Shown here: positions 1 through 64,000 of the stretch, piece after piece | Position numbering within the stretch: position 1 is the first letter of the stretch | Layout: each line of letters begins with the position of its first letter | From: Phycisphaerales bacterium | GTDB taxonomy: Bacteria > Planctomycetota > Phycisphaerae > Phycisphaerales > UBA1924 | DNA: 64,000 bases | Assembly: GCA_027083355.1 (NCBI GenBank) | Contig: JALWOY010000066.1 | Location: 1 to 64,000, forward strand | Direction: 5' to 3' | Notes under the pieces: generated by a model | What the model was told of the DNA's origin: nothing | Database searches by the model: none | The model's input: the letters and a program-made list of their open reading frames with translations, nothing else | Made by a program: the position numbers and the translations under genes

Positions 1-294
1 GGTGAACATGGGGGCGACGGCGAGCGCGAAGCCCCCGGCGATGTGGAGTATGCCGAGGACTTTTTCGGTGGAGAAAAAGCGATCGGCGACCATGCCGAGG
101 AAGAACGGGCTGATGATGGCGGCGATCGGTCCGACGGTGTACGCCCAAAAGATCTCGTCGCCCATGCCGTTGGCGGCCATGTAGTTGCCGACGGTGACGT
201 ACCAGGCGCCCCAGATGAAGAACTGGAGGAACATCATCAGGGAGAGTGCGGCGAGGGTTCCGGGGCGGGCGGGATTCGGGTTGATGTCGGTCAC
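1..294 (-). CDS. MFS nucleoside:H+ symporter, N-terminal part (cut by left edge)
   Basis: Ninety-eight N-terminal residues are visible before the window edge. The start is a GTG with GGAG about nine bases upstream. After a short cytoplasmic lead ([17 protein letters not shown]) comes a first membrane helix holding [18 protein letters not shown], then a second helix with the loop GMVADRF, which resembles the MFS motif A between helices 2 and 3. The FIWGAWYVT pattern is typical of the nucleoside:H+ symporter branch of MFS seen in planctomycetes. It probably sits in the inner membrane and imports nucleosides, which would suit the nucleobase-degrading genes further right. It is transcribed away from the tricorn gene across about 260 bases of shared upstream DNA. 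The substrate is inferred from family resemblance only. Confidence 0.75.
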
Positions 295-553
295 TGTGCT
301 GCTCCGGGGCTGTTTTTTCTATTCGCGTGACGGGCGTGCCCCGCGTGAGCATCCCGGTGGCGGGGCATCGGTGCGTCGTTGGCCCAGATCGCTGGATGCT
401 ATCACGGATGGCGTTGTTCGTGGGGCGGTTGATCGGCCCGGCATCGGGCCCGCCATCGGGCGAGATCCGGTTGGCGGCGCGGGCGGATTGTGGTGTATGC
501 TGGTCGGCCTGCCCGAGAGGGGCACCGCACCCCGATAGCCAGAGAGGACAACC

Positions 554-3500
554 ATGCGAATCGACAGTTTGAACCGCGGACGCTGCCTGCGAGCGTCCGT
601 GTCGGCTTTGGTCGGCATTTCGATGATGCCGGGGGCGGTCGCCTCGGGGGCGGAGGACACGACGCCGCACGCGGGGATGCTTCGGTATCCGGACATCTCG
701 AAGACGGAGATCGTGTTCGTGTACGCGAACGACATCTGGATCGCGCCGCGTGAGGGCGGTCTTGCACGCCCGCTGGCGAGCCCGCCGGGGCAGGAGCTTT
801 TCCCGAAGTTCAACGCCGACGGGGACGAGATCGTGTTCCAGGGCAATTACGACGGCGGTCGGGATCTGTACCGGATGTCGACGGTCGGGGGTGTCCCGGT
901 CCGGCTGACGCACCGGCCGGGCGGCGAGATGCCGACCGACTGGCACCCGAGCCGCGGGATCATTTTCTTCACGGCGGCCGACCGGGACGGGATCTCCGGG
1001 CCTCGCCTGTATTCGGTGTCCGAGGACGGGGGGCTGCCATCGAAGCTGCCGGTGCCGTACGGCGGTAACGGCGCGATCAGCGAGGACGGCGAGTGGTTGG
1101 CGTACACGCCGTGGGTGCGGGATCATCGCACGTGGAAGCGTTATCGCGGGGGGATGGCCTCCGACATCTGGCTTTTCAATCTCGACACCAACGAGTCGAA
1201 ACAGATCACCGATTTCGACGGGACGGACACGCTGCCGATGTGGCACGGCGAGACGGTGTATTACCTGTCCGACGGCGGGCCGGAGCATCGGCTGAATATC
1301 TGGTCGTACGACACGAAGAGCGGGAAGCGTCGGCAGGTGACGGCGTTCGACGATTACGACGTGAAGTACCCCTCGATCGGTCCGGGCCCGAGGGGACGCG
1401 GCGAGATCATTTTCCAGCACGGCTCGGACCTGACGGTGCTCGATCTGCGGACGAAAAAGACGCGGGTCGTGGAGGTGCGGATCCCCGGCGCGAGGCCGAC
1501 GATCAGGCCGCACGATGTGGACGCGGGGAAGAACTTCGCCGCCGGCGGGATCTCGAGCACGGGCAAGCGGGCGGTCGTGGAGGCGCGGGGCGATATCTGG
1601 ACGGTCCCGGCGGAGCACGGGCCGATCCGGCAGATCACCGACACGTCCGGGGTCGCGGAGCGATCGCCGGCCTGGAGCCCCGACGGTCGATGGATCGCGT
1701 ATTTCTCCGACGCAGACGGGGAGTATGAGCTGTACATCACGCAGTCGGACGGCAAGGGCGAGACGCGGCAGGTGACGGACGGGAACACGACGTATTTCTA
1801 TTCGGCGACGTGGTCGCCCGATTCAAAGAGCATCGTGCTGGCGGACAAGGCGGGGAACCTGATCCTTGTCGACGTGGAGTCGGGCGATACGAAAGTGATC
1901 GACAAGGACCCGTGGGGGAACCCGCAGACGGTGAGCTGGTCGGGTGATTCACGCTGGATCACGTTCGCGCACCCGGACAGCGAGAGCCTGAACTCGAGCA
2001 TCTGGTTGTACGACATGGAATCCGGGCAGACGCACAGACTGACGAGCGGGTTCTTCAACGACACCAGCCCCGCGTTCAGCCGGAAGGGTGATTATCTGTT
2101 CTACGCCTCTGATCGCCATTTCGACGATCCGATCTACGACCAGGTGGGGTCGACTTTTGTTTATTCGGAGACGGGGAAGCTGATCGCGGTGCCGCTGAAC
2201 GGGGATGTCGAGAACCCGCGTCTGATCGAGTCCGACGAGGAGACGTGGGAGGACGAGTCGGCGGACGAGGAAAAGGCCGATGATTCATCTGGTGATGATG
2301 AAGAAGAGGCCGACGGCGCTCCGGGTGATGAACAGGAAGACGCCGACGATGGTGACGGAGGCGATGCGGAAGACGCGGATTCCGGCAAGGGCGCCGGGGA
2401 TGGTTCGGACGACGACCCGTTCGCGGGTCTGGATACGGAGCACCCGCTGTACGGCCGGTGGGAGGGGACCGCTTCGGGCTTCAAGGCTCTGGGGATGCCG
2501 CAGGACGAGGTTTCGTTCTCGATGATCATTCTGGTCGATGAGGACGGGAACATCATGGGGCAGTCCGAATCGCAGGGAGAAACGAGCGATCTCGGCGACG
2601 TCGTGAAATGGGACGACGCGACGGGCGAGCTTTATCGCGAGAAGTCGCAGGGGCCGGTCACGATCGTTTCGAGGGCGACGGTTTCCGGCGACACGATGAC
2701 CGGGACGTGGTCGATCGAGGCGATGGGCGTGAGCGGAACCTGGGAGGCGGAGCGAGTCACGCGTGAGATCGACGCCGAGACGGTGACGGAGATCCGCGGG
2801 GATGCCGACGAAGGCAGCGAGGGCGAGCCGGTCGAGATCGACATCGACGGGTTCGAGGCGCGGGGTGTCGAGATCCCGGTGTCCCCCGGGCGATTCGGGA
2901 ACCTGGCTTCGAACGACAGCGGACAGCTTCTGTACGTGCGGTTCTCCGGCGGTGTCCCCGCGATCAAGCTCGTCGATTTCTCCGACGACGAGCCGGAGGA
3001 GAAGACCGTCCTCGGCGGCGCCGGCGGGTTCGATATCTCCGGCGACGGGAAGAAAATCCTCGCGGGGAGCGCGGCGGGCTTCGGGATCGTGGACGCGAAA
3101 CCCGGGCAGTCGATCGGCAAGCCGCTGCCGATGCGCGGGTATCGCAAGACGATCGACCCGCGAGAGGAATGGGACGAGCTGCTGACCGACGCGTGGCGTC
3201 GTTACCGCGATTTCTTCTACGTCAAGAACATGCACGGCGTGGACTGGGACGCGGTGTACGAGCGGTATCACGCGATGCTCGCCGACGCGGCGAGCCGGGA
3301 GGATGTCTCGTTCATCATCGGTGAGATGATCTCGGAGTTGAACGTGGGCCACGCGTACTACTTTGGTGGCGACGTGGAGGGGCAGCCGAGGGCGTCCGTC
3401 GGTCTGCTCGGGGTTGATTTCGAGCTGGGGACGGAGACGGACGAGAACGGCGCGTCGCAGTCGGCATACCGAATCTCGCATATCTACGAGGGCGGGGACT

Positions 3501-4420
3501 GGGATTCCGACGCGCGGAATCCGCTGCGCCGGCCCGGGATGGATGTGAAGGAGGGCGATTACATCCTCCGTGTGAACGGCAAGCCCGTGGATGTGGAGGT
3601 CGACCCGTGGGCGGCGTTCATCGGCACCGCCGGCAAGGACACGACCATCACCTTCGCCTCGGCCCTGTTCGGCGATGAGGAAACCCGCAACGAGCGGGAA
3701 TACACCATCAAGCCGCTGGGCAGTGAATACAACCTCCGATACCGGGACTGGGTCGAGAACAACCGGCGGTATGTCGAGGAAGCCTCCGGCGGCAAGGTGG
3801 GCTATATCCACGTGCCCAACACCGGCGTGCAGGGCCAGAACGAGCTGTTCCGGCAGTTCTACGGGCAGATCGGCAAGGGCGCCCTCATCATCGACGAGCG
3901 GTGGAACGGCGGGGGACAGATCCCCAACCGCTTCATCGAACTGCTCAATCGACCCCGCACGAACTATTGGGCGCGGCGGGACGGCGAGGACTGGCCCTGG
4001 CCATACGACAGCCATCAGGGGCCCAAGTGCATGCTGATCAACGGCATGGCCGGTTCCGGCGGGGACATGTTCCCGTGGCTGTTCCGACACCACAAACTGG
4101 GCAAGCTGATCGGCACGCGGACGTGGGGCGGCCTTGTCGGGATCTCCGGGGTGCCGGGGCTGATCGACGGGGGTGTGATCACGGTGCCGAACTTCGGGTT
4201 TTATGAGCTGGACGGGACGTGGGGCATCGAGGGGCACGGCGTGGACCCCGACATCGAGGTGGTGGACAACCCGACAGCGCACGCCGAGGGCAAGCGTCCG
4301 CAGCTGGATGTGGCCGTGAACCTGATGCTGGATGAGATCGCCCGGCACGGGTTCCACCCGCCGAAGCGTCCCCCCGATCCGGATCGTTCGGGGATGGGCG
4401 TGCTGCCGGAAGACCATTGA
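554..4420 (+). CDS. Tricorn-like protease with beta-propellers, PDZ and S41-type catalytic domain
   Basis: Large secreted or periplasmic peptidase of 1288 residues. Residues 1 to about 31 look like a signal peptide ending AVASGA. Residues 40-555 hold TolB/WD40-like propeller blades (repeated SPDG/WSPD motifs). A very acidic low-complexity linker spans about 560-629, then an extra beta-rich domain about 633-747 starting YGRWEGTASG. More propeller sequence follows, then a PDZ domain (about 945-1028) and the tail-specific protease core. Catalytic candidates by comparison with archaeal tricorn are His933 (NVGHAYY), Ser1168 (AGSGGD) and Glu1226 (GIEGHGVDP). Tricorn proteases degrade peptides released by larger proteases. 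The start is supported by an AGAGGA motif just upstream. The acidic linker and inserted domain are unusual against the classical two-propeller layout. The gene stands alone and ends in a strong terminator. Confidence 0.9.
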   Translation: MRIDSLNRGRCLRASVSALVGISMMPGAVASGAEDTTPHAGMLRYPDISKTEIVFVYANDIWIAPREGGLARPLASPPGQELFPKFNADGDEIVFQGNYDGGRDLYRMSTVGGVPVRLTHRPGGEMPTDWHPSRGIIFFTAADRDGISGPRLYSVSEDGGLPSKLPVPYGGNGAISEDGEWLAYTPWVRDHRTWKRYRGGMASDIWLFNLDTNESKQITDFDGTDTLPMWHGETVYYLSDGGPEHRLNIWSYDTKSGKRRQVTAFDDYDVKYPSIGPGPRGRGEIIFQHGSDLTVLDLRTKKTRVVEVRIPGARPTIRPHDVDAGKNFAAGGISSTGKRAVVEARGDIWTVPAEHGPIRQITDTSGVAERSPAWSPDGRWIAYFSDADGEYELYITQSDGKGETRQVTDGNTTYFYSATWSPDSKSIVLADKAGNLILVDVESGDTKVIDKDPWGNPQTVSWSGDSRWITFAHPDSESLNSSIWLYDMESGQTHRLTSGFFNDTSPAFSRKGDYLFYASDRHFDDPIYDQVGSTFVYSETGKLIAVPLNGDVENPRLIESDEETWEDESADEEKADDSSGDDEEEADGAPGDEQEDADDGDGGDAEDADSGKGAGDGSDDDPFAGLDTEHPLYGRWEGTASGFKALGMPQDEVSFSMIILVDEDGNIMGQSESQGETSDLGDVVKWDDATGELYREKSQGPVTIVSRATVSGDTMTGTWSIEAMGVSGTWEAERVTREIDAETVTEIRGDADEGSEGEPVEIDIDGFEARGVEIPVSPGRFGNLASNDSGQLLYVRFSGGVPAIKLVDFSDDEPEEKTVLGGAGGFDISGDGKKILAGSAAGFGIVDAKPGQSIGKPLPMRGYRKTIDPREEWDELLTDAWRRYRDFFYVKNMHGVDWDAVYERYHAMLADAASREDVSFIIGEMISELNVGHAYYFGGDVEGQPRASVGLLGVDFELGTETDENGASQSAYRISHIYEGGDWDSDARNPLRRPGMDVKEGDYILRVNGKPVDVEVDPWAAFIGTAGKDTTITFASALFGDEETRNEREYTIKPLGSEYNLRYRDWVENNRRYVEEASGGKVGYIHVPNTGVQGQNELFRQFYGQIGKGALIIDERWNGGGQIPNRFIELLNRPRTNYWARRDGEDWPWPYDSHQGPKCMLINGMAGSGGDMFPWLFRHHKLGKLIGTRTWGGLVGISGVPGLIDGGVITVPNFGFYELDGTWGIEGHGVDPDIEVVDNPTAHAEGKRPQLDVAVNLMLDEIARHGFHPPKRPPDPDRSGMGVLPEDH

Positions 4421-4444
4421 CCGGGCGGAGAGCGTTTGTTGTGG

Positions 4445-4473
4445 AAACCCCGCGGGCGGCCGCGGGGTTTTTT
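4445..4473 (+). terminator. Rho-independent terminator after the tricorn gene
   Basis: An 11-bp stem (AAACCCCGCGG with CCGCGGGGTTT) around a 4-base loop is followed by six T residues. It lies 25 bases after the tricorn stop codon and before the topoisomerase VI operon. Confidence 0.85.
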
Positions 4474-4565
4474 CATGCGCCGGGAGGCGGTGTCTGTGCG
4501 GATGCGGCTCGGCGCATTGTCGCCTATTCTGGGTGTGTGCCGATGAATGACACCACGGAGGGTGT

Positions 4566-6737
4566 ATGGCGAAGAAGCGGGCGAACGCGGAAACGATGGC
4601 GAGCAAGCAACGCGAGATCTCCGTCTCGGAGTTTTTCGCGAAGAACCGGCATCTGCTCGGTTTTGACAACCCGCGCAAAGCGCTGTTGACCACGGTGAAG
4701 GAGGCCGTGGACAACGCGCTCGACGCCTGCGAAGAGGCGGGGATTCTGCCGGACATCGAGGTTCGCATCGAGGAGCTGGTCGCGCCGGCGTCCGCGAGCA
4801 AGTCGGGCCGGTATCGGGTGACGATCACGGATAACGGCCCGGGGATCGTCCGCAAGCAGGTGGAGAACATTTTCGGGAAGCTGCTGTACGGCTCGAAGTT
4901 TCACCGCCTCAAGATGAGCCGGGGGCAGCAGGGCATCGGGATTTCCGCGGCGGGGATGTACGGCCTGATGACGACGGGCCGGCCCATGGTGATCACGACG
5001 AAGCCCCGGAAGAACAAGCCGGCGCATCACCTCGAGCTGGCGATGGACACGTCCAAGAACAAGCCCGAGGTGACGGTCGATATCGAGACGGACGACTTCC
5101 CCGAGACATCGAGCGGGACGGGGACGCGGGTCGTCATCGAGCTGGAGGCGAGATACGTCCGCGGCAAGACGAGCGTCGAGGCGTATCTGGAGCAGACCGC
5201 GATCGCGAACCCGCACGCGGAGATCGTGTTCGTTCCGCCGGACAAGGCTGGGGAAGACCCGGGGCTGGAGGACGCCTCAGAAAAGAGCCCCGAGCGCGAG
5301 CGAGGGGCCGGGGCGACGGATGAGATCGACCCCACGGAAAGCCGGCCCGGCGCTGACGCTCCGGGTTCCTTCGATGCTGAGATCGTCCGCACGACCGAGC
5401 ACGCGGACCGGATCGTGTACCCGCGTGCGGTCGACGAGAACCCGCCCGAGACGAGCGAGATCAAGCCGCACCCGTACGGCGTGGAGCTGGGCAGTTTTCT
5501 TCGGATGCTCAAGGACACGCCGGAGAAGCAGCTGGGCGGGTTTTTCAAGCGTGAGTTCTGCCGGGTGACGCCGGCGGTGGTCAAGCAGGTCTGCGACGCG
5601 GCGAGCGTGAAGGGCAAGACGTTCAGTGGGCAGACGTGGGTGAAGAACATCGACCACGCGTCGGCCGAGAAGATCTATCGGGCGCTGCAGGAGGCGAAGC
5701 TGCGGAGCCCGCCGACGGATTGCCTGGCGCCGATCGGCGTGCGCACGATGCTCGCGGGTCTGCTCAAGGGCGTGAAGGCGGAGTTCTACGCGGCGAGCAC
5801 GAGGAGCCCGGCGGTGTATCGTGGCAACCCGTTCCAGATCGAGGCGGCGATCGCGTACGGTGGTGATCTTCCTGCGGATCAGCCGGCGCGGGTGATCCGG
5901 TTTGCGAACCGCGTGCCGCTGTTGTATCAGCAGTCGTCGTGCTGCGCGTTCAAGAGCGTGCTGGAGACGGGGTGGAAGAACTACGGGATGAGCCAGCCGC
6001 GGGGGTCGGCCCCGGTGGGTCCTCTGGTGGTGATGATCCACATGGCCAGCGTGTGGGTGCCGTTCACGAGCGAGAGCAAGGAGGCGATCGCGGACTACGA
6101 CGAGATCCGCAAAGAGATGAAACTCGCGCTCAAGGAGTGCGGGCGGAAACTCGGCATCTACATCCGGCGTCGCCAGCGCATGAAACGGGAGGGACAGAAG
6201 CGGGACGTGTTCGAGCGGTACATCGGCGAGATCTCCAAAGCGTGCGAGGCGATCACCGGGACGGACGCGGCGACGCTGTACGAGGCACTGATGAAACAGG
6301 CGAAGCGGCGGACGGAGATCGCGGACGCGGTGCTGGACGAGGACGGGAAGATCGTCGGGTTCAAGGACGGCAACGGACGGCTGGACGGCGACGACGGGGT
6401 GATTATCCTCGATGGAAACGGGAATGGGAACGGGGGCGGTGCTCCGAATACTCCGGGGAAGAAGCCCGGAGCGTCAGCGACGGGTCAGGGGCGTTCTGAC
6501 GCGAAGGTCGCGAAAGGCTCGAAGGGGAAGCAGGGGAGAAAAAAAGGAACGAAGCCCCCTCGCTCGCGCGAGGGGCTCATTGAGACAGGGCCGGGGAACA
6601 ACGAGGTGGTGGAGTCGAAGCCCGCGGAGAAATCCAGGAAGAAGGTCGTCAAGAAGAAACTCGTCAAGAAGAAGGTACGCAAGAAGGTCAGAAAAAAACG
6701 GGCAACGGAAGGCGCGGGGTTGTTTGAAGGAGGTTGA
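4566..6737 (+). CDS. top6B: DNA topoisomerase VI subunit B (GHKL ATPase)
   Basis: ATPase subunit of a type IIB topoisomerase. It dimerises on ATP binding and gates DNA cleaved by subunit A. The GHKL fold is clear: KEAVDNALDACEEAG (N box), ITDNGPGI (G1 box), and the lid and G2 box RGQQGIGISAAGMYG at about residues 120-135. The transducer region follows, with IRFANRVPLLYQQ and the conserved lysine neighbourhood. At 723 residues it is longer than archaeal subunits (about 530). Much of the excess comes from a 30-residue insert at about 239-268 and a low-complexity C-terminal region at about 610-723 that ends in a Lys/Arg-rich tail (KKKLVKKKVRKK). Both the insert and part of the tail coincide with copies of an interspersed palindromic DNA repeat found elsewhere between genes. 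The first gene of the operon, it ends four bases before the next gene. Confidence 0.95.
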   Translation: MAKKRANAETMASKQREISVSEFFAKNRHLLGFDNPRKALLTTVKEAVDNALDACEEAGILPDIEVRIEELVAPASASKSGRYRVTITDNGPGIVRKQVENIFGKLLYGSKFHRLKMSRGQQGIGISAAGMYGLMTTGRPMVITTKPRKNKPAHHLELAMDTSKNKPEVTVDIETDDFPETSSGTGTRVVIELEARYVRGKTSVEAYLEQTAIANPHAEIVFVPPDKAGEDPGLEDASEKSPERERGAGATDEIDPTESRPGADAPGSFDAEIVRTTEHADRIVYPRAVDENPPETSEIKPHPYGVELGSFLRMLKDTPEKQLGGFFKREFCRVTPAVVKQVCDAASVKGKTFSGQTWVKNIDHASAEKIYRALQEAKLRSPPTDCLAPIGVRTMLAGLLKGVKAEFYAASTRSPAVYRGNPFQIEAAIAYGGDLPADQPARVIRFANRVPLLYQQSSCCAFKSVLETGWKNYGMSQPRGSAPVGPLVVMIHMASVWVPFTSESKEAIADYDEIRKEMKLALKECGRKLGIYIRRRQRMKREGQKRDVFERYIGEISKACEAITGTDAATLYEALMKQAKRRTEIADAVLDEDGKIVGFKDGNGRLDGDDGVIILDGNGNGNGGGAPNTPGKKPGASATGQGRSDAKVAKGSKGKQGRKKGTKPPRSREGLIETGPGNNEVVESKPAEKSRKKVVKKKLVKKKVRKKVRKKRATEGAGLFEGG
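5281..5370. repeat. Family A palindromic repeat inside top6B (copy A1)
   Basis: The ends read AAAAGAGCCCCGAGCGCGAG on the left and, reading outward, an AGCGTCAGCGCCGGGCC-type match on the right (CGCTGACGCTCCGGG in + orientation). They match the inverted ends of the intergenic copies at 18279, 38272 and 41365. The 90-bp length keeps the reading frame and adds about 30 residues rich in Glu, Arg, Pro and Gly to top6B. Confidence 0.7.
6459..6582. repeat. Family A palindromic repeat inside the 3' part of top6B (copy A2)
   Basis: The left end GAAGCCCGGAGCGTCAGCGA and the right end CCCCTCGCTCGCGCGAGGGG match the two ends of the intergenic copy A3. The middle contains an A-rich run. The element is read through in the top6B frame and encodes part of the basic low-complexity tail. 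Confidence 0.6.
6727..6733 (+). promoter_or_regulatory. Strong Shine-Dalgarno at the end of top6B
   Basis: AAGGAGG overlaps the last codons of top6B and lies seven bases before the ATG of the AT-richer gene at 6741. The following subunit A gene has no comparable site before its own ATG at 7482. This fits the idea that the site once served top6A and now drives the inserted gene. Confidence 0.7.
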
Positions 6738-6740
6738 GCA

Positions 6741-7478
6741 ATGGAATCCAGCAATGTATCGCTACCAGTCTTTGACGAAGCAGTCAAGAAGATTGAGCAG
6801 TATTACAGGCTTCACCCAACCGGTATGGGGTGGCGGTTTTCCTTTGGTCCCAAGGCGTCGCTTGTGTCTGGCCTGTCAATGTGGTTCATCGGTGTGCAGC
6901 CCGGGGGGGCAGGCCCGGATGTGGGTGAACCCAGTCGCGAAGATGGTAATGGTTATCGGCTTGAGGGATGGAGTGACCGTGATACTCCGAATCCGCTCCA
7001 AAGAAATGTGATGTGTCTTTTTCAGATGCTTGGCGAATGCCTCGGTAAATCTTGGGAACGACTTCTTGATCAATGCTTTACGTCAAACGTATGCCCAATC
7101 CGTGCTCCCGATTCCGATTGTCTTAAGCAAATTTTGCCTGAATGGAAAGCGTTTTCACTTGACCTTTGGTCTCCAGTTCTGCTTGAGTATGGCCCCTCCG
7201 TAGTTGTTTGCAATGGCAGAGAAGCTCATTCGGTTCTGTGCAAATCGGCTGCCAAAATAGGTCTCAAAAGAAATGGTGAAATGTTGTTGCATCCGACAGG
7301 GTGGGGCAATTTACAATGGTACGAGGATCGCTATCAGGATGAAGATCGGACACTCATGTTGATTTGTATTCCGCATCTGTCGCATTTCAAGATCTTCACC
7401 AGCGAGAAATGTCGGCAGCAATCGCAAGCAATCGTCGATTTGATTGCCTCGGCTGTTTCGGATGATTCACGAAAGTAA
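6741..7478 (+). CDS. Unrecognised AT-richer gene between top6B and top6A, possibly UDG-like fold
   Basis: The protein has 245 residues and I cannot assign it to a named family with certainty. The order of motifs resembles the uracil-DNA-glycosylase superfamily: IGVQPGGAGPDVGEP near residue 50, FTSNVCPIRAP near 115, GPSVVVCNGREAHSVL near 155, and IPHLSHF near 215 (compare the HPS motif of UDG). No clear catalytic Asp or Asn is evident, so enzyme activity is uncertain. Codon use (many AAT, AAA, TTT, GTT) and base composition are clearly more AT-rich than both neighbours, which suggests recent transfer. It begins four bases after top6B and ends four bases before top6A, so it is embedded in the operon without disturbing either frame. 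It may be a DNA-repair or nucleic-acid-binding partner of topoisomerase VI, or simply a passenger. Confidence 0.7.
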   Translation: MESSNVSLPVFDEAVKKIEQYYRLHPTGMGWRFSFGPKASLVSGLSMWFIGVQPGGAGPDVGEPSREDGNGYRLEGWSDRDTPNPLQRNVMCLFQMLGECLGKSWERLLDQCFTSNVCPIRAPDSDCLKQILPEWKAFSLDLWSPVLLEYGPSVVVCNGREAHSVLCKSAAKIGLKRNGEMLLHPTGWGNLQWYEDRYQDEDRTLMLICIPHLSHFKIFTSEKCRQQSQAIVDLIASAVSDDSRK

Positions 7479-7481
7479 TTC

Positions 7482-8702
7482 ATGGCCAAGAAGACCACGA
7501 AAAAACCCGCCGGCAAGAAGACTTCCAGGAAAACCCCTACACGGGCGGGGGGCGCGGCGACCGCCTCACGGAGCCGGGGCGGGTCTTGGGCCGAACGTGA
7601 CGCCAAGACGGCCGAGGCGATCCGCGGTCTGGCGGATTCGATCGTGAAGTCATCGCTCGCGGGTCGTGAGCCCAAGGTCGAGGTCCCCACGCGTTCGAGC
7701 GCGAACACGAAGTGGAACAAGAGCCGGGGCATCCTGCAGATGGGCAGCGCGAGGCAGGAGCGTCAGCTGTTCAATCTGGGGCAGGCACGCAAGTTCATGC
7801 AGACGCTGCTGCACGGGCAGGGTATCAACGAACTGATCGACGCGGGCAAAACGCTGAGCCTCCGCGGGATGTATTACAAGGGCCTGCACACGATCGCGGG
7901 GACCGGCGGCAAGGGCAGGGCGGGGGAGAAGACGTTCGACGACCAGACCGAGAGCGACGCGATCCTGGAGGATCTGGAGGTCACGATCGGGGCGCTGCGC
8001 GAGGAGCTGCACGTCTTCGCCAAGAAACGCGGCACCATGGTCGGCAACATCACCGTCATCGACAACGGCGACGAGATCAACTGCCGGAAGATGGGCACGG
8101 GCGGCTACGCGGTGCCGAGCATCTGCGAACCCGAGGTGATCCAGTTCAAGGATGTCGAGGCGGATTTCGTGCTGCACGTCGAGAAGGACACGGTGTGGCA
8201 GCGGTTCAACGAGGACCGCTTCTGGGAACAGCACAACTGCATCCTGACGGAAGGTTCGGGGCAGCCGCCGCGGGGGGTGCGCCGGCTCCTGCATCGGCTC
8301 AACAAGGAGCACGGGCTGCCGATCATCTGCCTGCTCGACTGCGACCCGTGGGGGCACTACATCTACAGCGTCATCAAGCAAGGCTCGATCAGCCTGGCGT
8401 TCGAGAGCGAGCGGCTCGCGATCCCCGAGGCGAAGTTCCTCGGCATCCGCGCCAAGGACTACGAGGCGTGCGGGCTGAGCGACGATGTGCAGATCGACCT
8501 CAACGAACGCGACCGCAACCGTGCGAAGCAGATCATGGCCTACCCGTGGTTCGCCGAGAACAAGCAGTGGCAGCGCGAGATCAAAAAGATGCTCAGCAAC
8601 GGCTTCAAAATGGAGGTCGAATCGCTCATCACCAAGGACATCTCGTATGTGACCGAGGTGTATGTGCCGGAGCGGTTAAAGGCGAAGGACTGGCTCGGTT
8701 GA
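7482..8702 (+). CDS. top6A: DNA topoisomerase VI subunit A (Spo11 homologue)
   Basis: DNA-cleaving subunit of topoisomerase VI, 406 residues. The winged-helix 5Y-CAP part carries the catalytic tyrosine candidates Tyr131 and Tyr132 in LRGMYYKG, matching the position of the active tyrosine in archaeal Top6A and Spo11. The Toprim fold follows: an acidic residue in TEGSGQPPRG, then LLDCDPWG with Asp286 and Asp288 as magnesium ligands. The first 70 residues are Lys/Arg/Ala-rich and likely disordered, a bacterial addition. The ATG at 7482 has only a poor ribosome site (CGAAAG), so translation may be coupled to the gene upstream. Together with top6B it should make and reseal double-strand breaks with two-base overhangs to relax or decatenate DNA. 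Confidence 0.95.
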   Translation: MAKKTTKKPAGKKTSRKTPTRAGGAATASRSRGGSWAERDAKTAEAIRGLADSIVKSSLAGREPKVEVPTRSSANTKWNKSRGILQMGSARQERQLFNLGQARKFMQTLLHGQGINELIDAGKTLSLRGMYYKGLHTIAGTGGKGRAGEKTFDDQTESDAILEDLEVTIGALREELHVFAKKRGTMVGNITVIDNGDEINCRKMGTGGYAVPSICEPEVIQFKDVEADFVLHVEKDTVWQRFNEDRFWEQHNCILTEGSGQPPRGVRRLLHRLNKEHGLPIICLLDCDPWGHYIYSVIKQGSISLAFESERLAIPEAKFLGIRAKDYEACGLSDDVQIDLNERDRNRAKQIMAYPWFAENKQWQREIKKMLSNGFKMEVESLITKDISYVTEVYVPERLKAKDWLG

Positions 8703-8850
8703 CCCGGACGGGCGAATGGCATTCGTTGCGTCTGTTGCGGGCGGCCAGGGGGCGGGCTGTCGGCATGTTCTGCAAGATGTTGTATTGACTTGGGATACGC
8801 AGATGCCGATGATGGCCTTCACACGATCCCCGAGACAGGAGTGCACCCGC

Positions 8851-10383
8851 ATGTTTTCGATCCATCACGCCCGCGTTTTCGGACTTTCCTGCTTTGTCGC
8901 CGCGAGCGTCGCCGCTGCCGCCGACGGTCTGCGCGTCGCGGCGTGGAACATCTCGAACTACAACGGCGGCAACGCCTCGAGCATCGCGACGGCGGTCTAC
9001 GGAGAGTTCAACGGTCGGCGTTTCGAGCCGGACGTGATTCTGCTGCAGGAGATCAGGAGCCAGAGCGCGTTGAATGCACTGGTTTCGGCGTTGAACGGCG
9101 CGTCGGGTTCGCCGGGCGACTGGGTCGGGGCGCCGTTCTTCAGCGGCGGCGGCGGCGGTCTGAATACGGCGCTGGTGTACCGCGATTCGAAGCTGGACGA
9201 GATGAACTCGGTACTGGTGTGGCCCGGCAGCTCGTCGACGAACCCGCGGAACATCGTCCGGTACGACATGCGTCTCGACGGGTACACCTCTGATGAAGCG
9301 GTGATCTCGTGCTACCCGGTGCATATGAAGGCCGGTTCGAGTTCGAGCTCGCAGAACCGGCGCCTGATCGAGGGACAGCGCATCCGCGACGACGCCGAGA
9401 GCCTGCCGTCGGGCCGGCATTTCATCATGGGCGGCGACACGAACACGCAGAGCTCGAGCCAGGCTGGGTATCAGGAACTCGTCGGATCACAGGCGAACAA
9501 CGCGGGCCGGTTCTTCGACCCGATCAACGCGCCCGGGACATGGAACAACAACTCGACGTTCCGGTACATCCACACCCAGGACCCGGTCGGCGGCGGCGGG
9601 ATGGACGACCGCCACGACCAGCTGCTGGTCTCGGGCAACTTCGGCGACGGGGTCGGGCTCGAATATATCGGCGCGTTCGCCCAGCCCTGGGATCTTTCGA
9701 CGTGGGACGACCCGGCTCATTCGTATCGCTGCTGGGGCAACGACGGATCGTCGTTCAACCAGGCGCTGCGGACGTCGGGGAACGCGGCGGTGGGGCCGGC
9801 CATCGCGCAGGCGTTGATCGTGCTGGGCGACAACAGCGGGCACCTCCCGGTGTATCTCGACGTGATGGTGCCGGCAAAGGCCGGGGCGGACGCCGCGCTC
9901 GACTTCGGAACGGTGAACGTCGGCGACACGGCCCAGCTGCCGCTGGACGTATTCAACGCGGGTGACGTCGGGCTGTGGGGGGCCGGGGGGATCGAGGATC
10001 TGCGGTACACACTGATCGCACCGGCGGGGTTCACGGCCCCGAGCGGCCAGTTCGTCGACGCGGCGGGCGGCAGCGTGAACACGCACACGGTGACGATGCT
10101 GACCACAACCGAGGGGATCTTCAGCGGGACGCTGCTCGTCTCGTCGAACGACCCGGATTCACCGATGATCGCGGTGCTGCTGACGGGCGAGGTTGTCTCG
10201 GGAGCGGCGTGCGCGGCGGATCTGGCCGAGCCGTTCGGGGTGCTGGATCTCGCGGATATCAACGCGTTCACGCAGGGGTTCTTCAACAACGATCCGATCG
10301 CGGATATCGCCGAGCCATTCGGCGTGTTCGATCTTTCGGACATCAACCTGTTCGTGGATCTGTTCGTCGCCGGGTGTCCGTGA
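8851..10383 (+). CDS. Secreted endonuclease/exonuclease/phosphatase-family protein with dockerin-like repeats
   Basis: The protein has 510 residues. The start chosen is the ATG preceded by CAGGAG nine bases upstream, because it gives a clean signal peptide (MFSIHHARVFGLSCFVAASV) that upstream starts would bury. The EEP domain (about 25-330) shows LRVAAWNISNYNGGN, DVILLQEIRSQ with the metal-binding Glu, GGDTNTQSSS with the Asp/Asn pair, and DDRHDQLLVSG with the terminal Asp-His. Next comes an ASPM/HYDIN-like beta domain (LDFGTVNVGDTAQLPL, about 350-450). The last 55 residues are two dockerin-like repeats, each PFGV[LF]DL-x-DIN, ending in VAGCP. It is probably a secreted or surface phosphodiesterase or nuclease; the substrate is unknown. 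A terminator follows. Confidence 0.88.
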   Translation: MFSIHHARVFGLSCFVAASVAAAADGLRVAAWNISNYNGGNASSIATAVYGEFNGRRFEPDVILLQEIRSQSALNALVSALNGASGSPGDWVGAPFFSGGGGGLNTALVYRDSKLDEMNSVLVWPGSSSTNPRNIVRYDMRLDGYTSDEAVISCYPVHMKAGSSSSSQNRRLIEGQRIRDDAESLPSGRHFIMGGDTNTQSSSQAGYQELVGSQANNAGRFFDPINAPGTWNNNSTFRYIHTQDPVGGGGMDDRHDQLLVSGNFGDGVGLEYIGAFAQPWDLSTWDDPAHSYRCWGNDGSSFNQALRTSGNAAVGPAIAQALIVLGDNSGHLPVYLDVMVPAKAGADAALDFGTVNVGDTAQLPLDVFNAGDVGLWGAGGIEDLRYTLIAPAGFTAPSGQFVDAAGGSVNTHTVTMLTTTEGIFSGTLLVSSNDPDSPMIAVLLTGEVVSGAACAADLAEPFGVLDLADINAFTQGFFNNDPIADIAEPFGVFDLSDINLFVDLFVAGCP

Positions 10384-10420
10384 ACCGGGCCCCGGGATAA
10401 ACCGGAGCGTATCAACCGGA

Positions 10421-10447
10421 ACACCGGGCGCGGGCCCGGTGTTTTTC
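10421..10447 (+). terminator. Rho-independent terminator
   Basis: A nine-pair stem ACACCGGGC / GCCCGGTGT with a four-base loop is followed by TTTTTC. It lies 38 bases after the stop of the EEP-domain gene. Confidence 0.85.
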
Positions 10448-10492
10448 TGGATCGACGGAATGGTGCAACGTGCATCATCATGTCCCGGCGAG

Positions 10493-10588
10493 TGCCACGG
10501 CTCTATTGAGCCGTGCCTTCGGCACACTCACGACACACAGCGATTTCACACAACCAGGCTGGCCGTGCCAGACAGAACAGGATTTCAA
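10493..10588. repeat. Family D repeat (copy D1) in the 10384-10785 gap
   Basis: This 402-base gap holds the terminator and then a repeat with an internal hairpin (CACGGCTC, five bases, GAGCCGTG) and the string GGCCGTGCCAGACAGAACAG. A related string in opposite orientation occurs at 62905-62960. I see no gene or RNA in the rest of the gap. Confidence 0.55.
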
Positions 10589-10785
10589 AATCCGCATCTC
10601 GTTCCGCGCCCGGGGTTCCGGGTGAGAAAGAGGCGGGAGATCGGGACGCCGGAGGCGATTCGATCCGACGCTTCGGAGGCTCAGCGTCGGCGTCTGTCCG
10701 ATTGAAGAGCAGGGCAGGTTGTGCCGCGGCCCCGAGACGGATTGTTTGCGGGGATGCACACGGCACGACGATGCGCGGCGGTTGA

Positions 10786-11988
10786 TCAGAGCGGGTCGGT
10801 GTCTGTGGGTTTGCCGCAGATATTGATTGCCGAGGCGATGTCCTTGAGCCCGCTCCCGGTGACGACGGCGACGGCGTCGGCGTCCGGTTCGATGATCCCC
10901 GCCGAGACGGCGCGACGGATGCCGGCGATGGAGGCCGCGGCGGCGGGTTCCGCGAACACACCGGCGAGCGAGCCGGCGGCGCGCATGGCCTCGGCGATCT
11001 CGTCGTCCGAGACCCGGACGAAGACACCATTCGTTTCGCGGACGCGCTGGACCGCCTTGCGCCAGTTCCGGGGCACGGCGACATTGATGCTGTCGGCGAA
11101 TGTGTCGGCGTCGGGGGCGACCTCGGGTGTGCCCGTTTCGAAGGCGCGGGCGACGGGGTCGACACGCTCGGCCTGAACCCCGAGCAGGCGGGGGACACGG
11201 TCGATGAACCCGAGGGCGTGCATCTCGATCAGGCCCTTGGCGATCCCGGCGGCGGTGCACCCGTCGCCGACAGAGACCGCGACCCAGCCCGGGAGATCGC
11301 GCGCCGTCTGCTCGGCGATCTCGAGCCCGGCAGTTTTTTTGCCCTCGACGAGGTAGGGGTTGATGGCGCAGTTGCGGTTATACCACCCGTGCTGTCGGCA
11401 CAAGGCCGAGCAGAGCTCGTAGGCCTGTTCGTATGTGCCCCGGACCCTGCGGACGTCGGCGCCGAAGACGAGGAGCTGGGCGATCTTGGGCTCGGGCGCC
11501 CGCGCGGGGACGAAGATCGTGGCGGGGATGCCCGCGATGGCGGCGAAGCCGGCGAGGCTCGACGCGGCGTTTCCCGTCGACGCACAGGCGACGCGCCGGG
11601 CGTTGTGCGAGAGGGCGTGCAGGACGCCGACGCTGGAGGCGCGGTCCTTGAAGCACGCGGTGGGATTGCGGGTGTCGTCCTTGATGCGGAGCCGCGACAG
11701 ACCGGCCCAACGGGCGAGGCGGGGCGTGTCGAGGATCGGCGTGAACCCGACGGGCCAGGCGTCCGCGGCAGGGCCGGGCTCGACGGGGAGCAATTCGCGA
11801 TATCGCCAGTGGTTCAGCGGGCGGGCGGCGAGCGCGGCGGGCGTCATGGACCGGGCGGCGGCGTCCATGTCGTAGTTGATTTCGAGGACGGCGGAGGGGT
11901 CGTTGCAGTGTGGGCAGACGCCGGCGGATTCCGGGGCGGGTGCCTCGGCGCCGCACTTGACGCAGATGAGGGAGGTCACGAGGGTCAT
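10786..11988 (-). CDS. thrC: Threonine synthase-like PLP-dependent lyase
   Basis: PLP fold-type II enzyme of 400 residues. A four-cysteine zinc-ribbon-like N terminus (Cys9, Cys12, Cys25, Cys28) precedes the catalytic domain, as in the longer bacterial and archaeal threonine synthases. The PLP lysine is Lys114 in CFKDRASS. The phosphate-binding region is ASTGNAASSLAG, and a glycine-rich motif SVGDGCTAAG follows near residue 240. Threonine synthase converts O-phosphohomoserine to threonine. The start codon overlaps the adenine deaminase stop in ATGA, so this is the last gene of the nucleobase-catabolism operon. That context raises the possibility of another beta-replacement or elimination substrate; sequence motifs alone favour threonine synthase. 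Confidence 0.8.
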   Translation of the reverse strand: MTLVTSLICVKCGAEAPAPESAGVCPHCNDPSAVLEINYDMDAAARSMTPAALAARPLNHWRYRELLPVEPGPAADAWPVGFTPILDTPRLARWAGLSRLRIKDDTRNPTACFKDRASSVGVLHALSHNARRVACASTGNAASSLAGFAAIAGIPATIFVPARAPEPKIAQLLVFGADVRRVRGTYEQAYELCSALCRQHGWYNRNCAINPYLVEGKKTAGLEIAEQTARDLPGWVAVSVGDGCTAAGIAKGLIEMHALGFIDRVPRLLGVQAERVDPVARAFETGTPEVAPDADTFADSINVAVPRNWRKAVQRVRETNGVFVRVSDDEIAEAMRAAGSLAGVFAEPAAAASIAGIRRAVSAGIIEPDADAVAVVTGSGLKDIASAINICGKPTDTDPL

Positions 11989-13745
11989 GCGTCGGCACCG
12001 ATCTGGAGGGGGACGACGGACTGCGATTCGACATGGACGAGGCCGAGGTCGGTGAGTTTGAGCGAGGGGATGACGGGGAGCGGGAGGAAGCTGAGGGGCA
12101 TGAACGGATCGGCGAGGGGGCAGCCGATGTCGTGGGCGGCTTGCAGAAGGTCGTGCTGCTGTTTGATGACGGTGGGGGCGTCCCGGTCGGAGAGGAGCCC
12201 GGCGATGGGCAGGGGGAGCAGCGCGAGGATCTCGCCGTCACGCGCGACGCACTGGCCCCCGCCGGCTTGTTCGAGCGCTCGAGCCGCGGCGAGCATGTCG
12301 TCGTCGTCGGCCCCCACGACGGCGAGGTTGTGGGCGTCGTGACCCACGGTGCTGGCAAGGGCCCCGCGGGCGAACGCGAAGCCCGTGACGAACCCGAGAC
12401 CGATGTTGTGGTTGATGCCGTGGCGGGCGATGACGGCGAGCTTGAGGATGTCGCGATCGGGGTCGGGGATGATGGTGTTGTTCTCGATCTTCGGGTCTTC
12501 GAGGCGTTCGCCGGTGACGAGTTGCGTGGGGTCGGCGACGATGACGCGGACTTTGCCGCCGCGGGGGGCGGCCTCGATACGGAAGGAATCGGCGGAGAGG
12601 TTTTCGGGGAGGTGGACGGTCGGGCGTCGGGCCTCGGGGTCGCCGCCCGGGCCGGCGGGCTCCGGGGGCTCGAGGATCTCGCCGTTCTCGGCGACGAGTG
12701 AGCCGCGGAAATAGACACGGCGCGGGCGGATGTCGGCGAGGTCGTCGAAGACGATCATGTCCGCGAAGCGTCCGGGCGCGACCGCGCCGATGTCGGGCCT
12801 GCGGTAGTGGTCCGCGGTGTGGATCGTTGCCATGGCCAGGGCGGTGACGGGGTCGAGCCCGAGTCGGACGGCTTTGCGGACGGCGTGGTCGATGTGTCCC
12901 TCGTTGTGCAGGTCGCCGGGGTGGCGGTCGTCGGTGCAGAAGCAGAAACGGTGCGCGTTCCGCTCGTTGACGGCGGGGAGAAGCGCCTCGATATTCTGCG
13001 CGGCGCTGCCCTCGCGGAGATAGACGCGCATGCCGAGGCGTGTCTTTTCGAGCGCTTCTTCGGGGGTGGTGCACTCGTGGTCGCTCGAGATCCCGGCGGC
13101 GGCGTAGGCGTTGAGGGGCCTCCCGGTAAGCCCGGGGCAGTGACCGTCGACGATGGCGCGTTCGAGCCCGAGGCGGACCTTGTCGAGAACGGCGGGATCG
13201 GCGAGGTAAACGCCGGGGAAGTTCATCATCTCGGCGAGCGCGACAACGCGGGGGTCGCCGAAGAACGGTTCGAGATCGTCGGCTTCGAGTCGGGCGCCGG
13301 CGGTCTCGAGCGCGGACGAGGGAACGCACGAGGAGACGGCGAACATGATGTCCATGGGGAGCCCGGCGGACTCGTCCATGAGGAAGCGGATGCCCAGGAC
13401 GCCGAGGACGTTGGCGATCTCGTGGGGGTCGAAAACGACGCCGGTGGTGCCGTGGGGGGCGGCGACGCGGACGAACTCGCGCGGCAGGAGCATGGTGGAT
13501 TCGACGTGCATGTGGGCGTCGATGAGGCCCGGGGCGATGTAGGCGCCGGCGAGGTCGAGCGTTTCTCTCGCGTCGAGGGGTTCGCCGACGCACGCGATGC
13601 GGCCCGCGTAGACGGAAACGGCGGCGTGAACGATCTCGCGCGTGAAGACGTTGACGACGCGGGCGTTGGTGATGGTGAGGTCGGCGGGTTTGTCACCCCG
13701 GGCGACGGCGAGGAGATCCGGGTCGGTCCGTTCTGCGATATTCAC
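11985..13745 (-). CDS. ade: Adenine deaminase
   Basis: Amidohydrolase-superfamily enzyme of 586 residues that converts adenine to hypoxanthine and ammonia. The GTG start at 13745 is preceded by GGAGG; the open frame runs further upstream, but only as antisense-like Arg/Pro-rich sequence. The first metal-binding motif is GLIDAHMHVESTM, followed by APHGTTGVVFDPHEIANV. HEGHIDHAVRKAVRLG and the C-terminal FVTGFAFARGALASTVGHDAHN match the Ade family, including the duplicated C-terminal domain. It overlaps the FAD subunit gene (GTGA) upstream and thrC (ATGA) downstream. It would feed hypoxanthine to the adjacent molybdenum hydroxylase, which could oxidise it towards urate. Confidence 0.93.
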   Translation of the reverse strand: MNIAERTDPDLLAVARGDKPADLTITNARVVNVFTREIVHAAVSVYAGRIACVGEPLDARETLDLAGAYIAPGLIDAHMHVESTMLLPREFVRVAAPHGTTGVVFDPHEIANVLGVLGIRFLMDESAGLPMDIMFAVSSCVPSSALETAGARLEADDLEPFFGDPRVVALAEMMNFPGVYLADPAVLDKVRLGLERAIVDGHCPGLTGRPLNAYAAAGISSDHECTTPEEALEKTRLGMRVYLREGSAAQNIEALLPAVNERNAHRFCFCTDDRHPGDLHNEGHIDHAVRKAVRLGLDPVTALAMATIHTADHYRRPDIGAVAPGRFADMIVFDDLADIRPRRVYFRGSLVAENGEILEPPEPAGPGGDPEARRPTVHLPENLSADSFRIEAAPRGGKVRVIVADPTQLVTGERLEDPKIENNTIIPDPDRDILKLAVIARHGINHNIGLGFVTGFAFARGALASTVGHDAHNLAVVGADDDDMLAAARALEQAGGGQCVARDGEILALLPLPIAGLLSDRDAPTVIKQQHDLLQAAHDIGCPLADPFMPLSFLPLPVIPSLKLTDLGLVHVESQSVVPLQIGADA

Positions 13746-14599
13746 GGGGCGTTCCTCCCGCTGGTCGTTCCGATGAACGGGCACACCGGGGCGAGCTCGT
13801 GAAAGAGCACACGGGCGAGGACGTTCATGCGGTAGGCGGCGGTGGATCGGATGTCGTCGATCGGGGCGAGGTCTTGTTCGAGGAGGGGGATGAGCGCATC
13901 GGGGGAAGCGATGGAGATGCCCCGGTCGAGGGCGTCTTCGAGGGCGCGGCATCGGCGGACGGTGGGGGCCATGCTGTTGGCGACGACACGCCACCCGGCG
14001 TCGGAGTGCGTGACCGCGGCGCCGACCTTGGTGATCGCCTGCGCGTTGCGCGTGCCGACCTTGATGAAGGATGAAAAGTCGCAGCGCCGGCGCGGGACGT
14101 GTATGGCGGTGATGATCCACCCCGGCTGCATGTTCAACTGTTTGTAGCCCAGATAAAAAGCGTCGAGCGGGACGCGGGCGGTGTCGTTCTCGCCGGCGGT
14201 CTCGACTTCGGCGTCGAGCGCCATGAGCGCGGGGACGCCGTCGGCGGCGGGTGAGGCGTTGGCGATGTTGCCGGCCCATGTCCCCCGCGTCTGGATCTGG
14301 ACGGCGCCGACGGTTCGGGCGGCTCGGGGGAGAATGGGGAGCTCGTCGTTCGCACGCGGATCGGTGATGATGTCCCAATATGTGGTGAGTGCGCCGAGGA
14401 CCAGTTCGTCTTCGGTCCAGCGGTGGCCCCGCAGGGCATCGATGCGGGAAAGATCAACGAAGGGGCCGGCGTGCGAGGTGCGTTGATCGGGCCAGTGGAC
14501 GAGGAGGTCGGTGGCGCCGGCGATCGGCCTCGCGTCCGGCGACCCGTCCTTGAGCATGCGGAGCGCTTCGGGGATCGAGTTGGGCGTCAGGATCTTCAC
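13742..14599 (-). CDS. Xanthine dehydrogenase-type FAD-binding subunit
   Basis: Medium subunit of a molybdenum hydroxylase, 285 residues from the GTG at 14599. It carries the FAD-binding pattern ARPIAGATDLLVHW (PIAGGTDL in relatives) near residue 25, and the second FAD motif TVGAVQIQTRGTWAGNIANA near 95-115, which matches the consensus IRNxGTxGGN with substitutions. It passes electrons from the 2Fe-2S subunit to NAD or another acceptor. It overlaps the small subunit by four bases and the adenine deaminase start by four bases, so the subunits are probably made in a coupled way. Confidence 0.9.
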   Translation of the reverse strand: MKILTPNSIPEALRMLKDGSPDARPIAGATDLLVHWPDQRTSHAGPFVDLSRIDALRGHRWTEDELVLGALTTYWDIITDPRANDELPILPRAARTVGAVQIQTRGTWAGNIANASPAADGVPALMALDAEVETAGENDTARVPLDAFYLGYKQLNMQPGWIITAIHVPRRRCDFSSFIKVGTRNAQAITKVGAAVTHSDAGWRVVANSMAPTVRRCRALEDALDRGISIASPDALIPLLEQDLAPIDDIRSTAAYRMNVLARVLFHELAPVCPFIGTTSGRNAP

Positions 14600-15096
14600 G
14601 CCCGTTCTCCGTTGTCGTGGGTGTCCGGGTTTTCTGCGTCGATGGCGGCGGCGAGGCCCTCGACGATGCCGTCGTAGCCGGTGCACCGGCAGAGGTTGCC
14701 GGCCATGAGCTCACGGATCGAGTGGGTGCGGAGGAGGTGCGGATTTTCGCGGACCCAGTGCGAGGAGATCACGACGCCGGGGGTGCAGGCGCCGCACTGG
14801 GTGGCGCCCGATTCGAGCATGTGCCCGAGGCGATCGGGGGCGATGGATTCGATGGTTTCGACGCTCCGGCCCGCCGCCTGCACAGCCGGGACGAGGCATG
14901 CGTTGACGGGGAGCCCGTCGAGGAGGACGGTGCAGGCGCCGCATTCGCCCTCGCCGCAGCCTTCTTTGGTCCCGGTCAGGCCGAGGCGGAGCCGAAGGGT
15001 GTCGAGCAGCCGCTCGTCGGTGTCGACGGAGACGCGGGTGGATTCCCCGTTGACGACGAGATGGATCTCGGTGCTGTGTGTCTCAGGCGCGCGCAT
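14596..15096 (-). CDS. Xanthine dehydrogenase-type 2Fe-2S subunit
   Basis: Small electron-transfer subunit of 166 residues. The plant-type 2Fe-2S cluster is bound by Cys47, Cys52, Cys55 and Cys67 (EGCGEGECGACTV followed by NAC). The second, helical-domain cluster uses CGAC in ATQCGACTPG and CRC in GNLCRCTGY. The length matches XdhC/CoxS-type subunits. Its ATG lies 14 bases inside the end of the large-subunit gene. Confidence 0.95.
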   Translation of the reverse strand: MRAPETHSTEIHLVVNGESTRVSVDTDERLLDTLRLRLGLTGTKEGCGEGECGACTVLLDGLPVNACLVPAVQAAGRSVETIESIAPDRLGHMLESGATQCGACTPGVVISSHWVRENPHLLRTHSIRELMAGNLCRCTGYDGIVEGLAAAIDAENPDTHDNGERA

Positions 15097-17287
15097 GGGT
15101 CATCAGCTCCATCAGCCGTTCGGGTGTCAGGGGGATGGTGTCGGGCTCGACGCCGAGCGCGTCGGCGACGGCGTTCGCGATAGCGGGCGCGGGCCCGTCC
15201 ATGGGGAGTTCGCCGATGCCCTTGGCGCCCCGGGCGCCGTGGGGGTACGGGTTTTCAAGGAAGTGGACGCCGATCGGGGGGACGTCGGCGGCAGTAGGGA
15301 TGATGTAGTTGGTGAGCTGGGCATTGGCCATCGCGCCGTCGCGCCAGACGCATTCTTCGAGCAGCGCCCACCCGATGGCCTGAACGACGCCGCCGGCGAT
15401 CTGACCCCTCGCGAGTGTTTCGTTGAGGACCTTGCCGATTTCCTGGACGGTCTGGAACCCGAGAACGCGGGTCTGGAAGGTCCGAAGGTCGACCTCGACG
15501 CGGGCGGCGTACGCGGCCCACGCGAAAGTGCCGTAGGCGTCGCCCCGGTAAGTCTCGTCGTCCCAATGGATGCCCGGCGGTTGCCGGTATTGTGCCCGGC
15601 CCACAGGCTCTCGGTCCGGGTGGGTCCGGTACCAGTTGTCGATGGCGTCGGTGACGGCGCCGCCCCTGGCGACGGGGTCGAGGCCGAGGGTTCTTCGCAG
15701 ATCGTCGCACGCGTCCTCGACGAGCTTCCCGACCACCATCGCGGTGCGGGAGGCGACGGTGGGACCGCTGTTGGGGACGCGCGCGGTGTCCGCGTCGGCG
15801 ATGGTCACGCGGGAACGATCCAGACCGAGACGGTCGGCGGCGATGTCGGTAAAGATCGTGAGCATCCCCTGGCCGATCTCGGTCGTGGCCGTACGCACCT
15901 CGACGCGCCCATCGGGCAGCGCCGCGACGTGCAGGCGCGAGGCGAGGTGGACCTCGCCGCTCCCGGTGAACCCGCCGCCGTGGTAGATGCAGGCGATACC
16001 CGTGCCCCTGCGGAGGTAGGGATGCGAAGCGTTGAACGCCCTGTCCTCCTGTTGATTCTTCTCGGCGTCGGCGAGGCGGATAGCGGTGTCGAGCACGGCG
16101 ACGCGGTCGGTGCCGTCGTTGATGGTCTGTGATGTAGAGGTGGTCTGCCCGTCGCGGATGAGGTTCCGCCGTCGGAGCTCCGCGGGGTCGATCCCCAGCG
16201 TGCGTGCGATGCGGTCCATGTGGCGTTCGCCGGCGAACTGCGACTGCGGCGCGCCGAAGCCGCGGAAGGCACCGAAGGGAACGGCGTTGGTGAACACGGC
16301 CCGTCCGACGATGCTGACGTTGTCACAGGCATACGGACCGCCGGCGTGGATGATGCCCCGGCTGAGAACGACAGGAGACAGCGTGACGTAGGCGCCCCCG
16401 TCGATGGTCATCTCGATCTGCTGGGCGAGGAGCCGGCCGTCGGAGTCGACACCGGTACGGTGCCGGACGAGCGCGGGGTGTCGCTTGGTGGTGCAGGCCA
16501 TGTCCTCCGCGCGGTCGTAGATGATCTTGACGGGCCTGCCCGCCTTGAGCGCCAGCAGGGCGGCGTGCAGGGCGATGACCGAGGGGAAGTCTTCCTTGCC
16601 GCCGAACCCGCCGCCCGTGGGGGCCTGCACGACGCGGACGTGCTTCTCATCGCGGGCGAGAGCGTGCGTGAGGGCGTTGAGGACGTAGTAGGGGCACTGC
16701 ATGGACCCCTTCACGACGATGGTGCCGTCCTCCTCCCACGCGGCCATGCCCTGGGTTTCCAGATAGACGTGCTCCTGCGCTCCCGTTTCGTAGACGCCCT
16801 CGATGATGTGGGGGGCGTCGCGGAGGGCGCGTTCGGCGTCGCCCTTCGTGATGGTGAGGTGGCTCAGGACGTTGTCCGGCCCATGCTGGATCTGCTCCGG
16901 GGCCGGCGGGACGCGGAAGTCGAGCGCCGCGGGCTCGGGGTCGACGATGATCTCGATCTCCCGGATCGCCCGTCGGCACATCGCACGCGAGGGATGCGCG
17001 ATCAGCACGACAGGCTCGTGGACATGCCGGACGTACTCGGAGGCGAGGACCGGCTGATCCAGCTCGATGAGCCGGACCTGGTTGGGGCCGGGGATGTCGC
17101 GGTGATCGACGACGACGAACTCGGACCAGTCGACGCCCGGGCCGAAACGGATCTCGCGGATCGTGCCTCTGGGCACGGGGCTGCGTTTCGTCATGCCCCA
17201 CCAGCACCCGGGGATGTCGAGGTCGTCGATATACCGCTCGCGACCGGCGAGTTTGTCGATACCCTCGATGCGTGTTGACGCTGCCAT
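15083..17287 (-). CDS. Xanthine dehydrogenase-type molybdopterin subunit
   Basis: Large catalytic subunit of 734 residues. The start was placed at the ATG with a strong GGAGGG six bases upstream; a longer frame adds only 12 residues. It contains the aldehyde oxidase/xanthine dehydrogenase a/b hammerhead at the N terminus, the molybdopterin-binding signature GGGFGGKED, then GAFRGFGAPQ and TTEIGQGM. The catalytic glutamate candidate is in the C-terminal KGIGELPMDGPAPA. It is the first gene of a minus-strand operon (large, 2Fe-2S and FAD subunits, adenine deaminase, PLP enzyme). With adenine deaminase next door the likely substrate is hypoxanthine or xanthine, but related hydroxylases act on nicotinate, CO or aldehydes, so specificity is inferred from context. 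Confidence 0.9.
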   Translation of the reverse strand: MAASTRIEGIDKLAGRERYIDDLDIPGCWWGMTKRSPVPRGTIREIRFGPGVDWSEFVVVDHRDIPGPNQVRLIELDQPVLASEYVRHVHEPVVLIAHPSRAMCRRAIREIEIIVDPEPAALDFRVPPAPEQIQHGPDNVLSHLTITKGDAERALRDAPHIIEGVYETGAQEHVYLETQGMAAWEEDGTIVVKGSMQCPYYVLNALTHALARDEKHVRVVQAPTGGGFGGKEDFPSVIALHAALLALKAGRPVKIIYDRAEDMACTTKRHPALVRHRTGVDSDGRLLAQQIEMTIDGGAYVTLSPVVLSRGIIHAGGPYACDNVSIVGRAVFTNAVPFGAFRGFGAPQSQFAGERHMDRIARTLGIDPAELRRRNLIRDGQTTSTSQTINDGTDRVAVLDTAIRLADAEKNQQEDRAFNASHPYLRRGTGIACIYHGGGFTGSGEVHLASRLHVAALPDGRVEVRTATTEIGQGMLTIFTDIAADRLGLDRSRVTIADADTARVPNSGPTVASRTAMVVGKLVEDACDDLRRTLGLDPVARGGAVTDAIDNWYRTHPDREPVGRAQYRQPPGIHWDDETYRGDAYGTFAWAAYAARVEVDLRTFQTRVLGFQTVQEIGKVLNETLARGQIAGGVVQAIGWALLEECVWRDGAMANAQLTNYIIPTAADVPPIGVHFLENPYPHGARGAKGIGELPMDGPAPAIANAVADALGVEPDTIPLTPERLMELMTHARA

Positions 17288-17383
17288 CGGCCCTCCGTAA
17301 ATCGGCGTCGGACCCGACAGCATACCACAGCGAGGCGGGATTTCGTCGGCCGGCGGCGGGGGAGTGCCCGCTGACGTGGGGTG

Positions 17384-18265
17384 TCAGCCGATCCCGTCGG
17401 GATCGGCGATGTGGGTGTAGCTTTCAGGTCGGCGATCGCGGTAGAACTGCCAGACGTTGCGGACCTCCTCGATCATGTCCAGATCAAGATCGGCGACCAC
17501 GACCTCCTCCTTGTCCCGAGATGCCTGCTCGATGATCTGGCCCCGCGGGTCGCAGAAATAACTCTGCCCGTAGAACTCGCCGATGTCCCACGGCTTTTCG
17601 TGGCCGACGCGGTTGATCGCGCCGACGAAATACTGGTTCGCGACGGCGTGCGCGGGCTGTTCCAGTTTCCAGAGGTATTCGCTCAGCCCGGCGACGGTGG
17701 CGGACGGATTGAAGACGATCTCGGCGCCGCCCAGGCCCAGCTCGCGGGCGCCCTCGGGGAAGTGCCGGTCATAACAGATATAGACGCCGATGCGCCCGAA
17801 CCGGGTCTGGAACACCGGGTACCCCAGATCCCCCGGCGTGAAGTAGAACTTCTCCCAGAACCCCGGATGGCAGTGGGGGATGTGGTGCTTGCGGTATTTG
17901 CCGAGGTACTCGCCGGTCTCGTCGATGACCGCGGCGGTGTTGTAATACACGCCCGTCATGGCACGCTCGTAGATCGGCACGACGAGGACCATTTTGTGTT
18001 TCCTGGCGAGGTCCTGCATGAGCTTCGTCGTCGGGCCGTCGGGGATCGGCTCGGCGGTCTGGTACCACTTCGTGTCCTGCTCGGCGCAGAAATACGGACC
18101 GCTGAAGATCTCCTGGAGGCAGCAGACCCGGGCGCCGCGGTCCGCGGCCTCGGCGATCATCGGCAGATGCTTCTCGATCATCGCCTGCTTGAGATCCTTC
18201 AGATCGACACCCTCGGCGCTCGGGCTCGAGGCCTGGATAATCGCGGCTCGTGTGACGCGTGCCAT
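17384..18265 (-). CDS. Carbon-nitrogen hydrolase, beta-ureidopropionase / N-carbamoylputrescine amidase type
   Basis: Nitrilase-superfamily amidase of 293 residues. The catalytic triad is visible as Glu52 (CLQEIF), Lys126 (KYRKHHIP) and Cys164 (YICYDRHFPEG). The IPHCHPGFWEKFYFTPGD stretch is typical of enzymes that split N-carbamoyl groups from beta-alanine or putrescine. In this position, next to a methylmalonate/malonate-semialdehyde dehydrogenase and a purine-degrading operon, release of beta-alanine from N-carbamoyl-beta-alanine in reductive pyrimidine breakdown is attractive. No dihydropyrimidinase or dihydropyrimidine dehydrogenase lies in the window, so the choice of substrate stays open. 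Confidence 0.88.
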   Translation of the reverse strand: MARVTRAAIIQASSPSAEGVDLKDLKQAMIEKHLPMIAEAADRGARVCCLQEIFSGPYFCAEQDTKWYQTAEPIPDGPTTKLMQDLARKHKMVLVVPIYERAMTGVYYNTAAVIDETGEYLGKYRKHHIPHCHPGFWEKFYFTPGDLGYPVFQTRFGRIGVYICYDRHFPEGARELGLGGAEIVFNPSATVAGLSEYLWKLEQPAHAVANQYFVGAINRVGHEKPWDIGEFYGQSYFCDPRGQIIEQASRDKEEVVVADLDLDMIEEVRNVWQFYRDRRPESYTHIADPDGIG

Positions 18266-18278
18266 CGTTGACCTTTCA

Positions 18279-18354
18279 GAAAGAGCCCGGAGCGTAAGCG
18301 ACGGGCCGGAAGTTCAGGATGTTCGCCCCCTCGCTCTCGCTCGGGGCTCTTTTC
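18279..18354. repeat. Family A palindromic repeat (copy A3)
   Basis: The left end AAAGAGCCCGGAGCGTAAGC and the right end TCGCTCTCGCTCGGGGCTCTT are imperfect inverted complements around a short centre. It occupies most of the gap between the amidase and the semialdehyde dehydrogenase genes, where it could fold as a hairpin in RNA. Confidence 0.75.
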
Positions 18355-18384
18355 CGATGGGTACGAAGAACGACTCCCTGCTTC

Positions 18385-19872
18385 TCACAACCATCGGCTC
18401 ACAAGGATCTTGTGCTCGGTGAAGAAACGCAGCGCGTCCTCACCGTTGGCGTGCAGATCGCCGAAGAACGAGTTCTTCCAGCCCGCGAAGGGGAAGACCG
18501 CCATCGGCGCGGGCACACCCACGTTGATGCCGATCATCCCCGCCTTCGCCTGCACTTTGAACCGCCGGGCGTTGTACCCGCTCGACGTGAAGATCACGCC
18601 CATATTCCCGTACTCGGTCGCGTTGATCGCGGCGATCGCGTCGTCCAGCGTCCCGGCGCGGTAGATCGACAGCACGGGCCCGAAGATCTCCTCGCGGCAC
18701 AGACGCATCGCCGGCGTCACCTTGTCGAACACGCTCGGGGCCACGAAGCAGCCGCCCCCCGGCACGCCCGCCTCGCGACCGTCGAGCAGCAGCTCGGCCC
18801 CCTCGTCGAGGCCGATCTGGATGTACTTGTTGACGCGGTCGCAACCGGCGCTGTCGATCAGCGGGCCCATGCCCACCGCCGGGTCGTCGCCCCGCGCCAC
18901 GGTGATCTTCTTCGCCGCCTCGACGATCGCCGGCACGAACCACTCCGCCGCTTCGCCCACCGGCGCCGCCACCGAGCCCGCAAGGCAGCGCTGACCTGTG
19001 TTGCCGAACGCGGAGCCGAGCACGCCCTCGATCGCGGCCTCGCGGTTGGCGTCCGGCATGATGACCATGAAGTTTTTCGCGCCGCCCATGCACTGGGCGC
19101 GTTTGCCGGCGCCGCACGCGGTCGAGTAGATGTGCCGCGCGACACGCGTCGACCCGACGAACGACACCGCCCGCACGTCGTCGTGCGTGATCAGGCGATC
19201 CACGACGGGCGCCCCACCCGTGACGACATTGATCACACCCGGCGGAAAACCGGCCTCGTGCGCCAACTCCACCTCGCGCAGGGCGCTCAGCGGCACCTTC
19301 TCCGAAGGCTTGAGCACGAACGTGTTGCCGCAAGCAACAGCCATCGGCCACATCCACATCGGCACCATGACCGGGAAGTTGAACGGTGTGACCCCCACGC
19401 ACACACCCAGCGGAACCCGCTCCGACGTGCTGTCGATCCCGATCCCGCCCTCGTCCTCGCTCCGGCAGAACGAGCTCGAGACCGCGATCTGCGGCAGCGT
19501 GTTGCCCATCATCAGCACGGGCGCCGCGCAGGCATACTCGACACAGTCGATCCCTCGGCGCACGTCCCCGCGGGCCTCGCCCATGGTCTTGCCGTGCTCG
19601 GAGACGATCAGCGAGGCGAGTTCCTCGAAATGGTCCTCGAGCACCTGCTTGTAGCGGAACAGACACTGCACACGCTCCCCGACCGGCGTGTCGGCCCACG
19701 ACGGGTAAGCGGCCGATGCAGCGGCGACCGCCCTGTCGGCGGCGTCCGTCGCGTCCAGACGCACCCGACCGAGCACGTCACCGTTCGCGGGGTTCAGCAC
19801 GTCGATCACGTCGCCATCGCCCGACTCGGGGATGCGTTGACCGGCGATCAGGTGTCCGACCAGTTCCGACAT
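18385..19872 (-). CDS. mmsA: Methylmalonate/malonate-semialdehyde dehydrogenase (CoA-acylating)
   Basis: Aldehyde dehydrogenase of 495 residues. The ATG at 19872 is preceded by GGAGG; an in-frame upstream start is possible but adds Arg-rich junk. The catalytic cysteine is Cys296 in FGNTGQRCLAG. The motif QCMGGAKNFMV replaces the usual ELGGK motif and its glutamate, which is the hallmark of the CoA-dependent methylmalonate-semialdehyde class. PFNFPVMVPMWM also fits. The enzyme turns methylmalonate or malonate semialdehyde into propionyl- or acetyl-CoA, in valine, inositol or beta-alanine catabolism. Following the ureidopropionase-like gene, it may finish pyrimidine-derived beta-alanine breakdown. 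Confidence 0.93.
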   Translation of the reverse strand: MSELVGHLIAGQRIPESGDGDVIDVLNPANGDVLGRVRLDATDAADRAVAAASAAYPSWADTPVGERVQCLFRYKQVLEDHFEELASLIVSEHGKTMGEARGDVRRGIDCVEYACAAPVLMMGNTLPQIAVSSSFCRSEDEGGIGIDSTSERVPLGVCVGVTPFNFPVMVPMWMWPMAVACGNTFVLKPSEKVPLSALREVELAHEAGFPPGVINVVTGGAPVVDRLITHDDVRAVSFVGSTRVARHIYSTACGAGKRAQCMGGAKNFMVIMPDANREAAIEGVLGSAFGNTGQRCLAGSVAAPVGEAAEWFVPAIVEAAKKITVARGDDPAVGMGPLIDSAGCDRVNKYIQIGLDEGAELLLDGREAGVPGGGCFVAPSVFDKVTPAMRLCREEIFGPVLSIYRAGTLDDAIAAINATEYGNMGVIFTSSGYNARRFKVQAKAGMIGINVGVPAPMAVFPFAGWKNSFFGDLHANGEDALRFFTEHKILVSRWL

Positions 19873-19924
19873 GTGCGGCCTCCGATTTCTCGCCGAAAAC
19901 CCGGCGTGCAATCCGGATTCTATG

Positions 19925-20410
19925 TCACGGGTGAGTCGGCGGCGGCGACGCGGATGCCGGGGGGGTGTCCTGGCTTGCACAAAGGCCGAGCGTCACGCCC
20001 TCGGGCTGATACCGCCCACCCGAGAAACCCAGATCGGTCAGCATCGGCGTGCGCACATACAGCAACGCGCCCGCCTCCCCCCGGGAAATCTCCACCGTTG
20101 CGTGCACGAACCCGTCCGCGTCGATGTGCATCATCGACCGCGACGGGTCGACCTCCAAGCGAACCGGCAGACCCGTCCGGCGACGCACGCGGCGACGTTC
20201 ACCGGACGAGACGGCAACGACGTCCCCGGTCCATGTATCGTCGCCGTTCGAATCCGCGCCGCGCGTCAGACACAACTCGATAGCCGAGGCGCCGTTCGAG
20301 GCGTCGGTTTGCGCCCCGAGCAGCCTCCGCGCCGTCGCAGGCTCGACAGACCACCGCACGGCGAAGCGTTCAACACGCACCGGCCCGGTTTCACCGCGTG
20401 GTGGGGTCAT
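19925..20410 (-). CDS. Hypothetical protein coupled to GbsR-type regulator
   Basis: The protein has 161 residues and no recognised family. The middle part alternates polar and hydrophobic residues, suggesting a beta-rich fold (VRLEVDPSRSMMHIDADGFV). The start codon overlaps the stop of the regulator gene by four bases (ATGA), so the two are co-translated. No signal peptide or membrane segment is visible. It may respond to or modify the activity of the regulator, but this rests only on position. Confidence 0.65.
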   Translation of the reverse strand: MTPPRGETGPVRVERFAVRWSVEPATARRLLGAQTDASNGASAIELCLTRGADSNGDDTWTGDVVAVSSGERRRVRRRTGLPVRLEVDPSRSMMHIDADGFVHATVEISRGEAGALLYVRTPMLTDLGFSGGRYQPEGVTLGLCASQDTPPASASPPPTHP

Positions 20411-21000
20411 CCGTTCTTCCCCCCGCGCGCGGCGCGGCCGGAGCGCGCGGATTTGACCGCCTTGTCCGACACGCCCAGCAGGCTCGCGGCCAGGCGAAGG
20501 CCCGGCCCCGTCGGCCCGATGAAACGCTCGGCAAGCCCCGTCGCGGTCTCGAAGAACTCGATCATCGCGTCCAGGCGTTCGTCGATATCCGACGCCGCTT
20601 TCTGTCCGTCCTCACGCGTGTGGTCGCGGATCTCGTGAAGGCTGACCAGCAGCGGGTCGATCTCGCGTTTCATCCGTTCCCGAACGATCGATCGGAAAAT
20701 CATCCAGACGTCCTGGTCGGCGACGAAGTATTCCTTGCGGTCGCCTCGGCGGTGGACCCGTTTGATGATCCCCCAATCCTGCAGCGAGCGGAGCGACATC
20801 GAGGCGTTGCCCCGGCTGATCTCGAGTCTGGCCATGATGTCGTCGGTGCACAGGGCGTCGCCCGTGATGTAAAGCAAGGCGTGCACCTCGGCCATCGTCC
20901 GGCTGATGCCCCAGACGCTCCCCATCCGCCCCCAGGCCTCGATGAATCGGTCGATGTCCTCGTCGCGCGTGGCGTCGGCGTGCTTCGGGCGTGGGGCCAT
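20407..21000 (-). CDS. GbsR/MarR-family winged-helix transcriptional regulator
   Basis: The protein has 197 residues from the ATG at 21000; the frame continues upstream, but the extension does not look like protein. The N-terminal winged helix reads WGRMGSVWGISRTMAEVHALLYIT, then ISRGNASMSLRSLQDWGII (recognition helix) and KRVHRRGDRKEYFV (wing), all typical of GbsR-like repressors of transport or osmolyte genes. A helical C-terminal half follows. It is co-transcribed with the hypothetical gene at 19925. Its targets are not evident from the sequence. Confidence 0.85.
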   Translation of the reverse strand: MAPRPKHADATRDEDIDRFIEAWGRMGSVWGISRTMAEVHALLYITGDALCTDDIMARLEISRGNASMSLRSLQDWGIIKRVHRRGDRKEYFVADQDVWMIFRSIVRERMKREIDPLLVSLHEIRDHTREDGQKAASDIDERLDAMIEFFETATGLAERFIGPTGPGLRLAASLLGVSDKAVKSARSGRAARGGKNG

Positions 21001-21304
21001 GCAAAAACGTAGCCCCGGAGATGGGGGTGCATCCACCGTTTTCAGAATGGATTGAAACTTTTTCCCGTCGTGATTCACCGCGGCGCAGCCCGATGCCTCT
21101 TGGCGCTGCCCCCCGCGTTGCGGGGATCGAAGGGCTTCGCGGAGGGGGTGTTGCGCGGGGCGAGCGCACTCTCCAAAAATGAAGGCGGCGAGGAACCGGA
21201 GTTCACTCGCCGCCGTTCCGGGGGCTGGATGTCGGGTCAGAAGCCCGTCAATTGCAGATAATATCATCCCGATCTTGGGTTTGCAAGCCGATCCCGTGTT
21301 GTTC
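21001..21304. other. Gap without a convincing gene upstream of the GbsR-type regulator
   Basis: This stretch of about 300 bases separates the regulator from the UbiA gene, both on the minus strand. The open frame here continues the regulator frame but has no ribosome site and an unlikely composition. A GC-rich inverted repeat (GGCGGCGAG near 21183 and CTCGCCGCC near 21207) could act as a terminator for the UbiA gene. No other feature is recognised. Confidence 0.5.
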
Positions 21305-22231
21305 TCAGAGGAGCACGTCGATCGAGCCGGCCAGCCCGAGGACGACGCTGATCACCCCGTTCAGGGTGAAAAATGCCATCTGAAGCCCGGCCCGCCCCCT
21401 CCTGGCCAGCACGGCGTGTTCCGCGATGAGCAGGGCACCGGTCAAAACCACAGCCGAGCCGAACAACGCGCCGAACCCGGGTTGCGTCCGCCACGCGGCG
21501 ACAAGCGCAGCGAAGCAACCGGCATGGAGCGCGCGGCTGATGGCGATGCCGCGATTCGGCCCGAGCCTGGAAGGGATGCTGTACAGCCCGGCCCGGCGGT
21601 CATGGTCGAGATCCTGCAACGCGTAGATCACGTCGAACCCCGCGACCCAGAGCAGCACCATCACCGCGATCAGCCAGAGGGTCGGCGAACCGAGCGAATG
21701 GGGGTCGATCGCGACGCCCGCGGCGATCGGGCTGACCGCCAACGCCCCGCCGAGGAACAAGTGGCAGAGGATCGTGAACCGCTTTGTGTACGAATAAAGG
21801 GCGATCCACGCGAGGACGGGCGCCGCACCCCACGCCGGCCACCAGTTGCCGAAGAAGAACCCGAACGATGCGCACGCGGCGAAGAAGCCCGCGGCGCTCG
21901 CCGCGAGCAACATCAACCCGTCGCGTTCGGTGAGCCGACCCGACGCGAAGGCCCGACCGGCCGTTCGAGGGTTGCCCGCGTCGAGGCGACGGTCCGCGAG
22001 CCGGTTGACGAGCATCGCCCACGTCCGCGCAAAGAACATGCAGACGACGACCAGCCCCAGCTGCCCGGCGAATCGCCCCCAGTTTGTCGTGCCCGCTGAG
22101 CCCGGCCCGGCGAGGAATGCCGCGAGGACCGCGAACGGGATCGCGAACAGTGAATGGGCCAGCTTGATATCGCTCGCGGCCAGGGCGAGTTTGGCCAGGG
22201 GGTCGGAAACGGGGGCCGGCGACGCGGACAT
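21305..22231 (-). CDS. UbiA-family prenyltransferase (4-hydroxybenzoate polyprenyltransferase type)
   Basis: Integral membrane protein of 308 residues with about eight to nine hydrophobic helices. The two aspartate-rich prenyl-diphosphate sites are NRLADRRLDAGNPRTAGR (about 77-94) and DVIYALQDLDHDRRAGLYS (about 201-219). It attaches a polyprenyl chain to an aromatic ring in quinone synthesis. Planctomycetes usually make menaquinone through futalosine, and relatives of this type act in that pathway (MqnP), so that role is the likelier one. It lies alone on the minus strand, divergent from the ferredoxin gene across about 160 bases. Confidence 0.9.
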   Translation of the reverse strand: MSASPAPVSDPLAKLALAASDIKLAHSLFAIPFAVLAAFLAGPGSAGTTNWGRFAGQLGLVVVCMFFARTWAMLVNRLADRRLDAGNPRTAGRAFASGRLTERDGLMLLAASAAGFFAACASFGFFFGNWWPAWGAAPVLAWIALYSYTKRFTILCHLFLGGALAVSPIAAGVAIDPHSLGSPTLWLIAVMVLLWVAGFDVIYALQDLDHDRRAGLYSIPSRLGPNRGIAISRALHAGCFAALVAAWRTQPGFGALFGSAVVLTGALLIAEHAVLARRGRAGLQMAFFTLNGVISVVLGLAGSIDVLL

Positions 22232-22393
22232 GCCCGAGGATATGACGGCCGAGTCCGGAGGCGAGCGGCTTCTTGCCGGTTGTGTGTGGGGCGGGGGTCG
22301 CGGGCGGCGTTCGGGGTGTCAATAATGCAGGACGACACACGAACACCCGCCCCGCCGGTGCTTTGGGGGCGTGGGCGTAATGAAAGGCCTGAC

Positions 22394-22657
22394 ATGACGC
22401 ACATCATCGCCGAGCCGTGCATCGGGACCAAGGACACCGCCTGCGTGGACGTCTGCCCCGTGGACTGCATCCACCCGACGAAGGACGAGCCGGACTTCGA
22501 GACCTCCGAGATGCTCTACATCGACCCGGACACCTGCATCGACTGCGGACTCTGCGTCGACGAGTGCCCGGTCAGCGCCATCTTCCAAGACGAGGACCTG
22601 CCCGAGGAATGGGCGAAATACACGCAGATCAATATCGACTACTACGCGGACAAGTAG
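22394..22657 (+). CDS. fdxA: 7Fe-type (3Fe-4S/4Fe-4S) ferredoxin
   Basis: Small acidic electron carrier of 87 residues. The cysteines are Cys9, Cys17, Cys21, Cys25 and Cys48, Cys51, Cys54, Cys58. The spacing C-x7-C-x3-C at the N terminus and CIDCGLCVDECPV at the C-terminal cluster match the Azotobacter FdxA group, with one 3Fe-4S and one 4Fe-4S cluster. A GAAAGG ribosome site precedes the ATG. Monocistronic; its partner is unknown. Confidence 0.93.
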   Translation: MTHIIAEPCIGTKDTACVDVCPVDCIHPTKDEPDFETSEMLYIDPDTCIDCGLCVDECPVSAIFQDEDLPEEWAKYTQINIDYYADK

Positions 22658-22668
22658 GTGTGTGACGA

Positions 22669-23049
22669 TCACCCGTTGAGCCGGTTCACGATTTCGAGTA
22701 TTCGGAGTAGTGTTCTGCTCGGGACGTAGGCCTCGGTCGGCTCCAGATCGCTCGGTTGTACTTCAACGAGCCAGTTACACACCGCAACCGACCGACGCCG
22801 AAGCAGTGTCGCTGGGTGTCCATTGACTTGCCAGGGCAGTTCAACATGGGTATCGGGCAGGGGTTCTACGACAAGAGTACTCACTGCCACACCGACAACC
22901 GGGTTGTCCATAACGATCTCATCACTCGCAGTGATCACAACAATCGGGCGGCGCTTTATTTCACCGTTTGGACTTCGAACCGAAGCCCAAGGGATTGAGC
23001 CCTGTTGAATCGTCGGCCTGCGTCTGGGCATCGGTCTTCCGCTGGTCAC
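22669..23049 (-). CDS. MazF/PemK-like endoribonuclease toxin
   Basis: The protein has 126 residues. The pattern QQGSIPWASVRSPNGEIKRR followed by PIVVITA matches the start of MazF/PemK toxins (G-x-I-x-W followed by RP-x-V-V), and TLVVEPLPDTHVELPW matches the second strand region (TH-V-L). MazF toxins cut mRNA at short motifs. The GTG start overlaps the upstream gene in GTGA, the usual antitoxin-then-toxin order. The C-terminal half (LLRILEIVNRLNG) is also MazF-like. Base composition is visibly less GC-rich than the surroundings, suggesting transfer. Confidence 0.78.
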   Translation of the reverse strand: MTSGRPMPRRRPTIQQGSIPWASVRSPNGEIKRRPIVVITASDEIVMDNPVVGVAVSTLVVEPLPDTHVELPWQVNGHPATLLRRRSVAVCNWLVEVQPSDLEPTEAYVPSRTLLRILEIVNRLNG

Positions 23050-23273
23050 GGGGAAAACGGATCGATATCCTCATCGAACCAGGCAGGTTTGGGCTGGTTC
23101 TCCCGTTTCGCCGCCCAACGGCGAAGGTCGGCGCTCGCCGGTGTGCTGTCGGCTACCTTTTTTCTTATATCGAAGTTGATCGATTCACGTCGTTCTCTTG
23201 GTACCCAGCGGAACCAAATAACGCGTGCTCTGACCGGCTGGCCCGCCGGGATGTCCAGCTTTACTCGGCTCAC
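23046..23273 (-). CDS. Small protein, probable antitoxin of the MazF-like toxin
   Basis: The protein has 75 residues and no recognised family. Its place immediately before the toxin with a four-base overlap, and its size, fit an antitoxin. The N terminus (VKLDIPAGQPVRARVIWFRW) suggests beta strands; the C terminus (KPAWFDEDIDPFSP) is acidic, as is common in the toxin-binding tail of MazE-like proteins. The GTG start overlaps the end of the upstream gene, so three genes are translationally linked. Confidence 0.6.
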   Translation of the reverse strand: MSRVKLDIPAGQPVRARVIWFRWVPRERRESINFDIRKKVADSTPASADLRRWAAKRENQPKPAWFDEDIDPFSP

Positions 23274-23707
23274 TGATCGGTCTCCTCTGTGGGTTCCGTG
23301 TTGCTTGTCGCTTGTAGTAACATGATCGGACGTTGGTTGATGATCTCCCCATCACACTCGAGTTTGACCCAATACTTGCCCGGTTCGGGAAACTCGACCC
23401 CTTGAAGAAAAAGTTCGATATCTGCGATGCCAAGCGGATCTGAAGCATGAAGCGGGCCCTGAAGTGTAATGAGATTCAACCCTGTTGACTCCTGCTCGAT
23501 GCTGAGCGACAGGTCATATTCACCGTTCCCGTTCGTGATCGAGAAGAACACCGCGAGCTTCGGATGGCGTGCCGGAAAGGTTGGACAGGTGATCGTACTG
23601 AAAGCACCGACCAAGATCGCCTTTCCAGTGATGCTATCCCGGAAGATATCGTCACATACAACCATCGCGACGCAGGTGAGTTTCTCTCGCGTCATCTCCA
23701 TCTCCAT
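23270..23707 (-). CDS. DUF6941-like protein heading the toxin-antitoxin operon
   Basis: The protein has 145 residues. The opening CVAMVVCDDIFRDSITGKA followed by ILVGAFSTI resembles proteins of the DUF6941 type, small beta-rich proteins of unknown function that describe 'activated by' or regulatory-like products. This assignment is from memory of the pattern and is moderate. The rest alternates hydrophobic strands (AVFFSITNGNGEYDLSLSIE). It is the first gene of a three-gene minus-strand unit in which each start overlaps the previous stop. It shares the lower GC of the other two, so all three probably arrived together. Confidence 0.7.
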   Translation of the reverse strand: MEMEMTREKLTCVAMVVCDDIFRDSITGKAILVGAFSTITCPTFPARHPKLAVFFSITNGNGEYDLSLSIEQESTGLNLITLQGPLHASDPLGIADIELFLQGVEFPEPGKYWVKLECDGEIINQRPIMLLQATSNTEPTEETDQ

Positions 23708-23789
23708 ACGCTAACCGTACACATGGAGTTCGTCAAATCCACGCTTATCAGACGGTTATGGGACACGCAATGGGTGTTCCCGTTTTCCC

Positions 23790-24284
23790 CTACGCCGCCT
23801 CGGCGTCGCGGTCCTCGGCGTAGTCCGCCAGTTCCTCGAGTTCCTTCAGCTCGGCCTTCGTGAAACGCCGCTCCCACCCCTTCGGCCGCACGTTCGACGG
23901 CGCGTCGGGACGCTCGCACCAGTCCTCGGCGCTGCGGAGATTCAGCTCGCTCGGCACCGTCTTGCGGTAACCCAGCAGACGGATGATCTCGAGCACGTCC
24001 GTCCACGTCGGGAACGTCACGCGGTTCGCCTGCTTGAACGCATCGATGGCCATCAGGAACAGGAACTGCTCCTTGGTCATCTCGCCCTCATCGGCGGCAC
24101 GCTGGAAGTCGCTCAGCCTCCGGCCGGCCCCACGGCGCCGCTCGAGGCCCGAGGGAGCGCCGGACTGACGCCCGCGAACGGCCCGACGGTCGAGACCGGT
24201 CCTCCGGTCCACGACACCGCCCATTTCTTCGGGGGACTCGGGGGCACGCCCCGGAGACTTGCGCTGCTTGTTCTGATCGGACAC
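23790..24284 (-). CDS. Conserved hypothetical charged protein
   Basis: The protein has 164 residues and no recognised domain. The first 60 residues are Arg/Gly-rich and probably disordered (DRRTGLDRRAVRGRQSG, then a similar LERRRGAGRR). The region 68-130 looks helical (EMTKEQFLFLMAIDAFKQAN, then FPTWTDVLEIIRLLGYRK), and it ends with an acidic helix ELKELEELADYAEDRDAEAA. The composition matches the neighbouring chromosome, so it is probably a native planctomycete protein, perhaps DNA- or RNA-associated. Function unknown. Confidence 0.7.
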   Translation of the reverse strand: MSDQNKQRKSPGRAPESPEEMGGVVDRRTGLDRRAVRGRQSGAPSGLERRRGAGRRLSDFQRAADEGEMTKEQFLFLMAIDAFKQANRVTFPTWTDVLEIIRLLGYRKTVPSELNLRSAEDWCERPDAPSNVRPKGWERRFTKAELKELEELADYAEDRDAEAA

Positions 24285-24343
24285 GGACGGACCTCCTGAA
24301 CCGGCGGCCGATCCGGTCGCGTCATCGCGCCCGGATCGCCGGT

Positions 24344-24577
24344 TCAGAGATCATCGGCGTCGTCGTCCTCTTCTTCGTCCAGATCTTCGTCGAAGTCGTC
24401 GAACTCGTCGAAGGTTTCCTCAACATCGTCCTCATCGTCGAGATCGTCAACGTCGAAGAAATCCTCATCATCGTCATCGTCGTCATAACCGCACCACGGG
24501 GCGGGACGGTCCAGAAGCTCGTGCGTCTCTTCTTCTTCGGCTGTGATCGGGCACAACATCATTCCGGGATCCTCCAC
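24344..24577 (-). CDS. Small highly acidic protein
   Basis: The protein has 77 residues, of which the last 45 are almost all Asp, Glu and Phe (DDDDDDEDFFDVDDLDDEDD). The first 30 residues (MCPITAEEEETHELLDRP-like, with a WCGY motif) are less extreme. No family is recognised. Such acidic tails occur in many planctomycete small proteins. The reading frame is open on this strand over the whole stretch and is preceded by a plausible start, but the low complexity lowers certainty that it is a gene. Confidence 0.5.
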   Translation of the reverse strand: MEDPGMMLCPITAEEEETHELLDRPAPWCGYDDDDDDEDFFDVDDLDDEDDVEETFDEFDDFDEDLDEEEDDDADDL

Positions 24578-24750
24578 TGGCCGAGCACACGCTCGATGCG
24601 CGGCAGCGTATCCCGCCCGCGCGCCGTGTCAACCCGGAAATCAACGCCCGCTTCCAGAAAAAATCACACCCACGCTCCGTCCCGCGTACCATGCCCGTCC
24701 GCACCCCGGCCGAGGCGGGGGTGCCACCCGAAACACCCCCCGGAATCAGG

Positions 24751-25371
24751 ATGCCAGAGCACCATCAACATCCCCCGAAGCACGGATTCGACCCCGTCGC
24801 CGGTCTGCTCGCGATCCTCCTGCCAGGGCTGGGCCATATCGCCCGCGGCGAAAAAAAACGGGGGCTCCTCGCGGGCTTCGCCGTCCTCGCCATGTTCTTC
24901 GGCGGCATGCTCATCGGCGGCATCGACGTCATCGACAGCCGCGAAGATAAATGGTGGTTCTACGGCCAGGCCCTCGTCGGGCCGATCGCCCTCGCCATCA
25001 ACCATGTGCATCAGACCGAGTTCAAGGCGTTCGGCGTGGCCCACGAAACCGACGCCTCGGGCCGGATCGTCTATCACACCACCGAGCGGCTCCTCCGCGG
25101 GCCGCACCGCCTACGGAGCGTCTTCCCCGGCGAGACCCGCAAAATCGCCGATGTCGAGATCCGCGACGCCAACGACAACGTCCGGGAGACCCGGCGTCTG
25201 CCAGTCGCCGCCCCGGCCGGCCCGGGCGAGGGCCCGCCGAACGTCAAGAGCCTGGCGAAGGTGAACGAGATCGGGACCCTCTACGCGTTGTGCGCCGGGA
25301 TGCTGAACCTGATCGTGATCCTCGACGCGATGTTCCCGACGCTCAACAGGCGGAAAGGGGGCGGCAAATGA
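24751..25371 (+). CDS. Membrane protein of the DUF6677 type
   Basis: The protein has 206 residues from the ATG at 24751, which follows GGAATCAGG; a start 60 bases upstream is possible but has no ribosome site. Helical membrane segments are at about 14-30 (GLLAILLPGLGHIARGEK, the motif typical of small membrane proteins that place 'PGLGHIYRG' near the first helix), 35-55 and near the C terminus (LYALCAGMLNLIVILDAMFP). A soluble loop in the middle is likely periplasmic or cytoplasmic. Its stop overlaps the next gene in ATGA. Function unknown; the family assignment is tentative. Confidence 0.72.
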   Translation: MPEHHQHPPKHGFDPVAGLLAILLPGLGHIARGEKKRGLLAGFAVLAMFFGGMLIGGIDVIDSREDKWWFYGQALVGPIALAINHVHQTEFKAFGVAHETDASGRIVYHTTERLLRGPHRLRSVFPGETRKIADVEIRDANDNVRETRRLPVAAPAGPGEGPPNVKSLAKVNEIGTLYALCAGMLNLIVILDAMFPTLNRRKGGGK

Positions 25372-25616
25372 ACCCCGGCTTGCTCCTCGCCTACACGCCC
25401 CTGATCGACCCGCTCAACCTCCACGCCGTCTGGTTCTGGCTGCTGATCCCGCTGGCGGTGCTCATCGCGATGGCGTACAAGGCCGTCCGCGTGCCCGATA
25501 TGGCGCTGTATTGGCGTCAGACGGCGCTGTTCGCGGCCCAGATCATCCTCGGCATCGTCGGGCTGTACGTCTTCTCGCTTGTCGTGCTCAACTGGCTGCT
25601 GCCCGTGATCGTCTGA
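25368..25616 (+). CDS. Small membrane protein coupled to the DUF6677-like gene
   Basis: The protein has 82 residues and two clear membrane helices (AVWFWLLIPLAVLIAMAYKA and a C-terminal IILGIVGLYVFSLVVLNWLL). Between them lies a short charged loop (VRVPDMALYWRQT). The start overlaps the preceding stop by four bases, so the two are probably made together and may form a complex. No family is recognised. Confidence 0.72.
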   Translation: MNPGLLLAYTPLIDPLNLHAVWFWLLIPLAVLIAMAYKAVRVPDMALYWRQTALFAAQIILGIVGLYVFSLVVLNWLLPVIV

Positions 25617-25649
25617 GAAGGCTCCCAAGACCATTCGTGTGTTTCAACG

Positions 25650-25862
25650 AAACCCGGGCGCAATCCCGGGTGTTCTCGCCTCCCTCTCCCCGCTCTGCGG
25701 GGAGAGGGCCGGGGTGAGGGGCTCTCTCTTCTTTCTACCCCATCTCGTGGGACGGGCTTCCAGCCCGTCACTTCATCTCCTTCATCTCGGTGGGACAGGC
25801 ATCCCGCCTGTCTTTCCATTCCCTTCACCGCCTCGGTGGGACGGGCTTCCAAGGGGAGCGGT
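25650..25862. repeat. Cluster of family B and C repeats in the 25617-25965 gap
   Basis: The 349-base gap begins with a hairpin ACCCGGG/CCCGGGT, then a partial family B element (CTCCCTCTCCCCGCTCTGCG with GGAGAGGGCCGGGGTGAGG). Three tandem family C units follow near 25748, 25790 and 25836, each of the type GTGGGACGGGCTTCCAGCCC, where the flanks pair as a short hairpin. Near 25935 there is a triple CCCAGTGC repeat. No gene is seen. Confidence 0.7.
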
Positions 25863-25965
25863 GTGTGCCGATGGCGGTGTCATCTCGGCAGCACGTAACG
25901 GACCGACGTCACCACCATCCAGCACATGAATGATCCAGTGCCCAGTGCCCAGTGCCCAGTCCCCC

Positions 25966-26775
25966 TCACACGTTCCGCATGACCTTCACCGCCCGGTACA
26001 AACCCGCGATCTGCTCCCGGTCGTACACCCGCGGGGCGTAGCGGTTGTTGATCGGCTGAAGACGGATACGCTCGGCCGTCCCGTCGCGGTATTCGAAATA
26101 GACGCGTTTGAATGTCGTCTCGTCGTCGAGCGCGAGCCGGGCGAAGCAGTCGTCCCCGTCGGTGATGGGCCGCGCCGGGCTGAAGATCACGATGTCGCCC
26201 TCGCGGTAGTCCGGCTCCATCGAATCACCAACCACCCGCGCCGCGAACGCGTCCGGGTCGTGCAGATCCGGGCAGCGCACGTATTCGTCCGCCACGCGCG
26301 CGGGGTAGCCCATGTCCGTGAACCCCTGCGGGTAGCCGGCCGAAACCTTGTTGATCAGCGGCACCTCGAACGGCAGATCGACCGGGGTGGGCCCGGCCGG
26401 GTCGAGCCGTTCGATGAGCGCCCGGAGTTCGCCGCTGCGGAAGGCCAGATCGAGCCCGGTCCGCCCGCCCTCCCCGGAGGCGAGTTTCGTGACAAGCCGG
26501 CGCAGCTCGGCGGAACGGGAGAGGTCCCGGAGGACCGGATCGGGGACACGGTCCCAGGCGCCGGCGCGGACGAGCCGCCCGTCCTCGATGTGCAGCGCCG
26601 ATTCGATCCGGGCGAGCATGTCCTGGCTCGGGGCCTTGGTGCCGTGCTCGATCGCCCAGAGGTAGCTCTTGGCGCAGCCGCAACGGTCGGCGAGTTCGCG
26701 CAGCGAGAGCCCCGCCGCTTGTCGATGCTCGCGGATGATCCCGCCGAGCGCCGCCTGTTCAGGTGACATATCCAC
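25966..26775 (-). CDS. CI/LexA-like repressor: XRE helix-turn-helix plus S24 peptidase domain
   Basis: The protein has 269 residues. Residues 10-65 are an XRE helix-turn-helix (LSLRELADRCGCAKSYLWAI then EHGTKAPS). Residues 130-265 are an S24-type self-cleavage domain with Ser185 in VVGDSMEPDY and Lys223 in TFKRVYFE; a possible Ala-Gly cleavage site is at 146-147. This architecture is that of phage CI repressors and related stress-sensing repressors that are cut when RecA is activated. It is divergent from the HTH/ABC/terminase genes across a 264-base region with a palindrome at 26987, so it probably represses them and itself. The start is the GTG at 26775; an ATG six bases later is equally possible. 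Confidence 0.9.
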   Translation of the reverse strand: MDMSPEQAALGGIIREHRQAAGLSLRELADRCGCAKSYLWAIEHGTKAPSQDMLARIESALHIEDGRLVRAGAWDRVPDPVLRDLSRSAELRRLVTKLASGEGGRTGLDLAFRSGELRALIERLDPAGPTPVDLPFEVPLINKVSAGYPQGFTDMGYPARVADEYVRCPDLHDPDAFAARVVGDSMEPDYREGDIVIFSPARPITDGDDCFARLALDDETTFKRVYFEYRDGTAERIRLQPINNRYAPRVYDREQIAGLYRAVKVMRNV

Positions 26776-26986
26776 CCCCGTTTCCCACAGAATCGGCCCC
26801 CCGGCACCGTGCCGACGCGGATCGAACCGGTCCGTCGACCGGGCCTATCCCCCGCAGACCGGGGATTCCGCTTGCGACGGTTCCTCCCCCGTCTGGACGG
26901 GATTTGTGCCGGATGTCGCGTGATGTGCGCTGAATCGTGTCACTTCCGTACAAAAGCCTTGCGTGTCGTTCTCCGATGAGTAGAAC

Positions 26987-26997
26987 ATACGTCGTAT
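26987..26997. promoter_or_regulatory. Candidate operator palindrome in the divergent region
   Basis: ATACGTCGTAT is a perfect 5-1-5 palindrome, extended outward by GAAC on the left and GTTC on the right with one extra base. It lies between the divergent repressor and the HTH gene, about 50 bases before the latter's ATG. Such a site is what a dimeric CI-like repressor would bind; this is inference. Confidence 0.45.
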
Positions 26998-27039
26998 CGT
27001 TCACTGAATAGTGTCCACACAAATAAGGAGATTCAAGAC

Positions 27040-27750
27040 ATGAACACACAAATCTGTGACTCGAAGGGCAAAGCCCCCACTTCGGGGCGTCTCCCCGTGG
27101 ACGGTGCGGAGGTTGGGGGTCGGCAAAAGGCACGGCGGCTCGATCAAACTTCAAACGCAACACAGTATAATACCGATCAAAACGAACACAAGCCGATTCC
27201 CCAGCCTGTCGTGGTCAGGCCCGACCGCGTACCCGCCCGTACCAGACCGCGAAGGCGATCAGCCGCGTTCTCGGCGGACTCTCCCGATCTCCGTCGACGT
27301 GCCCGCCGGGAGTACGCCGAGATGCTCGTCGATCACGCCGCGTGGCTGACGCCCGAAGACCGTGAACTGGTGACGTCGGTATTCGGGGAGGGGCTGAGCG
27401 TCGCGGCGTATGCGCGTCGTCGGCGTGAGAAGGAGTCACCCATTCCCGTCCGCACCGCCCGCAGGCGGCTCCGGAAGATCGTCGCCCGGCTGCTCTCGCC
27501 GCGGTTCGTGTTCGTCATCGAGAACCGCAAGGCATGGCCCGCGACGCGCCGGCGGGCGGCGATGGCATGCGTCGTACAGGGACTCTCGCTCCGGGAGGCC
27601 GCCGCGAAGATCGGGGTGAGCCTCCACGCGGTCCGGCGGCACATGGACGCCGTCGAGGCACTCTACCTCGCCTCGGTCGGGCAGGCCGGCAAGACCGCCA
27701 AACAAACGGGCGATCGAGACGGTGAACGGGCCGCGGGGGACTGGCGATGA
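27040..27750 (+). CDS. Helix-turn-helix DNA-binding protein heading the terminase island
   Basis: The protein has 236 residues. The first 70 are Arg/Pro-rich and likely disordered. Residues about 85-150 and 165-215 each resemble sigma-70 region 4 or small-terminase-like helix-turn-helix units (LTPEDRELVTSVFGEGLSVA; GLSLREAAAKIGVSLHAVRR). The start has AAGGAG nine bases upstream. The stop overlaps the ABC-acetyltransferase start in ATGA. It could act as a transcription activator, or as a DNA-recognising small terminase subunit for the large subunit encoded downstream; neither is proven. Confidence 0.72.
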   Translation: MNTQICDSKGKAPTSGRLPVDGAEVGGRQKARRLDQTSNATQYNTDQNEHKPIPQPVVVRPDRVPARTRPRRRSAAFSADSPDLRRRARREYAEMLVDHAAWLTPEDRELVTSVFGEGLSVAAYARRRREKESPIPVRTARRRLRKIVARLLSPRFVFVIENRKAWPATRRRAAMACVVQGLSLREAAAKIGVSLHAVRRHMDAVEALYLASVGQAGKTAKQTGDRDGERAAGDWR

Positions 27751-29075
27751 ACTCGCGGGTGTTGCGGGCGGTGGCGCCGTTCGGCGTCGCGCCGGACGAT
27801 CTGATGCTCGCGGCGGATGATGACGCCGAAGCTGACGCGTGCCGGCTCCTCGACGCGCTCGGCGAAGCGCACAGCCCGGGGCGGGTGGCACTGATCACGG
27901 GACCGAGCGGGTCGGGCAAGTCGCGGCTGCTGTCGGCGGTGCGGGAACGTCTCGGGGCGTCCGGTGCGAATTTCGCCGACACGGCGCGATGCCGTCCCGA
28001 TCCGGGGCGTGCGTTGGCGGGGCATCGAGCATCCGTGCCCGTCGAGGCGTGGTTGGGGCTGCTCTCGATGGCGGGGCTGGCCGACGCCCGGCTGCTGCCC
28101 GTCCCCGCGGGGAGGCTGTCGGAGGGCGAGCGTGCCCGCCTCCGGCTCGCCCTCGCGATGTCCAGCGTGCGTGCGGGCGGGTTCCTGCTGATCGATGAGT
28201 GCTGCTCGACGCTCGACCGGTGCACGGCCGCCGGCGTCGCCGCGACGATCCGCCGGTGGGCGACGCGATCGGGGGTGTGTGTCATCGCGGCCGGGGCACA
28301 CGAAGACCTCCCCCGCCTGCTCGGGCCGGATCTGGTCGTGCGGTGCGAGCCGGGCGTGCCGAGGCGGTTCGAGCGGGGGCCGGGGGTGGCCCGCGCCGGA
28401 CGGATCCGGGTCGAGGGTGGGACGGCGGCGGACTATGCGGCGTTGGCCCGGTATCACTACCGACCCGGCCGGCCCGCATCGCCGAGCCGGATTCTGCGGG
28501 CCGTGGCGCCCGGGGGTCGGCTCGCCGGTGTGCTGGTGGTGTGTCACCCAACGCTGAACGGCTCGTGGCGCGGGCTGATCTGGCCCGGCCGGTACACCGG
28601 GGCCTGCAAACGGGCGATCGCCCGCCGGCTCAACCGCGAACTGCGGCGGATCAGCCGGGTGATCGTCGACCCTCGCGACCGGGGGCGAGGCATCGCTCGC
28701 CGGCTCGTGCGCGCGTATCTGGATGACCCCCTCACCCCCGCGACCGAGGCGGTCGCCGCGATGGGCCGGCTCTCGCCGTTCGGGGCGTCGGCGGGGATGA
28801 CGGCATATCCCGTGCCGCCCCGGCCCGCGGACGACCGGCTGGCGGACATGCTCGACGCGGCGGGGGTCGAGCCGTGGGAGATGCTCGACCCGGCGCGGGT
28901 CGAACAGATGCGCGGCGACGGGCTGATCCGGCGGGAACTGGGGGTGTGGGCGAGAACGGTGTTTGCATCGATCCCCAAGCCGCGGCGGGCGTGGGCGGAC
29001 GTGTTCGACCTCGCCCCGCTGGCGGCGGCAAGGCTGTGCGCACCACCCGTGGCCTATGGGTGTGTGGCGGAGTGA
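27747..29075 (+). CDS. ABC-type ATPase fused to a predicted GNAT acetyltransferase
   Basis: The protein has 442 residues. The ATPase half (about 1-215) has Walker A GPSGSGKS, an ABC signature-like LSEGERARLRLALA, Walker B GGFLLIDECCSTLD and an H-loop-like AAGAHEDL. The second half (about 225-400) resembles GNAT acyltransferases: ADYAALARYHYRPG, strands around GVLVVCHP, and the CoA-binding-like VDPRDRGRGIARRLV. This layout matches the family described as an ABC-type ATPase fused to a predicted acetyltransferase domain (COG2401), best known from archaea. No membrane part exists, so it is not a transporter. In a phage-like island beside a terminase it might modify DNA, as the GNAT-fold Mom protein of phage Mu does, or modify proteins. 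The target is unknown. Confidence 0.82.
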   Translation: MNSRVLRAVAPFGVAPDDLMLAADDDAEADACRLLDALGEAHSPGRVALITGPSGSGKSRLLSAVRERLGASGANFADTARCRPDPGRALAGHRASVPVEAWLGLLSMAGLADARLLPVPAGRLSEGERARLRLALAMSSVRAGGFLLIDECCSTLDRCTAAGVAATIRRWATRSGVCVIAAGAHEDLPRLLGPDLVVRCEPGVPRRFERGPGVARAGRIRVEGGTAADYAALARYHYRPGRPASPSRILRAVAPGGRLAGVLVVCHPTLNGSWRGLIWPGRYTGACKRAIARRLNRELRRISRVIVDPRDRGRGIARRLVRAYLDDPLTPATEAVAAMGRLSPFGASAGMTAYPVPPRPADDRLADMLDAAGVEPWEMLDPARVEQMRGDGLIRRELGVWARTVFASIPKPRRAWADVFDLAPLAAARLCAPPVAYGCVAE

Positions 29076-29082
29076 TGAAGAG

Positions 29083-29157
29083 CAGCAAAGCAACAAATCG
29101 GGAAAGCAGCAAAGCGGATGGGTGCCGGTGGTGTTCGTCTGATGTGTTGCTTTGCTG
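29083..29157. repeat. 13-bp perfect inverted repeat between island genes
   Basis: CAGCAAAGCAACA at 29083-29095 is matched by its exact complement TGTTGCTTTGCTG at 29145-29157, separated by 49 bases that repeat the left arm imperfectly (CAGCAAAGC near 29107). It lies in the 127-base gap after the ABC-acetyltransferase gene and could form an RNA hairpin or be a protein-binding or recombination site. Confidence 0.6.
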
Positions 29158-29202
29158 ATTTTCCGCTCTGCTGTTTTCAATCCCCCCCGCGGGAGTCGAG
29201 AG

Positions 29203-29418
29203 ATGACGAAAAAACAACCGCGTGTGCCGCGACCGGCGCCGCCGCCCGAGCCGGGGGAGTTGCCCCGGACGCTGACGTTCGCGCTGACGGCCGACGAACG
29301 GGCGGCGGTGCTGCGTGTGCTGCGGCGGTACGACTCGGACCGTGCCCTGGCGCTGCGGATGGCGCTGGGGATCGCGGAACAACAGACCGGCAAATCGGCA
29401 AAGCCGCGAACCGGTTGA
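29203..29418 (+). CDS. Small protein before terminase
   Basis: The protein has 71 residues. After a Pro/Arg-rich lead of about 25 residues comes a helical stretch LTADERAAVLRVLRRYDSDR then ALALRMALGIAEQ, reminiscent of small helical regulators or a minimal ribbon/helix DNA-binding unit. No family is assigned. It lies 25 to 64 bases before the terminase, depending on the terminase start, so they are probably in one operon. Confidence 0.6.
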   Translation: MTKKQPRVPRPAPPPEPGELPRTLTFALTADERAAVLRVLRRYDSDRALALRMALGIAEQQTGKSAKPRTG

Positions 29419-29442
29419 GAACGGGATGCGCATGTTAACTTT

Positions 29443-30996
29443 TTGTTGCCGGTTTCACGTCCCCCCAACGGGGCAAGACCTTTGAACGAATCGAGAGATG
29501 TTGACAGCGGGATCGGTCCGAGGCCGACGACTCCCGGGGCGCTGCACGCCTGGCTGTCGGAGTATCTGGATCTGCGTGTGCCGACGCGTCCACTGCTCGA
29601 CGGGCACGACGCGCCGTTCGATTATCTGTGCCATGCGTTCTTTGATACATCCCGGCCGGTCGGGGGCGAGGGCGGCGCGGGGCTTTCAACGCCGAGCGAC
29701 GCGGTGGTCTGGGCGAACCGGGGCGGGGGCAAGACGTTTCTGGGTGCGGTGGCCACGCTGCTGGATCTGGTGTTCAAGCCCACGATCGAGGTGCGGATTC
29801 TCGCCGGATCGCTCGACCAGGCGAGGCGGATGCACGCCCACCTGCGCACGCTCTTCGAGGGCTCGGAACTCTTCCGCGAGGTCGAGGGGCGGATCACCGA
29901 GAAGCGGCTGCGCCTCCGCAACGGGTCGAACGTCGAGCTGCTCGCCCAGAGCCAGACGTCGGTCCGCGGGACGCGCGTGCAGAAACTGCGTTGTGACGAG
30001 GTCGAGCTGTTCGACCCGGACGTGTGGGAGGCCGCCCAGCTCACGACGATGAGCAAGCAATGCGGCGACGTGTGGGTGCCCGGGACGATCGAGTGTCTCA
30101 GCACGATGCACATGCCCTACGGGCTGATGTACCGCCTGGTGCGGGAAGCGGGCGAGGGCGCCCGCCGGCTGTTCAAGTGGGGCGTGGTGGACGTGCTGGG
30201 CCCGTGCGGCCCGGCGCATGAATGCGAGACGTGCACGCTCAAAGACGACTGCGGCGGGCGGGCCAAGCGGCGTGACGCCGAAGGCGAGACACCCGGGCAC
30301 CTGCCGGTGCTCGACGCGGTCCGCCTCAAGTCCCGCGTGGGCGAGGGGACATGGCAGGCCGAGATGCTGTGCACCAGACCCCGGCGTGACGATTGCGTGC
30401 TGCCGGAGTTCGACCGCGATCGGCACGTGATCGACGCGGGGCCGGCGGCGGGGGATCAACGCTGGATCGGCGGGATGGATTTCGGCATCCGTGCGCCCAC
30501 GGTCATCCTGTGGGCGTCGGTCGACGGGGCGGGCGTGGTGCGTGTGTTCGGCGAGCGCGTGGTCGCTGGCGAGATCGTGACCCGGCACGCCGAGGCGATC
30601 GTGTCGGGCGGCTCGGGCCCGTTGTCGCCGCTGCCGGTGCCGGAGTGGATCGGCGTCGACCCGGCTGGGCGTCAGCGGAGCGAGCAGACCGGGGTGAGCG
30701 CGGTGGAGGTTCTGCGGAAGGCGGGGCTCGTCGTGCGGGATCGGCGGATGGGGCTGAACGCGGGGCTGTCGCTGATCCGCGCGCGTCTTCGGCCGGCGAG
30801 CGGTCCGCCGACGCTGCTGGTGCATTCGTCGTGCGAGCGTCTGATCGAATCGCTCCAGCGGTACCGTTACCCGCCGGACCAGCCGGAGAGCCTGACGCCG
30901 CTGAAGGACGGGTCGGACCACGCGGTCGACGCGCTGCGGTACATGATCCAGAACCTCGACGCGGGGTACACGACGAGACACGGCCGGTATGTGTAA
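29443..30996 (+). CDS. Phage-type terminase large subunit
   Basis: The protein has up to 517 residues. The ATPase motor has Walker A WANRGGGKTFLG (near residue 92) and Walker B KLRCDEVELFD (near 185). The nuclease domain shows acidic residues in GGMDFGIRAPTVI, WIGVDPAG and DGSDHAVDALRYM, the last being the characteristic end of TerL nucleases. A cysteine cluster CGPAHECETCTLKDDCGG in the middle may bind zinc. TerL packages phage DNA into capsids. No ATG exists near the N terminus; the start is a TTG at 29443 or 29482. No portal, capsid or tail gene follows, since the next gene is on the opposite strand and unrelated. Confidence 0.88.
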   Translation: MLPVSRPPNGARPLNESRDVDSGIGPRPTTPGALHAWLSEYLDLRVPTRPLLDGHDAPFDYLCHAFFDTSRPVGGEGGAGLSTPSDAVVWANRGGGKTFLGAVATLLDLVFKPTIEVRILAGSLDQARRMHAHLRTLFEGSELFREVEGRITEKRLRLRNGSNVELLAQSQTSVRGTRVQKLRCDEVELFDPDVWEAAQLTTMSKQCGDVWVPGTIECLSTMHMPYGLMYRLVREAGEGARRLFKWGVVDVLGPCGPAHECETCTLKDDCGGRAKRRDAEGETPGHLPVLDAVRLKSRVGEGTWQAEMLCTRPRRDDCVLPEFDRDRHVIDAGPAAGDQRWIGGMDFGIRAPTVILWASVDGAGVVRVFGERVVAGEIVTRHAEAIVSGGSGPLSPLPVPEWIGVDPAGRQRSEQTGVSAVEVLRKAGLVVRDRRMGLNAGLSLIRARLRPASGPPTLLVHSSCERLIESLQRYRYPPDQPESLTPLKDGSDHAVDALRYMIQNLDAGYTTRHGRYV

Positions 30997-31010
30997 ACCG
31001 GGCGGGGTGT

Positions 31011-31847
31011 TCAGCTCCGGCGGAGCATGAGCCAGCCGATGAGGGCCCCGAAGATCATGACGCCCGCGCCGACCCCGACGCCGCCGTAGACGAGGTTCAT
31101 GTTCATCTTCTCGATGAGGGTCTGGTTGTTGTCGAGCATCAGGATGAGGACGATCCCGGTGAGGACGAGCGTGACGACCATGCCGATGGCGATGCCGGCG
31201 ACGAACCCGGAACCGGGGCCGTCATAGATCTCGGCGAGGACGGGCCCGGCGGCGGCCGCCGCGGTCGCGGCGCCGATGGCCTCGGGCTCGTTGCCGGTGC
31301 TCTCGAAGAGGTCCCCGCCGGTGTCGGCGATGTCGGAGGCGCCCAGGGCGCTCTCGGATGGGGGGGCGACGGACCCGGAGCCGGTCGAGGTGTAGACGTC
31401 TTCGAGCAGGTCGGCGCCGAGGGAGGTGTCGTCGCTTTCAAGGGCGAGATTCGCAAGGCCCGAGCCGGAGGCGCCGGCCTCGCCGAAATCGGCGATGTTG
31501 CCGAGGCTGGGCGAGACCTGCGTGGCGGCGGAGGGGTCGACGTCTTCTTCTTCCTCGGGGTCGAAGATGCTGACGCCCGTCTGCTCGGGGTCGGTGCCGA
31601 GGATGGGCCCGCTGTCGGATTCGGAGAGGCTGATCGGCTCGATCTCGCCGGAGTCGGCGAGGGGGATCATGCCGTCGTCTTCTTCCTCGTCGCCGGCGAG
31701 GAGGTCGACCTGCTCGACCTTGAGCATGATCTTGTCCTGATCGCGGAACTGCTGGAGCTGCCCGCTCTCGATGAGGGACTTGACTTCCTCGACGTCCATC
31801 CCGAGTCTGGCGGCCGCCTCTTCCAGCGTGTAGAACATCTTGGCCAT
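31011..31847 (-). CDS. Membrane protein with N-terminal excisionase/MerR-like helix-turn-helix
   Basis: The protein has 278 residues. Residues 1-50 (FYTLEEAAARLGMDVEEVKS then LIESGQLQQFRDQDKIMLK) are a helix-turn-helix of the excisionase/MerR type. Residues about 52-200 are acidic, Ser/Gly-rich and probably disordered. Two membrane helices close the protein (FVAGIAIGMVVTLVLTGIVL and VGAGVMIFGALIGWLMLR). A GGAGAG site precedes the ATG. Planctomycetes have many proteins of this layout; the HTH may bind a partner protein rather than DNA. It converges on the terminase with only 14 bases between them. Confidence 0.8.
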   Translation of the reverse strand: MAKMFYTLEEAAARLGMDVEEVKSLIESGQLQQFRDQDKIMLKVEQVDLLAGDEEEDDGMIPLADSGEIEPISLSESDSGPILGTDPEQTGVSIFDPEEEEDVDPSAATQVSPSLGNIADFGEAGASGSGLANLALESDDTSLGADLLEDVYTSTGSGSVAPPSESALGASDIADTGGDLFESTGNEPEAIGAATAAAAAGPVLAEIYDGPGSGFVAGIAIGMVVTLVLTGIVLILMLDNNQTLIEKMNMNLVYGGVGVGAGVMIFGALIGWLMLRRS

Positions 31848-32010
31848 CGCGGCTCTCCGATTGCTGCCCGTTGCCGGGGGTGGTCGATACGCTCGATCGC
31901 CCGGCGGTGCGCGTCCGGCCCGGGCCTGCGGGCCGACAGTGTAGCGGCCCGTGCGGGGCCGGGTCGTGCCATCTTATGCGTACGGGCGGTGGGCGGTGGT
32001 GGTTTCGTAT

Positions 32011-33210
32011 TTAGCCAAGGACATCGGCCCGGTCGTTCCAGAGCCGTTCGAGCCGCTCCCCGAGACCACCGGTGCCCGGAAGGTCTTGCCCGCAGCCCAC
32101 GAGCAGTTCGACCATGCCCTCGAAATCGCGGATCGCGACGTGTTCGCGGCCGACGCGGGGCGGGGTGGTGTTCGTCCCGGCCTGCACGGCGGCGAGGTCG
32201 GCCATGTTGTGGTAGTTGCCCAGGGGCAGGCAGACGCACGTCGCCTCGTAGCCGAAATGGCAATAGACGCTCGCCTCGCAGGCCCCGCCGGCCATGAGCT
32301 TGCGCTGCCAGCGCCATTTCGGGGCCTCGGCGAGTTTCTGGCTCGCCGTGACGTGGGCCGGCCCGCCGGCGATCCGCTCGGCCACCTTCGCGACGGCCCC
32401 GGTGAGGGCGGGGCTGAAGATGCTGACGCGGTCGCCCACGCGGACGATGGGCCCGCCGCCGATGGGCGAGTCGTCGAACGCCCGGCTGTTTTCCAGCGCG
32501 ATGACGCGGGCGTCCCTGGGCATGAACCCGTCGCGGGCCGCCCCGATCGCGCCGATGAACCCGATCTCCTCGGCCCTCGTCAGCAGCACGCGGCAATCGT
32601 GGACCGGCTCGCCCCCGGCTCGCTGCTCGCGGAGACGGTCGAGGGCTTCGAGGGCGGCGGCGAGCGCGGCGAGGTCGTCGCAGGCGTTGGTGTAGATGAT
32701 CTCGCCCCGGCCCCCGGCGGGCAGGTCTTCCTCGACGATCTCGGCCTCGGGCAGATCCCAGGTCGCGATATCACCCACGGCGACGGTGTCGCTTTGTTCG
32801 TCCAGCTCGCAGAGCCAGGACTTGTCGGGGTCGGACAGATCGCCCCGGCCCGTGATGACGCCGGAGATGCGGGTGTCGTCGGCGGTGTGGAGGACGACGC
32901 GGGCGTCGTTGAAGTAGTCGTCCATGACGCCGCCGCGGAAGGCGAGTTCGAGCGTGGCCGGCCCGATGACGCGGTGGACGACGAACGCGGGGTGGTCCAT
33001 GTGGGCGGTGAAATAGACGGGCGGGCCATCGCGGAAGGGTGTGCCGGGGGCGAGGGCGATCTCGATGTTGCCGTGGGGATCGTCGCGGCGGGTCAGGCCC
33101 GGGCGGTCTTCGAGCCAACGGCCGACCTTGGCGATGACGCGGTGCTCGCGGCCCGCGGCGGTGGGGGTGGTGGTGAGGTCGAGGAGGAGATGCCGGGGGT
33201 CGTGGGGCAT
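32011..33210 (-). CDS. M42-family metallopeptidase (glutamyl aminopeptidase-like)
   Basis: The protein has 399 residues. The dinuclear zinc ligands typical of M42/M28-like co-catalytic peptidases are visible: His70 and Asp72 in TAHMDHPAF, Asp178/Asp179 in TNACDDLAA and the catalytic pair Glu214/Glu215 in TRAEEIGFIG. A late His/Asn stretch LPLGNYHNM fits the last ligand. It likely trims peptides in the cytoplasm. The frame continues upstream into the helicase gene; the ATG at 33210, only four bases after the helicase stop, is the sensible start, so the helicase and peptidase may be one transcript. Confidence 0.85.
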   Translation of the reverse strand: MPHDPRHLLLDLTTTPTAAGREHRVIAKVGRWLEDRPGLTRRDDPHGNIEIALAPGTPFRDGPPVYFTAHMDHPAFVVHRVIGPATLELAFRGGVMDDYFNDARVVLHTADDTRISGVITGRGDLSDPDKSWLCELDEQSDTVAVGDIATWDLPEAEIVEEDLPAGGRGEIIYTNACDDLAALAAALEALDRLREQRAGGEPVHDCRVLLTRAEEIGFIGAIGAARDGFMPRDARVIALENSRAFDDSPIGGGPIVRVGDRVSIFSPALTGAVAKVAERIAGGPAHVTASQKLAEAPKWRWQRKLMAGGACEASVYCHFGYEATCVCLPLGNYHNMADLAAVQAGTNTTPPRVGREHVAIRDFEGMVELLVGCGQDLPGTGGLGERLERLWNDRADVLG

Positions 33211-33214
33211 AGGC

Positions 33215-35839
33215 TCATCGCCCCCGCGTGCGCAGTTTGCCGCGCATGCGTTTCTTGGGCAGTTTCCTGGGCACGACCCCGCCTGGGAATTTCGCGGCGA
33301 GTTCCTCCGGGGTGAGTTTGTCCTCGGCGGGGAGCTCGGCGGCGTCGTCGAATCGGTTGCGTGCCTCGGCGACGCCGGTGACTTCGACGGGGGGGCGGCC
33401 CCCGGTGGGTTCGGGCCGCCAGTTTTCCGGCTTCTCGCTGGGTTTGAAGTCGGGGTATCGGCGTTCCGGGATCTCGGCGTTGATGAGCAGTTCGATCTGT
33501 GTGAGCAGCTGGCCCTGCTCGGGCGTGACGAGGCTCCACGCCACGCCCTCACGGCCCGCGCGGGCGGTCCGGCCGATGCGGTGGACGTAGATATCCGGGT
33601 CGTCGGGCAGGTCGTAGTTGACGACGTGGGTGATGCCCTCGACGTCGAGCCCGCGCGAGGCGAGATCGGAGGCGACGAGGACGTTGAGCTCGCCGTGGCG
33701 GAAGTTCCGCATCGTCTTGTTCCGCTGGCCCTGGCTCATGTCGCCGTGGAGGGCGTGGGCCTCGATCTTCTTCCGCCCGAGGTACCGCACGACGTCGTCG
33801 ACGGTGCGCTTCATGCGGCAGAAGACGAGGGTGAGGTCCGGCTCCTCGTGCGTGAGGATGTGGGCGAGCATCCGTTTTTTGTCCCACGCCTGGACGGGGA
33901 TGTGGTGCTGCTTGACCATCTCGACGGTGAGCGAGCCGGAGGTGACGACGAGCCGCTCGGGGTCCTGCATGTGCCGGCGTGCGAGGTGCTCGATCTCGTC
34001 CGAGAGCGTGGCCGAGACGAAGATGGTCTGGCGTTGCTTCGGGCACTTGCCGAGGATTTTTTTGATGTCGTCGCGGAAGCCGATATCGAACATCCGGTCG
34101 ACTTCGTCGAGGACGGCAAACTCGACGCCGCCGAGGTGGAGGAGCCTTCGTTCGATCATGTCGAGGACGCGTCCGGGCGTGCCGACGATGATCTCGGGCC
34201 CGCGTTCGAGTTTTTTCGCCTGGGTGTGGATCTTCTGCCCGCCGTAGACGGCGCAGGTTTTCAGCCCGGTGTGCCGGCCCAGCTCGGTCAGATCGTCGGT
34301 GATCTGCACGGCGAGTTCGCGGGTGGGCGCGAGGATGATCGCCTGCATCGCCTTGCCCGGGGTGGCCATCTGGAGGATGGGCAGGCCGAACGCGGCGGTT
34401 TTGCCGCTGCCGGTCTTGGCCTGACCCAGGACGTCCTTGCCCGTGAGCGCGAGCGGGATCAGCTCGCCCTGGATCTTCGTCGGGTGCTGCCAGCCCGCTT
34501 CGTTCAGCGCACGGATGAGCGGCTCGGACAGGCCAAGATCAGCGAAGGTCTTTTCAACGTTGAAGACGTGCTTGCGGGCCTCTTCGCTGAGGGGCGTGAC
34601 GGTCCGCAGGCCGTGGTGCGAGGGTTCGATGTCCTCGTCGTCGGCGTCGGATTGCGGGGCGTCGGTCGGAGCACCGGCGGCGGCCTCGGTCGCGGTGGGT
34701 TCACCCTCGGGCTTGCGCCGCCGCCGACGCCGGCGTCTGCGTTTCTTCTTCGGCGGGTTCTGCGGGGAGGCCTGCGGGTCGTCGCCGACCGCTGGGGTCC
34801 CCTCGACCGTGTGCGGATCGGACTTTGCTTCGATTTCACCCGCGGCCTGCGGTTCGCCCGGCCCGGCGTCCTGCTCGGTGTTCTCGTTCACGTGCGTCGT
34901 TCCTCTTTGTTCTTGCGGACCCGCCGCGGGCCGGGACCGGCCCGCCGCTGTGTCGTCCCGCCCGCGTCCGCTTTCTTCGTTCGGACGCGCCGTCAACGCT
35001 GAACCATAGGCTCCGGCGTGCTCTGCCGGGGTTTTCGGCGGCACGGAATCGGCCAACTCCATGAGGATCATGTGCTTCATCAGCGTCCCGGCGGCACTCG
35101 TCCCGGCGGCCAGCCAACCGGGGCGGCCGTCACGCCAGGCCTGCTTGATGACGATCTGCTTGAGGAACGCGCCGACGGGATTCATGGCGAGTTTCCACGC
35201 GTTCGTGCGCACGCCGGCGGCGTGCAGGCTCGCGGCGGAGGTCCGCGCGTGGCCCGCCTGTTTGGCGAGGTGATCGGCGAAAGTCTCGAACGAGTCGTGG
35301 CGGAGCACGCCCGGCAGAGCCACGATCCGCCCCGCCGCGGGGTCGACCTCGAGCACGTCGTGCGGGTCGAGCCCGCCCCACCGGGCCGCGCCGCGCTCGA
35401 CGAGCGACCGGCGGACGAGGCGGGTCCGCCACTCGGGCTGCCACGCGTGGCCGAGCGGCCGGCCCTTGTACCACACCACCCGGCGGACGCGGGCCGCGGC
35501 GACGGCGGGGTCGTCCGATTCGACGAGTTCACGGATCGCCCCGGCGAGGTCGGGCATCACCGGCTCGTCGCTGTCGAGGTGCAAGACCCATTCGAGCGTG
35601 GCCGATTCGAGGGCGATCTGTTTCGTCCCGACATACCCGGCCCAGGGCCTTCGCAGGACCGTCGCGCCGAACGATTCGCAGATCTCGATGGTCCGGTCCG
35701 TCGAGCCGGAATCGACGGCGATGATCTCGCCGGCGATGTGCCGGACGCTCTTGAGCACCGCGCCGATCGTGGCCTCGTTGTCGCGGCAGATGGTGACCAC
35801 GCTGAGGGGCGGTGTGTGCTTGCTGTGGGTGTCTCGCAT
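33215..35839 (-). CDS. Glycosyltransferase family 2 fused in frame to a DEAD-box-like RNA helicase
   Basis: One uninterrupted frame of 874 residues from the ATG at 35839; a GTG at 35890 adds 17. Residues 1-265 are a WaaE-like GT2 (SVVTICRDNEATIGAVLKSV; AVDSGSTDRT; LHLDSDEP, the metal DxD). A disordered link contains KKKRRRRRRRRRRKPEGE. The helicase follows: Q motif region HPTKIQGELIP, AKTGSGKTAAFG, PTRELAVQI, LDEVDRMFD (DEVD instead of DEAD), SATLS, RGLDVEGI and HRIGRTARAG. A GTG at 34891 with AGAGGA upstream could start a separate 558-residue helicase. Either the two enzymes are made fused, or the helicase is mainly translated from the internal start. GT2 and the divergent LPS kinase suggest lipopolysaccharide work; the helicase suggests RNA unwinding. 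Confidence 0.85.
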   Translation of the reverse strand: MRDTHSKHTPPLSVVTICRDNEATIGAVLKSVRHIAGEIIAVDSGSTDRTIEICESFGATVLRRPWAGYVGTKQIALESATLEWVLHLDSDEPVMPDLAGAIRELVESDDPAVAAARVRRVVWYKGRPLGHAWQPEWRTRLVRRSLVERGAARWGGLDPHDVLEVDPAAGRIVALPGVLRHDSFETFADHLAKQAGHARTSAASLHAAGVRTNAWKLAMNPVGAFLKQIVIKQAWRDGRPGWLAAGTSAAGTLMKHMILMELADSVPPKTPAEHAGAYGSALTARPNEESGRGRDDTAAGRSRPAAGPQEQRGTTHVNENTEQDAGPGEPQAAGEIEAKSDPHTVEGTPAVGDDPQASPQNPPKKKRRRRRRRRRKPEGEPTATEAAAGAPTDAPQSDADDEDIEPSHHGLRTVTPLSEEARKHVFNVEKTFADLGLSEPLIRALNEAGWQHPTKIQGELIPLALTGKDVLGQAKTGSGKTAAFGLPILQMATPGKAMQAIILAPTRELAVQITDDLTELGRHTGLKTCAVYGGQKIHTQAKKLERGPEIIVGTPGRVLDMIERRLLHLGGVEFAVLDEVDRMFDIGFRDDIKKILGKCPKQRQTIFVSATLSDEIEHLARRHMQDPERLVVTSGSLTVEMVKQHHIPVQAWDKKRMLAHILTHEEPDLTLVFCRMKRTVDDVVRYLGRKKIEAHALHGDMSQGQRNKTMRNFRHGELNVLVASDLASRGLDVEGITHVVNYDLPDDPDIYVHRIGRTARAGREGVAWSLVTPEQGQLLTQIELLINAEIPERRYPDFKPSEKPENWRPEPTGGRPPVEVTGVAEARNRFDDAAELPAEDKLTPEELAAKFPGGVVPRKLPKKRMRGKLRTRGR
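34891..34906 (-). promoter_or_regulatory. Candidate internal ribosome site for a separate helicase product
   Basis: On the minus strand AGAGGA lies about nine bases before a GTG at 34891 that is in frame with the helicase. The protein from here starts VNENTEQDAGPGEPQ. This offers a way to make the helicase without the glycosyltransferase part. Confidence 0.5.
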
Positions 35840-35915
35840 GGGTCGCGTTTCGGATCGGCGATCGGTCTTTCCGGGCGCGTGCCGGGCCACGGATCGGTCG
35901 GGGAAAGACTAGGCT

Positions 35916-36803
35916 ATGGTCGTGCTTACGCCCCCGACACAGCACATCCACCCGATCCGGTGCGCCAGAGAATACCGGTTCCCGCCCCGGGTCTGGGCCG
36001 AGGCCTTCGCCGGGGTGGACTGGTCGTCGGCCCGGTGCCTTTCCGAGAAGCCGGGGCGGGCGGTCTGGCGGGTCGTGCTCGATCTGCCCGACGGGCCGGA
36101 GGAGCTGGTCGTCAAGGTCTGCATGCACCGATCGATTGTGGACTCGGCCCGTTCCGTGGCGCATCTCGGACGCTTGCAGCGGCAGTGGCGCGGAGCGGCG
36201 CGGCTGAGCCGCAAGGGGTTCGGTGTCGCGCGGGGGCTGGCCCTGCTGCGCGGCCGGGCCGGCGGGCGGTCGTGCGACGTGCTGGTGATGGCTTCGGCGC
36301 CGGGTGTGCCGCTGATCGATCTGATGGCCTCGCCGGGCTCGCTCGGTGTGCGCACGGAGCACGAGATCGCCCGGCTGCTGGGGGAACTGGTCAGCCTGCT
36401 CGACGGGGAGCGGCTGCACTCGAAGGACCTGAAACCCTCGAACATCCTGGTGGATCTGGACACCGAAGACGGGGTGCCCGCTTTGACGATCATCGACTCG
36501 GACACGGTGGGGCACCGCCCGGACCACCCGCTGCTGCCGCTGCTCCTCGAGCCGATGGGGGTGGGGGTGCTGCCCCGGCGGTCGCTGTTGGCCAGAGCCG
36601 TCAAATCATGGGCGTGGCACGAATGGCTCAACGCGCCGTACGACACACTCGAACGCGAGATCGGGGGCCGGCCCGAGCACGAACTGGCCCGGCGGGCGTG
36701 GGCCGAGCTGGAGGCGCTGGCCGAGGAGCACGGGGACCCCACCCCCCGGCACGACCCGCTGGTGCGCGCCGCCGAGCCGCTGACGCTCGGGGGGACGGCG
36801 TGA
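35916..36803 (+). CDS. Lipopolysaccharide kinase-like (InaA/WaaP-type) protein kinase fold
   Basis: The protein has 295 residues. A nucleotide-binding lysine candidate is in EELVVKVCMHR, and the catalytic loop reads LHSKDLKPSNILVDLD with the metal-binding acid in LTIIDSD (replacing DFG). This is the pattern of Kdo/heptose and InaA-type kinases that phosphorylate lipopolysaccharide core sugars. It is divergent from the GT2 domain gene across 76 bases and twelve bases before the methyltransferase gene. Its phosphate acceptor is not known; the envelope role is inferred from family and neighbour. Confidence 0.8.
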   Translation: MVVLTPPTQHIHPIRCAREYRFPPRVWAEAFAGVDWSSARCLSEKPGRAVWRVVLDLPDGPEELVVKVCMHRSIVDSARSVAHLGRLQRQWRGAARLSRKGFGVARGLALLRGRAGGRSCDVLVMASAPGVPLIDLMASPGSLGVRTEHEIARLLGELVSLLDGERLHSKDLKPSNILVDLDTEDGVPALTIIDSDTVGHRPDHPLLPLLLEPMGVGVLPRRSLLARAVKSWAWHEWLNAPYDTLEREIGGRPEHELARRAWAELEALAEEHGDPTPRHDPLVRAAEPLTLGGTA

Positions 36804-36815
36804 TAGGCTGTCGGC

Positions 36816-37754
36816 ATGACGACCGTTGCCGCTGACCAGATCGTGTTGCCCAAGCCGGGCAAGAACGGGTTTTCTTTCAAAGACTGCCGGGTCTATGTCG
36901 GCGATTGCCGGAAATGGTTGCCGAAGTTGCCGGCCGGGGCGTTCGATCTGATCTTCGCCGATCCGCCGTTCAACTGGAACCGGGACTACGACCGCCACGA
37001 GACGGGCGACGCCTGGGACGACAACCAGAGCGAGGAAACCTATCTCGATTTCACCCGGGAATGGCTCGACCTGTGCATCGAGCGGCTCGCCGCACACGGC
37101 TCGCTGTGGGTGAACATCCCGGACACCTGGGCGGCGGAGATCGTGGTGCACCTGAAACAGCGCGGGCTGCACATGGTCAACTGGTGCATCTGGCACTACC
37201 GATTCGGGCAGAACACCACGAGCCGGTTCATCAACTCGAAGGTCCACGTGCTCTATTTCATGAAGGACCCGTCGCACCCCGACCGCCGCTGGAACCCCGA
37301 GGCGGTGGCGGAGGTCTCCGATCGGCGGGCGATCTACGGCGACCCGCGGACGGAGAACAAGAAAGAGGGCTGGCTGCCCGCGGGCCATCGCGTGCCGATG
37401 GACGTGTGGTACGGCAAGTTCTGGGGCCGCATCCAGGGCAACAACAAGGAACGCCGGCACAAGCACGACAACCAGCTGCCCGAGGTCTATCTGGGGCGTG
37501 TGATCAACGCCTGCTCGCGGGAGGGGGATCTGGTGTTGGACCCGTTCCTGGGGTCGGGCACGACGGGGACGGTGGCACAGGCGCTCGGGCGTCGGTTCGT
37601 GGGCATCGAATATTCACGGGCGAACGCCGAGCACGCGCGCGACCGTATCAAGGCGGGGCCCTGGCGCATCGAGGAGATCAAGGGACAGCGTGGACTCTCG
37701 ACGGCGATCCACCCGCCCAGAGGCGGTCTGTGGGAAGGGAAACTCGGGACGTGA
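36816..37754 (+). CDS. Orphan beta-class DNA methyltransferase (N4-cytosine or N6-adenine)
   Basis: The protein has 312 residues. The catalytic motif IV is DPPF at residues 49-52 (FADPPFNWNRDYD) and the AdoMet motif I is DPFLGSGTTGTVAQ near residue 245, so motif IV precedes motif I as in the beta class (CcrM- and M.MboII-like). No restriction enzyme gene is adjacent, so it is probably a solitary methyltransferase for regulation or cell cycle, or the remainder of a restriction system. The GAxxDLIF(A)DPPFN start is typical of site-specific enzymes. It lies twelve bases after the kinase gene. The recognition sequence cannot be told from the protein. Confidence 0.9.
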   Translation: MTTVAADQIVLPKPGKNGFSFKDCRVYVGDCRKWLPKLPAGAFDLIFADPPFNWNRDYDRHETGDAWDDNQSEETYLDFTREWLDLCIERLAAHGSLWVNIPDTWAAEIVVHLKQRGLHMVNWCIWHYRFGQNTTSRFINSKVHVLYFMKDPSHPDRRWNPEAVAEVSDRRAIYGDPRTENKKEGWLPAGHRVPMDVWYGKFWGRIQGNNKERRHKHDNQLPEVYLGRVINACSREGDLVLDPFLGSGTTGTVAQALGRRFVGIEYSRANAEHARDRIKAGPWRIEEIKGQRGLSTAIHPPRGGLWEGKLGT

Positions 37755-37840
37755 AACCGGGTGATTTGCATGGGCGCGGGGCATCGGGAAACCTGCGTGT
37801 GGCACCGGCTGCTTGTCAGCCGGAGCGCATGGACTGATGC

Positions 37841-38060
37841 GGATTCCAGAAGATTCTCGTGCTTTCTGGAGCAAGAGACGGGTGTTCTCGCCTCCCTCTC
37901 CCCGCTGGCGGGGAGAGGGCCGGGGTGAGGGGCATCATGTTTCCGTTCTTTCATTTGCACGTACAGATCGACGAGGTATGAAGAAGGAAAAGAAGTTGTA
38001 GCCCCTCACCCGCCGACGCTCCGCGTCGTCGACCTCTCCCCGGCGACCGGGGAGAGGTGG
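37841..38060. repeat. Family B repeat (copy B2), the most complete one
   Basis: It starts GGATTCCAGAAGATTCTCGT, continues through a hairpin CTCTCCCCGCTGGCGGGGAG and AGGGCCGGGGTGAGGGGC, and ends about 200 bases later with an inverted partner AGCCCCTCACCCGCCGACGC plus a second hairpin CTCTCCCCGGCGACCGGGG. The 653-base gap 37755-38407 also carries copy A4 and a short hairpin near 38200 (GGGCAACGAGTTGCCC). No gene is seen in the gap. Confidence 0.7.
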
Positions 38061-38271
38061 AGTTGGCAACCCTTGTTCACACCACGAAACCCGGATACGA
38101 AAAAGACGTCGAACAAGAAAACATCCGCCACGTGCGCCCGGGTCTGGTCAACACGCGCGAATTTTTCATGGAATCCGTATGAGATTCAAGCACGGGCAAC
38201 GAGTTGCCCGTGGCACACGACCTATGAACAGTTCGATCCTCCGGGATCCGGGTGTTTGCATGACAGCACAC

Positions 38272-38364
38272 AAAGAGCCCGGAGCGTGAGCGACGGGCCG
38301 AGTAGACGAGTGCTTTTCTTTTTCTACAGACCCTCGGCCCCGCGCTGACGCTTGAGGCTCTTTT
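38272..38364. repeat. Family A palindromic repeat (copy A4)
   Basis: The left end is AAAGAGCCCGGAGCGTGAGC and the right end GCGCTGACGCTTGAGGCTCT. The centre (GAGTGCTTTTCTTTTTCTAC, then AGACCCTCGG) is nearly the reverse complement of the centre of copy A5, so the two are recent relatives in opposite orientation. It lies before the end of trmD. Confidence 0.75.
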
Positions 38365-38407
38365 CAGAAAAAGATAACCGCAACGTCTCCGACATTGTGG
38401 CAGCGAT

Positions 38408-39184
38408 CTACTCGTCGAGCAGGTCGGGGCGGCGTTCGCGGGTGCGACGGACCATCTGTTCGAGGCGCCATCGCGCCACGGCGTCGTGGTCGCCGCCGAG
38501 CAGAACATCGGGCACGTTCATCCCAGCCCACCGCTGCGGGCGCGTGTAGTGCGGGCAGTCGAGCAGGCGGGCACGCTCGGGAACCCCCAGCTCGGCCAGC
38601 CACCGTTTCATCTTTGTGTCGATCGTCCCGCCGTCGGGGTTGATCGCCGGGGGCGGCGCGAAGGAATCCTGCCCCGCCGAATCATCGTGGCCCAAGACCC
38701 CCGGCAGGAGGCGCGCGACCGCGTCGATGAGCACGAGCGCCGCGAGTTCCCCGCCGCTGAGGATGTAGTCGCCGATCGAGATCTCGAGCGGGTCGAGGCG
38801 TTCGATGACACGCTCGTCGATGCCCTCGTAATGCCCGCAGATAAGCAACAGCCTCGGCTCGACTGCGAGTTCCCCGACGATCTGCTGCGTCAGCGGCGTC
38901 CCCTGGGGTGTCAGCAGCACACGCCGGGCGGGGCGGGGGTCGGCTCGCTCGGCCGCCATCGCCGCGTCCCACAGGGGTTGGCACGTCATGACCATGCCGG
39001 GCCCGCCCCCGAACGGGCGGTCGTCGGTCTTGCCGTGCTTGTTCAGCGTGTGGTCCCGGATATTGGTCGCGACGATCTCGACGGCACCGGCGTCGATCGC
39101 GCGTCTGGGGATGCTCACCCCGAGCACGCCGGGGGGCTCGGCGGCGAACAGCTCGGGGAAGGTGGTCAGGACGTCGATGCGCAT
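38408..39184 (-). CDS. trmD: tRNA (guanine-N1-)-methyltransferase
   Basis: SPOUT-class enzyme of 258 residues that makes m1G37 in tRNAs and prevents frameshifting. MRIDVLTTFPELF at the start is characteristic, followed by IRDHTLNKHGKTDDRPFGGG then PGMVM, and the trefoil-knot AdoMet site LLICGHYEGIDERV with SIGDYILSGGELAAL. The C terminus PDVLLGGDHDAVARWR also matches. The longer frame upstream is unlikely; the ATG at 39184 aligns with the family start. The usual rpsP-rimM-trmD-rplS neighbours are absent, so the gene is on its own here. Confidence 0.95.
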   Translation of the reverse strand: MRIDVLTTFPELFAAEPPGVLGVSIPRRAIDAGAVEIVATNIRDHTLNKHGKTDDRPFGGGPGMVMTCQPLWDAAMAAERADPRPARRVLLTPQGTPLTQQIVGELAVEPRLLLICGHYEGIDERVIERLDPLEISIGDYILSGGELAALVLIDAVARLLPGVLGHDDSAGQDSFAPPPAINPDGGTIDTKMKRWLAELGVPERARLLDCPHYTRPQRWAGMNVPDVLLGGDHDAVARWRLEQMVRRTRERRPDLLDE

Positions 39185-39343
39185 CGGCCCATGGTAGAGC
39201 GTTCCCCGGCCCGGCCGGGTCGTGTGGGGCTCGGGAGGCCGACCCAACCTTTACCATTCTCTCATCGGGCGTGGGAAAGGGCACCCGGGTGTGCGCCCAG
39301 ACTCCGTTCCGCAAGCAGAAGAATCAAACGCCCCCGGGCTTAC

Positions 39344-39832
39344 TTAGCCATTGCTGTTGTCGTTCTCGCTGCCCGCGGGCGGCGCAGGGGCCACCGGGCC
39401 GCCGCCCGGCATGATGTCCGTCACGACGGGCGGGCTGTCGGGCGGATATTCCGGCCCCTTGCGCAGCTCCATCTCGAGCCGGCGGGCCCATCGTCCCGGC
39501 ACCGGCATCGAGTTGTCCAGCAGCGTCGCCAGCTGGGTCGCCGGGATCACGTCCCACCGCATCGCGTCCGGGAAATCGACGTTGTCCTTCGTTTTGTTCG
39601 GGTAGAACCGGACGATCAGTTTCTGCCCAACGGGGACATCCATGCTCCAGATCTCTTCCTGCGAACGCGTATCCACCAGCCGGACCGTCTTCGGGCTCCA
39701 CGTATCGCTGACATACGTGAACTGGTCGAGCGATGCCCCGCGCCCGCCGGGCTTCATCGTGTTCAGGCTGTGACATCCCGACAATAGGGGGATCACCCCG
39801 GCGGCAACGGCGAGTGAAAATCGGCTGCGCAT
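39344..39832 (-). CDS. Hypothetical lipoprotein
   Basis: The protein has 162 residues. A lipoprotein signal peptide MRSRFSLAVAAGVIPLLSGC ends in the lipobox LLSGC; AAGGAG lies eight bases upstream of the ATG. The mature part has a beta-rich segment (TVRLVDTRSQEEIWSMDVPV, then GQKLIVRFYPN) and a Pro/Gly-rich tail. The central pattern is seen in other planctomycete lipoproteins, but no family name is known to me. It lies between the convergent-type block of trmD and the ispF-psuG pair. Confidence 0.75.
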   Translation of the reverse strand: MRSRFSLAVAAGVIPLLSGCHSLNTMKPGGRGASLDQFTYVSDTWSPKTVRLVDTRSQEEIWSMDVPVGQKLIVRFYPNKTKDNVDFPDAMRWDVIPATQLATLLDNSMPVPGRWARRLEMELRKGPEYPPDSPPVVTDIMPGGGPVAPAPPAGSENDNSNG

Positions 39833-39921
39833 CGGCTGGCTCCTTCGGATCAGACGCAAAGTCTACGGGCACTCCCCACGCGGGTTCGCGCCCGGACCAC
39901 TGCTATCGGTAAGATCGGACC

Positions 39922-40458
39922 ATGGCTGCATCATCGCCACAGGATTCCAGCACCCCCGCCCTCCGTATCGGCCACGGGTACGACCTGCACCGCCTCGAAC
40001 CCGCCGACGCCGGGGGCCGGCCCCTCGTCATCGGCGGGATCCGACTCGAACACGACCGCGGCCCCGTCGCCCGCTCCGACGGCGACGTGCTCCTCCACGC
40101 CGTCACCGACGCCGTCCTTGGCGCCCTTGCCCTCCCCGATATAGGGGAGTTATTCCCCGACACCGACGAGGCCAACGAGGCCCGGGATTCGGCCGACTTT
40201 CTCACCGAGGCGGTTCGGCTCGCCGCGGACCGCGGCTACCGCCCGGTGAACCTCGACGCGACCGTGATCCTCGAACGCCCCCGGCTCAAGCCGGTCAAGG
40301 CCGAGATCCGGGCCAACCTCGCCCGGCTGCTGGGCATGCCGCTCGACGCGGTCAATGTCAAGGGCAAGACGCACGAGCGGGTCGATGCCGTCGGCGAGGG
40401 CCGGGCCGTCGAGGCCCACGCCGTGATCCTGATGCAGCGACCGGAGCTGCGACCATGA
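39922..40458 (+). CDS. ispF: 2-C-methyl-D-erythritol 2,4-cyclodiphosphate synthase
   Basis: The protein has 178 residues. It forms the cyclic diphosphate of the non-mevalonate isoprenoid pathway. The metal site GHGYDLHRL (Asp and His), the SDGDVLLHAVTDAVLGAL motif and DIGELFPDTD are all clear. The C-terminal motif normally KATTTE is KGKTHE here. The stop overlaps the next start (ATGA). No ispD is adjacent. Confidence 0.95.
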   Translation: MAASSPQDSSTPALRIGHGYDLHRLEPADAGGRPLVIGGIRLEHDRGPVARSDGDVLLHAVTDAVLGALALPDIGELFPDTDEANEARDSADFLTEAVRLAADRGYRPVNLDATVILERPRLKPVKAEIRANLARLLGMPLDAVNVKGKTHERVDAVGEGRAVEAHAVILMQRPELRP

Positions 40459-41330
40459 CGCTCAGACCGGACAAGGCCGTCGCGCTCGAAACCACACTGC
40501 CCGCGCTCGGCCTGCCGCCGGGCGAGGGGCTCCCGTTCACGCGGGAACTGGGCGGGATCATCCGCGGGCTCGATGCGGAACCCGCGGTCGTCGGCGTGCT
40601 CGCGGGCGAGCCGATCGTCGGGATGACCGACGCCCAGCTGGCCGAGATGCTCGACGGTCGGCCCGTTGCCAAGGCCAACACCGCGAACCTCGGCGTGCTC
40701 ATGCACCGCCGCGCCGACGCCGCCACGACCGTCTCGGCCACGATGGAGCTCGCCGCGGGCGCCGGCGTCCGCGTCTTCGCCACCGGCGGCATCGGGGGCG
40801 TGCACAAGGGCTACGGCCAGCACCTCGACATCTCCGCCGACCTCGCCGCGCTGGCGCGTTTCCCCGTCGCCGTCGTCGCCAGCGGGACGAAATCGCTTCT
40901 CGACGTCGTTTCGACGCGCGAGGCGCTCGAAACCCTGGGCGTGCCCGTGGTGGGGTTCCGCTGCGACCGCTTCCCCGCGTTCTATCTCCGCGAAAGCGGC
41001 GCCCCGATCGACGCGCGGTTCGACGATGAAGCGGATCTCGCCGCGTTCGTCCGGGCCGAGCTGGACCGCACGGGTCGTGGGGTGCTGGTGTGCAACCCGA
41101 TCCCGGAGCATGACGAGATCCCGGCGCCCGTTTTCGGCGCGTGGCTCGCCGAGGCCGAGCGGCGGTGCGCCGACGCCGGCGGGCGCGACATCACCCCCTG
41201 CATCCTCGCGGCGTTGCACGAGATCTCGGGTGGCGAGACTTTGCGCGCAAACCTCGCGCTCGTGCGTGACAACGCCCGGCTGGCTTCTCGAATGGCCGCC
41301 TGCATGAGCGATTACACAGCCGAAGGCTGA
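40455..41330 (+). CDS. psuG: Pseudouridine-5'-phosphate glycosidase
   Basis: The protein has 291 residues. It splits pseudouridine 5'-phosphate into uracil and ribose 5-phosphate. Family motifs are GVLAGEPIVGMTDAQLAEML, AKANTANLGVLMHRR (with the catalytic lysine region), TGGIGGVHKG, VASGTKSLLDV and CNPIPEHDEIP. The pseudouridine kinase PsuK is not adjacent. It overlaps ispF by four bases, an unusual pairing, and feeds uracil to pyrimidine breakdown, which suits the beta-ureidopropionase-like gene elsewhere in the window. Confidence 0.95.
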   Translation: MTLRPDKAVALETTLPALGLPPGEGLPFTRELGGIIRGLDAEPAVVGVLAGEPIVGMTDAQLAEMLDGRPVAKANTANLGVLMHRRADAATTVSATMELAAGAGVRVFATGGIGGVHKGYGQHLDISADLAALARFPVAVVASGTKSLLDVVSTREALETLGVPVVGFRCDRFPAFYLRESGAPIDARFDDEADLAAFVRAELDRTGRGVLVCNPIPEHDEIPAPVFGAWLAEAERRCADAGGRDITPCILAALHEISGGETLRANLALVRDNARLASRMAACMSDYTAEG

Positions 41331-41364
41331 TCCGGATTCCGGCTGGCTCTTGTGCCATCTGAAT

Positions 41365-41450
41365 CAAGAGCCCCAAGCGTGAGCGCGGGGCCGAGGGTCT
41401 GCTGAATAAGAAAAGCACTCGCGGCCCGTCGCTCACGCTCCGGGCTCTTT
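41365..41450. repeat. Family A palindromic repeat (copy A5)
   Basis: The left end AAGAGCCCCAAGCGTGAGCG and the right end GTCGCTCACGCTCCGGGCTC are inverted complements; the centre is GAGGGTCTGCTGAATAAGAA followed by AAGCACTCG. It lies in the gap between the convergent psuG and yjbQ genes and may serve as a bidirectional terminator. Confidence 0.75.
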
Positions 41451-41482
41451 GGGCACCGGTCTGATACCTTGCATGTTCCGCA

Positions 41483-41890
41483 TCATCCCCCGACGTGCAC
41501 GACGACGCGCCGCGTGTGCGCCGCACGCCGGTGTTCCCACAGATAGATCCCCTGCCAGGTGCCCAGCACCAGCGACCCGCCCACGATCGGGATCGACAAC
41601 GACACCGCGGTCAACGCCGACTTGATGTGGCTCGGCATGTCGTCCGGCCCCTCGGCCGTGTGGGTGAACATCGGGTCGTGCTCGGGCACGAGCCGCTTCA
41701 TCCACGCTTCGAGGTCGGCCTTGGCGCTCGGGTCCGCGTTCTCCTGGATGATCAGGCTCGCCGACGTGTGACGCATGAAGACGGTGCACAGCCCCTCGTC
41801 GAGGTGCGCCCGCGCCACGACCCCGCGCACCTCCCCCGTGATCTCGACCAACCCCTGCCCGTGCGTGTCGATCGCCAACTCCTGAACCAT
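41483..41890 (-). CDS. YjbQ/UPF0047-family protein
   Basis: The protein has 135 residues. Family motifs are GLCTVFMRHTSASLIIQENAD, PEHDPMFTHTAEGPDDMPSH (metal-binding histidines), SLSIPIVGGSLVLGTWQGI then YLWEHR. E. coli YjbQ has weak thiamine-phosphate synthase activity, but the family's main role is unclear. It sits ten bases after the end of the protein kinase gene on the same strand, possibly co-transcribed. Confidence 0.92.
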   Translation of the reverse strand: MVQELAIDTHGQGLVEITGEVRGVVARAHLDEGLCTVFMRHTSASLIIQENADPSAKADLEAWMKRLVPEHDPMFTHTAEGPDDMPSHIKSALTAVSLSIPIVGGSLVLGTWQGIYLWEHRRAAHTRRVVVHVGG

Positions 41891-41899
41891 GGCCCGAGT

Positions 41900-44311
41900 C
41901 TACCGCCACGACCGCCCTGCGCGCGGCTCGGCTCGCAGCGACGAAAGCCGCTCCCAGCGGCGGATGCGCCGCTTCGCGACCCACGCCGGGCCTTTCCACG
42001 CCAGCAGCATCAACACCGGCCCCACGACGAGCGCCGCGACGGTCAGACCGACCCGCCAGCCCCGGTCGCCCCCCAGCTCGGTCTCGATGCGATCGAAGCA
42101 GCGGACGTACCACGCGGCGAGAAACACCATCCCCGAGAACAGGAACGGCTTCCATTGCCTGACCGCGCTGGCGACGCAGAACCCCAACGCGAGCAATAGC
42201 AACGCAATCGACCAGGGCATCCACACGCCGAACGCGTCGTTGGCTTCCATCAGCAGCAGCGGCGCCATCAGGTGTGTCGGCAGGATCCAGCGCAACACCC
42301 CGGCGATCCGCCGTCGCAGCGCCGTCGGGCCCCGGCCGAGAAGGAGCATCACCCCGCCCAGCAACACGCCGTTGACCGCCAGCGCGAACGACACCTCCGC
42401 CGTCCCCGCCGCCGAGCCGGTCGCGCTCCGCAGTTGGTACCAGTCCGGCACCAGCAACGCGGCCGCGGTCAACCCGATCCCCATCCACGCCAGCGAGCCG
42501 AGCAGTACCGGGGCCGCGTCGTGTTGTCTCGATCTTCGGCGTCCCAGTTCGCGGACCAGCCCGTGCTCGCGTGCGTCGATCAGCAGCGCCGCCGGCAGCG
42601 CCGCCGCCCCCAGCATCGCCGACCAGACACCCCATCGGCCGAACGACAGGGCCGCGTCTACGTTGTGCAGCCCGCCGATGACCAGATAGAGCGCCGACCA
42701 CGCCGCACCCGCCGAGATCACCGCGAAGAACGTGAACGTGGACGACCGCACAACTCGCCGGAGCACCCCCGCCAGCACGAGCGAGGTGCACCCGATCGTC
42801 AGGATCTGCGCGTTGGCAAGCCCGGCTATCGGCACTTCCCGCCCGGTGAGCAGCGCCGTCAGCTCGGACGCGGGGCCCATCCCCGTCCCGTCCGCGCCGG
42901 CGAATACACCGAACCGCCGCAGCGTCAGCCACAGCGACGCGGGGATGACGACCTGGGCCGTGATGAGCATCCCGATCCCGACACGTTTCTCGCCGGATCG
43001 TTGCAGCCGAAGCCCCAGCGCGAGCGTCCCCGCCGACAACGCCCACGCGACGGCGACCCCCGCCGCCGAATCGATCAGGCCGAGCACGTCGGCCAGCCCG
43101 ATCACGAGGCCCAGCGTGAGGATCCACCCACCCAGATAGAGGCTCACCTGGCCCGGGCGGAGCCGCTTGGCATCGATGATCCATGGCGACTCAGCCCGCT
43201 GCAGCTCCGTCAACACGCGCGTCACGACCTCGCTTTCTCGCGCCGTGATCAGCCCGAGCCGATGCCATTCGCGGGCCTGCGCGATCTGCGCCGCGATCTG
43301 GCCGTCGAACCTCGATTCGAGCAGCCGGGGCCTCGCCGAAACCGTCTCCCGGCGCAGATACCGCCGGATGTCCGCCGCCATCGACGCCGCGTCCGGGTAC
43401 CGATCCCGCGGGTCCGGCTCGAGTGCGGCGAGGCAGATCTTCTGCAGGTCCGCCGGCACGTCCGGGGTGTATTGCTCAGGCAGCGGCACCGCGCCGCGCT
43501 GCAGAAGATCGTTCACCACCGCCGGCGCCGCCCGCTTCGGGAAGGGGAGACGCCCCGTCAGCAACTCGTACAGGATCACGCCGAGCGAGAACACGTCGGC
43601 AGACAGATCGATCGCGCCCCGGCTCGTCAACAGCTCGGGTGCGGTGTAGCCGGGCGTGCCCCCACGCGGCACTTCCGCCCAGCTCGGGTCCGCCTCCGCC
43701 CGGGCAAGACCGAAGTCCACGATCGTCGGCTTCTCGTCCCGGTCCACGAGGATGTTCGAGGGCTTCAGGTCCCCGTGCACCAGCCCAGCCCGGTGCATCT
43801 CGGCCACCGCGTCGAGGACGCGCAGCAGGATCGTCACCCGGTGCCGCGTGTCCAGATCTTTGCAGAAACGCGTCAGCTCGACGCCCTCGACCCACTCCAT
43901 CACCATGTAGGGCGTCCGCCCGACCAGCGAAACCTCGATCACCCGGCACAGGTTCGGGTGGTTCAGCCGCGCCATCGCCCGGGCCTCTGCCACCAGCCGA
44001 TCGTGGGCACGAAGCCCCGGGTCCTCGCCCGGGTTCGGGTCGAGCACAGTCAGCAGCTTGATCGCCACGCGACGCCCCAGCCGCGTGTCGCGGGCCGCGA
44101 ACACACGCCCCATCCCCCCCTGACCCGCGATCGACTCGATCCGGTACCGATCACCCACCGCCTCGGCGGCCTCGGCCATCAGTTCCTCGGGAGAAGGGGC
44201 CGCGTGCACCCACGCCGGCCGGGGGGCCTCGGTCGAAGACGCACCCGTCGGTTCTTCGGTCTCGAAGATCGGGTCCCCGTGCGGAATGTTGTTGTTCGGT
44301 GTGCTCCCCAA
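41900..44311 (-). CDS. Serine/threonine protein kinase with multi-spanning membrane C terminus
   Basis: The protein has 803 residues from a TTG at 44311; an internal ATG 44 codons later is possible. Hanks-type kinase domain, about 55-330: IAGQGGMGRVFAARD, RRVAIKLL, VHGDLKPSNILVDRD, VDFGLARAEADPSW and GGTPGYTAPELLTSRGAIDL followed by SADVFSLGVILYEL. A linker then leads to a long hydrophobic region (about 395-780) with ten or more predicted membrane helices. Multi-spanning C-terminal domains behind bacterial STKs are common in planctomycetes and are thought to sense envelope or membrane states. The substrate is unknown. Confidence 0.92.
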   Translation of the reverse strand: MGSTPNNNIPHGDPIFETEEPTGASSTEAPRPAWVHAAPSPEELMAEAAEAVGDRYRIESIAGQGGMGRVFAARDTRLGRRVAIKLLTVLDPNPGEDPGLRAHDRLVAEARAMARLNHPNLCRVIEVSLVGRTPYMVMEWVEGVELTRFCKDLDTRHRVTILLRVLDAVAEMHRAGLVHGDLKPSNILVDRDEKPTIVDFGLARAEADPSWAEVPRGGTPGYTAPELLTSRGAIDLSADVFSLGVILYELLTGRLPFPKRAAPAVVNDLLQRGAVPLPEQYTPDVPADLQKICLAALEPDPRDRYPDAASMAADIRRYLRRETVSARPRLLESRFDGQIAAQIAQAREWHRLGLITARESEVVTRVLTELQRAESPWIIDAKRLRPGQVSLYLGGWILTLGLVIGLADVLGLIDSAAGVAVAWALSAGTLALGLRLQRSGEKRVGIGMLITAQVVIPASLWLTLRRFGVFAGADGTGMGPASELTALLTGREVPIAGLANAQILTIGCTSLVLAGVLRRVVRSSTFTFFAVISAGAAWSALYLVIGGLHNVDAALSFGRWGVWSAMLGAAALPAALLIDAREHGLVRELGRRRSRQHDAAPVLLGSLAWMGIGLTAAALLVPDWYQLRSATGSAAGTAEVSFALAVNGVLLGGVMLLLGRGPTALRRRIAGVLRWILPTHLMAPLLLMEANDAFGVWMPWSIALLLLALGFCVASAVRQWKPFLFSGMVFLAAWYVRCFDRIETELGGDRGWRVGLTVAALVVGPVLMLLAWKGPAWVAKRRIRRWERLSSLRAEPRAGRSWR

Positions 44312-44385
44312 GGCTTTCCCCGCCAGAGACTACCACAGAAAACCGTCATGCAGAAACCACGCCCGTTGAGAGCGCAACGCGGCAC

Positions 44386-44412
44386 AAAAAAACACGCGGC
44401 CGGAGCCGCGTG
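44386..44412 (-). terminator. Rho-independent terminator of the dockerin-like protein gene
   Basis: Read on the minus strand, the stem CACGCGGC / GCCGCGTG with a four-base loop is followed by seven U residues. It lies 54 bases after the stop of the gene at 44466 and before the kinase gene. Confidence 0.85.
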
Positions 44413-44465
44413 CTGTGAGATTCAGGAAATTGCCCCGCCCGGCTTCCAGGCGGTTTACCGGCGGT

Positions 44466-45860
44466 TTACGGGCAGCCGGCCAGGAAGCTCTGCGAGAAGA
44501 TCTGCACGTCCGTCAGATCCAGCACGCCGTTCCCGTCGAGGTCCGCGAGCAGATCGCCGCCCGTGAACGCTGTGATGAATGCCTGCACGTCCGTCAGATC
44601 GAGCACGCCGAACGGCGCGGCCAGGTCTGCCGGGTTGCACCCACCCGCGGCCGCCTCGGGCACGGGCACCGTGATCGTCATGCTGTCGGGGTCGCCGGCC
44701 TGTCCCGGCCCGAACAGCCCGATCGTCGCGGTGCCGTTCACCGGCGCGCCGGGGGCGTCGAAACGGTAGTTGTACAGCGTGCCCCAACGCACCGCGTTGG
44801 CCAGCGGGTTGGTGTTGTAGTCCGTCCCGTTCGACCACACGACCTGCCCGTTCCCGGTCGAAGCCGTCCAGTCCGTCGTGTCGAACGGCTCGCCCGAGTG
44901 GTAGTCGATGTCGTGGAAGCCGATGTTCGAAACAGAGTCCGCGTCGACCGCGAACGAGCCGGCGCTGCGGTTCGAGTTCAGGTTGAAGATCGCGTACTCG
45001 TAGTGCCAGGTGCCGTCGCCGTTGTCCGTGGCGTTGGCGCCCACCCAGAACCGCCCGTCGTTCGGCACGTCAACCGCCGTCAGCTGCACGCCGGGGTCCG
45101 CGTCCTGCCACGCGAAGATCGCCGGCTCCTCGCGGATCGTCGGGCCGTCGTAGTTCAGATACCACCCGCCCGAGAACGCGTTTTCGGCGCCCACCGTGAT
45201 CATCCGGTGCGACGCGTTGTTGTTGTCGTTGCCCGCCGCGGCGTCGTCGAACGCCACGTACTGCGCTTCTCCCACATAGAGCGCGTTCGGGTTGAGCATC
45301 GGGTTGATGTCGTCCTGGTTCACCTGCAACCGCTTGAACAGGGTCGTGCCCGTCTGCCCCGCGGTCGAGAACGGCCACGGATATTCGCCCGTCGCAGCGT
45401 TGATCTCGAAACGCGGCCCGAGGCCCGTCTGCGAACCGTTCAGGCTCGCGCTGTACGGGTCCGAACACCCCACGCCCAGCTGCGAGCAGCACCCGCCGCA
45501 CACCGGGCTGCACGACGCGCACACCGTCTGCTGCAACGCGCAGAACCCGTGCTTGACCCACGAGACGGCGATCTGCTCGATCGCCCCGTGGTCGATGCGG
45601 TACATGTTGGTGATGATCAGCGGGTGACGGTTCGAGCCGGATTGGAACCAGTTCAACGCAACCGTCCCGACGTTGCACGAGGTCGTGCCGATCGAGTACG
45701 CCGTCATGTTGCCGTCCGAGCCAAGGTGCATCGGGCCCGCGCCGCCCGCGGTGCTGCCCGTCAGCGAGCCGCAGATCACGTCGGCCTGGCCGAACCCGAG
45801 CCCGGTCGTCAGCACGAGCGCCGCACCCAGCACGGTTTTTTTCAATAAGGAACGATCCAT
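44466..45860 (-). CDS. Secreted protein with C-terminal dockerin-like repeats
   Basis: The protein has 464 residues from the ATG at 45860, preceded by GGAGG eight bases upstream. The signal peptide is MDRSLLKKTVLGAALVLTTG then LGFGQA. The middle (about 25-390) is a beta-rich secreted domain with a Cys-rich patch (CASCSPVCGGCCSQLGVGC) and many Asn/Gly/Thr residues, of unknown function. The last 60 residues are two dockerin-like repeats, PFGVLDLTDVQAFITAF and NGVLDLTDVQIFSQSF, ending LAGCP, like the protein at 8851. A planctomycete secreted or S-layer-type product is likely. A terminator follows. Confidence 0.85.
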   Translation of the reverse strand: MDRSLLKKTVLGAALVLTTGLGFGQADVICGSLTGSTAGGAGPMHLGSDGNMTAYSIGTTSCNVGTVALNWFQSGSNRHPLIITNMYRIDHGAIEQIAVSWVKHGFCALQQTVCASCSPVCGGCCSQLGVGCSDPYSASLNGSQTGLGPRFEINAATGEYPWPFSTAGQTGTTLFKRLQVNQDDINPMLNPNALYVGEAQYVAFDDAAAGNDNNNASHRMITVGAENAFSGGWYLNYDGPTIREEPAIFAWQDADPGVQLTAVDVPNDGRFWVGANATDNGDGTWHYEYAIFNLNSNRSAGSFAVDADSVSNIGFHDIDYHSGEPFDTTDWTASTGNGQVVWSNGTDYNTNPLANAVRWGTLYNYRFDAPGAPVNGTATIGLFGPGQAGDPDSMTITVPVPEAAAGGCNPADLAAPFGVLDLTDVQAFITAFTGGDLLADLDGNGVLDLTDVQIFSQSFLAGCP

Positions 45861-46071
45861 GTATGTCCTCCGTCTCCGATTGATCACTCACCCATCCCGC
45901 ACACGCGGTGGGCCGATACCCGCAACAGACACACTGCCCCGGGGCTGGTGCGATACAGACTAGCAGATCCGACCGCCGCGATGCCAGCAGAAAAACAAAT
46001 CTCACGCGCGTCGGCACCAAGACAGGATTAGATTGTCAGTTTATCGTAATTGGCGGCCGCTCACACCGCGT

Positions 46072-48585
46072 TCACGGGCCGGAAACCGCCCTGTGTTTCC
46101 GTTCCGACGCGATCTGCTGCCAATGCTCGGCCTCTTCTTTCCGGCCGATCAGGCCGAGCAACTGCGACGCACGCTCGGCGAGTATCACGCTCCCGGGCGC
46201 CAACTCGGCCGCCGCGATGATCTGCGCCGCCGCTTCGTCTTTTTTCCCCGCTTGGAAAAGCCAACCCGCGTAATCGTGATGGAACACCGGCTCATCCGGG
46301 TAACGCTCGACCAGCGCGGCGAACATCGAAAGCCCCCGTTCGGTCAGGGGTTCCTGTTTCTTCTCCAGCCCGATCTGCGTCAACGCGAACGCCACGCCCA
46401 GACGCTGCCAAGGGTCGTGTTCATATTTTTCCGCCGCGTCGAGCAACAGCGGGATCGCACGGCCCGTCTCGCCGTGGGCCAGAAGCAACTTGCCGATCTC
46501 GAACATGGTCCCGGGCCGTTTCGCCCCACGTGCCGACACCGCCCGATCGGCGAGCGACTTCGCCTCGGCGAGCAGCCCCGCGGAGCCGTAGATCCGTGAG
46601 GCCCGCAGCAAGGTCGGGGCGTCGTCATTCAGAGAAATCGCCTTCTCGACCAGACCCCGGGCATCATCCGTCCGCCCGAGGCTGAACGCCAGTTGTGAAG
46701 CGGACAGCAGCGTGTCCGGCTTTGTCGGTTCGGCTGCGATGACCGCGTCGAGGACCTTGTTCATCCCCGCCCGGTCTTGCTGCATGGCGAGCATCTGGCC
46801 CTTGCTCAGCAGGAAATCGGGGTCCGAGGCGAGCGATTCATCGCCGACATCCCAGATCCCCGGGTCGTACCGCCCCAGGTTCCACAGCAGCTGCGACAGC
46901 CGCAGCCGGACGCCGTGCAGCGCCGGGTGTTCTTCGAGAACCCGCTTCATGATCTCGACCTGCTCCTCGGTCGCTTCGAGGATGGGCCGGCCGTCGATCC
47001 CGTCTTTCGTTTTCGCGGTCGCCGCCCGCCCGTGCAGGTTGAGCATCTGGAACACGAGCGAGTCGGTCGGGTTGCCGTGCTCGACCACGTCACGCAGCAA
47101 CGCCACCGCCCGGTCGATCTCGCCCAGCAGCGTGTGCAGATACGCGAGCCGGACCTTGTCGTCCGGGGTCAACGCCCAGCCCAGACCGCCCCGCGAGATG
47201 CTGTCGGCCCGGCCGTACCACGCGATCGCCGCGCGCGCCCGTTGCACGTCCGTCGCCCCCGGCGCGAACTCGGGCCGCATGATCGCGTCGATCGGGATCC
47301 CGATGGATGCGTGCAGCGTCTCGGCCCGCCAGCGGGAGAAATTCCCCGCCCCGCCCCACGCCGCGAACACCCACCCCGCCAGCATGACCAGGGCGAACAC
47401 GACCCCCGCGGGCCGGAACCGGCCCTTGCGCTTGAGCGTGATCCCGTGAATCCGCGCGTTCGGCCCCGTGAGCATCTTCCACAGCAGCACGCTCAGCCCC
47501 GTGCCCACCGCCGCCAGCCCGCCCGCCATCAGCATCGGCACCTGGTCGAACATCCCCCGTGTCGAGAAAAACAGCACGAAAAACACGACCCCCGCCGCGA
47601 TCTCGCCCGGCCACGTCAGGTCGTACCGGCTCCGGCGGCGGGCGACGGCTTCGGCGTGCGCGTCGGCCATCCCCTCGCGCACCTTCGCCCCATACGCCGG
47701 CCTCCCCGGCGCGATCGACAGCGCGTCGTTCGGGCACACGCTGATGCAGTCCATCGTCTTGAGGCACCCCGAATCGACGACCATCCCGTAATCGCGGATC
47801 TCCTCGTGCACCCGCACGTTCGACGTGCACGCCGCCGTGCAGTGCGCACAACCCTTGCACTTGTCGTGGTTCACGCGCACGCGGAACGGCGCGACCGGGT
47901 CGAGCACGCCGAAGATCCCGCCGTACGGGCACGCGTAGAAGCAGAACGCCTTGGACCCCAGGAAATAGACCGTGGCGAACCCGCAGACCAGCAGGAACGG
48001 GATCGCGACATACCACGTCGGCATGTGCGCCCAGAGGTCGTCGACGAACAGATCGTTTTTGATCCCGTAGAAAGGCTCGACCCGCCTCAGCCAGCCCGGC
48101 CAGTCCAGCCCCGCCGCCTCCACCGCCGGCTGGAGCACGAAACGCTTGAACGAGGGCCAGACGAACATGTACAGCCCCAGCACCAGCGGCACAAGGAGCA
48201 ACAGACGCGACCGGAACGGTTTGGGCCGGATGCCCGCCTTGCCCATCAGCCACCCGCAGAAATCCTGCAGCATCACGATGTGGCACATCCACCCGCACAT
48301 ATAGCGACCGACGATCAGCACCGACAGGATCGTCAGCCCGAGGAACACCGCCCCCGCCGTCAGCCTGCCCTGTTCGAGGGTGTACATCGTCTCGGAGGGC
48401 TCGACCGCCCCGAGGCTGTGCCCGCTCAGATACCACTGCACGATGTGGATGATGATCGCGATCTGCACCGCGATCAGCACGGCCGCACGCCACGGGCCGA
48501 TCCGGGACCGCCCGACCCGCCGGGGTTTGTCGAGCACGGTGAGCGGGACATCACCCGGAGCCGATGCGGCGTTCTTGGTCGGCAT
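46072..48585 (-). CDS. Membrane 4Fe-4S protein (NapH/CcoG-like) fused to TPR repeats
   Basis: The protein has 837 residues from the ATG at 48585. The N-terminal half has about five membrane helices, the cysteine pairs YMCGWMCH and FYACPYGG, and two 4Fe-4S motifs [14 protein letters not shown] and [16 protein letters not shown], as in NapH, NosR and CcoG proteins that move electrons across or from the quinone pool. After more membrane helices (about 340-420), residues about 450-837 are tetratricopeptide repeats, such as [20 protein letters not shown] and [20 protein letters not shown]. The fusion suggests docking of a soluble partner to the Fe-S membrane part. No respiratory operon is adjacent. 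Confidence 0.88.
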
Positions 48586-48715
48586 GCGCAACAGTAGGGC
48601 ACGCGTCCGCCCTCGACCTTGTGCGATTGACCCGTCGCCGGTCTCTGCCCGGGTCGGTGCCGTCGGCTATCCTCTTGGACCGGGCCGCCGGATCGCCCGA
48701 GAATCGGAGAAGCAC

Positions 48716-49726
48716 ATGGCCATCCTCGTCGACGCCGATACCAAAGTCATCTGCCAGGGCATCACCGGGTCGTTCGGTGCGGTGCATACGAAAGGTTGTC
48801 TGCACTACGGCACGAAAATGGTCGGCGGGGTGACCCCCGGCAAGGGCGGAACGAAAGACCCGAACGGGCTGCCCATCTTCGACACGGTCCAGCAGGCCGT
48901 CGACGCCACGGGCGCCACGGCGACGATGATTTTCGTACCCCCGAACTTCGCCGCCGACGCCGTTCTCGAAGCCGCCGCGGCGGGGCTGAAGCTCGTCTGC
49001 TGCATCACCGAGGGCGTGCCGGTCAACGACATGATCAAGGCCCGGGCGGTGTTCGACGAGATCAACGGTGCACGCGACTTCACTGCCGAGAGCCGCGCTG
49101 TTCTGCTCGGCCCGAACTGCCCCGGCATCATCACCCCCGGGCCGAAATCGGGCTCGGGCGAATCCGCGGACGACCCGTACACGAACACGGGTTGCAAGAT
49201 CGGCATCATGCCCGGCTATATCCACACGCACGCCGACGAGCCCCGCTGCACCACCGGCAAACGCGTTGGGATCGTCTCCCGCTCCGGCACACTGACCTAC
49301 GAAGCCGTCTGGCAGACGAGCGAGCTGGGCATGGCCCAAAGCACCTGCGTCGGCATCGGGGGCGACCCGGTCCGCGGACTCGGCCACATCGACTGCCTCC
49401 GCATGTTCCAGGACGACCCCGATACCGACGGCATCCTGATGATCGGTGAGATCGGCGGGGCCGAGGAAGAGCAGGCCGCGGAGTTCATCAAGGCCCATGT
49501 CACCAAGCCCGTCGCGGCCTTCATCGCGGGCCGGACCGCGCCCCCCGGCAAGCGGATGGGCCACGCCGGCGCGATCATCTCCGCAGGAGCGGGGGGCAAG
49601 CCCACGGGCACGGCCGACACCAAGATCGCCGCACTGAAAGCCGCGGGCGCAAATGTTGCCGACACCCCCGCCGACATGGGCCGGGCGATGGCCGAGGCGT
49701 TCGGCCTCTCGCTCGTCGAACACTGA
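48716..49726 (+). CDS. sucD: Succinyl-CoA synthetase subunit alpha
   Basis: The protein has 336 residues from the ATG at 48716, with GGAGA upstream. The CoA-binding part reads [20 protein letters not shown] and [14 protein letters not shown]; the phosphohistidine loop is [15 protein letters not shown] near residue 285. Between [12 protein letters not shown] and CKIGIMPG there is an extra loop of about 18 residues ([17 protein letters not shown]), and a second small loop comes before [10 protein letters not shown]; both are absent from typical subunits. The beta subunit SucC is not adjacent. It catalyses the substrate-level phosphorylation step of the TCA cycle. Confidence 0.95.
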
Positions 49727-49870
49727 GAAAACACAGAACTGAATCCGATCCTGCTCGATTGACACGGATCAAACGGACCGGTACCCCCGTTTTCCGGGTG
49801 CGGGGATGATGTCCCTCCGGCGTGCGGCCGATGGAGACCGTCCAAGGCTCGTTTCGGGGGGTCGCGTTTC

Positions 49871-52180
49871 ATGCCCTGCGACAGTGATGAATCCGTGCTG
49901 ACAAAGAAGACGCCGGGGGTAGCGCACTATCAACGCGTGCTGTTGCCCCTCCTTGTCTTCGTCTTCACGGTCTCCGGCACGCTGGTGATATGGCGTGATG
50001 CGTGCGAGAACGACAACGCGCAGGCCCGGATAAACGCAGAACACGCCGCCCTCGAATCGATCGGAAAACTCCGCGACCGGTTCGAGGAGTGCCGGCGGAT
50101 TCTCGATACGGGCCGGGTCCTCGTGCAGTGCAGCGAGAACGTGTCCCGCGAGGAATGGGCGCGGTATGTCGAGATCATGGGTATCCCGTCCGGGTTCACC
50201 GGAATAAACGGGATCGCATTCGTGCGCGCGGTCGACGATCAGGACCTGCCCGCGTACCTCGAAGCAGCCCGCGACCGGCTCGGCCGGGGGTTCGACGTGC
50301 ATCCGCCGCGCGGATACCGACTCGCGGACGGGATTCACGCCGTCGTCGAGTACCACGAACCCGCGTCGAGAAACAGCCCCCTGTGGGGGATGGACGCCGC
50401 GGCCAATCCCGAGAACCGCGTGGCTTACGACGAGTCGATGCACACGGGTCGGCTGGGCGCGACGGGCGTCATCGACCTCGCGCAGACCGGTGCGGACGGT
50501 GAACCGATCAAGGGCGTGGTGCTCGCCGAGCCGATCTATCGCGGCGGGGTCGTGCCCGCCGACGAGGCGGAACGGGTCGAGCGGATCGAAGCGTGGGTCG
50601 CCCTGTCCATCGACGCCGAGGCTTTTCTTGGAAGCTGGTGGCGCCAAGCCGGTTACCCCGGCGGGTGTGTGCTGACCGATGCGGACGCGGCGCCGGGCCG
50701 CAGGGCCGTATTCCATGCGCACGCCCCCGGCGGTCAGCACGCGGGCGTGAATCTGTTGACCATCCCGCTGGCGGTGGGGGGGCGGCGCTGGGATATCGAG
50801 GTGTTCAGCCCGGGCCCGATCGTGGCCGACGACCACGCGCGGGCCGACATGACCCTCCTGCTCGGGCTGGTGATCAGCACGCTGCTCACCGGGATCGTCT
50901 GGTCGCTCGCGAACACGCGATACCACGCAATCAAAGCGGCCCGGAAGATGACCGAGCACCTCCGCCGGAGCGAGGAACGGCAACGCGAGCTGGCGTTCAA
51001 AGCCGAGCAGGCCAGCCGGATGAAGAGCCTGTTCCTCGCGAACATGAGCCACGACGTGCGCACGCCGATGACCGCGATCCTCGGGTATTCCCGCCTGCTC
51101 GAACAGGAGCTCGGCGATCGCGCCTCGCCCCTGACCGTCGAGGCTCTCTCCGCGATCCGTCGCAGCGGCGACCACCTGCTCGGGCTGATCAACGACGTGC
51201 TCGACCTCTCCAAGATCGAGGCGGGCCGGCTCGCGCTCTCGATCGAGACGGTCTCGACGAAGGACCTCATCAACGGTTGCCTCGGGATCATCCGCCATCA
51301 GGCCGAGGCCAAGGGCGTCGACCTGCACGCCGAGTTCATTACTCCCGTCCCCGCGTATGTCTCGGCCGACCCGACCCGGCTGAGGCAGATCATGCTGAAC
51401 CTGCTGGGCAACGCGGTGAAATTCACCTCCAGCGGGAGCGTCGTGCTGTCGCTCTGGACCGGGGACGAAGGGGAGTTCTGCTTCGAGGTCCGCGACACCG
51501 GCATCGGGATGTCCGGCAGCGAGATGGACCGGGTGTTCGAGCCGTTCGTCCAGGCGGATTCGTCGCATACCCGGCGGTTCGGCGGCACGGGCCTCGGTTT
51601 GACCATCGTGCGGCACCTCGCCCAGCAGATGGGCGGCGGTATCGAAGTCGATTCGACCCCCGGCGTGGGCACGCGATTCACCGTCCGCCTCCCGCTCGAG
51701 CATCGCGGCGACAAGACGATCGAAAACATCCCCGACCTAGGGACGGCCATCACCAGGATCGATGACCCAGTGCCCGAAACACCCAGACTGCCACCCCGGC
51801 GGGTGCTCGTCGCCGAGGACGGGCCCGACAACCAGCGGCTCATCGCGCACATACTGACGAAGGCGGGCTACCCGTTCGACATCGTCGACAACGGACGGGC
51901 CGCGATCGAGGCGGTCGAGAAGGCCGAATCCGAAAACCGGCCATACGGCGTCGTGCTGCTGGACATGCAGCTGCCCGAGGTCGACGGATACGGCGTCGCC
52001 TGCGCCCTGCGTGCGCGTCATACACAAGCCGACATCATTGCATTGACGGCACACGCGATGACCGGCGACCGCGAAAAATGCCTCGCCGCGGGTTGCGACG
52101 GCTATATCACCAAACCGTTCGACCCCCGCGTTCTCCTTGAAGAAATCAAACGCCCGCACCGGCAACCACGCGCGGCCTGA
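49871..52180 (+). CDS. Hybrid sensor histidine kinase with CHASE-type sensor and response regulator
   Basis: The protein has 769 residues. A membrane helix (LLPLLVFVFTVSGTLVIW, about 24-41) is followed by a periplasmic CHASE-like sensor (about 45-300: RFEECRRILDTG, GINGIAFVRAV, GFDVHPPRGYRL) and a second helix (LLLGLVISTLLTGIVWSLAN). HisKA has the phospho-accepting His394 in MSHDVRTPM. The ATPase domain shows NAVKFTSSGSV, DTGIGM and FGGTGLGLTIV. A C-terminal receiver has the phospho-Asp698 in VVLLDMQLPEVDG. No output protein is adjacent; phosphorelay to a separate HPt or regulator is likely. Its ligand is unknown. Confidence 0.95.
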   Translation: MPCDSDESVLTKKTPGVAHYQRVLLPLLVFVFTVSGTLVIWRDACENDNAQARINAEHAALESIGKLRDRFEECRRILDTGRVLVQCSENVSREEWARYVEIMGIPSGFTGINGIAFVRAVDDQDLPAYLEAARDRLGRGFDVHPPRGYRLADGIHAVVEYHEPASRNSPLWGMDAAANPENRVAYDESMHTGRLGATGVIDLAQTGADGEPIKGVVLAEPIYRGGVVPADEAERVERIEAWVALSIDAEAFLGSWWRQAGYPGGCVLTDADAAPGRRAVFHAHAPGGQHAGVNLLTIPLAVGGRRWDIEVFSPGPIVADDHARADMTLLLGLVISTLLTGIVWSLANTRYHAIKAARKMTEHLRRSEERQRELAFKAEQASRMKSLFLANMSHDVRTPMTAILGYSRLLEQELGDRASPLTVEALSAIRRSGDHLLGLINDVLDLSKIEAGRLALSIETVSTKDLINGCLGIIRHQAEAKGVDLHAEFITPVPAYVSADPTRLRQIMLNLLGNAVKFTSSGSVVLSLWTGDEGEFCFEVRDTGIGMSGSEMDRVFEPFVQADSSHTRRFGGTGLGLTIVRHLAQQMGGGIEVDSTPGVGTRFTVRLPLEHRGDKTIENIPDLGTAITRIDDPVPETPRLPPRRVLVAEDGPDNQRLIAHILTKAGYPFDIVDNGRAAIEAVEKAESENRPYGVVLLDMQLPEVDGYGVACALRARHTQADIIALTAHAMTGDREKCLAAGCDGYITKPFDPRVLLEEIKRPHRQPRAA

Positions 52181-52185
52181 GACAG

Positions 52186-52275
52186 ATTCCAACAGATTCT
52201 CATACGCTCTGGAACAAGGACCGGATGTCTTTTTCTTCCTCTCCCCGCGTGCGTGCAGAGGGCCGGGGTGTGGGG
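52186..52275. repeat. Family B repeat (copy B3) in the 52181-52542 gap
   Basis: AGATTCCAACAGATTCTCAT, CTCTGGAACAAGGACCGG and AGAGGGCCGGGGTGTGGG match copy B2. The rest of this 362-base gap holds the terminator at 52431 and no other recognised feature. Confidence 0.6.
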
Positions 52276-52430
52276 GTGCACTCGGTTCTGAGCGTGTTGT
52301 TCATCATTCTCCCGCGGACACCGGTGTTTCATCGACCGCGCCCCGGTGTCACGCTGGCCGCCGACTTCGAGGCCGCGGGCGTACGACGTCCGAGCCGGTC
52401 GCGATGTCTGCGCCGGTTTCGGTTGGCGTC

Positions 52431-52467
52431 AAAAAAACAGGCCGACCCGGGTGAACGGATCGGCCTG
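52431..52467 (-). terminator. Rho-independent terminator of the coiled-coil gene
   Basis: Read on the minus strand, the stem CAGGCCGA / TCGGCCTG encloses a loop and is followed by seven U residues. It lies 76 bases after the stop codon at 52543. Confidence 0.8.
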
Positions 52468-52542
52468 CACGCGATGATCCGCTGGCCGGATTCGGGGATA
52501 CCCCGGCCGGCGGTGGAGACGGGCACGACGCCCGAAGGAGAT

Positions 52543-52809
52543 TCAGTCGTTGTCCTGCTGCGAGTCGATCAGCTTGCGGAGGTAGGTGTTCTCTCGCCGG
52601 GTGGCCTCGAGATCGAAGACGAGGTACTTGACGGTGAGCCTCAGCTGGTCGAGCGATTCCTGGAGCTCGCCGAGGGTTTTCTTCATCCGCTCATGCCGGC
52701 TCTGCGTTTCCCTGGCGAGGCGTTCGAGTTTCGGGCGTTCCTCCGCGGGGAGGTCGTTGATCTGCCCAAGGAGTTCGGTCATCTTGTTCTGGAAATCCTG
52801 CTCGTTCAT
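52543..52809 (-). CDS. Short coiled-coil protein
   Basis: The protein has 88 residues from the ATG at 52809 with GGGAG upstream. Nearly the whole length is predicted helical with heptad spacing (LLGQINDLPAEERPKLERLA; MKKTLGELQESLDQLRLTVK; LEATRRENTYLRKLIDSQQD). No enzyme motif. It belongs to the type of small coiled-coil proteins conserved in planctomycetes. Function unknown, perhaps a structural or transcription-associated adaptor. Confidence 0.75.
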   Translation of the reverse strand: MNEQDFQNKMTELLGQINDLPAEERPKLERLARETQSRHERMKKTLGELQESLDQLRLTVKYLVFDLEATRRENTYLRKLIDSQQDND

Positions 52810-53024
52810 GATTGCTCCCGTCATGCGTGTCTTGGGTTGTGGGGACACGGAACGGGGGAACAAGGGGCGGGCCAACGGGCCGGCAAGCGTGCCAAAACGG
52901 GGGCTCGGGGATGGGGTGCCGATAAGAACCGCGATTGGGCGACGTCAGCGGGGGGCGGCGTGCGGATTGGAGCGGTCCGGCCGCGCGGCGGGTTTGGTCG
53001 GGTGGGACGCGGTGTTGCCCGTGG

Positions 53025-53669
53025 TCAACGTGCGTGGTTGATCCGCCGCAGCGCGTGTTGTGCTCCGGGCGGGGCGTCGGCGAGCAAGGTCCGGATATCG
53101 AGTTTCGCTCTGCGGGCGTTTTCGAGAAGGTCCCGCAGGTGGCGGTCGAGCCTGATGCGGAAGACCTCGAACTGTTGTTCGAGATCGTGCCGGGTCAGCG
53201 TGGAGAGCGGGTCGCGGACGCCCGTCTGGATCGTTGCCCAGTCGAGGAGCGTGCGGTCATCGGGTGAAAACTTGTAGAGGGCGAGGGTGTCGGCGAGGCG
53301 GTCCTCGATGGATCGGAACGGATCGGACAACGCATCGGGGATCGTCGCCAGCCGATCACGGAGGACATCGGCCGAGACGGGATCGGGCCGTTCGGGCTTG
53401 CGCGGCGACGGGGCCGGGGTTGAGACACCTTTTTTGGCCGGTTTCTGTATGGGCTGCGGCGGTTCGCCCTCGGCTCGGTCGAGCAGCGCCAGGCGTGCGA
53501 ATGCGGTGGAGAGTGTCTTTTTCCCGGCCTGGTCGAAGCGGACCGTTACGCGTTGGCACGGCTCGCCGTTGTGCATGGCGGGCTGGGCGGACAGGACCGT
53601 GCCGGCGCCCCATTCGGGTTTGGCGGCGTGGCGGACGCGGTCGTCGGCTTGGAATAGAATCTGCGGCAT
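53025..53669 (-). CDS. DUF3553-domain protein
   Basis: The protein has 214 residues. The N terminus (FQADDRVRHAAKPEWGAGTV, then RVTVRFDQAGKKTLS) is the DUF3553 pattern, a small SH3-like fold first seen behind CarD-like and UvrD-like proteins, which usually begins 'GDRVRHPxFGxGTV'. A Pro/Lys-rich linker and a helical C-terminal half follow (FEVFRIRLDRHLRDLLENAR). The start at 53669 gives the domain at once; upstream sequence in frame is not protein-like. It may contact RNA polymerase or DNA-repair proteins. Its own transcript is divergent from rpoZ. Confidence 0.75.
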   Translation of the reverse strand: MPQILFQADDRVRHAAKPEWGAGTVLSAQPAMHNGEPCQRVTVRFDQAGKKTLSTAFARLALLDRAEGEPPQPIQKPAKKGVSTPAPSPRKPERPDPVSADVLRDRLATIPDALSDPFRSIEDRLADTLALYKFSPDDRTLLDWATIQTGVRDPLSTLTRHDLEQQFEVFRIRLDRHLRDLLENARRAKLDIRTLLADAPPGAQHALRRINHAR

Positions 53670-53830
53670 GATGATCGGCCCGTGGTTGGAGGGCTCGGGC
53701 GTGGTTCCTGTTGATTCGGGCCGGGCGCGGGCGTCTGTTCGACACCCGGGCGGGACGGGGCTATTGTATGCCCCCCGAGCGGTGAGCCGCGACGCACCGG
53801 AGCGGAGTGTAGCGGGGGAACGGGGTAACG

Positions 53831-54064
53831 ATGATCGAAGCACTGAAAGACAACACGCTCGTCGAGAAGGTGGGCGGGCGGTTCAAGCTGTGCACGCTGA
53901 TCCAGCGTCGTCTTGAGCAATTGATCGACGGCGATCGCCCGCTGATCGATCGGCAGAACCGGTCGGATCTCGAAGTCGTGGTTGAAGAGATCAAGCAGGA
54001 TCTGATCACGCTCGAGTTCGTCGGTGAGGGTGAACAGAAAGAGCAGAGCGAGGCCCTGCTCTAG
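53831..54064 (+). CDS. rpoZ: RNA polymerase omega subunit
   Basis: The protein has 77 residues. The match is MIEALKDNTLVEKVGGRFKL followed by CTLIQRRLEQLIDGDRPLID, which keeps the omega motif for binding the beta' C terminus (AxRARQL in E. coli, here CTLIQRRLEQL). Omega stabilises the polymerase. It is 57 bases before coaC, an arrangement common in other bacteria (rpoZ-coaBC). Divergence from typical omega makes it easy to overlook. Confidence 0.85.
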   Translation: MIEALKDNTLVEKVGGRFKLCTLIQRRLEQLIDGDRPLIDRQNRSDLEVVVEEIKQDLITLEFVGEGEQKEQSEALL

Positions 54065-54121
54065 TTCGATCGTGCGTACTCCGGGCCGAGCGGGCACGCC
54101 GGTCCGAGGCCGGGGAAACCC

Positions 54122-54718
54122 GTGACAGATGACGCGACGCTTGATCCGGGACGCCTCGCCGAGCGATTCGGCGATCGGCGGGTTGTGGTCTGCGTGACGG
54201 GCGGGATCGCGGTGTACAAGGCCGCGACGATCGTGAGCCGGCTCGCGCAGGCCGGGGCGGATGTGCGTGTGATCATGACCGAGCCGGCGACGCGTTTCGT
54301 CACCCCGCTGACGTTCCAGGCGCTCTCGGGTCGGCCCGTCTACACCAGCCCGTGGCAGCACATCGAATCTGATGATCCGCAGCATATCTCGCTGGCGGCG
54401 TCGGCCGACGCGGTCGTGGTGGCGCCGTGCACGATGGACTGTCTCGCCCGGTTGGCCACAGGCCGGGCGGACGACATGGTCTCGCTCGTGCTCAGCGCGG
54501 TGGATCGGGAGACGACGCCCGTCCTGCTCGCACCGGCGATGAACGAGGTGATGTGGTCGCAACCGGCGACGCAGCGCAATGTCCGGATGCTCCACGACGA
54601 CGGCTACGCGTTTGTCGGCCCGGCCGAGGGCTGGCAGGCCTGCCGGCGTGTGGGCCCGGGTCGGATGGCCGAGCCCGAGGAGATCGTGTCGGCTCTGGCG
54701 GGGCTGATCGCGGGCTGA
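54122..54718 (+). CDS. coaC: Phosphopantothenoylcysteine decarboxylase (flavoprotein)
   Basis: The protein has 198 residues from a GTG at 54122. It is a flavoprotein of the Dfp/CoaC type: VVVCVTGGIAVYKAATIVSR, RFVTPLTFQALSG, HISLAASADAVVVAPCTMD, and LLAPAMNEVMW with the active-site APAMN. It decarboxylates phosphopantothenoylcysteine in coenzyme A synthesis. The CoaB synthetase half of the usual CoaBC fusion is absent, so CoaB should be encoded elsewhere. Confidence 0.92.
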   Translation: MTDDATLDPGRLAERFGDRRVVVCVTGGIAVYKAATIVSRLAQAGADVRVIMTEPATRFVTPLTFQALSGRPVYTSPWQHIESDDPQHISLAASADAVVVAPCTMDCLARLATGRADDMVSLVLSAVDRETTPVLLAPAMNEVMWSQPATQRNVRMLHDDGYAFVGPAEGWQACRRVGPGRMAEPEEIVSALAGLIAG

Positions 54719-54787
54719 TCGGGCGTGCGAACGGGCGGGGGCGATGGCGTGCGATACGGGGAGCGCCTAAAGTGGGACCCGATCACC

Positions 54788-54874
54788 GGAGAGGTGGCCG
54801 AGCGGTTGAAGGCGCACGATTGGAATTCGTGTGGGGCGGCAACGTCCTCGGGGGTTCGAATCCCCCCCTCTCCG
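54788..54874 (+). tRNA. tRNA-Ser (anticodon GGA)
   Basis: The acceptor stem GGAGAGG pairs with CCTCTCC, the D-arm is TGGCCGAGCGG, the T-arm GGGGGTTCGAATCCCCC, and the long class II variable arm is GGGGCGGCAACGTCCTC. The anticodon stem CACGA/TCGTG encloses TTGGAAT, so the anticodon is GGA at 54822-54824, reading UCC and UCU. CCA is not encoded. A terminator follows ten bases later. Confidence 0.96.
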
Positions 54875-54883
54875 TTTTGCGAG

Positions 54884-54906
54884 GCCCCGCAATGACGGGG
54901 CTTTTT
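54884..54906 (+). terminator. Rho-independent terminator of tRNA-Ser
   Basis: The stem GCCCCG / CGGGGC with a six-base loop is followed by TTTTT. It begins ten bases after the tRNA. Confidence 0.85.
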
Positions 54907-54965
54907 CATTGATCACGTGGCGGCGGCGTCGGTGAACCACCGGACGCCACGTGCAGGTTGTACGG

Positions 54966-55066
54966 ATTCCAAAGGATTCTCGAGCTTTCTGGAGCAAGAG
55001 CCGGCTGTTCTCGCCTCCCTCCCCCCACATCGCGGGCAGAGGGCCGGTGTGAGGGGCATCATTCTT
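54966..55066. repeat. Family B repeat (copy B4) in the 54875-55213 gap
   Basis: GATTCCAAAGGATTCTCGAG, CTTTCTGGAGCAAGAGCCGG and GGGCCGGTGTGAGGGGCATC closely match copy B2. Apart from the tRNA terminator, the 339-base gap contains nothing else recognised. Confidence 0.65.
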
Positions 55067-55213
55067 TCCTCATCACACCCCGATCGGCGAGGGAAGGAGA
55101 AGAAGTCAAAGCCCTTCATCCGTCGACGCTCGCGGCTCTTTGAGCGCACGGATCGACGGACGTGATGGCGACGGGGATGACGCGTCCGGACGGTTGCCGG
55201 ACCGCGGGCCGCG

Positions 55214-57016
55214 TCAGTTCTGGGCCTGGTCAAGCAGCAGCGGGGGGTCGAGGTTGATGATGACCTTGCTGCCGATGGCGTAGTGCTTGATCGCGACCCC
55301 CTTGCTGCATCTGAAGATCAGTTGCAGTTTCTGATCGGTGCGCGATGAGCTGAGCGAGACGCCCTTTTGCTGGAGCTGGGCCATGCCCCGGATGGGTTGG
55401 GCGGGGTCGTACTCGAGCTGGATGAGTTTGCCCTCTTCGATGTAGATGAAACCGACGGCGGGGTACGCCGTCCCGTTGGTGTCGATCAGCTGCGGCGGGA
55501 GCACGCGGTCGACGCTGCGGGCGACACGCCCGAGCAGGCTGGCGGCGGAGTCCGGGCCGACGTTCACCTTGACGATCACGATGTCGGGCGTGACGGCGAT
55601 GCGGTCCACGAGCACCTTGCGGTCGGCGCCCCGGTTGTTGATGTCCGAGGGCCTGAACTTGACGCTGCCGCGGACGACGCGGTTCTCGCTGTCGATCTCG
55701 AGCCCGCCCTTCTGGCGGACTTCGAAGGTGAACCCGAGCGAGTTGCCGGCGATGATGGGGCTTTCACCGGCGGTCCGGCTCGTGCCGGTGTTCGCGGAGT
55801 TGACCGTGGCGGCCTGGGATGTGTCGATGTCCTCGACGGAAACCCCGCCGACGAGCGTGCCCCCGGCGATCGCCGCGAACCGGGCTTCCGGTGTCGGGAA
55901 CTCCGCTTTCGGCTCGCCCTCGATCGGGAAGCGGGTGTTCTTGATCGAGACGGCGAAAGGCGTGTAGCCGGCGGGGACGACGAACTCGAACGCCATCGTG
56001 GCGGTGGAGGCGCCGCCGACGGAGGCGATGAAGACATTTTCTGTGTCGTACATCCACCGCCCGAACAGACCGGCGTTGTCGCTGCGGGCCTGGCTGATGA
56101 GCGCGACGGGGTGCGCCTCGGTGACGCGGCCTTCGGGGTCTCGCATGAGCAGGGCGGCCTGGCCGTTGCCCATGACGATCTGCCCGTTTTCTTCCTTGGC
56201 GCCGCTTTTGAACTCGACGACGACGCCGAGCAGCGAGCCGGTCTGGACGGGGTTGCCGTTCTCGTCGAGATAGCCCTGCGACAGCGCGTCGGGGGCGGGG
56301 CTTTCCTTGAGGAGCTCTTTGATGGGGGTCGAGCCGTCGCCGACGCGGTAGGTGCTGAGCAGCCGGGCGTCGTCGGGTTTGAGCGAGGGCCTGGCCATCC
56401 CGCCGTTGGCGCTGGTGTTGATGGCGTACCCCTCGATGTCCAGCTCGGGGTGCCACTCGGCCAGCGGGTGGGCCGAACGGAGGGTTGTTTCGGACAGCTG
56501 CCCGAGCGCGGCTGCGGTGAACCGTTCGACGGGGATCCACAGCCCGCCGGCGCGGGTGAGCGACCCGCTGCCCTGCCCCTTGGTGGTGTAGTTGACGGGG
56601 CGGTAGCCGAGGAACCCCGTCCCGAGCGGGAAATACCCCAACGCGATGACGATGATGCCCACCGTCAATGAAGCGGCGAGCGCCCCGCAGATGCCGCCGC
56701 CCACATAGTCGATGATGGATATCGGCTTGACGTTCATCCCCACGGCTTTGTCGGCGATCACACGCAGCAGCAGGAGCGAGACGCCGAACGGCACCAGCAA
56801 CGACACGCCCCAGGCGATATAGCCGAGGACCGCCATGAAACCACGCTCGGGCGCCATCCCGATGAGCAGCATCGCGAGGGGTTCCCAGAACGCGAACGCG
56901 ATCGCGGCGGCGCCGATGGTGCACAGCAGGTGCAGCAGCGCATTGAGGAAACCCCGGTTCATCCAGATCCACGTGAGTGCCAGAAGAAGCAGCGTCGCGG
57001 CGATGTTCATGTACAT
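55214..57016 (-). CDS. CvpA-like membrane protein with large extracytoplasmic domain
   Basis: The protein has 600 residues. The first 130 residues contain four to five membrane helices in the CvpA pattern (ALTWIWMNRGFLNALLHLLC, then IISIIDYVGGGICGALAASL). The remaining 470 residues are a soluble region, mostly beta (VEFKSGAKEENGQIVMGNGQ; STATMAFEFVVPAGYTPFAV), presumably outside the membrane. CvpA proteins are linked to colicin V export and envelope integrity. It is the last gene of a same-strand run with pilT and the GspE-like gene, separated from the latter by 94 bases. The extracellular domain is not recognised. Confidence 0.78.
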   Translation of the reverse strand: MYMNIAATLLLLALTWIWMNRGFLNALLHLLCTIGAAAIAFAFWEPLAMLLIGMAPERGFMAVLGYIAWGVSLLVPFGVSLLLLRVIADKAVGMNVKPISIIDYVGGGICGALAASLTVGIIVIALGYFPLGTGFLGYRPVNYTTKGQGSGSLTRAGGLWIPVERFTAAALGQLSETTLRSAHPLAEWHPELDIEGYAINTSANGGMARPSLKPDDARLLSTYRVGDGSTPIKELLKESPAPDALSQGYLDENGNPVQTGSLLGVVVEFKSGAKEENGQIVMGNGQAALLMRDPEGRVTEAHPVALISQARSDNAGLFGRWMYDTENVFIASVGGASTATMAFEFVVPAGYTPFAVSIKNTRFPIEGEPKAEFPTPEARFAAIAGGTLVGGVSVEDIDTSQAATVNSANTGTSRTAGESPIIAGNSLGFTFEVRQKGGLEIDSENRVVRGSVKFRPSDINNRGADRKVLVDRIAVTPDIVIVKVNVGPDSAASLLGRVARSVDRVLPPQLIDTNGTAYPAVGFIYIEEGKLIQLEYDPAQPIRGMAQLQQKGVSLSSSRTDQKLQLIFRCSKGVAIKHYAIGSKVIINLDPPLLLDQAQN

Positions 57017-57110
57017 GGTGACGATCCCCGAATCGGCTTATCCGTCCGCCCGCGTCCCGGGCGCTGTTTCTCTCGGGCGGGCACGGACCGCTCCGCACCC
57101 GCCGGTCGGC

Positions 57111-58850
57111 TCAGGTCGTTGTTTGCGCCGCGGGCTTTTTCTTCGGCTTCGGCGGGGCCGTGATGCGCTGGACTTCTTCCATGCTCGTCTCGCCCTCGAC
57201 GGCCTTGAGCAGGGCGCTCTGCTGGATGCTGGGCAGCTTGCGCTTGCGCAGCTCGCCGCGGAGCCCGGCCCAGTCCTGCGCGGCGATGAGCTTCTGCTCG
57301 GTCGGCCCGATGGGGTAGACCTCGAACACGCCGATCTGCGCCTCGTAACCGATGCCTTTGCAGACCGGGCAGATCTCGGCCTTGTTGCGGATGAGCACCT
57401 GCCCGCCCTTCTTGTAGAGCTGCTGAACCTTCGACGGCAACTGCAGCCGCTTGAGCAGGTCCGGCGGCGGCTGGTAGGGCACCCGGCAGTTGCCGCACAG
57501 CTGCCGGATCAGCTTCTGCGCCACCACGCCCCGGAGCTGCTTGGAGGCCTTCGCCGGGTCGCCCGCGGCCTTCAGCCAGATCTGGATCGCCCCGAGAGCC
57601 GAATCGATGTTCAGCGAGAGATACACCCGCGTACGGTCGAGGTCGGCGTTCAGGATCTCCTTGGCGGTCTCGACGTCGGGCATCTCGGCCACACCCACCA
57701 CGTCCGGGTCACGCCGCAGGATCGAACGCAGCGTGGTCGAGAACTCGGCATCCCCCGTCGGGTCGAACTCGATCTGGCGGATGCCCTCCAGCTCGGCCAT
57801 CGGCTCGATCTCGATCGTCTGCACGTTGTTCGTGTACGCGTCGTGCATCTGGATGATCGAGTAGAACGTCGTCGTCCGCCCCTGCATCGGCTTGGCGCCC
57901 AGGAGCACCAGCCCCCCGTCGGCCGCCACGATCTCGTCCAGCGCCTTGCGTTGCTGGTCGGACAGGCCGAGGTCTTCGACCTTGCGCGTGACGGACTCGG
58001 TCGGGTTGAAGATCATCGTCAGCCGCAGGCCGCCCTTGTGCCCGATGGAGGTCATCCGGATGCGTGTCCGCACGCCCGCGTTGTCGGTGACTTCACACTT
58101 TCCGATGAGCCTGCGGCGGACGTCCTTGACGTCGAGGTTGGCGCACGATTTCCAGAAGTCGATGATCGCCTTGGCACGCTGCGGGGTGAGCGCCTCGCCC
58201 GGATGACGCACCCCGTCGATGATGAACTCCGCGGCGGACCCGCCCGCCTCGGGGGCGCGGGCCGTGATGATCAACCGCCCCGTGCGCATCTCCCTGGCCT
58301 TGATGAACACCTGCTCGGCCTCGACGCGGATCTCGTATTCCGGGGTTTCCTTGTCGGGGGCGGTGATGATCGTGCCCTCGCTGTCCCTGATTTCGAGCGA
58401 GACGGTCGCGGCCTGCTTGGCCGCTTTGCGTCGTCGGCTCGCTTCGGCCAGACCCGCGAGGTTGAGCTTGAGTTTCAGGTGCTCGGGCACGCGCTCGTCG
58501 CGGTTGGTGATCGTGGTAAAGGCGATCACGTCGATCGCGAGGATGAACACCATCAGCAGGAACCCGACGAGGAACCCCCACCCCGTGGGGATCGGCACAG
58601 CCAGACCCGCCAGCAACGCCACCAGCCCGAGCGTCAGGTGCACCGCGCCCCACCCCTCGCGGCCAAGATGGAACCGCTCGGCGTGCTTGTCGAACACCTT
58701 CGACACCAGCCAGGCCCAGCCCAGCATCGGCACGAAAAAAAACAGGAACTTCCACCACGACATCAGCACCAGAGCGTTCTGGGCCAGCAGGAGCGGGGCC
58801 CCCGCGGTCGGCGGCGTGTGGTGCAGGAGCGGGATCGCGTCGATTGGCAC
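57111..58850 (-). CDS. Degenerate GspE/PilB-family ATPase with N-terminal membrane helices
   Basis: The protein has 579 residues from a GTG at 58850. Two or three membrane helices (LVLMSWWKFLFFFVPMLGW; LLMVFILAIDVIAFTTI) precede the secretion-ATPase domain, an unusual start for the family. The Walker A loop reads GAKPMQGRTTT (residues 318-328) with Arg325 where the invariant lysine belongs. The acidic box ADPDVVGVAEMPD lacks the usual GEIRD sequence. The zinc-binding tetracysteine motif CGNCRV and CPVCKG remains. ATP hydrolysis is therefore doubtful; a structural or regulatory role with the adjacent intact PilT is inferred. Confidence 0.88.
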   Translation of the reverse strand: MPIDAIPLLHHTPPTAGAPLLLAQNALVLMSWWKFLFFFVPMLGWAWLVSKVFDKHAERFHLGREGWGAVHLTLGLVALLAGLAVPIPTGWGFLVGFLLMVFILAIDVIAFTTITNRDERVPEHLKLKLNLAGLAEASRRRKAAKQAATVSLEIRDSEGTIITAPDKETPEYEIRVEAEQVFIKAREMRTGRLIITARAPEAGGSAAEFIIDGVRHPGEALTPQRAKAIIDFWKSCANLDVKDVRRRLIGKCEVTDNAGVRTRIRMTSIGHKGGLRLTMIFNPTESVTRKVEDLGLSDQQRKALDEIVAADGGLVLLGAKPMQGRTTTFYSIIQMHDAYTNNVQTIEIEPMAELEGIRQIEFDPTGDAEFSTTLRSILRRDPDVVGVAEMPDVETAKEILNADLDRTRVYLSLNIDSALGAIQIWLKAAGDPAKASKQLRGVVAQKLIRQLCGNCRVPYQPPPDLLKRLQLPSKVQQLYKKGGQVLIRNKAEICPVCKGIGYEAQIGVFEVYPIGPTEQKLIAAQDWAGLRGELRKRKLPSIQQSALLKAVEGETSMEEVQRITAPPKPKKKPAAQTTT

Positions 58851-58918
58851 AGTGTCTTCCTCTGCTCAACAACCGGGTTTCGCCGCGAGGATACCACCCG
58901 GCGGGCGGGCTCGCCCGG

Positions 58919-60079
58919 TCAGGTCAGTTTCTTGAGACGCATCTGGAGCTCGTCGGCGTTCGGGGTCGCCTCCATCGCCACGCGGAGGTGGATCATCTCG
59001 GATTCGACCAGCTCAACGAGCGACTGGTTGAAATCGATCATCCCGCTCTGGCGGGCCTCGATCGAGTTGAGGTATTCCCGCAGCTCGCCCTCGCGGCCCT
59101 CGAGGATGTGCTTGCGGACCACACCGTTGTTGATCAGGATCTCGATCGCCGGGATCCGGTGGATGTTCTCGTGCAGTGTCGGCAGAAGCTTCTGATACAC
59201 GAACGCTCGCATCTGATAGCCCAGAATCTGCCGCACCTGGTCCACCTCGTCCTGCTCGAACAACCCGTAGATCCGGCTGAACGTCTGCGTGGTGCTCGAC
59301 GAGTGGATCGTCCCGAACACGAGGTGCCCCGTCTCGGCCGCGTGCAGCGCCGCCTCGAACGTCTCCTGGTCGCGCATCTCGCCGACCAGCACGATGTCCG
59401 GGTTCTCACGGACGAGCGCCCGCAGGGCGATCTTGAAGTCGAGGCAGTCGATGCCGATCTCGCGCTGGTTGATCGTCGCTTTCTTGTCCGTGAAGATGTA
59501 CTCGATCGGGTCCTCGATCGTCAGGATGTGCACCTTCTTCCGCTGGTTCACATAGTCCAGCATCGACGCGATCGTCGTGCTCTTACCCGAGCCCGTTACG
59601 CCGCACAGCAGCACGATGCCCTGAGGCTGCATCGCGATGTCGGCCATGATCGGCGGCAGCCCGAGCTTCTCGAACGGGAGGATGTTGCTGGTGATCCGCC
59701 TGGCCGCGACCGAGATCTTGCCCCGCGCCTGGAACAGGTTCACCCGGAATCGGGTGTCTTCGTTGTAGTCGTAGGCGAAGTCGACCGAACCGAACTTCTT
59801 CAGGTCCTGCTTCTGTTCGTCGGTGAGGATGTTGTCGATGATCTTGACCCAGTCCTCCATCGTCACCGGGTCGGTGTTAAGCTTCTTGAGTGTGCCCTTG
59901 ATCCGAAGCGACGGGGGCTGATCCGTCTTGATGATCAGGTCCGAGGATTCATAGTCGATCGTCGCCTTGAGGAAATCACCCCAACGCGTCGCGTGGGGGT
60001 CGTTCTGCTTGGGCATAAAAGAAACATGCCCGACAGGGTTTTCCGGCGTGGCTTCGCTCTGCGACTCGGTGGCCGTCAC
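58919..60079 (-). CDS. pilT: PilT-type twitching motility ATPase
   Basis: The protein has 386 residues from the GTG at 60079 with GGGGAG upstream; a longer frame to 60124 adds Arg-rich residues without a site. Walker A is CGVTGSGKSTT, the Asp box TIEDPIEYI, Walker B DIVLVGEMRDQET and the His box TGHLVFGTIHSSS; the AIRNLIRE-like pilus-retraction motif is replaced by diverged sequence near the C terminus. It powers retraction of type IV pili or an analogous secretion motor. It lies before the degenerate ATPase gene and behind the sigma factor, all on the minus strand. Confidence 0.93.
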   Translation of the reverse strand: MTATESQSEATPENPVGHVSFMPKQNDPHATRWGDFLKATIDYESSDLIIKTDQPPSLRIKGTLKKLNTDPVTMEDWVKIIDNILTDEQKQDLKKFGSVDFAYDYNEDTRFRVNLFQARGKISVAARRITSNILPFEKLGLPPIMADIAMQPQGIVLLCGVTGSGKSTTIASMLDYVNQRKKVHILTIEDPIEYIFTDKKATINQREIGIDCLDFKIALRALVRENPDIVLVGEMRDQETFEAALHAAETGHLVFGTIHSSSTTQTFSRIYGLFEQDEVDQVRQILGYQMRAFVYQKLLPTLHENIHRIPAIEILINNGVVRKHILEGREGELREYLNSIEARQSGMIDFNQSLVELVESEMIHLRVAMEATPNADELQMRLKKLT

Positions 60080-60227
60080 GTTTCGCTCCCCAATGCTCGG
60101 GCCGATCACCCGGCGGCGCCGCACGGGCGGTGCCGCTCACCCCCGAGGGTGTCGGCCGGGTCTGGTCTACTTTGCCGGACGCGCGGCCGTGCCCGGCGGG
60201 GAACAATAGGGCGGACGCGCATGCGCG

Positions 60228-61283
60228 TCAGCCCACCGTCGCGGACTCGCTCTGCTCGGGGTCCGCCGGTTCGCCGAGGAATTTCGACTCCAGTTCGGTC
60301 CGGATTTTTTCCATCGCCTTGTTCTGGATCTGCCGCACACGCTCCTTCGTGACACCGATGATCTGGCCCACCTGTTCGAGCGTCATGGGCTTGTCCGTGT
60401 TGCTGCTCTCGAGCCCGAAACGGTGCTCGATCACCGTCCGCTCGACCTCGGTCAGCTCGGCGCGGTTGTCCATGACGATCGTCCGGACCTCCTCGGCGGC
60501 GTCCTTCTCGAACGTCGCGCGTTTCGTTTCGAGGAAGTTCGACTTCTCCAGTTTCGGGTCGAAATCCGTCGGGAAGCGCTGGCGGTATTTGCTCAGTTTC
60601 ATCCCCTGCCGGCTGAAAGCCTTGAGGATCGCCCGGCAGGCGTAGGTGCTGAACTTGTACCCACGCCCCGCGTCGAACTTGTCCACCGCACGCAAAAGCG
60701 CCATGTTCCCCTCGGAAACAAGATCGGCGAAGTCCACCTCGCTCATCCGCGTCCGCTTCGCCATCGCGAGCACCAACGCCAGGTTCGTCTCGGCGATCTG
60801 CTCACGGATGCGGTCCGCGCGGCGGTGCCACGACAGGATCTCCTCGGCCTGCTCGGGCGTCGGCTGCTTGTCGGGGTTCGACCAGATCTCCTCCTGGATC
60901 TGACGCACCCGGTGCCGGGCGTAGTTGAACTGGTGGAACAGCACCCGCTCCTCCGCCGCAGTCAGGATCACCTGCTGGCTGCTCTTCACCGTCCGCGTCC
61001 GCGTCCCGCTCAGATCATCCATCACCGGGTGATACCACGTCGTGTCGGGCTGCTGGATCGGCGGCGCCTCGTCGTAGATCATCCGCTCGGCGTCCTCCTC
61101 ATAGAACACCTCGCTGTCGATGTAGTCCTGAGGCTTGGCCAGGATCTGCTTGAGCAGACGCTCGTCCTCATGCGAAAGACGCCGCGTCACGGTGCCCGTG
61201 CTCGAAGACCGCACCCCCACACGCTCGCGGTGCTGGGCCTGCTCGATCGGGCTGGGGGATCGCTTCTGTGCGCTCGCCATCAT
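60228..61283 (-). CDS. Sigma-70 family RNA polymerase sigma factor (primary-type)
   Basis: The protein has 351 residues from the ATG pair at 61283/61280. Region 2 is IAETNLALVLAMAKRTRMSE followed by VDFADLVSEGNMALLRAVDK, then GYKFSTYACRAILKAFSRQG (2.3-2.4). Region 4 is LTEVERTVIEHRFGLESSNT and TLEQVGQIIGVTKERVRQIQ, the standard -35-recognising helix-turn-helix. The N terminus (about 1-110) is acidic and not the classical region 1.1. It resembles group 1/2 factors but with the divergent core of planctomycete sigma proteins. A 718-base non-coding stretch precedes it. Confidence 0.9.
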   Translation of the reverse strand: MMASAQKRSPSPIEQAQHRERVGVRSSSTGTVTRRLSHEDERLLKQILAKPQDYIDSEVFYEEDAERMIYDEAPPIQQPDTTWYHPVMDDLSGTRTRTVKSSQQVILTAAEERVLFHQFNYARHRVRQIQEEIWSNPDKQPTPEQAEEILSWHRRADRIREQIAETNLALVLAMAKRTRMSEVDFADLVSEGNMALLRAVDKFDAGRGYKFSTYACRAILKAFSRQGMKLSKYRQRFPTDFDPKLEKSNFLETKRATFEKDAAEEVRTIVMDNRAELTEVERTVIEHRFGLESSNTDKPMTLEQVGQIIGVTKERVRQIQNKAMEKIRTELESKFLGEPADPEQSESATVG

Positions 61284-62001
61284 CGTGTTCTTTCGCCTCA
61301 AGCGGCCGGCGCGTCGTGCCGGCGGCGTTCATCTCGTGTTGCTCGACTGCCGGGCATCGTGTGCTGCCGGCCGATTCCTGCTCCCGCTGTTCCCGGTATT
61401 CCCCCGGATCGCCCCGGCTCGGGGCGGGTGTCCGGCTCGCCAGTGTCCTCCCCCCGCCCGTTTCCAAGGCGAACGAGGAAGCCGCGACCTCTCCGCTGCG
61501 TGTTCCCCCGGCCCGTCTCCGCTTCGCCGTTCTCGGGCCTTGATGCTCGTGGTCGCATCAGGTGGTCGCATCAGCCGGTTTCGTTCCGCGATTGCCGTCT
61601 TGTTTGTTCGCAATATGGCAGGCAATCGCGTGGTTCTTTGGTTGATATTGTACGAAGAAGGGTGCGGTGTGTTTCGCCGAATTCTTTGGATCAAATCAAA
61701 AGCAGCGAAAATTCGGTGGGAATCGGTCGTTCGTGTGTGTCAGCGAGTCGGTCTCCCTTTGCTCGGGCGGTTATCCGGAATGAATCTTGATTGACCACGC
61801 ATCAGACCGGACCTACGCTCGGTTATCGGTGCTCCGCGAACCGCCACGAGCGGAAGCGGATCGATATTCTACAGCATCACGCCGCTCTCTGCAAGCGGGA
61901 GGGCTGTGGTGTGGGAGACCTGTGGATCACCGCTGGACCCAATACCGACAATCCCCCAGAATCGGGCGATTTCCCGAGTCCGATCATTTCAGGAGTCCGT
62001 C
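61284..62001. other. 718-base gap between the sigma factor and superoxide dismutase genes
   Basis: The genes on either side are divergent. The first 270 bases next to the sigma gene are GC-rich with runs of Pro/Arg-like codons in every frame and no ribosome site. From about 61570 to 61800 the sequence becomes AT-richer (TTGATATTGTACGAAGAAGG), as expected of promoters and leader regions. No RNA gene, repeat family or convincing coding frame was found. Confidence 0.5.
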
Positions 62002-62622
62002 ATGACATTTGAACTCCCGTCTCTGCCATACGCGTACGACGCACTCGAGCCGCACATCGACGCCCGGACGATGGAGATCCATCACACCAAGCACCACGCG
62101 GGGTATGTCGCCAAGGCGAACGCCGCCCTCGAAGGGACCGAATGGGCCGACAAGCCCGTCGAAGAGGTGCTCAAGAACATCGACGCGCTGCCCGACGCCA
62201 AGCGCACCGCCGTCCGCAACAACGCCGGTGGCCACGCCAACCACAGCCTGTTCTGGCAGGTCATGGCCCCCCCCGGCAAGGGTGGTGGCGGTCAGCCCGA
62301 GGGCGCCCTGGCCGACGAGATCAACAAGGTCTTCGGCTCCTTCGACGAGTTCAAGACGCAGTTCGCCAACGCCGCCGCCACCCGGTTCGGCTCGGGCTGG
62401 GCGTGGCTTGGCCTCGACGAGAAAGGCGTCCTGCACGTCGGGTCGACGCCGAACCAGGATTCGCCCATCATGTTCGGCCACACCCCGATTCTGGGTCTGG
62501 ACGTGTGGGAGCACGCGTACTACCTGAACTACCAGAACCGCAGGCCGGACTACATCGCGGCGTTCTGGAACGTGGTGAACTGGCCGAAGGTGGGCGAGCT
62601 GTTCGCCACGGCCCGGGGCTGA
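62002..62622 (+). CDS. sodA: Superoxide dismutase, Mn-type
   Basis: The protein has 206 residues from the ATG with AGGAG upstream. Metal ligands are in [12 protein letters not shown] (His), [12 protein letters not shown] (His) and [12 protein letters not shown] (Asp, His). Glycine in GGHANHS together with Gln in TPNQDSPIM is the Mn-type pattern rather than the iron type. It converts superoxide to hydrogen peroxide and oxygen in the cytoplasm. A terminator follows at 62659. Confidence 0.95.
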
Positions 62623-62658
62623 AGCGGGTTCCAGGCAAAGCTCGTGTAGTTCAACCAG

Positions 62659-62684
62659 ACCCGGGCGTGAGCCCGGGTGTTTTT
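62659..62684 (+). terminator. Rho-independent terminator of sodA
   Basis: An eight-pair stem ACCCGGGC / GCCCGGGT with GTGA loop is followed by GTTTTT. The same hairpin type occurs after the 25616 and 10383 gene ends. Confidence 0.8.
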
Positions 62685-62806
62685 CTTGATCGACGGATGT
62701 TTCTGCACCCGTGGCTCATGGTGTGGGGTTCGGGAGGCCAGTCACACCTCGCCACGGTCGCCGGGGGAGGGGCTTTCATCTCTTTCTCGGCCGACTTCGG
62801 GGCCTT

Positions 62807-62960
62807 GGTGGGACAGGCGTCCGGTCTGTCTCTGCCCGTTCTTTATCCCTCACCGATCTCTTCACGCAACAAAGTAAGGGACCGGGGAAGAAATAAACAG
62901 CTGGCGAAATCTTGTTCTGAATGGCACGGCCATCTTGGCAGCGTGAAACAGCCGGACGTC
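62807..62960. repeat. Family C and D repeats in the 62623-63114 gap
   Basis: At 62807-62831 a GTGGGACAGGCGTCCGGTCT unit of family C occurs; at 62905-62960 family D appears in opposite orientation to the copy at 10533 (shared AATCTTGTTCTGAATGGCAC in this strand). The gap of 492 bases also holds the sodA terminator and, near 63040-63110, AT-richer sequence before the next gene. No gene is seen. Confidence 0.6.
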
Positions 62961-63114
62961 GCAGGCGTGCCCAAGACTTCCGCTCACAGAGACATGCCAC
63001 ACACCGGGAAAATGGATGGATCGTGAAAGAGCTCTGAAAAAAAGTGCGGCCCGCTTGAATTAACCGATCGTACTACATACTGATTGCTATCTGTTGCCGT
63101 ACAGGAGGTCAGCC

Positions 63115-63618
63115 ATGAATACAACGACGTTTATCCGTGATGGCTTCGGAACCAGCCGCGGGGTTGTTCTGAATCTGCTGAACGATCTGAGGGACCACCC
63201 GCTGGTCACTGTTTCGGGCGACGGCGGGAACCACGCTTTGTGGATCTTGGGCCATCTCGTGTACATCGAGTCGTTCGTGGTCAACACCGTCATCCTTGGA
63301 CACGAATCCGGCCCGCATGATTCGTGGCGTGACCGGTTCGGGACGGGGTCGCGTCCTGTCGCGGACGCCGGGGTGTACCCGTCCTTCGATTCTCTCCTGG
63401 AGACATGGGATGAGGTCCGCGCGTTCACGCTGGCCACGCTCGATCGGTTCTGTGATGACGATCTCGATAAACCCGCGCCCGGCTGTCCGGAGGAACACAA
63501 AGCGTGGTTCGGGACCATCGGCAAGGCGTTCGGCTCGCAAATCATGCACCCGATGATGCACTACGGACAACTCGCCGACATCCGCCGCAGTCTGGGCCGG
63601 GATGTGCTGATGGTGTGA
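63115..63618 (+). CDS. DinB-like metal-binding four-helix protein
   Basis: The protein has 167 residues from the ATG at 63115, with AGGAGG six bases upstream. The DinB/YfiT pattern of three metal-binding histidines is suggested by NHALWILGHLVYIESF near residue 40 and MHPMMHYGQLADIRRSLG near 150. DinB-like proteins often bind nickel or zinc and may be thiol-dependent transferases; the substrate is unknown. The upstream region is AT-rich and could hold its promoter. Confidence 0.82.
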   Translation: MNTTTFIRDGFGTSRGVVLNLLNDLRDHPLVTVSGDGGNHALWILGHLVYIESFVVNTVILGHESGPHDSWRDRFGTGSRPVADAGVYPSFDSLLETWDEVRAFTLATLDRFCDDDLDKPAPGCPEEHKAWFGTIGKAFGSQIMHPMMHYGQLADIRRSLGRDVLMV

Positions 63619-63631
63619 TAGACTGCTCGCT

Positions 63632-64000
63632 ATGCGGTACACCCGTGGATTCAAAAAGAATGTCGTGTTGACCGTCTGGTTGATGCTGCCGTTCGTGTTT
63701 CTGGGGTTGATCGTGTACGGGATTTTTTCCGCGTACTCGGGGGGCCGGGCGATGGACGCACGGCCCGTGGGGCAGGGGGCGGGCGACACCGGCGGGGCGA
63801 ACGCGCTGGGTGAATGGCTCGCCGGACACGATCCCGAGGCCGAGGAGCGGATTCAACGCGATCTGCGCGAAGGTCGGCTGATCGACCCGATCGACTGGCC
63901 GGGGGGGATCAAGCTGACTCTGGTCATTCCGAAGTCTCTGGAACACAAGGTGTGGGTCGTCCTCTGGAAAGGGGTCGGCTCGCAAAATATCACGGTCATC
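63632..64000 (+). CDS. Hypothetical membrane-anchored protein (cut by right edge)
   Basis: At least 123 residues are visible. After a basic start (MRYTRGFKKN) comes one membrane helix (VVLTVWLMLPFVFLGLIVYG) and a soluble part with Glu/Arg-rich helix (GHDPEAEERIQRDLREGRL) and a strand WPGGIKLTLVIPKS. No family recognised. It follows the DinB gene by 13 bases and is likely co-transcribed. Confidence 0.65.
   Translation, partial: MRYTRGFKKNVVLTVWLMLPFVFLGLIVYGIFSAYSGGRAMDARPVGQGAGDTGGANALGEWLAGHDPEAEERIQRDLREGRLIDPIDWPGGIKLTLVIPKSLEHKVWVVLWKGVGSQNITVI

Follow-up and report, generated by a model that had tools for sequence, protein, structure and literature searches.

The five-gene island at positions 25,966-30,996 of the window (the whole stretch of 64,000 nucleotides analysed) is very probably an exapted, i.e., domesticated, phage DNA-packaging cassette, vertically inherited in the class Phycisphaerae and co-diversifying with the host. 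Because this module is inherited class-wide without adjoining shell genes, these bacteria seem to use a viral DNA motor for their own ends. The best full explanation is an exapted cassette most likely serving gene transfer agent (GTA)-like packaging, with particle genes that are unlinked and unrecognised (probability about 0.45). Domestication of phage parts is known from gene transfer agents and tailocins, and a literature search returned no terminase operon retained class-wide in bacteria without its particle.

Gene content of the island

Open reading frame calls and profile matches identified all five genes as genuine (Table 1). A reverse-strand S24 repressor gene is followed by a forward operon encoding an HTH protein, an ABC ATPase-GNAT fusion, a 71-aa protein and the terminase large subunit (TerL). 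The cluster had been described in these terms, with a repressor of the self-cleaving type, in the initial annotation, and Pfam and PHROG matches and the recurrent gene order bear this out. A chance arrangement is excluded, since dozens of genomes share this order and purifying selection acts on the genes.

Table 1. Features of the island, with window coordinates
Feature	Position	Strand	Evidence
S24 repressor	25966..26775	-	Peptidase_S24 6.9e-19, HTH 6.8e-12 (Pfam)
Putative operator GTTCACTGAATAGTGTCC	26999..27016	.	Between divergent S24 and HTH genes
HTH protein, operon gene 1	27040..27750	+	phrog_11138 7.6e-10, weak sigma-region-4-like
ABC ATPase-GNAT fusion	27747..29075	+	phrog_11143 7.7e-12, phrog_886 3.7e-10
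71-aa protein, ParB-like C-terminal tail	29203..29418	+	ATG 29203 within ORF 29152-29418
TerL, 517 aa from TTG	29443..30996	+	phrog_2 4.9e-18

GC3 was 0.87 for the repressor, ABC-GNAT and TerL genes, resembling the surrounding host genes, and 0.75 for the HTH gene. The nearest flanking genes were host genes, and no complete prophage, which the initial annotation had considered, adjoins the cluster. As stated at the outset, portal, capsid and other head, tail and integrase families were absent among the 25 of 38 PHROG families listed for the 43 other ORFs of the window.

Repressor, operator and HTH protein

The repressor is CI/LexA-like (N-terminal HTH, C-terminal S24 autoprotease) and was found order-wide and also in family f7. 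It shares with LexA/CI (S24) repressors both domains, the Ala-Gly cleavage site (Ala146-Gly147) and the Ser/Lys dyad (Ser185/Lys223); site and dyad were invariant in an alignment of 14 homologues. It differs from LexA in its score (35.1 bits vs an equivalog cut-off of 110.95 bits), and from LexA/CI in having its intergenic operator only at the cassette in the eight genomes searched. The candidate operator has the consensus GTTCRC-N6-GYGAAC, and the window copy, with two mismatches, lies 23 bp ahead of the start codon of the HTH gene. Among 13 loci left out of the consensus derivation, 9 had it between the S24 and HTH genes at 0-2 mismatches, compared with about 3% on average in control windows of the same length. 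No further genes under the same repressor were indicated in the eight genomes, where exact off-cassette copies all lay within coding sequence and were about as numerous as those of the reversed control. The HTH protein carries a sigma-region-4-like HTH at its C-terminus, and its gene is preceded by an AAGGAG-type ribosome site. From the repressor features, we infer that the cassette is probably under DNA-damage control.

TerL and its partner proteins

TerL harbors Walker A (RGGGKT) and Walker B (CDEVE) ATPase motifs, a Cys4 insert and the acidic residues of an RNase H-type nuclease; RGGGKT, CDEVE, D346, D406 and D492/D496 were invariant among aligned homologues. This combination of Walker A/B ATPase and RNase H-type nuclease with conserved acids, together with a match to solved terminases at 3.8e-12, identifies it as a Caudoviricetes terminase large subunit, whose actual start may lie downstream of the TTG. 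It is the single full-length TerL of this type in the window's genome. It forms a clade apart, and the viral relatives reached by profile search share only 24-35% identity with it. No ABC, GNAT or ParB cassette stood beside these viral relatives, except for one weak ABC match, and single-sequence searches of IMG/VR with TerL and ABC-GNAT gave no match.

The ABC-GNAT gene, whose start overlaps the stop of the HTH gene by 4 bases, encodes the ABC ATPase motifs GPSGSGKS, LSEGE and FLLIDE. ABC and GNAT are fused in the window and encoded by two separate genes in other families. The GNAT fold was confirmed on an AlphaFold model of a homologue, for which VIA-align ranked phage Mu Mom first (Z 12.9), level with N-terminal acetyltransferases and many other GNATs. 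COG2401-like pairs likewise join an ABC ATPase to a GNAT by fusion or pairing, and a role in DNA acyl-modification has been predicted for them (cited in PMC7824862); the island copy differs in being part of a terminase operon that a cellular lineage carries, and the modification role is a predicted one. The earlier proposal of a DNA-modification system holds at most for the ABC-GNAT part, where the GNAT fold is confirmed and Mom ranks first among tied GNATs.

The 71-aa protein matched a ParB profile built without it at 7e-4 (relatives down to 1e-8) and occupies the operon position of the full-length ParB-like protein of other families; it is the C-terminal tail of this protein, with the ParB domain lost. 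The small terminase subunit (TerS) gene has been lost from the window's cassette. TerS proteins of other cassettes matched no sequence family, and the predicted structure resembles known small terminases, with 2ao9 (Z 7.2), Sf6, PaP3 and NV1 as best matches, all at Z <8.

Distribution and inheritance

TerL was present in 115 of 150 relatives, mostly as one copy per genome, and ABC-GNAT in 110 of 150, mostly adjoining TerL. Full-length TerL was also found in all 10 genomes sampled from other Phycisphaerae orders; beyond the class, matches were weak and mostly confined to the nuclease domain. Several families displayed the order S24 | HTH-ABC-GNAT-ParB-TerS-TerL, taken as ancestral, and the island of the window is a shortened form of this longer cassette. 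ParB-ABC-GNAT-TerS-TerL was complete in families f3 (partial contig), f4, f5, f6, f7 and at one f9 locus, while TerL stood without other cassette genes at some f9 loci and genus g37 had lost ABC-GNAT. Family f2 has lost TerL in all genomes but one (G115). The co-occurrence and the conserved order without capsid genes, both named beforehand as checks, were thus observed, the former across the class and the latter across relatives.

Families were monophyletic in both TerL and RpoB trees, which shared 16 of 25 splits, and TerL and RpoB distances were correlated (r=0.92; Mantel 0/2000). Values of dN/dS ranged from 0.09 to 0.19 for TerL, S24, HTH, ABC, GNAT and TerS, compared with 0.075 for RpiB and DnaA, and the cassettes were flanked by host genes, among them dnaA and rpiB. 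The domesticated DNA-packaging system suggested in the initial annotation is supported by the almost universal vertical transmission of the cassette, by purifying selection and by its intact catalytic residues, host flanks and conserved order without capsid genes.

A recent or decaying prophage remnant, or a phage satellite, lacking structural genes by chance would account for the losses of the ParB domain, TerS and ABC-GNAT in some lineages. The remnant reading is largely refuted by class-wide presence and RpoB congruence; the low dN/dS, invariant active sites and host-like GC3 also count against it, and the satellite that had been proposed is disfavoured in addition by the single-copy, vertically inherited cassette, unlike PICI-like elements, and by the lack of an integrase among the listed PHROG families. 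Both origins are scarcely credible.

An anti-phage device, in which infection or damage would derepress the cassette and terminase, TerS or acyl transfer would act against the DNA of infecting phages or its packaging, appears improbable. A phage-type repressor does govern phage-derived parts, ABC-GNAT pairs are predicted to modify DNA (PMC7824862), and related genomes carry several GpA-type prophages. Most defence systems, however, spread patchily, in contrast to this near-universal, single-copy and vertical inheritance. PADLOC and NCBIfam returned generic matches without a name for TerL, the ParB tail, TerS and GNAT; TerL matched no PADLOC model, and the PADLOC matches of ABC were to a generic ATPase.

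Search for particle genes

About 33 cassettes were examined, and none had particle genes beside it; host genes stand after TerL at the loci examined. The window's genome lacks the HK97 capsid (PF05065), as do 55 of 61 genomes. The portal and capsid families of the related phage module (phrog_145 and phrog_212) gave no match in 22 cassette genomes, where controls were equally silent. A limited scan with 271 viral-contig ORFs, covering 1.2 Mb or 41% of a single closed genome, detected no cluster of structural homologues. These results leave room for highly diverged particle genes elsewhere in the genome.

The one portal cluster followed up in the window's genome lies on contig C157 and comprises portal, capsid-protease, cement, joining, tail tube and tape measure genes. 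This cluster was rejected as the missing half of the cassette, and assigned to an unrelated prophage, because a GpA-type terminase lies immediately upstream and because the cluster occurs in several copies and is patchily distributed. It is very doubtful that the cassette packages for such resident prophages, as helper or saboteur: both occur in the window's genome, but the prophages bring their own GpA terminase, are patchy (56 of 150 genomes, up to 10 copies) against a near-universal, single cassette, and are missing from many cassette genomes.

Capsid-free use is the more serious alternative, although unlikely. TerL would then be induced by damage to cut and translocate the chromosome, and DNA would be processed, degraded or exported with no particle involved; ABC-GNAT and ParB would load or protect TerL. 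A class-wide, damage-inducible Phycisphaerae terminase motor that works without a virus particle, cutting and moving chromosomal DNA in repair, DNA release or programmed degradation, appears equally unlikely. The negative searches around the cassettes and in part of the closed genome, the family without TerS and ParB, the loci with TerL alone and the adjacency of TerL to dnaA in part of family f9 favour such a use. Against it, TerL motors normally require a portal for translocation, a packaging enzyme would be expected to retain complete motor and nuclease motifs, as TerL does, and the negative searches are incomplete.

Possible gene transfer agent-like packaging

GTAs are endogenized, often spread over several loci and co-diversifying with their hosts (PMC9662315). 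The cassette has in common with RcGTA, BaGTA and BhGTA (viriforms) a phage-derived chromosomal terminase, host co-diversification and purifying selection. It differs in its TerL family and in packaging genes isolated from head and tail clusters, and searches for several particle families returned no partner. The gene-transfer-like device of the initial annotation stays the leading mechanism without the particle half, and we regard the cassette only tentatively as the packaging half of a GTA-like process.

The phage packaging cassette very probably entered an ancestor of the class and has been passed down with the chromosome from then on. Under GTA-like packaging, the S24 repressor would keep the divergent promoter closed until DNA damage activates RecA and leads to repressor self-cleavage, and the HTH protein would activate or tune the operon. 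ParB and TerS, where retained, may choose the DNA, acyl transfer by ABC-GNAT may mark the DNA or complex, and TerL would cut host DNA and pump it into a container encoded by particle genes at another locus, presumably too diverged for recognition. That the window's family has lost ParB and TerS is in keeping with packaging that does not select sequences.

If a GTA, the system would give Planctomycetota a gene transfer agent of new layout, with a packaging operon set apart both physically and in its regulation from an unrecognised particle, and a first clue to gene exchange in this poorly tractable group. If capsid-free, it would be a viral DNA motor working without a capsid. Both readings are directly testable in cultured Phycisphaerae.

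Relation to SSU5-type phage modules

The SSU5-type phages and phage-plasmids (Salmonella phage SSU5, Pseudomonas phage Nican01, Rhizobium phage RHph_X66, Stenotrophomonas phage ANB28) also carry ParB, ABC, GNAT, TerS and TerL genes together (phrog_293/11143, 886, 723-like and 2). Their order is ParB-ParB-ABC-GNAT-TerS-TerL-portal (SSU5, RHph_X66), and its match to the gene order of the cassette supports the exaptation of a phage packaging module. Two ParB genes thus come first in the phages and portal and capsid follow, whereas in the cassette ParB comes after GNAT and the genes stop at TerL, exactly where the portal would be next. The cassette also differs in its vertical inheritance and in the S24 repressor at its divergent promoter.

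Organization and variants of the cassette

The window belongs to contig C66 of a 3.4 Mb metagenome-assembled genome (MAG), and nearly all of its relatives in named records were MAGs of Phycisphaerales or other Planctomycetota. The five-gene island of the initial annotation (S24, HTH, ABC-GNAT, a 71-residue protein and TerL) was borne out, all five genes being present between host genes. The HTH gene had a GC3 of 0.75, whereas the other three genes measured (S24, ABC-GNAT and TerL) each stood at 0.87, compared with 0.85-0.93 in most host neighbours.

Features of the cassette, its flanks and related loci
Feature	Location	Orientation	Description
S24 repressor	window 25966-26775	leftward	
Operon facing the repressor		rightward	HTH protein, ABC-GNAT fusion, 71-aa protein, TerL
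Candidate operator	window 26999-27016		two mismatches to GTTCRC-N6-GYGAAC
Host flank, one side			MarR, UbiA, ferredoxin, DUF6677
Host flank, other side			HTH_17 protein, M42 peptidase, DEAD helicase
Short ORF pair	window 22669-23273	minus	adjacent, 126 + 75 aa
Reduced cassette, G038 (genus g37)	L080 7928-10361		TerL, shortened S24 and HTH remnant retained; ABC-GNAT lost
GNAT-like ORF, G127 (family f6)	L087 3495-4661		upstream of the HTH gene, not after the ABC gene
GpA-type prophage cluster, window's genome	L111 (G000:C157:5000-24999), 6697-20000		complete

The ancestral cassette was reconstructed from 33 aligned loci. An S24 repressor divergent from HTH-ABC-GNAT-ParB-TerS-TerL was the order in families f4, f5, f6 and f7 of the class Phycisphaerae and likewise, on a short contig, in f3, while the f8 cassette had no ParB. 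In the window's family (f1), ABC and GNAT were fused, ParB was shrunk to a C-terminal tail, and TerS was lost from all genomes but one (G043). The 71-residue protein, initially listed as one of five clustered genes, was indeed present and is now identified as a ParB remnant, because a ParB profile built without f1 detected it (7e-4 in the window, down to 1e-8 in sister genera). One f9 locus (L217) harbored the ancestral gene set without S24, with the host gene rpiB between TerS and TerL. TerL stood without other cassette genes at five f9 loci, three of them adjoining dnaA.

Ribose-5-phosphate isomerase B (rpiB) was encoded inside f8 and f9 cassettes at L213, L215, L216 and L217, after GNAT or TerS and before TerL. 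At L214, L218 and L219, from three f9 genomes, the lone TerL was divergent from dnaA, a striking site for a terminase. The GNAT-like ORF of G127 reflects a local cassette rearrangement.

Distribution and inheritance

TerL matches were found in 115 of 150 relatives (85 of 90 within the window's own family), usually at a single locus per genome, and ABC-GNAT matches in 110 of 150, mostly immediately upstream of TerL. TerL was gone from family f2, with one exception (G115). A profile search of 392 genomes of the phylum recovered full-length TerL in all ten listed genomes of other orders of the class (f7, f8, f9), a count read from a genome list giving negatives by kinship, none of these negatives being labelled "same class". 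Beyond the class, that search returned weak matches only, which scored about 50-120 bits apart from a single one at 218 bits and fell mainly in the nuclease domain.

Every family was monophyletic in both TerL and RpoB trees (28 genomes), which had 16 of 25 splits in common; FastTree distances were correlated (r=0.92; Mantel 0/2000), TerL evolving about three times faster than RpoB. Among close pairs, dN/dS was 0.09-0.11 for TerL, 0.10 for GNAT and TerS, 0.16 for ABC, 0.14-0.19 for HTH and 0.17 for S24, compared with 0.075 for RpiB and DnaA. TerL ATPase and nuclease residues were invariant in alignments, as were four cysteines also present in some viral TerLs. These genes are not remnants: we show a packaging cassette kept vertically, with motor, nuclease and repressor residues intact.

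Regulation

All 14 repressors compared shared the Ser/Lys dyad and an Ala-Gly site for self-cleavage, and cleavage would be RecA-dependent by analogy with the LexA/CI family. The candidate operator GTTCRC-N6-GYGAAC was frequent in the divergent promoter, occurring with at most two mismatches at 9 of 13 loci outside the derivation set, against a mean of about 3% in control windows. The reduced G038 cassette retained an exact copy, and in eight genomes searched all exact copies off the cassette lay inside coding genes.

Probable phage origin and possible function

Phages of the SSU5 type, ordered ParB-ParB-ABC-GNAT-TerS-TerL-portal-capsid, displayed the same gene set in nearly the same order, but ParB leads in these phages and follows GNAT in the cassette, which ends before the portal. 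The closest IMG/VR TerLs shared 24-35% identity with the cassette TerL, and in one of the nearest (L257) a portal of SSU5 phage type followed. The TerS model had several solved small terminases among its best structural matches, all with low Z. The GNAT homologue displayed a GNAT fold, and VIA-align ranked phage Mu Mom first (Z 12.9, rmsd 3.0, 139 aligned), in a tie with many acetyltransferases; a passage in PMC7824862 mentions ABC-GNAT as a predicted DNA-modifying pair.

Damage would derepress the operon, ParB and TerS would select DNA, ABC-GNAT might add an acyl mark, and TerL would cut and pump the DNA. Retention of the translocase suggests that a portal-bearing container exists somewhere, and gene transfer agent (GTA)-like use was therefore placed first (probability about 0.4). 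The GTA criteria in PMC9662315 cover endogenization, co-diversification, particle genes and transfer, of which the cassette displayed the first two. An anti-phage role, ranked third, appears improbable.

Recognisable particle genes are likely absent, since HK97 capsid was absent from the window's genome, portal and capsid families accompanying the packaging module in phages were found in none of 22 cassette genomes (controls being silent too), and no particle genes emerged when 41% of one closed genome was scanned in a limited way. A DNA-processing role without a capsid, ranked second, is a less probable alternative to GTA-like use; if shown, it would make the cassette categorically new. The cassette is a variant among domesticated phage modules, and open-access literature on terminases and Planctomycetes, GTAs and ABC-GNAT/ParB/terminase sets described nothing comparable.

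Searching with a portal profile uncovered a full set of clustered head and tail genes on contig C157 of the window's genome, which was rejected as the cassette's missing half, having its own GpA terminase and belonging to a multi-copy, patchy prophage family. This cluster encoded terminase, portal, capsid-protease fusion, cement, head-tail joining, tail tube and tape measure proteins, with a ParB-methyltransferase fusion upstream. Additional GpA-type portals were located on contigs C167 and C14, and up to 10 copies per genome occurred among related Phycisphaerales.

Other genes of the window

The short ORF pair had no Pfam match at 1e-3, and its 126-aa member may resemble a MazF/PemK-type toxin, judging from sequence. 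The 43 ORFs outside the cassette also encoded an N6/N4 DNA methylase and A and B subunit domains of topoisomerase VI, which is unusual for bacteria.

Follow-up and report, generated by a model that had tools for sequence, protein, structure and literature searches.

Gene Cassette of an ABC ATPase–GNAT Protein and a Terminase in Phycisphaerales: Candidate Packaging Half of a Gene Transfer Agent

Introduction

Few gene transfer agents (GTAs) are known, and they have several origins from different phages. The described systems closest to the one analyzed here—RcGTA, BaGTA, and the GTAs of Brachyspira, Desulfovibrio, and Methanococcus voltae—resemble it in being phage-derived, vertically inherited, tied to a host clade, and encoded in several loci with terminase, portal, and capsid genes. 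Our system differs from them in its SU10-type capsid, SPP1-type portal, ABC–GNAT(–ParB) proteins, and S24 repressor; here it is predicted from its genes and likened to them by description. According to a passage of PMC11841831, homology does not yet suffice to locate GTAs definitively. No published planctomycete GTA was found in our literature search; the consulted part of PMC7947584 mentions, for planctomycetes, only a prophage terminase of Zavarzinella.

The other described relatives are phage proteins in which a GNAT is coupled with an ABC ATPase. According to an excerpt of PMC7824862, which names pT24, an unknown acyl modification of a DNA base was predicted earlier for such pairs; the source given there is Iyer et al. 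2013 (its reference 136). The general idea put forward in a sequence-only reading of our locus, modification of packaged DNA by an ABC ATPase–GNAT fusion, was thus already in print as a prediction.

The window, i.e., the whole stretch of DNA analyzed, comprises 64,000 nucleotides of a Phycisphaerales bacterium (GCA_027083355.1, contig JALWOY010000066.1). Its cassette (Table 1) consists of a repressor of the self-cleaving S24 type, an HTH protein, the ABC–GNAT protein, a remnant ParB tail, and the terminase large subunit (TerL); the capsid gene is not adjacent to it.

Table 1. Features of the cassette and their positions in the window.
Feature	Position	Strand	Remarks
XRE + peptidase S24 (LexA/CI-type) repressor	25966..26775	-	Divergent from cassette; Peptidase_S24 6.9e-19, HTH_31 6.8e-12, phrog_4 repressor 5.5e-34
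Divergent regulatory region	26776..27039	.	CGCTGAATCGTGTC (26928-26941) and CACTGAATAGTGTC (27002-27015), similar 14-base copies before the HTH gene
HTH protein with sigma-70 region-4-like C-terminus, first cassette gene	27040..27750	+	Sigma70_r4_2 1.8e-5 (just under the Pfam cut-off), phrog_11138 7.6e-10
ABC ATPase half, soluble	27747..28361	+	Residues 1-205; Pfam/phrog matches, alignment, structural neighbors
GNAT half	28380..29075	+	Residues 212-442; HY 237-238; acyl-CoA loop R-x-x-G-x-G near 312-317
88-aa protein similar to the C-terminal part of the ParB-like protein found in other families	29152..29418	+	Cluster 11, 10/41 loci
Terminase large subunit TerL	29443..30996	+	phrog_2 4.9e-18; ATPase WANRGGGKT/CDE; nuclease D346, D406, D496

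Domain Structure and Relatives of the Protein

The open reading frame of the ABC–GNAT protein occupies exactly positions 27747–29075 of the forward strand, starts with ATG, and encodes 442 amino acids, in which a soluble ABC ATPase is fused to a GNAT domain. The ABC half matched AAA_16 (1.1e-8), ABC_tran (3.3e-7), and SMC_N (5.2e-7) in Pfam and carries the Walker A (GPSGSGKS), signature (LSEGE), and Walker B (LLIDE) motifs. No transmembrane partner was noticed near the gene. Pfam matches of the GNAT half to GNAT families were all below the threshold (best E 0.005); its residues 218–353 matched phrog_886 with an E value of 3.7e-10. A structure search with the whole protein listed only ABC nucleotide-binding domains (best Z 17.9), and therefore the GNAT half was folded alone. 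The resulting AlphaFold2 model had a pLDDT of 91.9 and a helical C-terminus; its structural match list was filled with GNAT structures. Residues G52, S54, G55, G57, K58, H237, and Y238 were invariant in an alignment of 11 sequences, one phage protein included. Matches at E ≤ 1e-3 occurred in 83 of 101 genomes (the own genome and 100 relatives), which, together with the invariant motif residues, rules out a chance reading frame. Thus Pfam, phrog_886, the model, and the motifs bear out the fusion proposed in the sequence-only reading, and the terminase that it had placed beside the fusion gene is indeed encoded directly downstream.

Phage Mu Mom (8bv8), a methylcarbamoylase, was the enzyme with which the reading had compared the acyltransferase half. 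The likeness between the two lies in the GNAT fold and the HY motif. The model of the GNAT half matched crystal structure 8bv8 with Z 12.3 and rmsd 4.5; the 166 residues aligned were the most in any of the 50 rows listed, and many ordinary GNATs tied with Mom at Z 11.7–13.6. In the list of viral models, the Mom protein of FSL SP-031 (S4TTR0) ranked third (E 5.2e-5) and LP65 Orf128, a Mom relative, fifth. All 13 sequences of our GNAT set have the HY pointed out at the start of the acyltransferase half; it is shared with the Mom set, where it is part of HYS (6/6), and the S of HYS is not kept in the GNAT set.

The differences concern the ABC partner, which Mom lacks, and the acyl-CoA loop. Our GNAT set keeps the ordinary RxxGxG/A loop (R101, G102, and G104 invariant), whereas Mom proteins have PRNSES; the Mom-type loop with S124 (S124A is an inactive mutant according to the PDB title) is absent from the GNAT set. 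The match between GNAT and Mom profiles in hhalign was not significant, with a probability of 4.6% and 45 aligned columns around HY only. Fold neighbors of the GNAT half also included the protein N-terminal acetyltransferases RimI, Ard1, and NatA, which matched as well as Mom; no single GNAT family stood out, and the results contained no clear hit to acetyltransferases acting on peptides or aminoglycosides. The proposed relationship is therefore partly supported: the flagged GNAT and Mom have the same fold and a common HY and are not shown to be one family, so that kinship with Mom in particular is not upheld by the profile comparison, the loop, and the tied Z scores.

The protein belongs to the phage family phrog_11143/phrog_886—the fused form and the stand-alone GNAT, respectively—with members in pT24, Jace, SSU5, nickie, RHph_X66, and BUCTxx99. 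The best viral structural match was a relative from Leptospira phage LE4 (E 2.9e-15). Of 50,697 phage records searched by tblastn with the flagged protein, 33 had a matching ABC gene; with the Jace protein as the query, 72 phage records were matched, pT24 among them. Jace encodes ABC and GNAT as one protein; SSU5, nickie, and RHph_X66 have separate genes, the GNAT (phrog_886) coming after the ABC ATPase. The usual phage order is ParB, ABC, GNAT, and then terminase and portal (nickie, RHph_X66, BUCTxx99, Javan141, BiggityBass, and Pmp13), the ParB position being occupied in nickie and Javan141 by a gene labelled ParB or methylase. A ParB or DNA-binding gene also adjoins in Jace and EastWest, with the large terminase not adjacent within the stretch viewed.

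The planctomycete proteins share with these phages the ABC and GNAT domains, the invariant HY, the RxxGxG loop, the terminase neighbor, and, in part of the loci, a ParB-like neighbor. They differ in being chromosomal and probably S24-controlled, in the terminase having no adjoining portal, and in the apparent loss of the ParB domain in the window's family. A ParB-like partner was found in 10 of 41 planctomycete loci (cluster 12), and the window has only the 88-aa remnant, whose likeness to the ParB C-termini of this cluster was judged by eye; the ParB domain itself appears to have been lost in the family.

Gene Content of the Cassette

The repressor bears hallmarks of self-cleaving LexA/CI proteins: the two residues of the predicted cleavage site A146–G147 are conserved in 35/35 and 34/35 sequences, and S185 and K223 in 34/35 each. 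Homologues were present in 35 of 41 loci and, by label, absent from those of families f8 and f9. From the established behavior of LexA/CI-type proteins, control of the cassette by DNA damage may be supposed by analogy. The two similar 14-base copies in the divergent region are a hint at possible repressor sites; a search for operators between repressor and cassette in 35 intergenic regions gave no firm site, the k-mer AGTGAACA being found in 8 of the 35.

The start codon of TerL is uncertain, as conservation begins at residue 28. Its catalytic residues were intact in at least 39 of 42 aligned rows, with the invariant columns taken from 13 sequences; the gene of genome G069 contains a stop. Cysteines 255, 261, 264, and 270 were invariant in 13/13 aligned planctomycete TerL sequences and form a probable zinc site.

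Occurrence in Planctomycetes

In the window's family (f1, own genome included), the ABC–GNAT protein was matched at E ≤ 1e-19 in 52 of 61 genomes; seven gave no match and two gave only weaker ones. Other families of the order had matches at E ≤ 1e-15 in 19 of 40 genomes, with family f2 nearly empty (1/12). A phylum-wide draw yielded matches in 59 of 392 genomes, with strong ones in the order and in ten genomes of families f7–f9 of the same class.

The window and 40 regions from genomes chosen for their ABC–GNAT match, 41 loci in total, were clustered by gene. TerL was encoded in all of them, ABC/GNAT in 39, and an HTH homologue at the equivalent place in 25. Fusion of ABC and GNAT is the usual state in f1; in f3–f6 the two mostly occupy adjacent reading frames, behind which lie a gene for a ParB-like protein and one for a putative small terminase (cluster 6). 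We chose the latter label from the position of the gene; no family match of cluster 6 was significant.

Cellular genes lie on both sides of the cassette, and a complete adjoining set of head, tail, and integration genes was not found there. No integration or replication genes were noticed in the scanned flank parts of the cassette and head loci. The recurring cellular flanks include DUF6677 (16/41 loci), cluster 4 (18/41), HTH17 (13/41), a small membrane protein, UbiA (labelled by reading), and ferredoxin. The cassette of f1 genomes lies between the same neighbors in both orientations, and in several loci of f3, f4, and f5 it adjoins DUF6677 or the recurrent small membrane protein. Genes 3' of TerL in three relatives were mostly cellular (ABC permease, MeaB, and methylmalonyl-CoA mutase) or had no phage match. 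The cassette is a bacterial locus kept across genomes, not part of a prophage, a point that the sequence-only reading had missed.

A collection of named genomes contained 174 TerL relatives. The best 80 were labelled Phycisphaerales, Phycisphaeraceae, Phycisphaerae, Tepidisphaera, or Planctomycetota, with one labelled Cyanobacteria (L119). ABC/GNAT was matched at E ≤ 1e-10 in 69 of these 80 loci; ten of the other 11 start at most 500 bases from a sequence end, and the remaining one is L183. Among 17 TerL relatives on viral contigs, one was clearly close (45% identity). Contig L097 from IMG/VR encodes a planctomycete-like GNAT followed by an apparently truncated TerL reading frame and may be chromosomal DNA called viral.

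Five f9 genomes (L229, L232, L233, L234, and L237) keep TerL without ABC/GNAT; the three TerL-only genomes of this family tested for it (G254, G304, and G352) have the capsid gene described below, so ABC–GNAT is not indispensable everywhere. In L232 the terminase gene adjoins a gene reading like dnaA. Family f30, which belongs to another planctomycete class, has a fused ABC–GNAT protein of 423–439 aa directly upstream of a different terminase (L240–L243); its two genomes tested have an SU10-type capsid gene, and the PF05133 portal was not detected in them. The neighbors in L241 read like arginase and adenylate cyclase, and a portal is not next door.

Head Genes and Joint Inheritance

The head genes are encoded in a separate locus with the order: small gene, portal, scaffold-like protein, major capsid protein (MCP), p3, p14, p4, and p7. 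Of 24 chosen genomes with a cassette, 20 had one copy of the portal (SPP1_portal, PF05133), which also matched in 2 of 14 controls. The MCP belongs to SU10_MCP (PF17236), this genome's copy matching with an E value of 8.9e-93 (phrog_1328, 1.8e-85); it shares this family with SU10-type tailed phages and differs from them in that the head locus lacks a complete phage gene set. In this genome the portal and capsid genes lie on contig C126 with p3 beside them; p3 was found in 13 of 22 genomes, every one of them capsid-positive. On shared contigs, cassette and head locus are mostly 10–170 kb apart, with ~690 and ~980 kb in two f8 genomes.

Searches for the PF17236 capsid gene were positive in 38 of 52 genomes and negative in all 14 controls. 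The gene was present in 35 of 39 genomes with the cassette and in 3 of 13 without it (Fisher p 1.4e-5), the genomes being hand-chosen and their cassette status assigned by the author from the ABC–GNAT searches. Genome G038 was scored as cassette-minus because no ABC–GNAT was found, yet it probably has TerL (L183, CP054186). The cassette-plus genomes without the capsid gene were G001 (88% complete), G002 (74% complete), G080, and G081; in the last two, neither the portal nor the capsid protein was detected. Tail genes were not found in this genome; the tail-region protein p12 occurred in 5 of 31 genomes, none of them in f1, and other tail candidates were mainly in f5 and f6.

The TerL tree, from which sequences shorter than 400 residues were left out, grouped each of f1 (27/27), f4 (3), f5 (4), f6 (5), f8 (3), and f9 (6) as monophyletic with support of 0.72–1.0; vertical descent was judged by comparing these clades with the family labels. 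Distances of TerL correlated with those of the MCP (Mantel r 0.804, n = 31) and the portal (r 0.813, n = 29), with 0 of 999 permutations reaching these values in either case; within f1 alone, r was 0.604 and 0.689, respectively. Such a correlation is predicted by vertical co-inheritance of one system. The terminase, portal, and capsid genes are conserved together and, judged from the clades, are inherited vertically with the host.

Some copies are damaged. The portal of G060 contains a stop, and the capsid genes of G019 (L292), G038 (L293), and G086 (L294), representing two families, are split near codons 55–73 by an insertion of ~11 kb. By our reading of the sequences, the G086 insertion encodes its own protease-capsid-like protein of 632 aa and helicase-like and sigma-like proteins. 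These features suggest a phage or satellite targeting the capsid gene of the head locus.

Other sources of head genes were considered and rejected. A portal on contig C157 (weak PF04860 match, a pattern seen in 4 of 61 genomes) is not the missing half; it is part of an ordinary prophage, which encodes a terminase, portal, capsid, and tail of its own. No searched genome but this one had a match above the cut-off for the tape-measure family PF10145; the matches lie on C157 and C167 (second strong match, C167:31762-32355). The C157 prophage (L092, L096) also encodes a ParB-methyltransferase-like protein, and parts of it are ~80% identical to copies in another family. Portals and capsids of ordinary prophages are rare, over the cut-off in 6 of 61 genomes each (HK97 capsid PF05065, 6/61). 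An SSU5-type portal (phrog_145) was matched in 1 of 41 genomes (E 0.0014), by a gene that we judged from its sequence to encode an HflK/C-like membrane protein. The SSU5-type capsid (phrog_212) gave 0/41, an uninformative result because the controls also had no match.

Discussion

We consider it fairly probable that the cassette forms the packaging half of a phage remnant that was domesticated, is inherited vertically, and is probably under SOS control; this remnant is a candidate GTA of the Phycisphaerae. The domain make-up, the intact catalytic motifs, the co-occurrence of cassette and capsid gene, the family-level clades, the TerL–capsid co-inheritance, and the lack of a capsid gene beside the cassette were all computed. 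Counted against this reading are the missing tail genes, the distance between head and packaging loci (10 to ~980 kb), the decayed parts, the two genomes with a cassette and no head genes, the TerL-only f9 genomes, the repressor not being universal, and the f30 MCP without a portal.

In the proposed mechanism, the LexA/CI-type repressor would hold the cassette silent until DNA damage, through RecA, leads to its self-cleavage. The ABC–GNAT protein, together with the ParB-like partner where it is retained, would then spend ATP acting on DNA; the GNAT domain would acylate DNA bases, in line with the base modification predicted in print (or, with less likelihood, a packaging protein), and would thereby mark or prepare the DNA. 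TerL, with the putative small subunit in other families, would cut this DNA and pump it through the SPP1-type portal into the SU10-type capsids from the separate head locus. As ParB, ABC, and GNAT stand beside the terminase in phages, the simplest reading is that their complex prepares DNA for packaging and that this step was kept in planctomycetes. If particles are formed, as we suppose, their cargo would probably be host DNA, i.e., they would be a GTA; this is suggested by the domestication and by analogy with GTAs as described in the consulted parts of PMC11841831 and PMC7947584.

The acceptor of the acyl group might instead be a protein—terminase, portal, or a host factor—which seems somewhat unlikely to us. 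The ordinary acyl-CoA loop and fold neighbors such as RimI, Ard1, and NatA fit a protein acceptor; that a soluble ABC ATPase and ParB-like proteins constantly accompany the GNAT in phages argues for DNA, as does the earlier prediction of base modification (PMC7824862, excerpt). A prophage remnant, ordinary or slowly decaying, whose cassette was left from integrations and has no present function, is quite improbable. Related genes are indeed common in phages, a few copies carry stops or insertions, and tail genes are missing from this genome, but the catalytic residues kept in nearly all TerL rows, the family-level clades, and the co-inheritance of TerL and capsid count against such a remnant. 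Single copies between the same cellular neighbors across families, downstream genes in three loci that are cellular or lack a phage match, and the rarity of ordinary prophage portals and capsids also speak against it.

Still less credence is given to a domesticated terminase working without virions in defense or chromosome processing, in which the GNAT would mark self DNA and the TerL nuclease would cut what is unmarked. The cassette does stand alone, the five f9 genomes keep TerL with neither ABC/GNAT nor nearby head genes, and Mom–endonuclease fusions are interpreted as restriction systems in an excerpt of PMC7824862; however, the capsid gene accompanies the cassette in most genomes and is present even in the three TerL-only f9 genomes tested for it.

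The reading of the cassette as the packaging half of a candidate GTA would, if true, make a class-wide planctomycete GTA with an SU10-type capsid and an SPP1-type portal an independent case of phage domestication. It would also assign a predicted, uncharacterized family of DNA-modifying proteins to packaging, a step at which their function is open to testing. A further-reaching version is speculative and, as a whole, unlikely: an ancient, independently evolved, damage-induced GTA whose packaging depends on ABC–GNAT base acylation marking host DNA and whose capsid gene is a target for insertion of mobile elements.

Additional Observations

Several phrog_886 proteins of phages (L003:4751-5641, L004:5820-6701, and L006:6401-7270) are labelled as ABC transporter subunits or ATP-binding subunits and are actually GNATs; the label appears to have been carried over from the neighboring gene. 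Downstream of the cassette, the window encodes on the reverse strand (33215-35890) a single reading frame of 891 aa that combines a family-2 glycosyltransferase domain with a DEAD-box helicase. An orphan N6/N4 DNA methylase (PF01555, 7.8e-45) is encoded on the forward strand at 36816-37754, ~6 kb downstream of the terminase.
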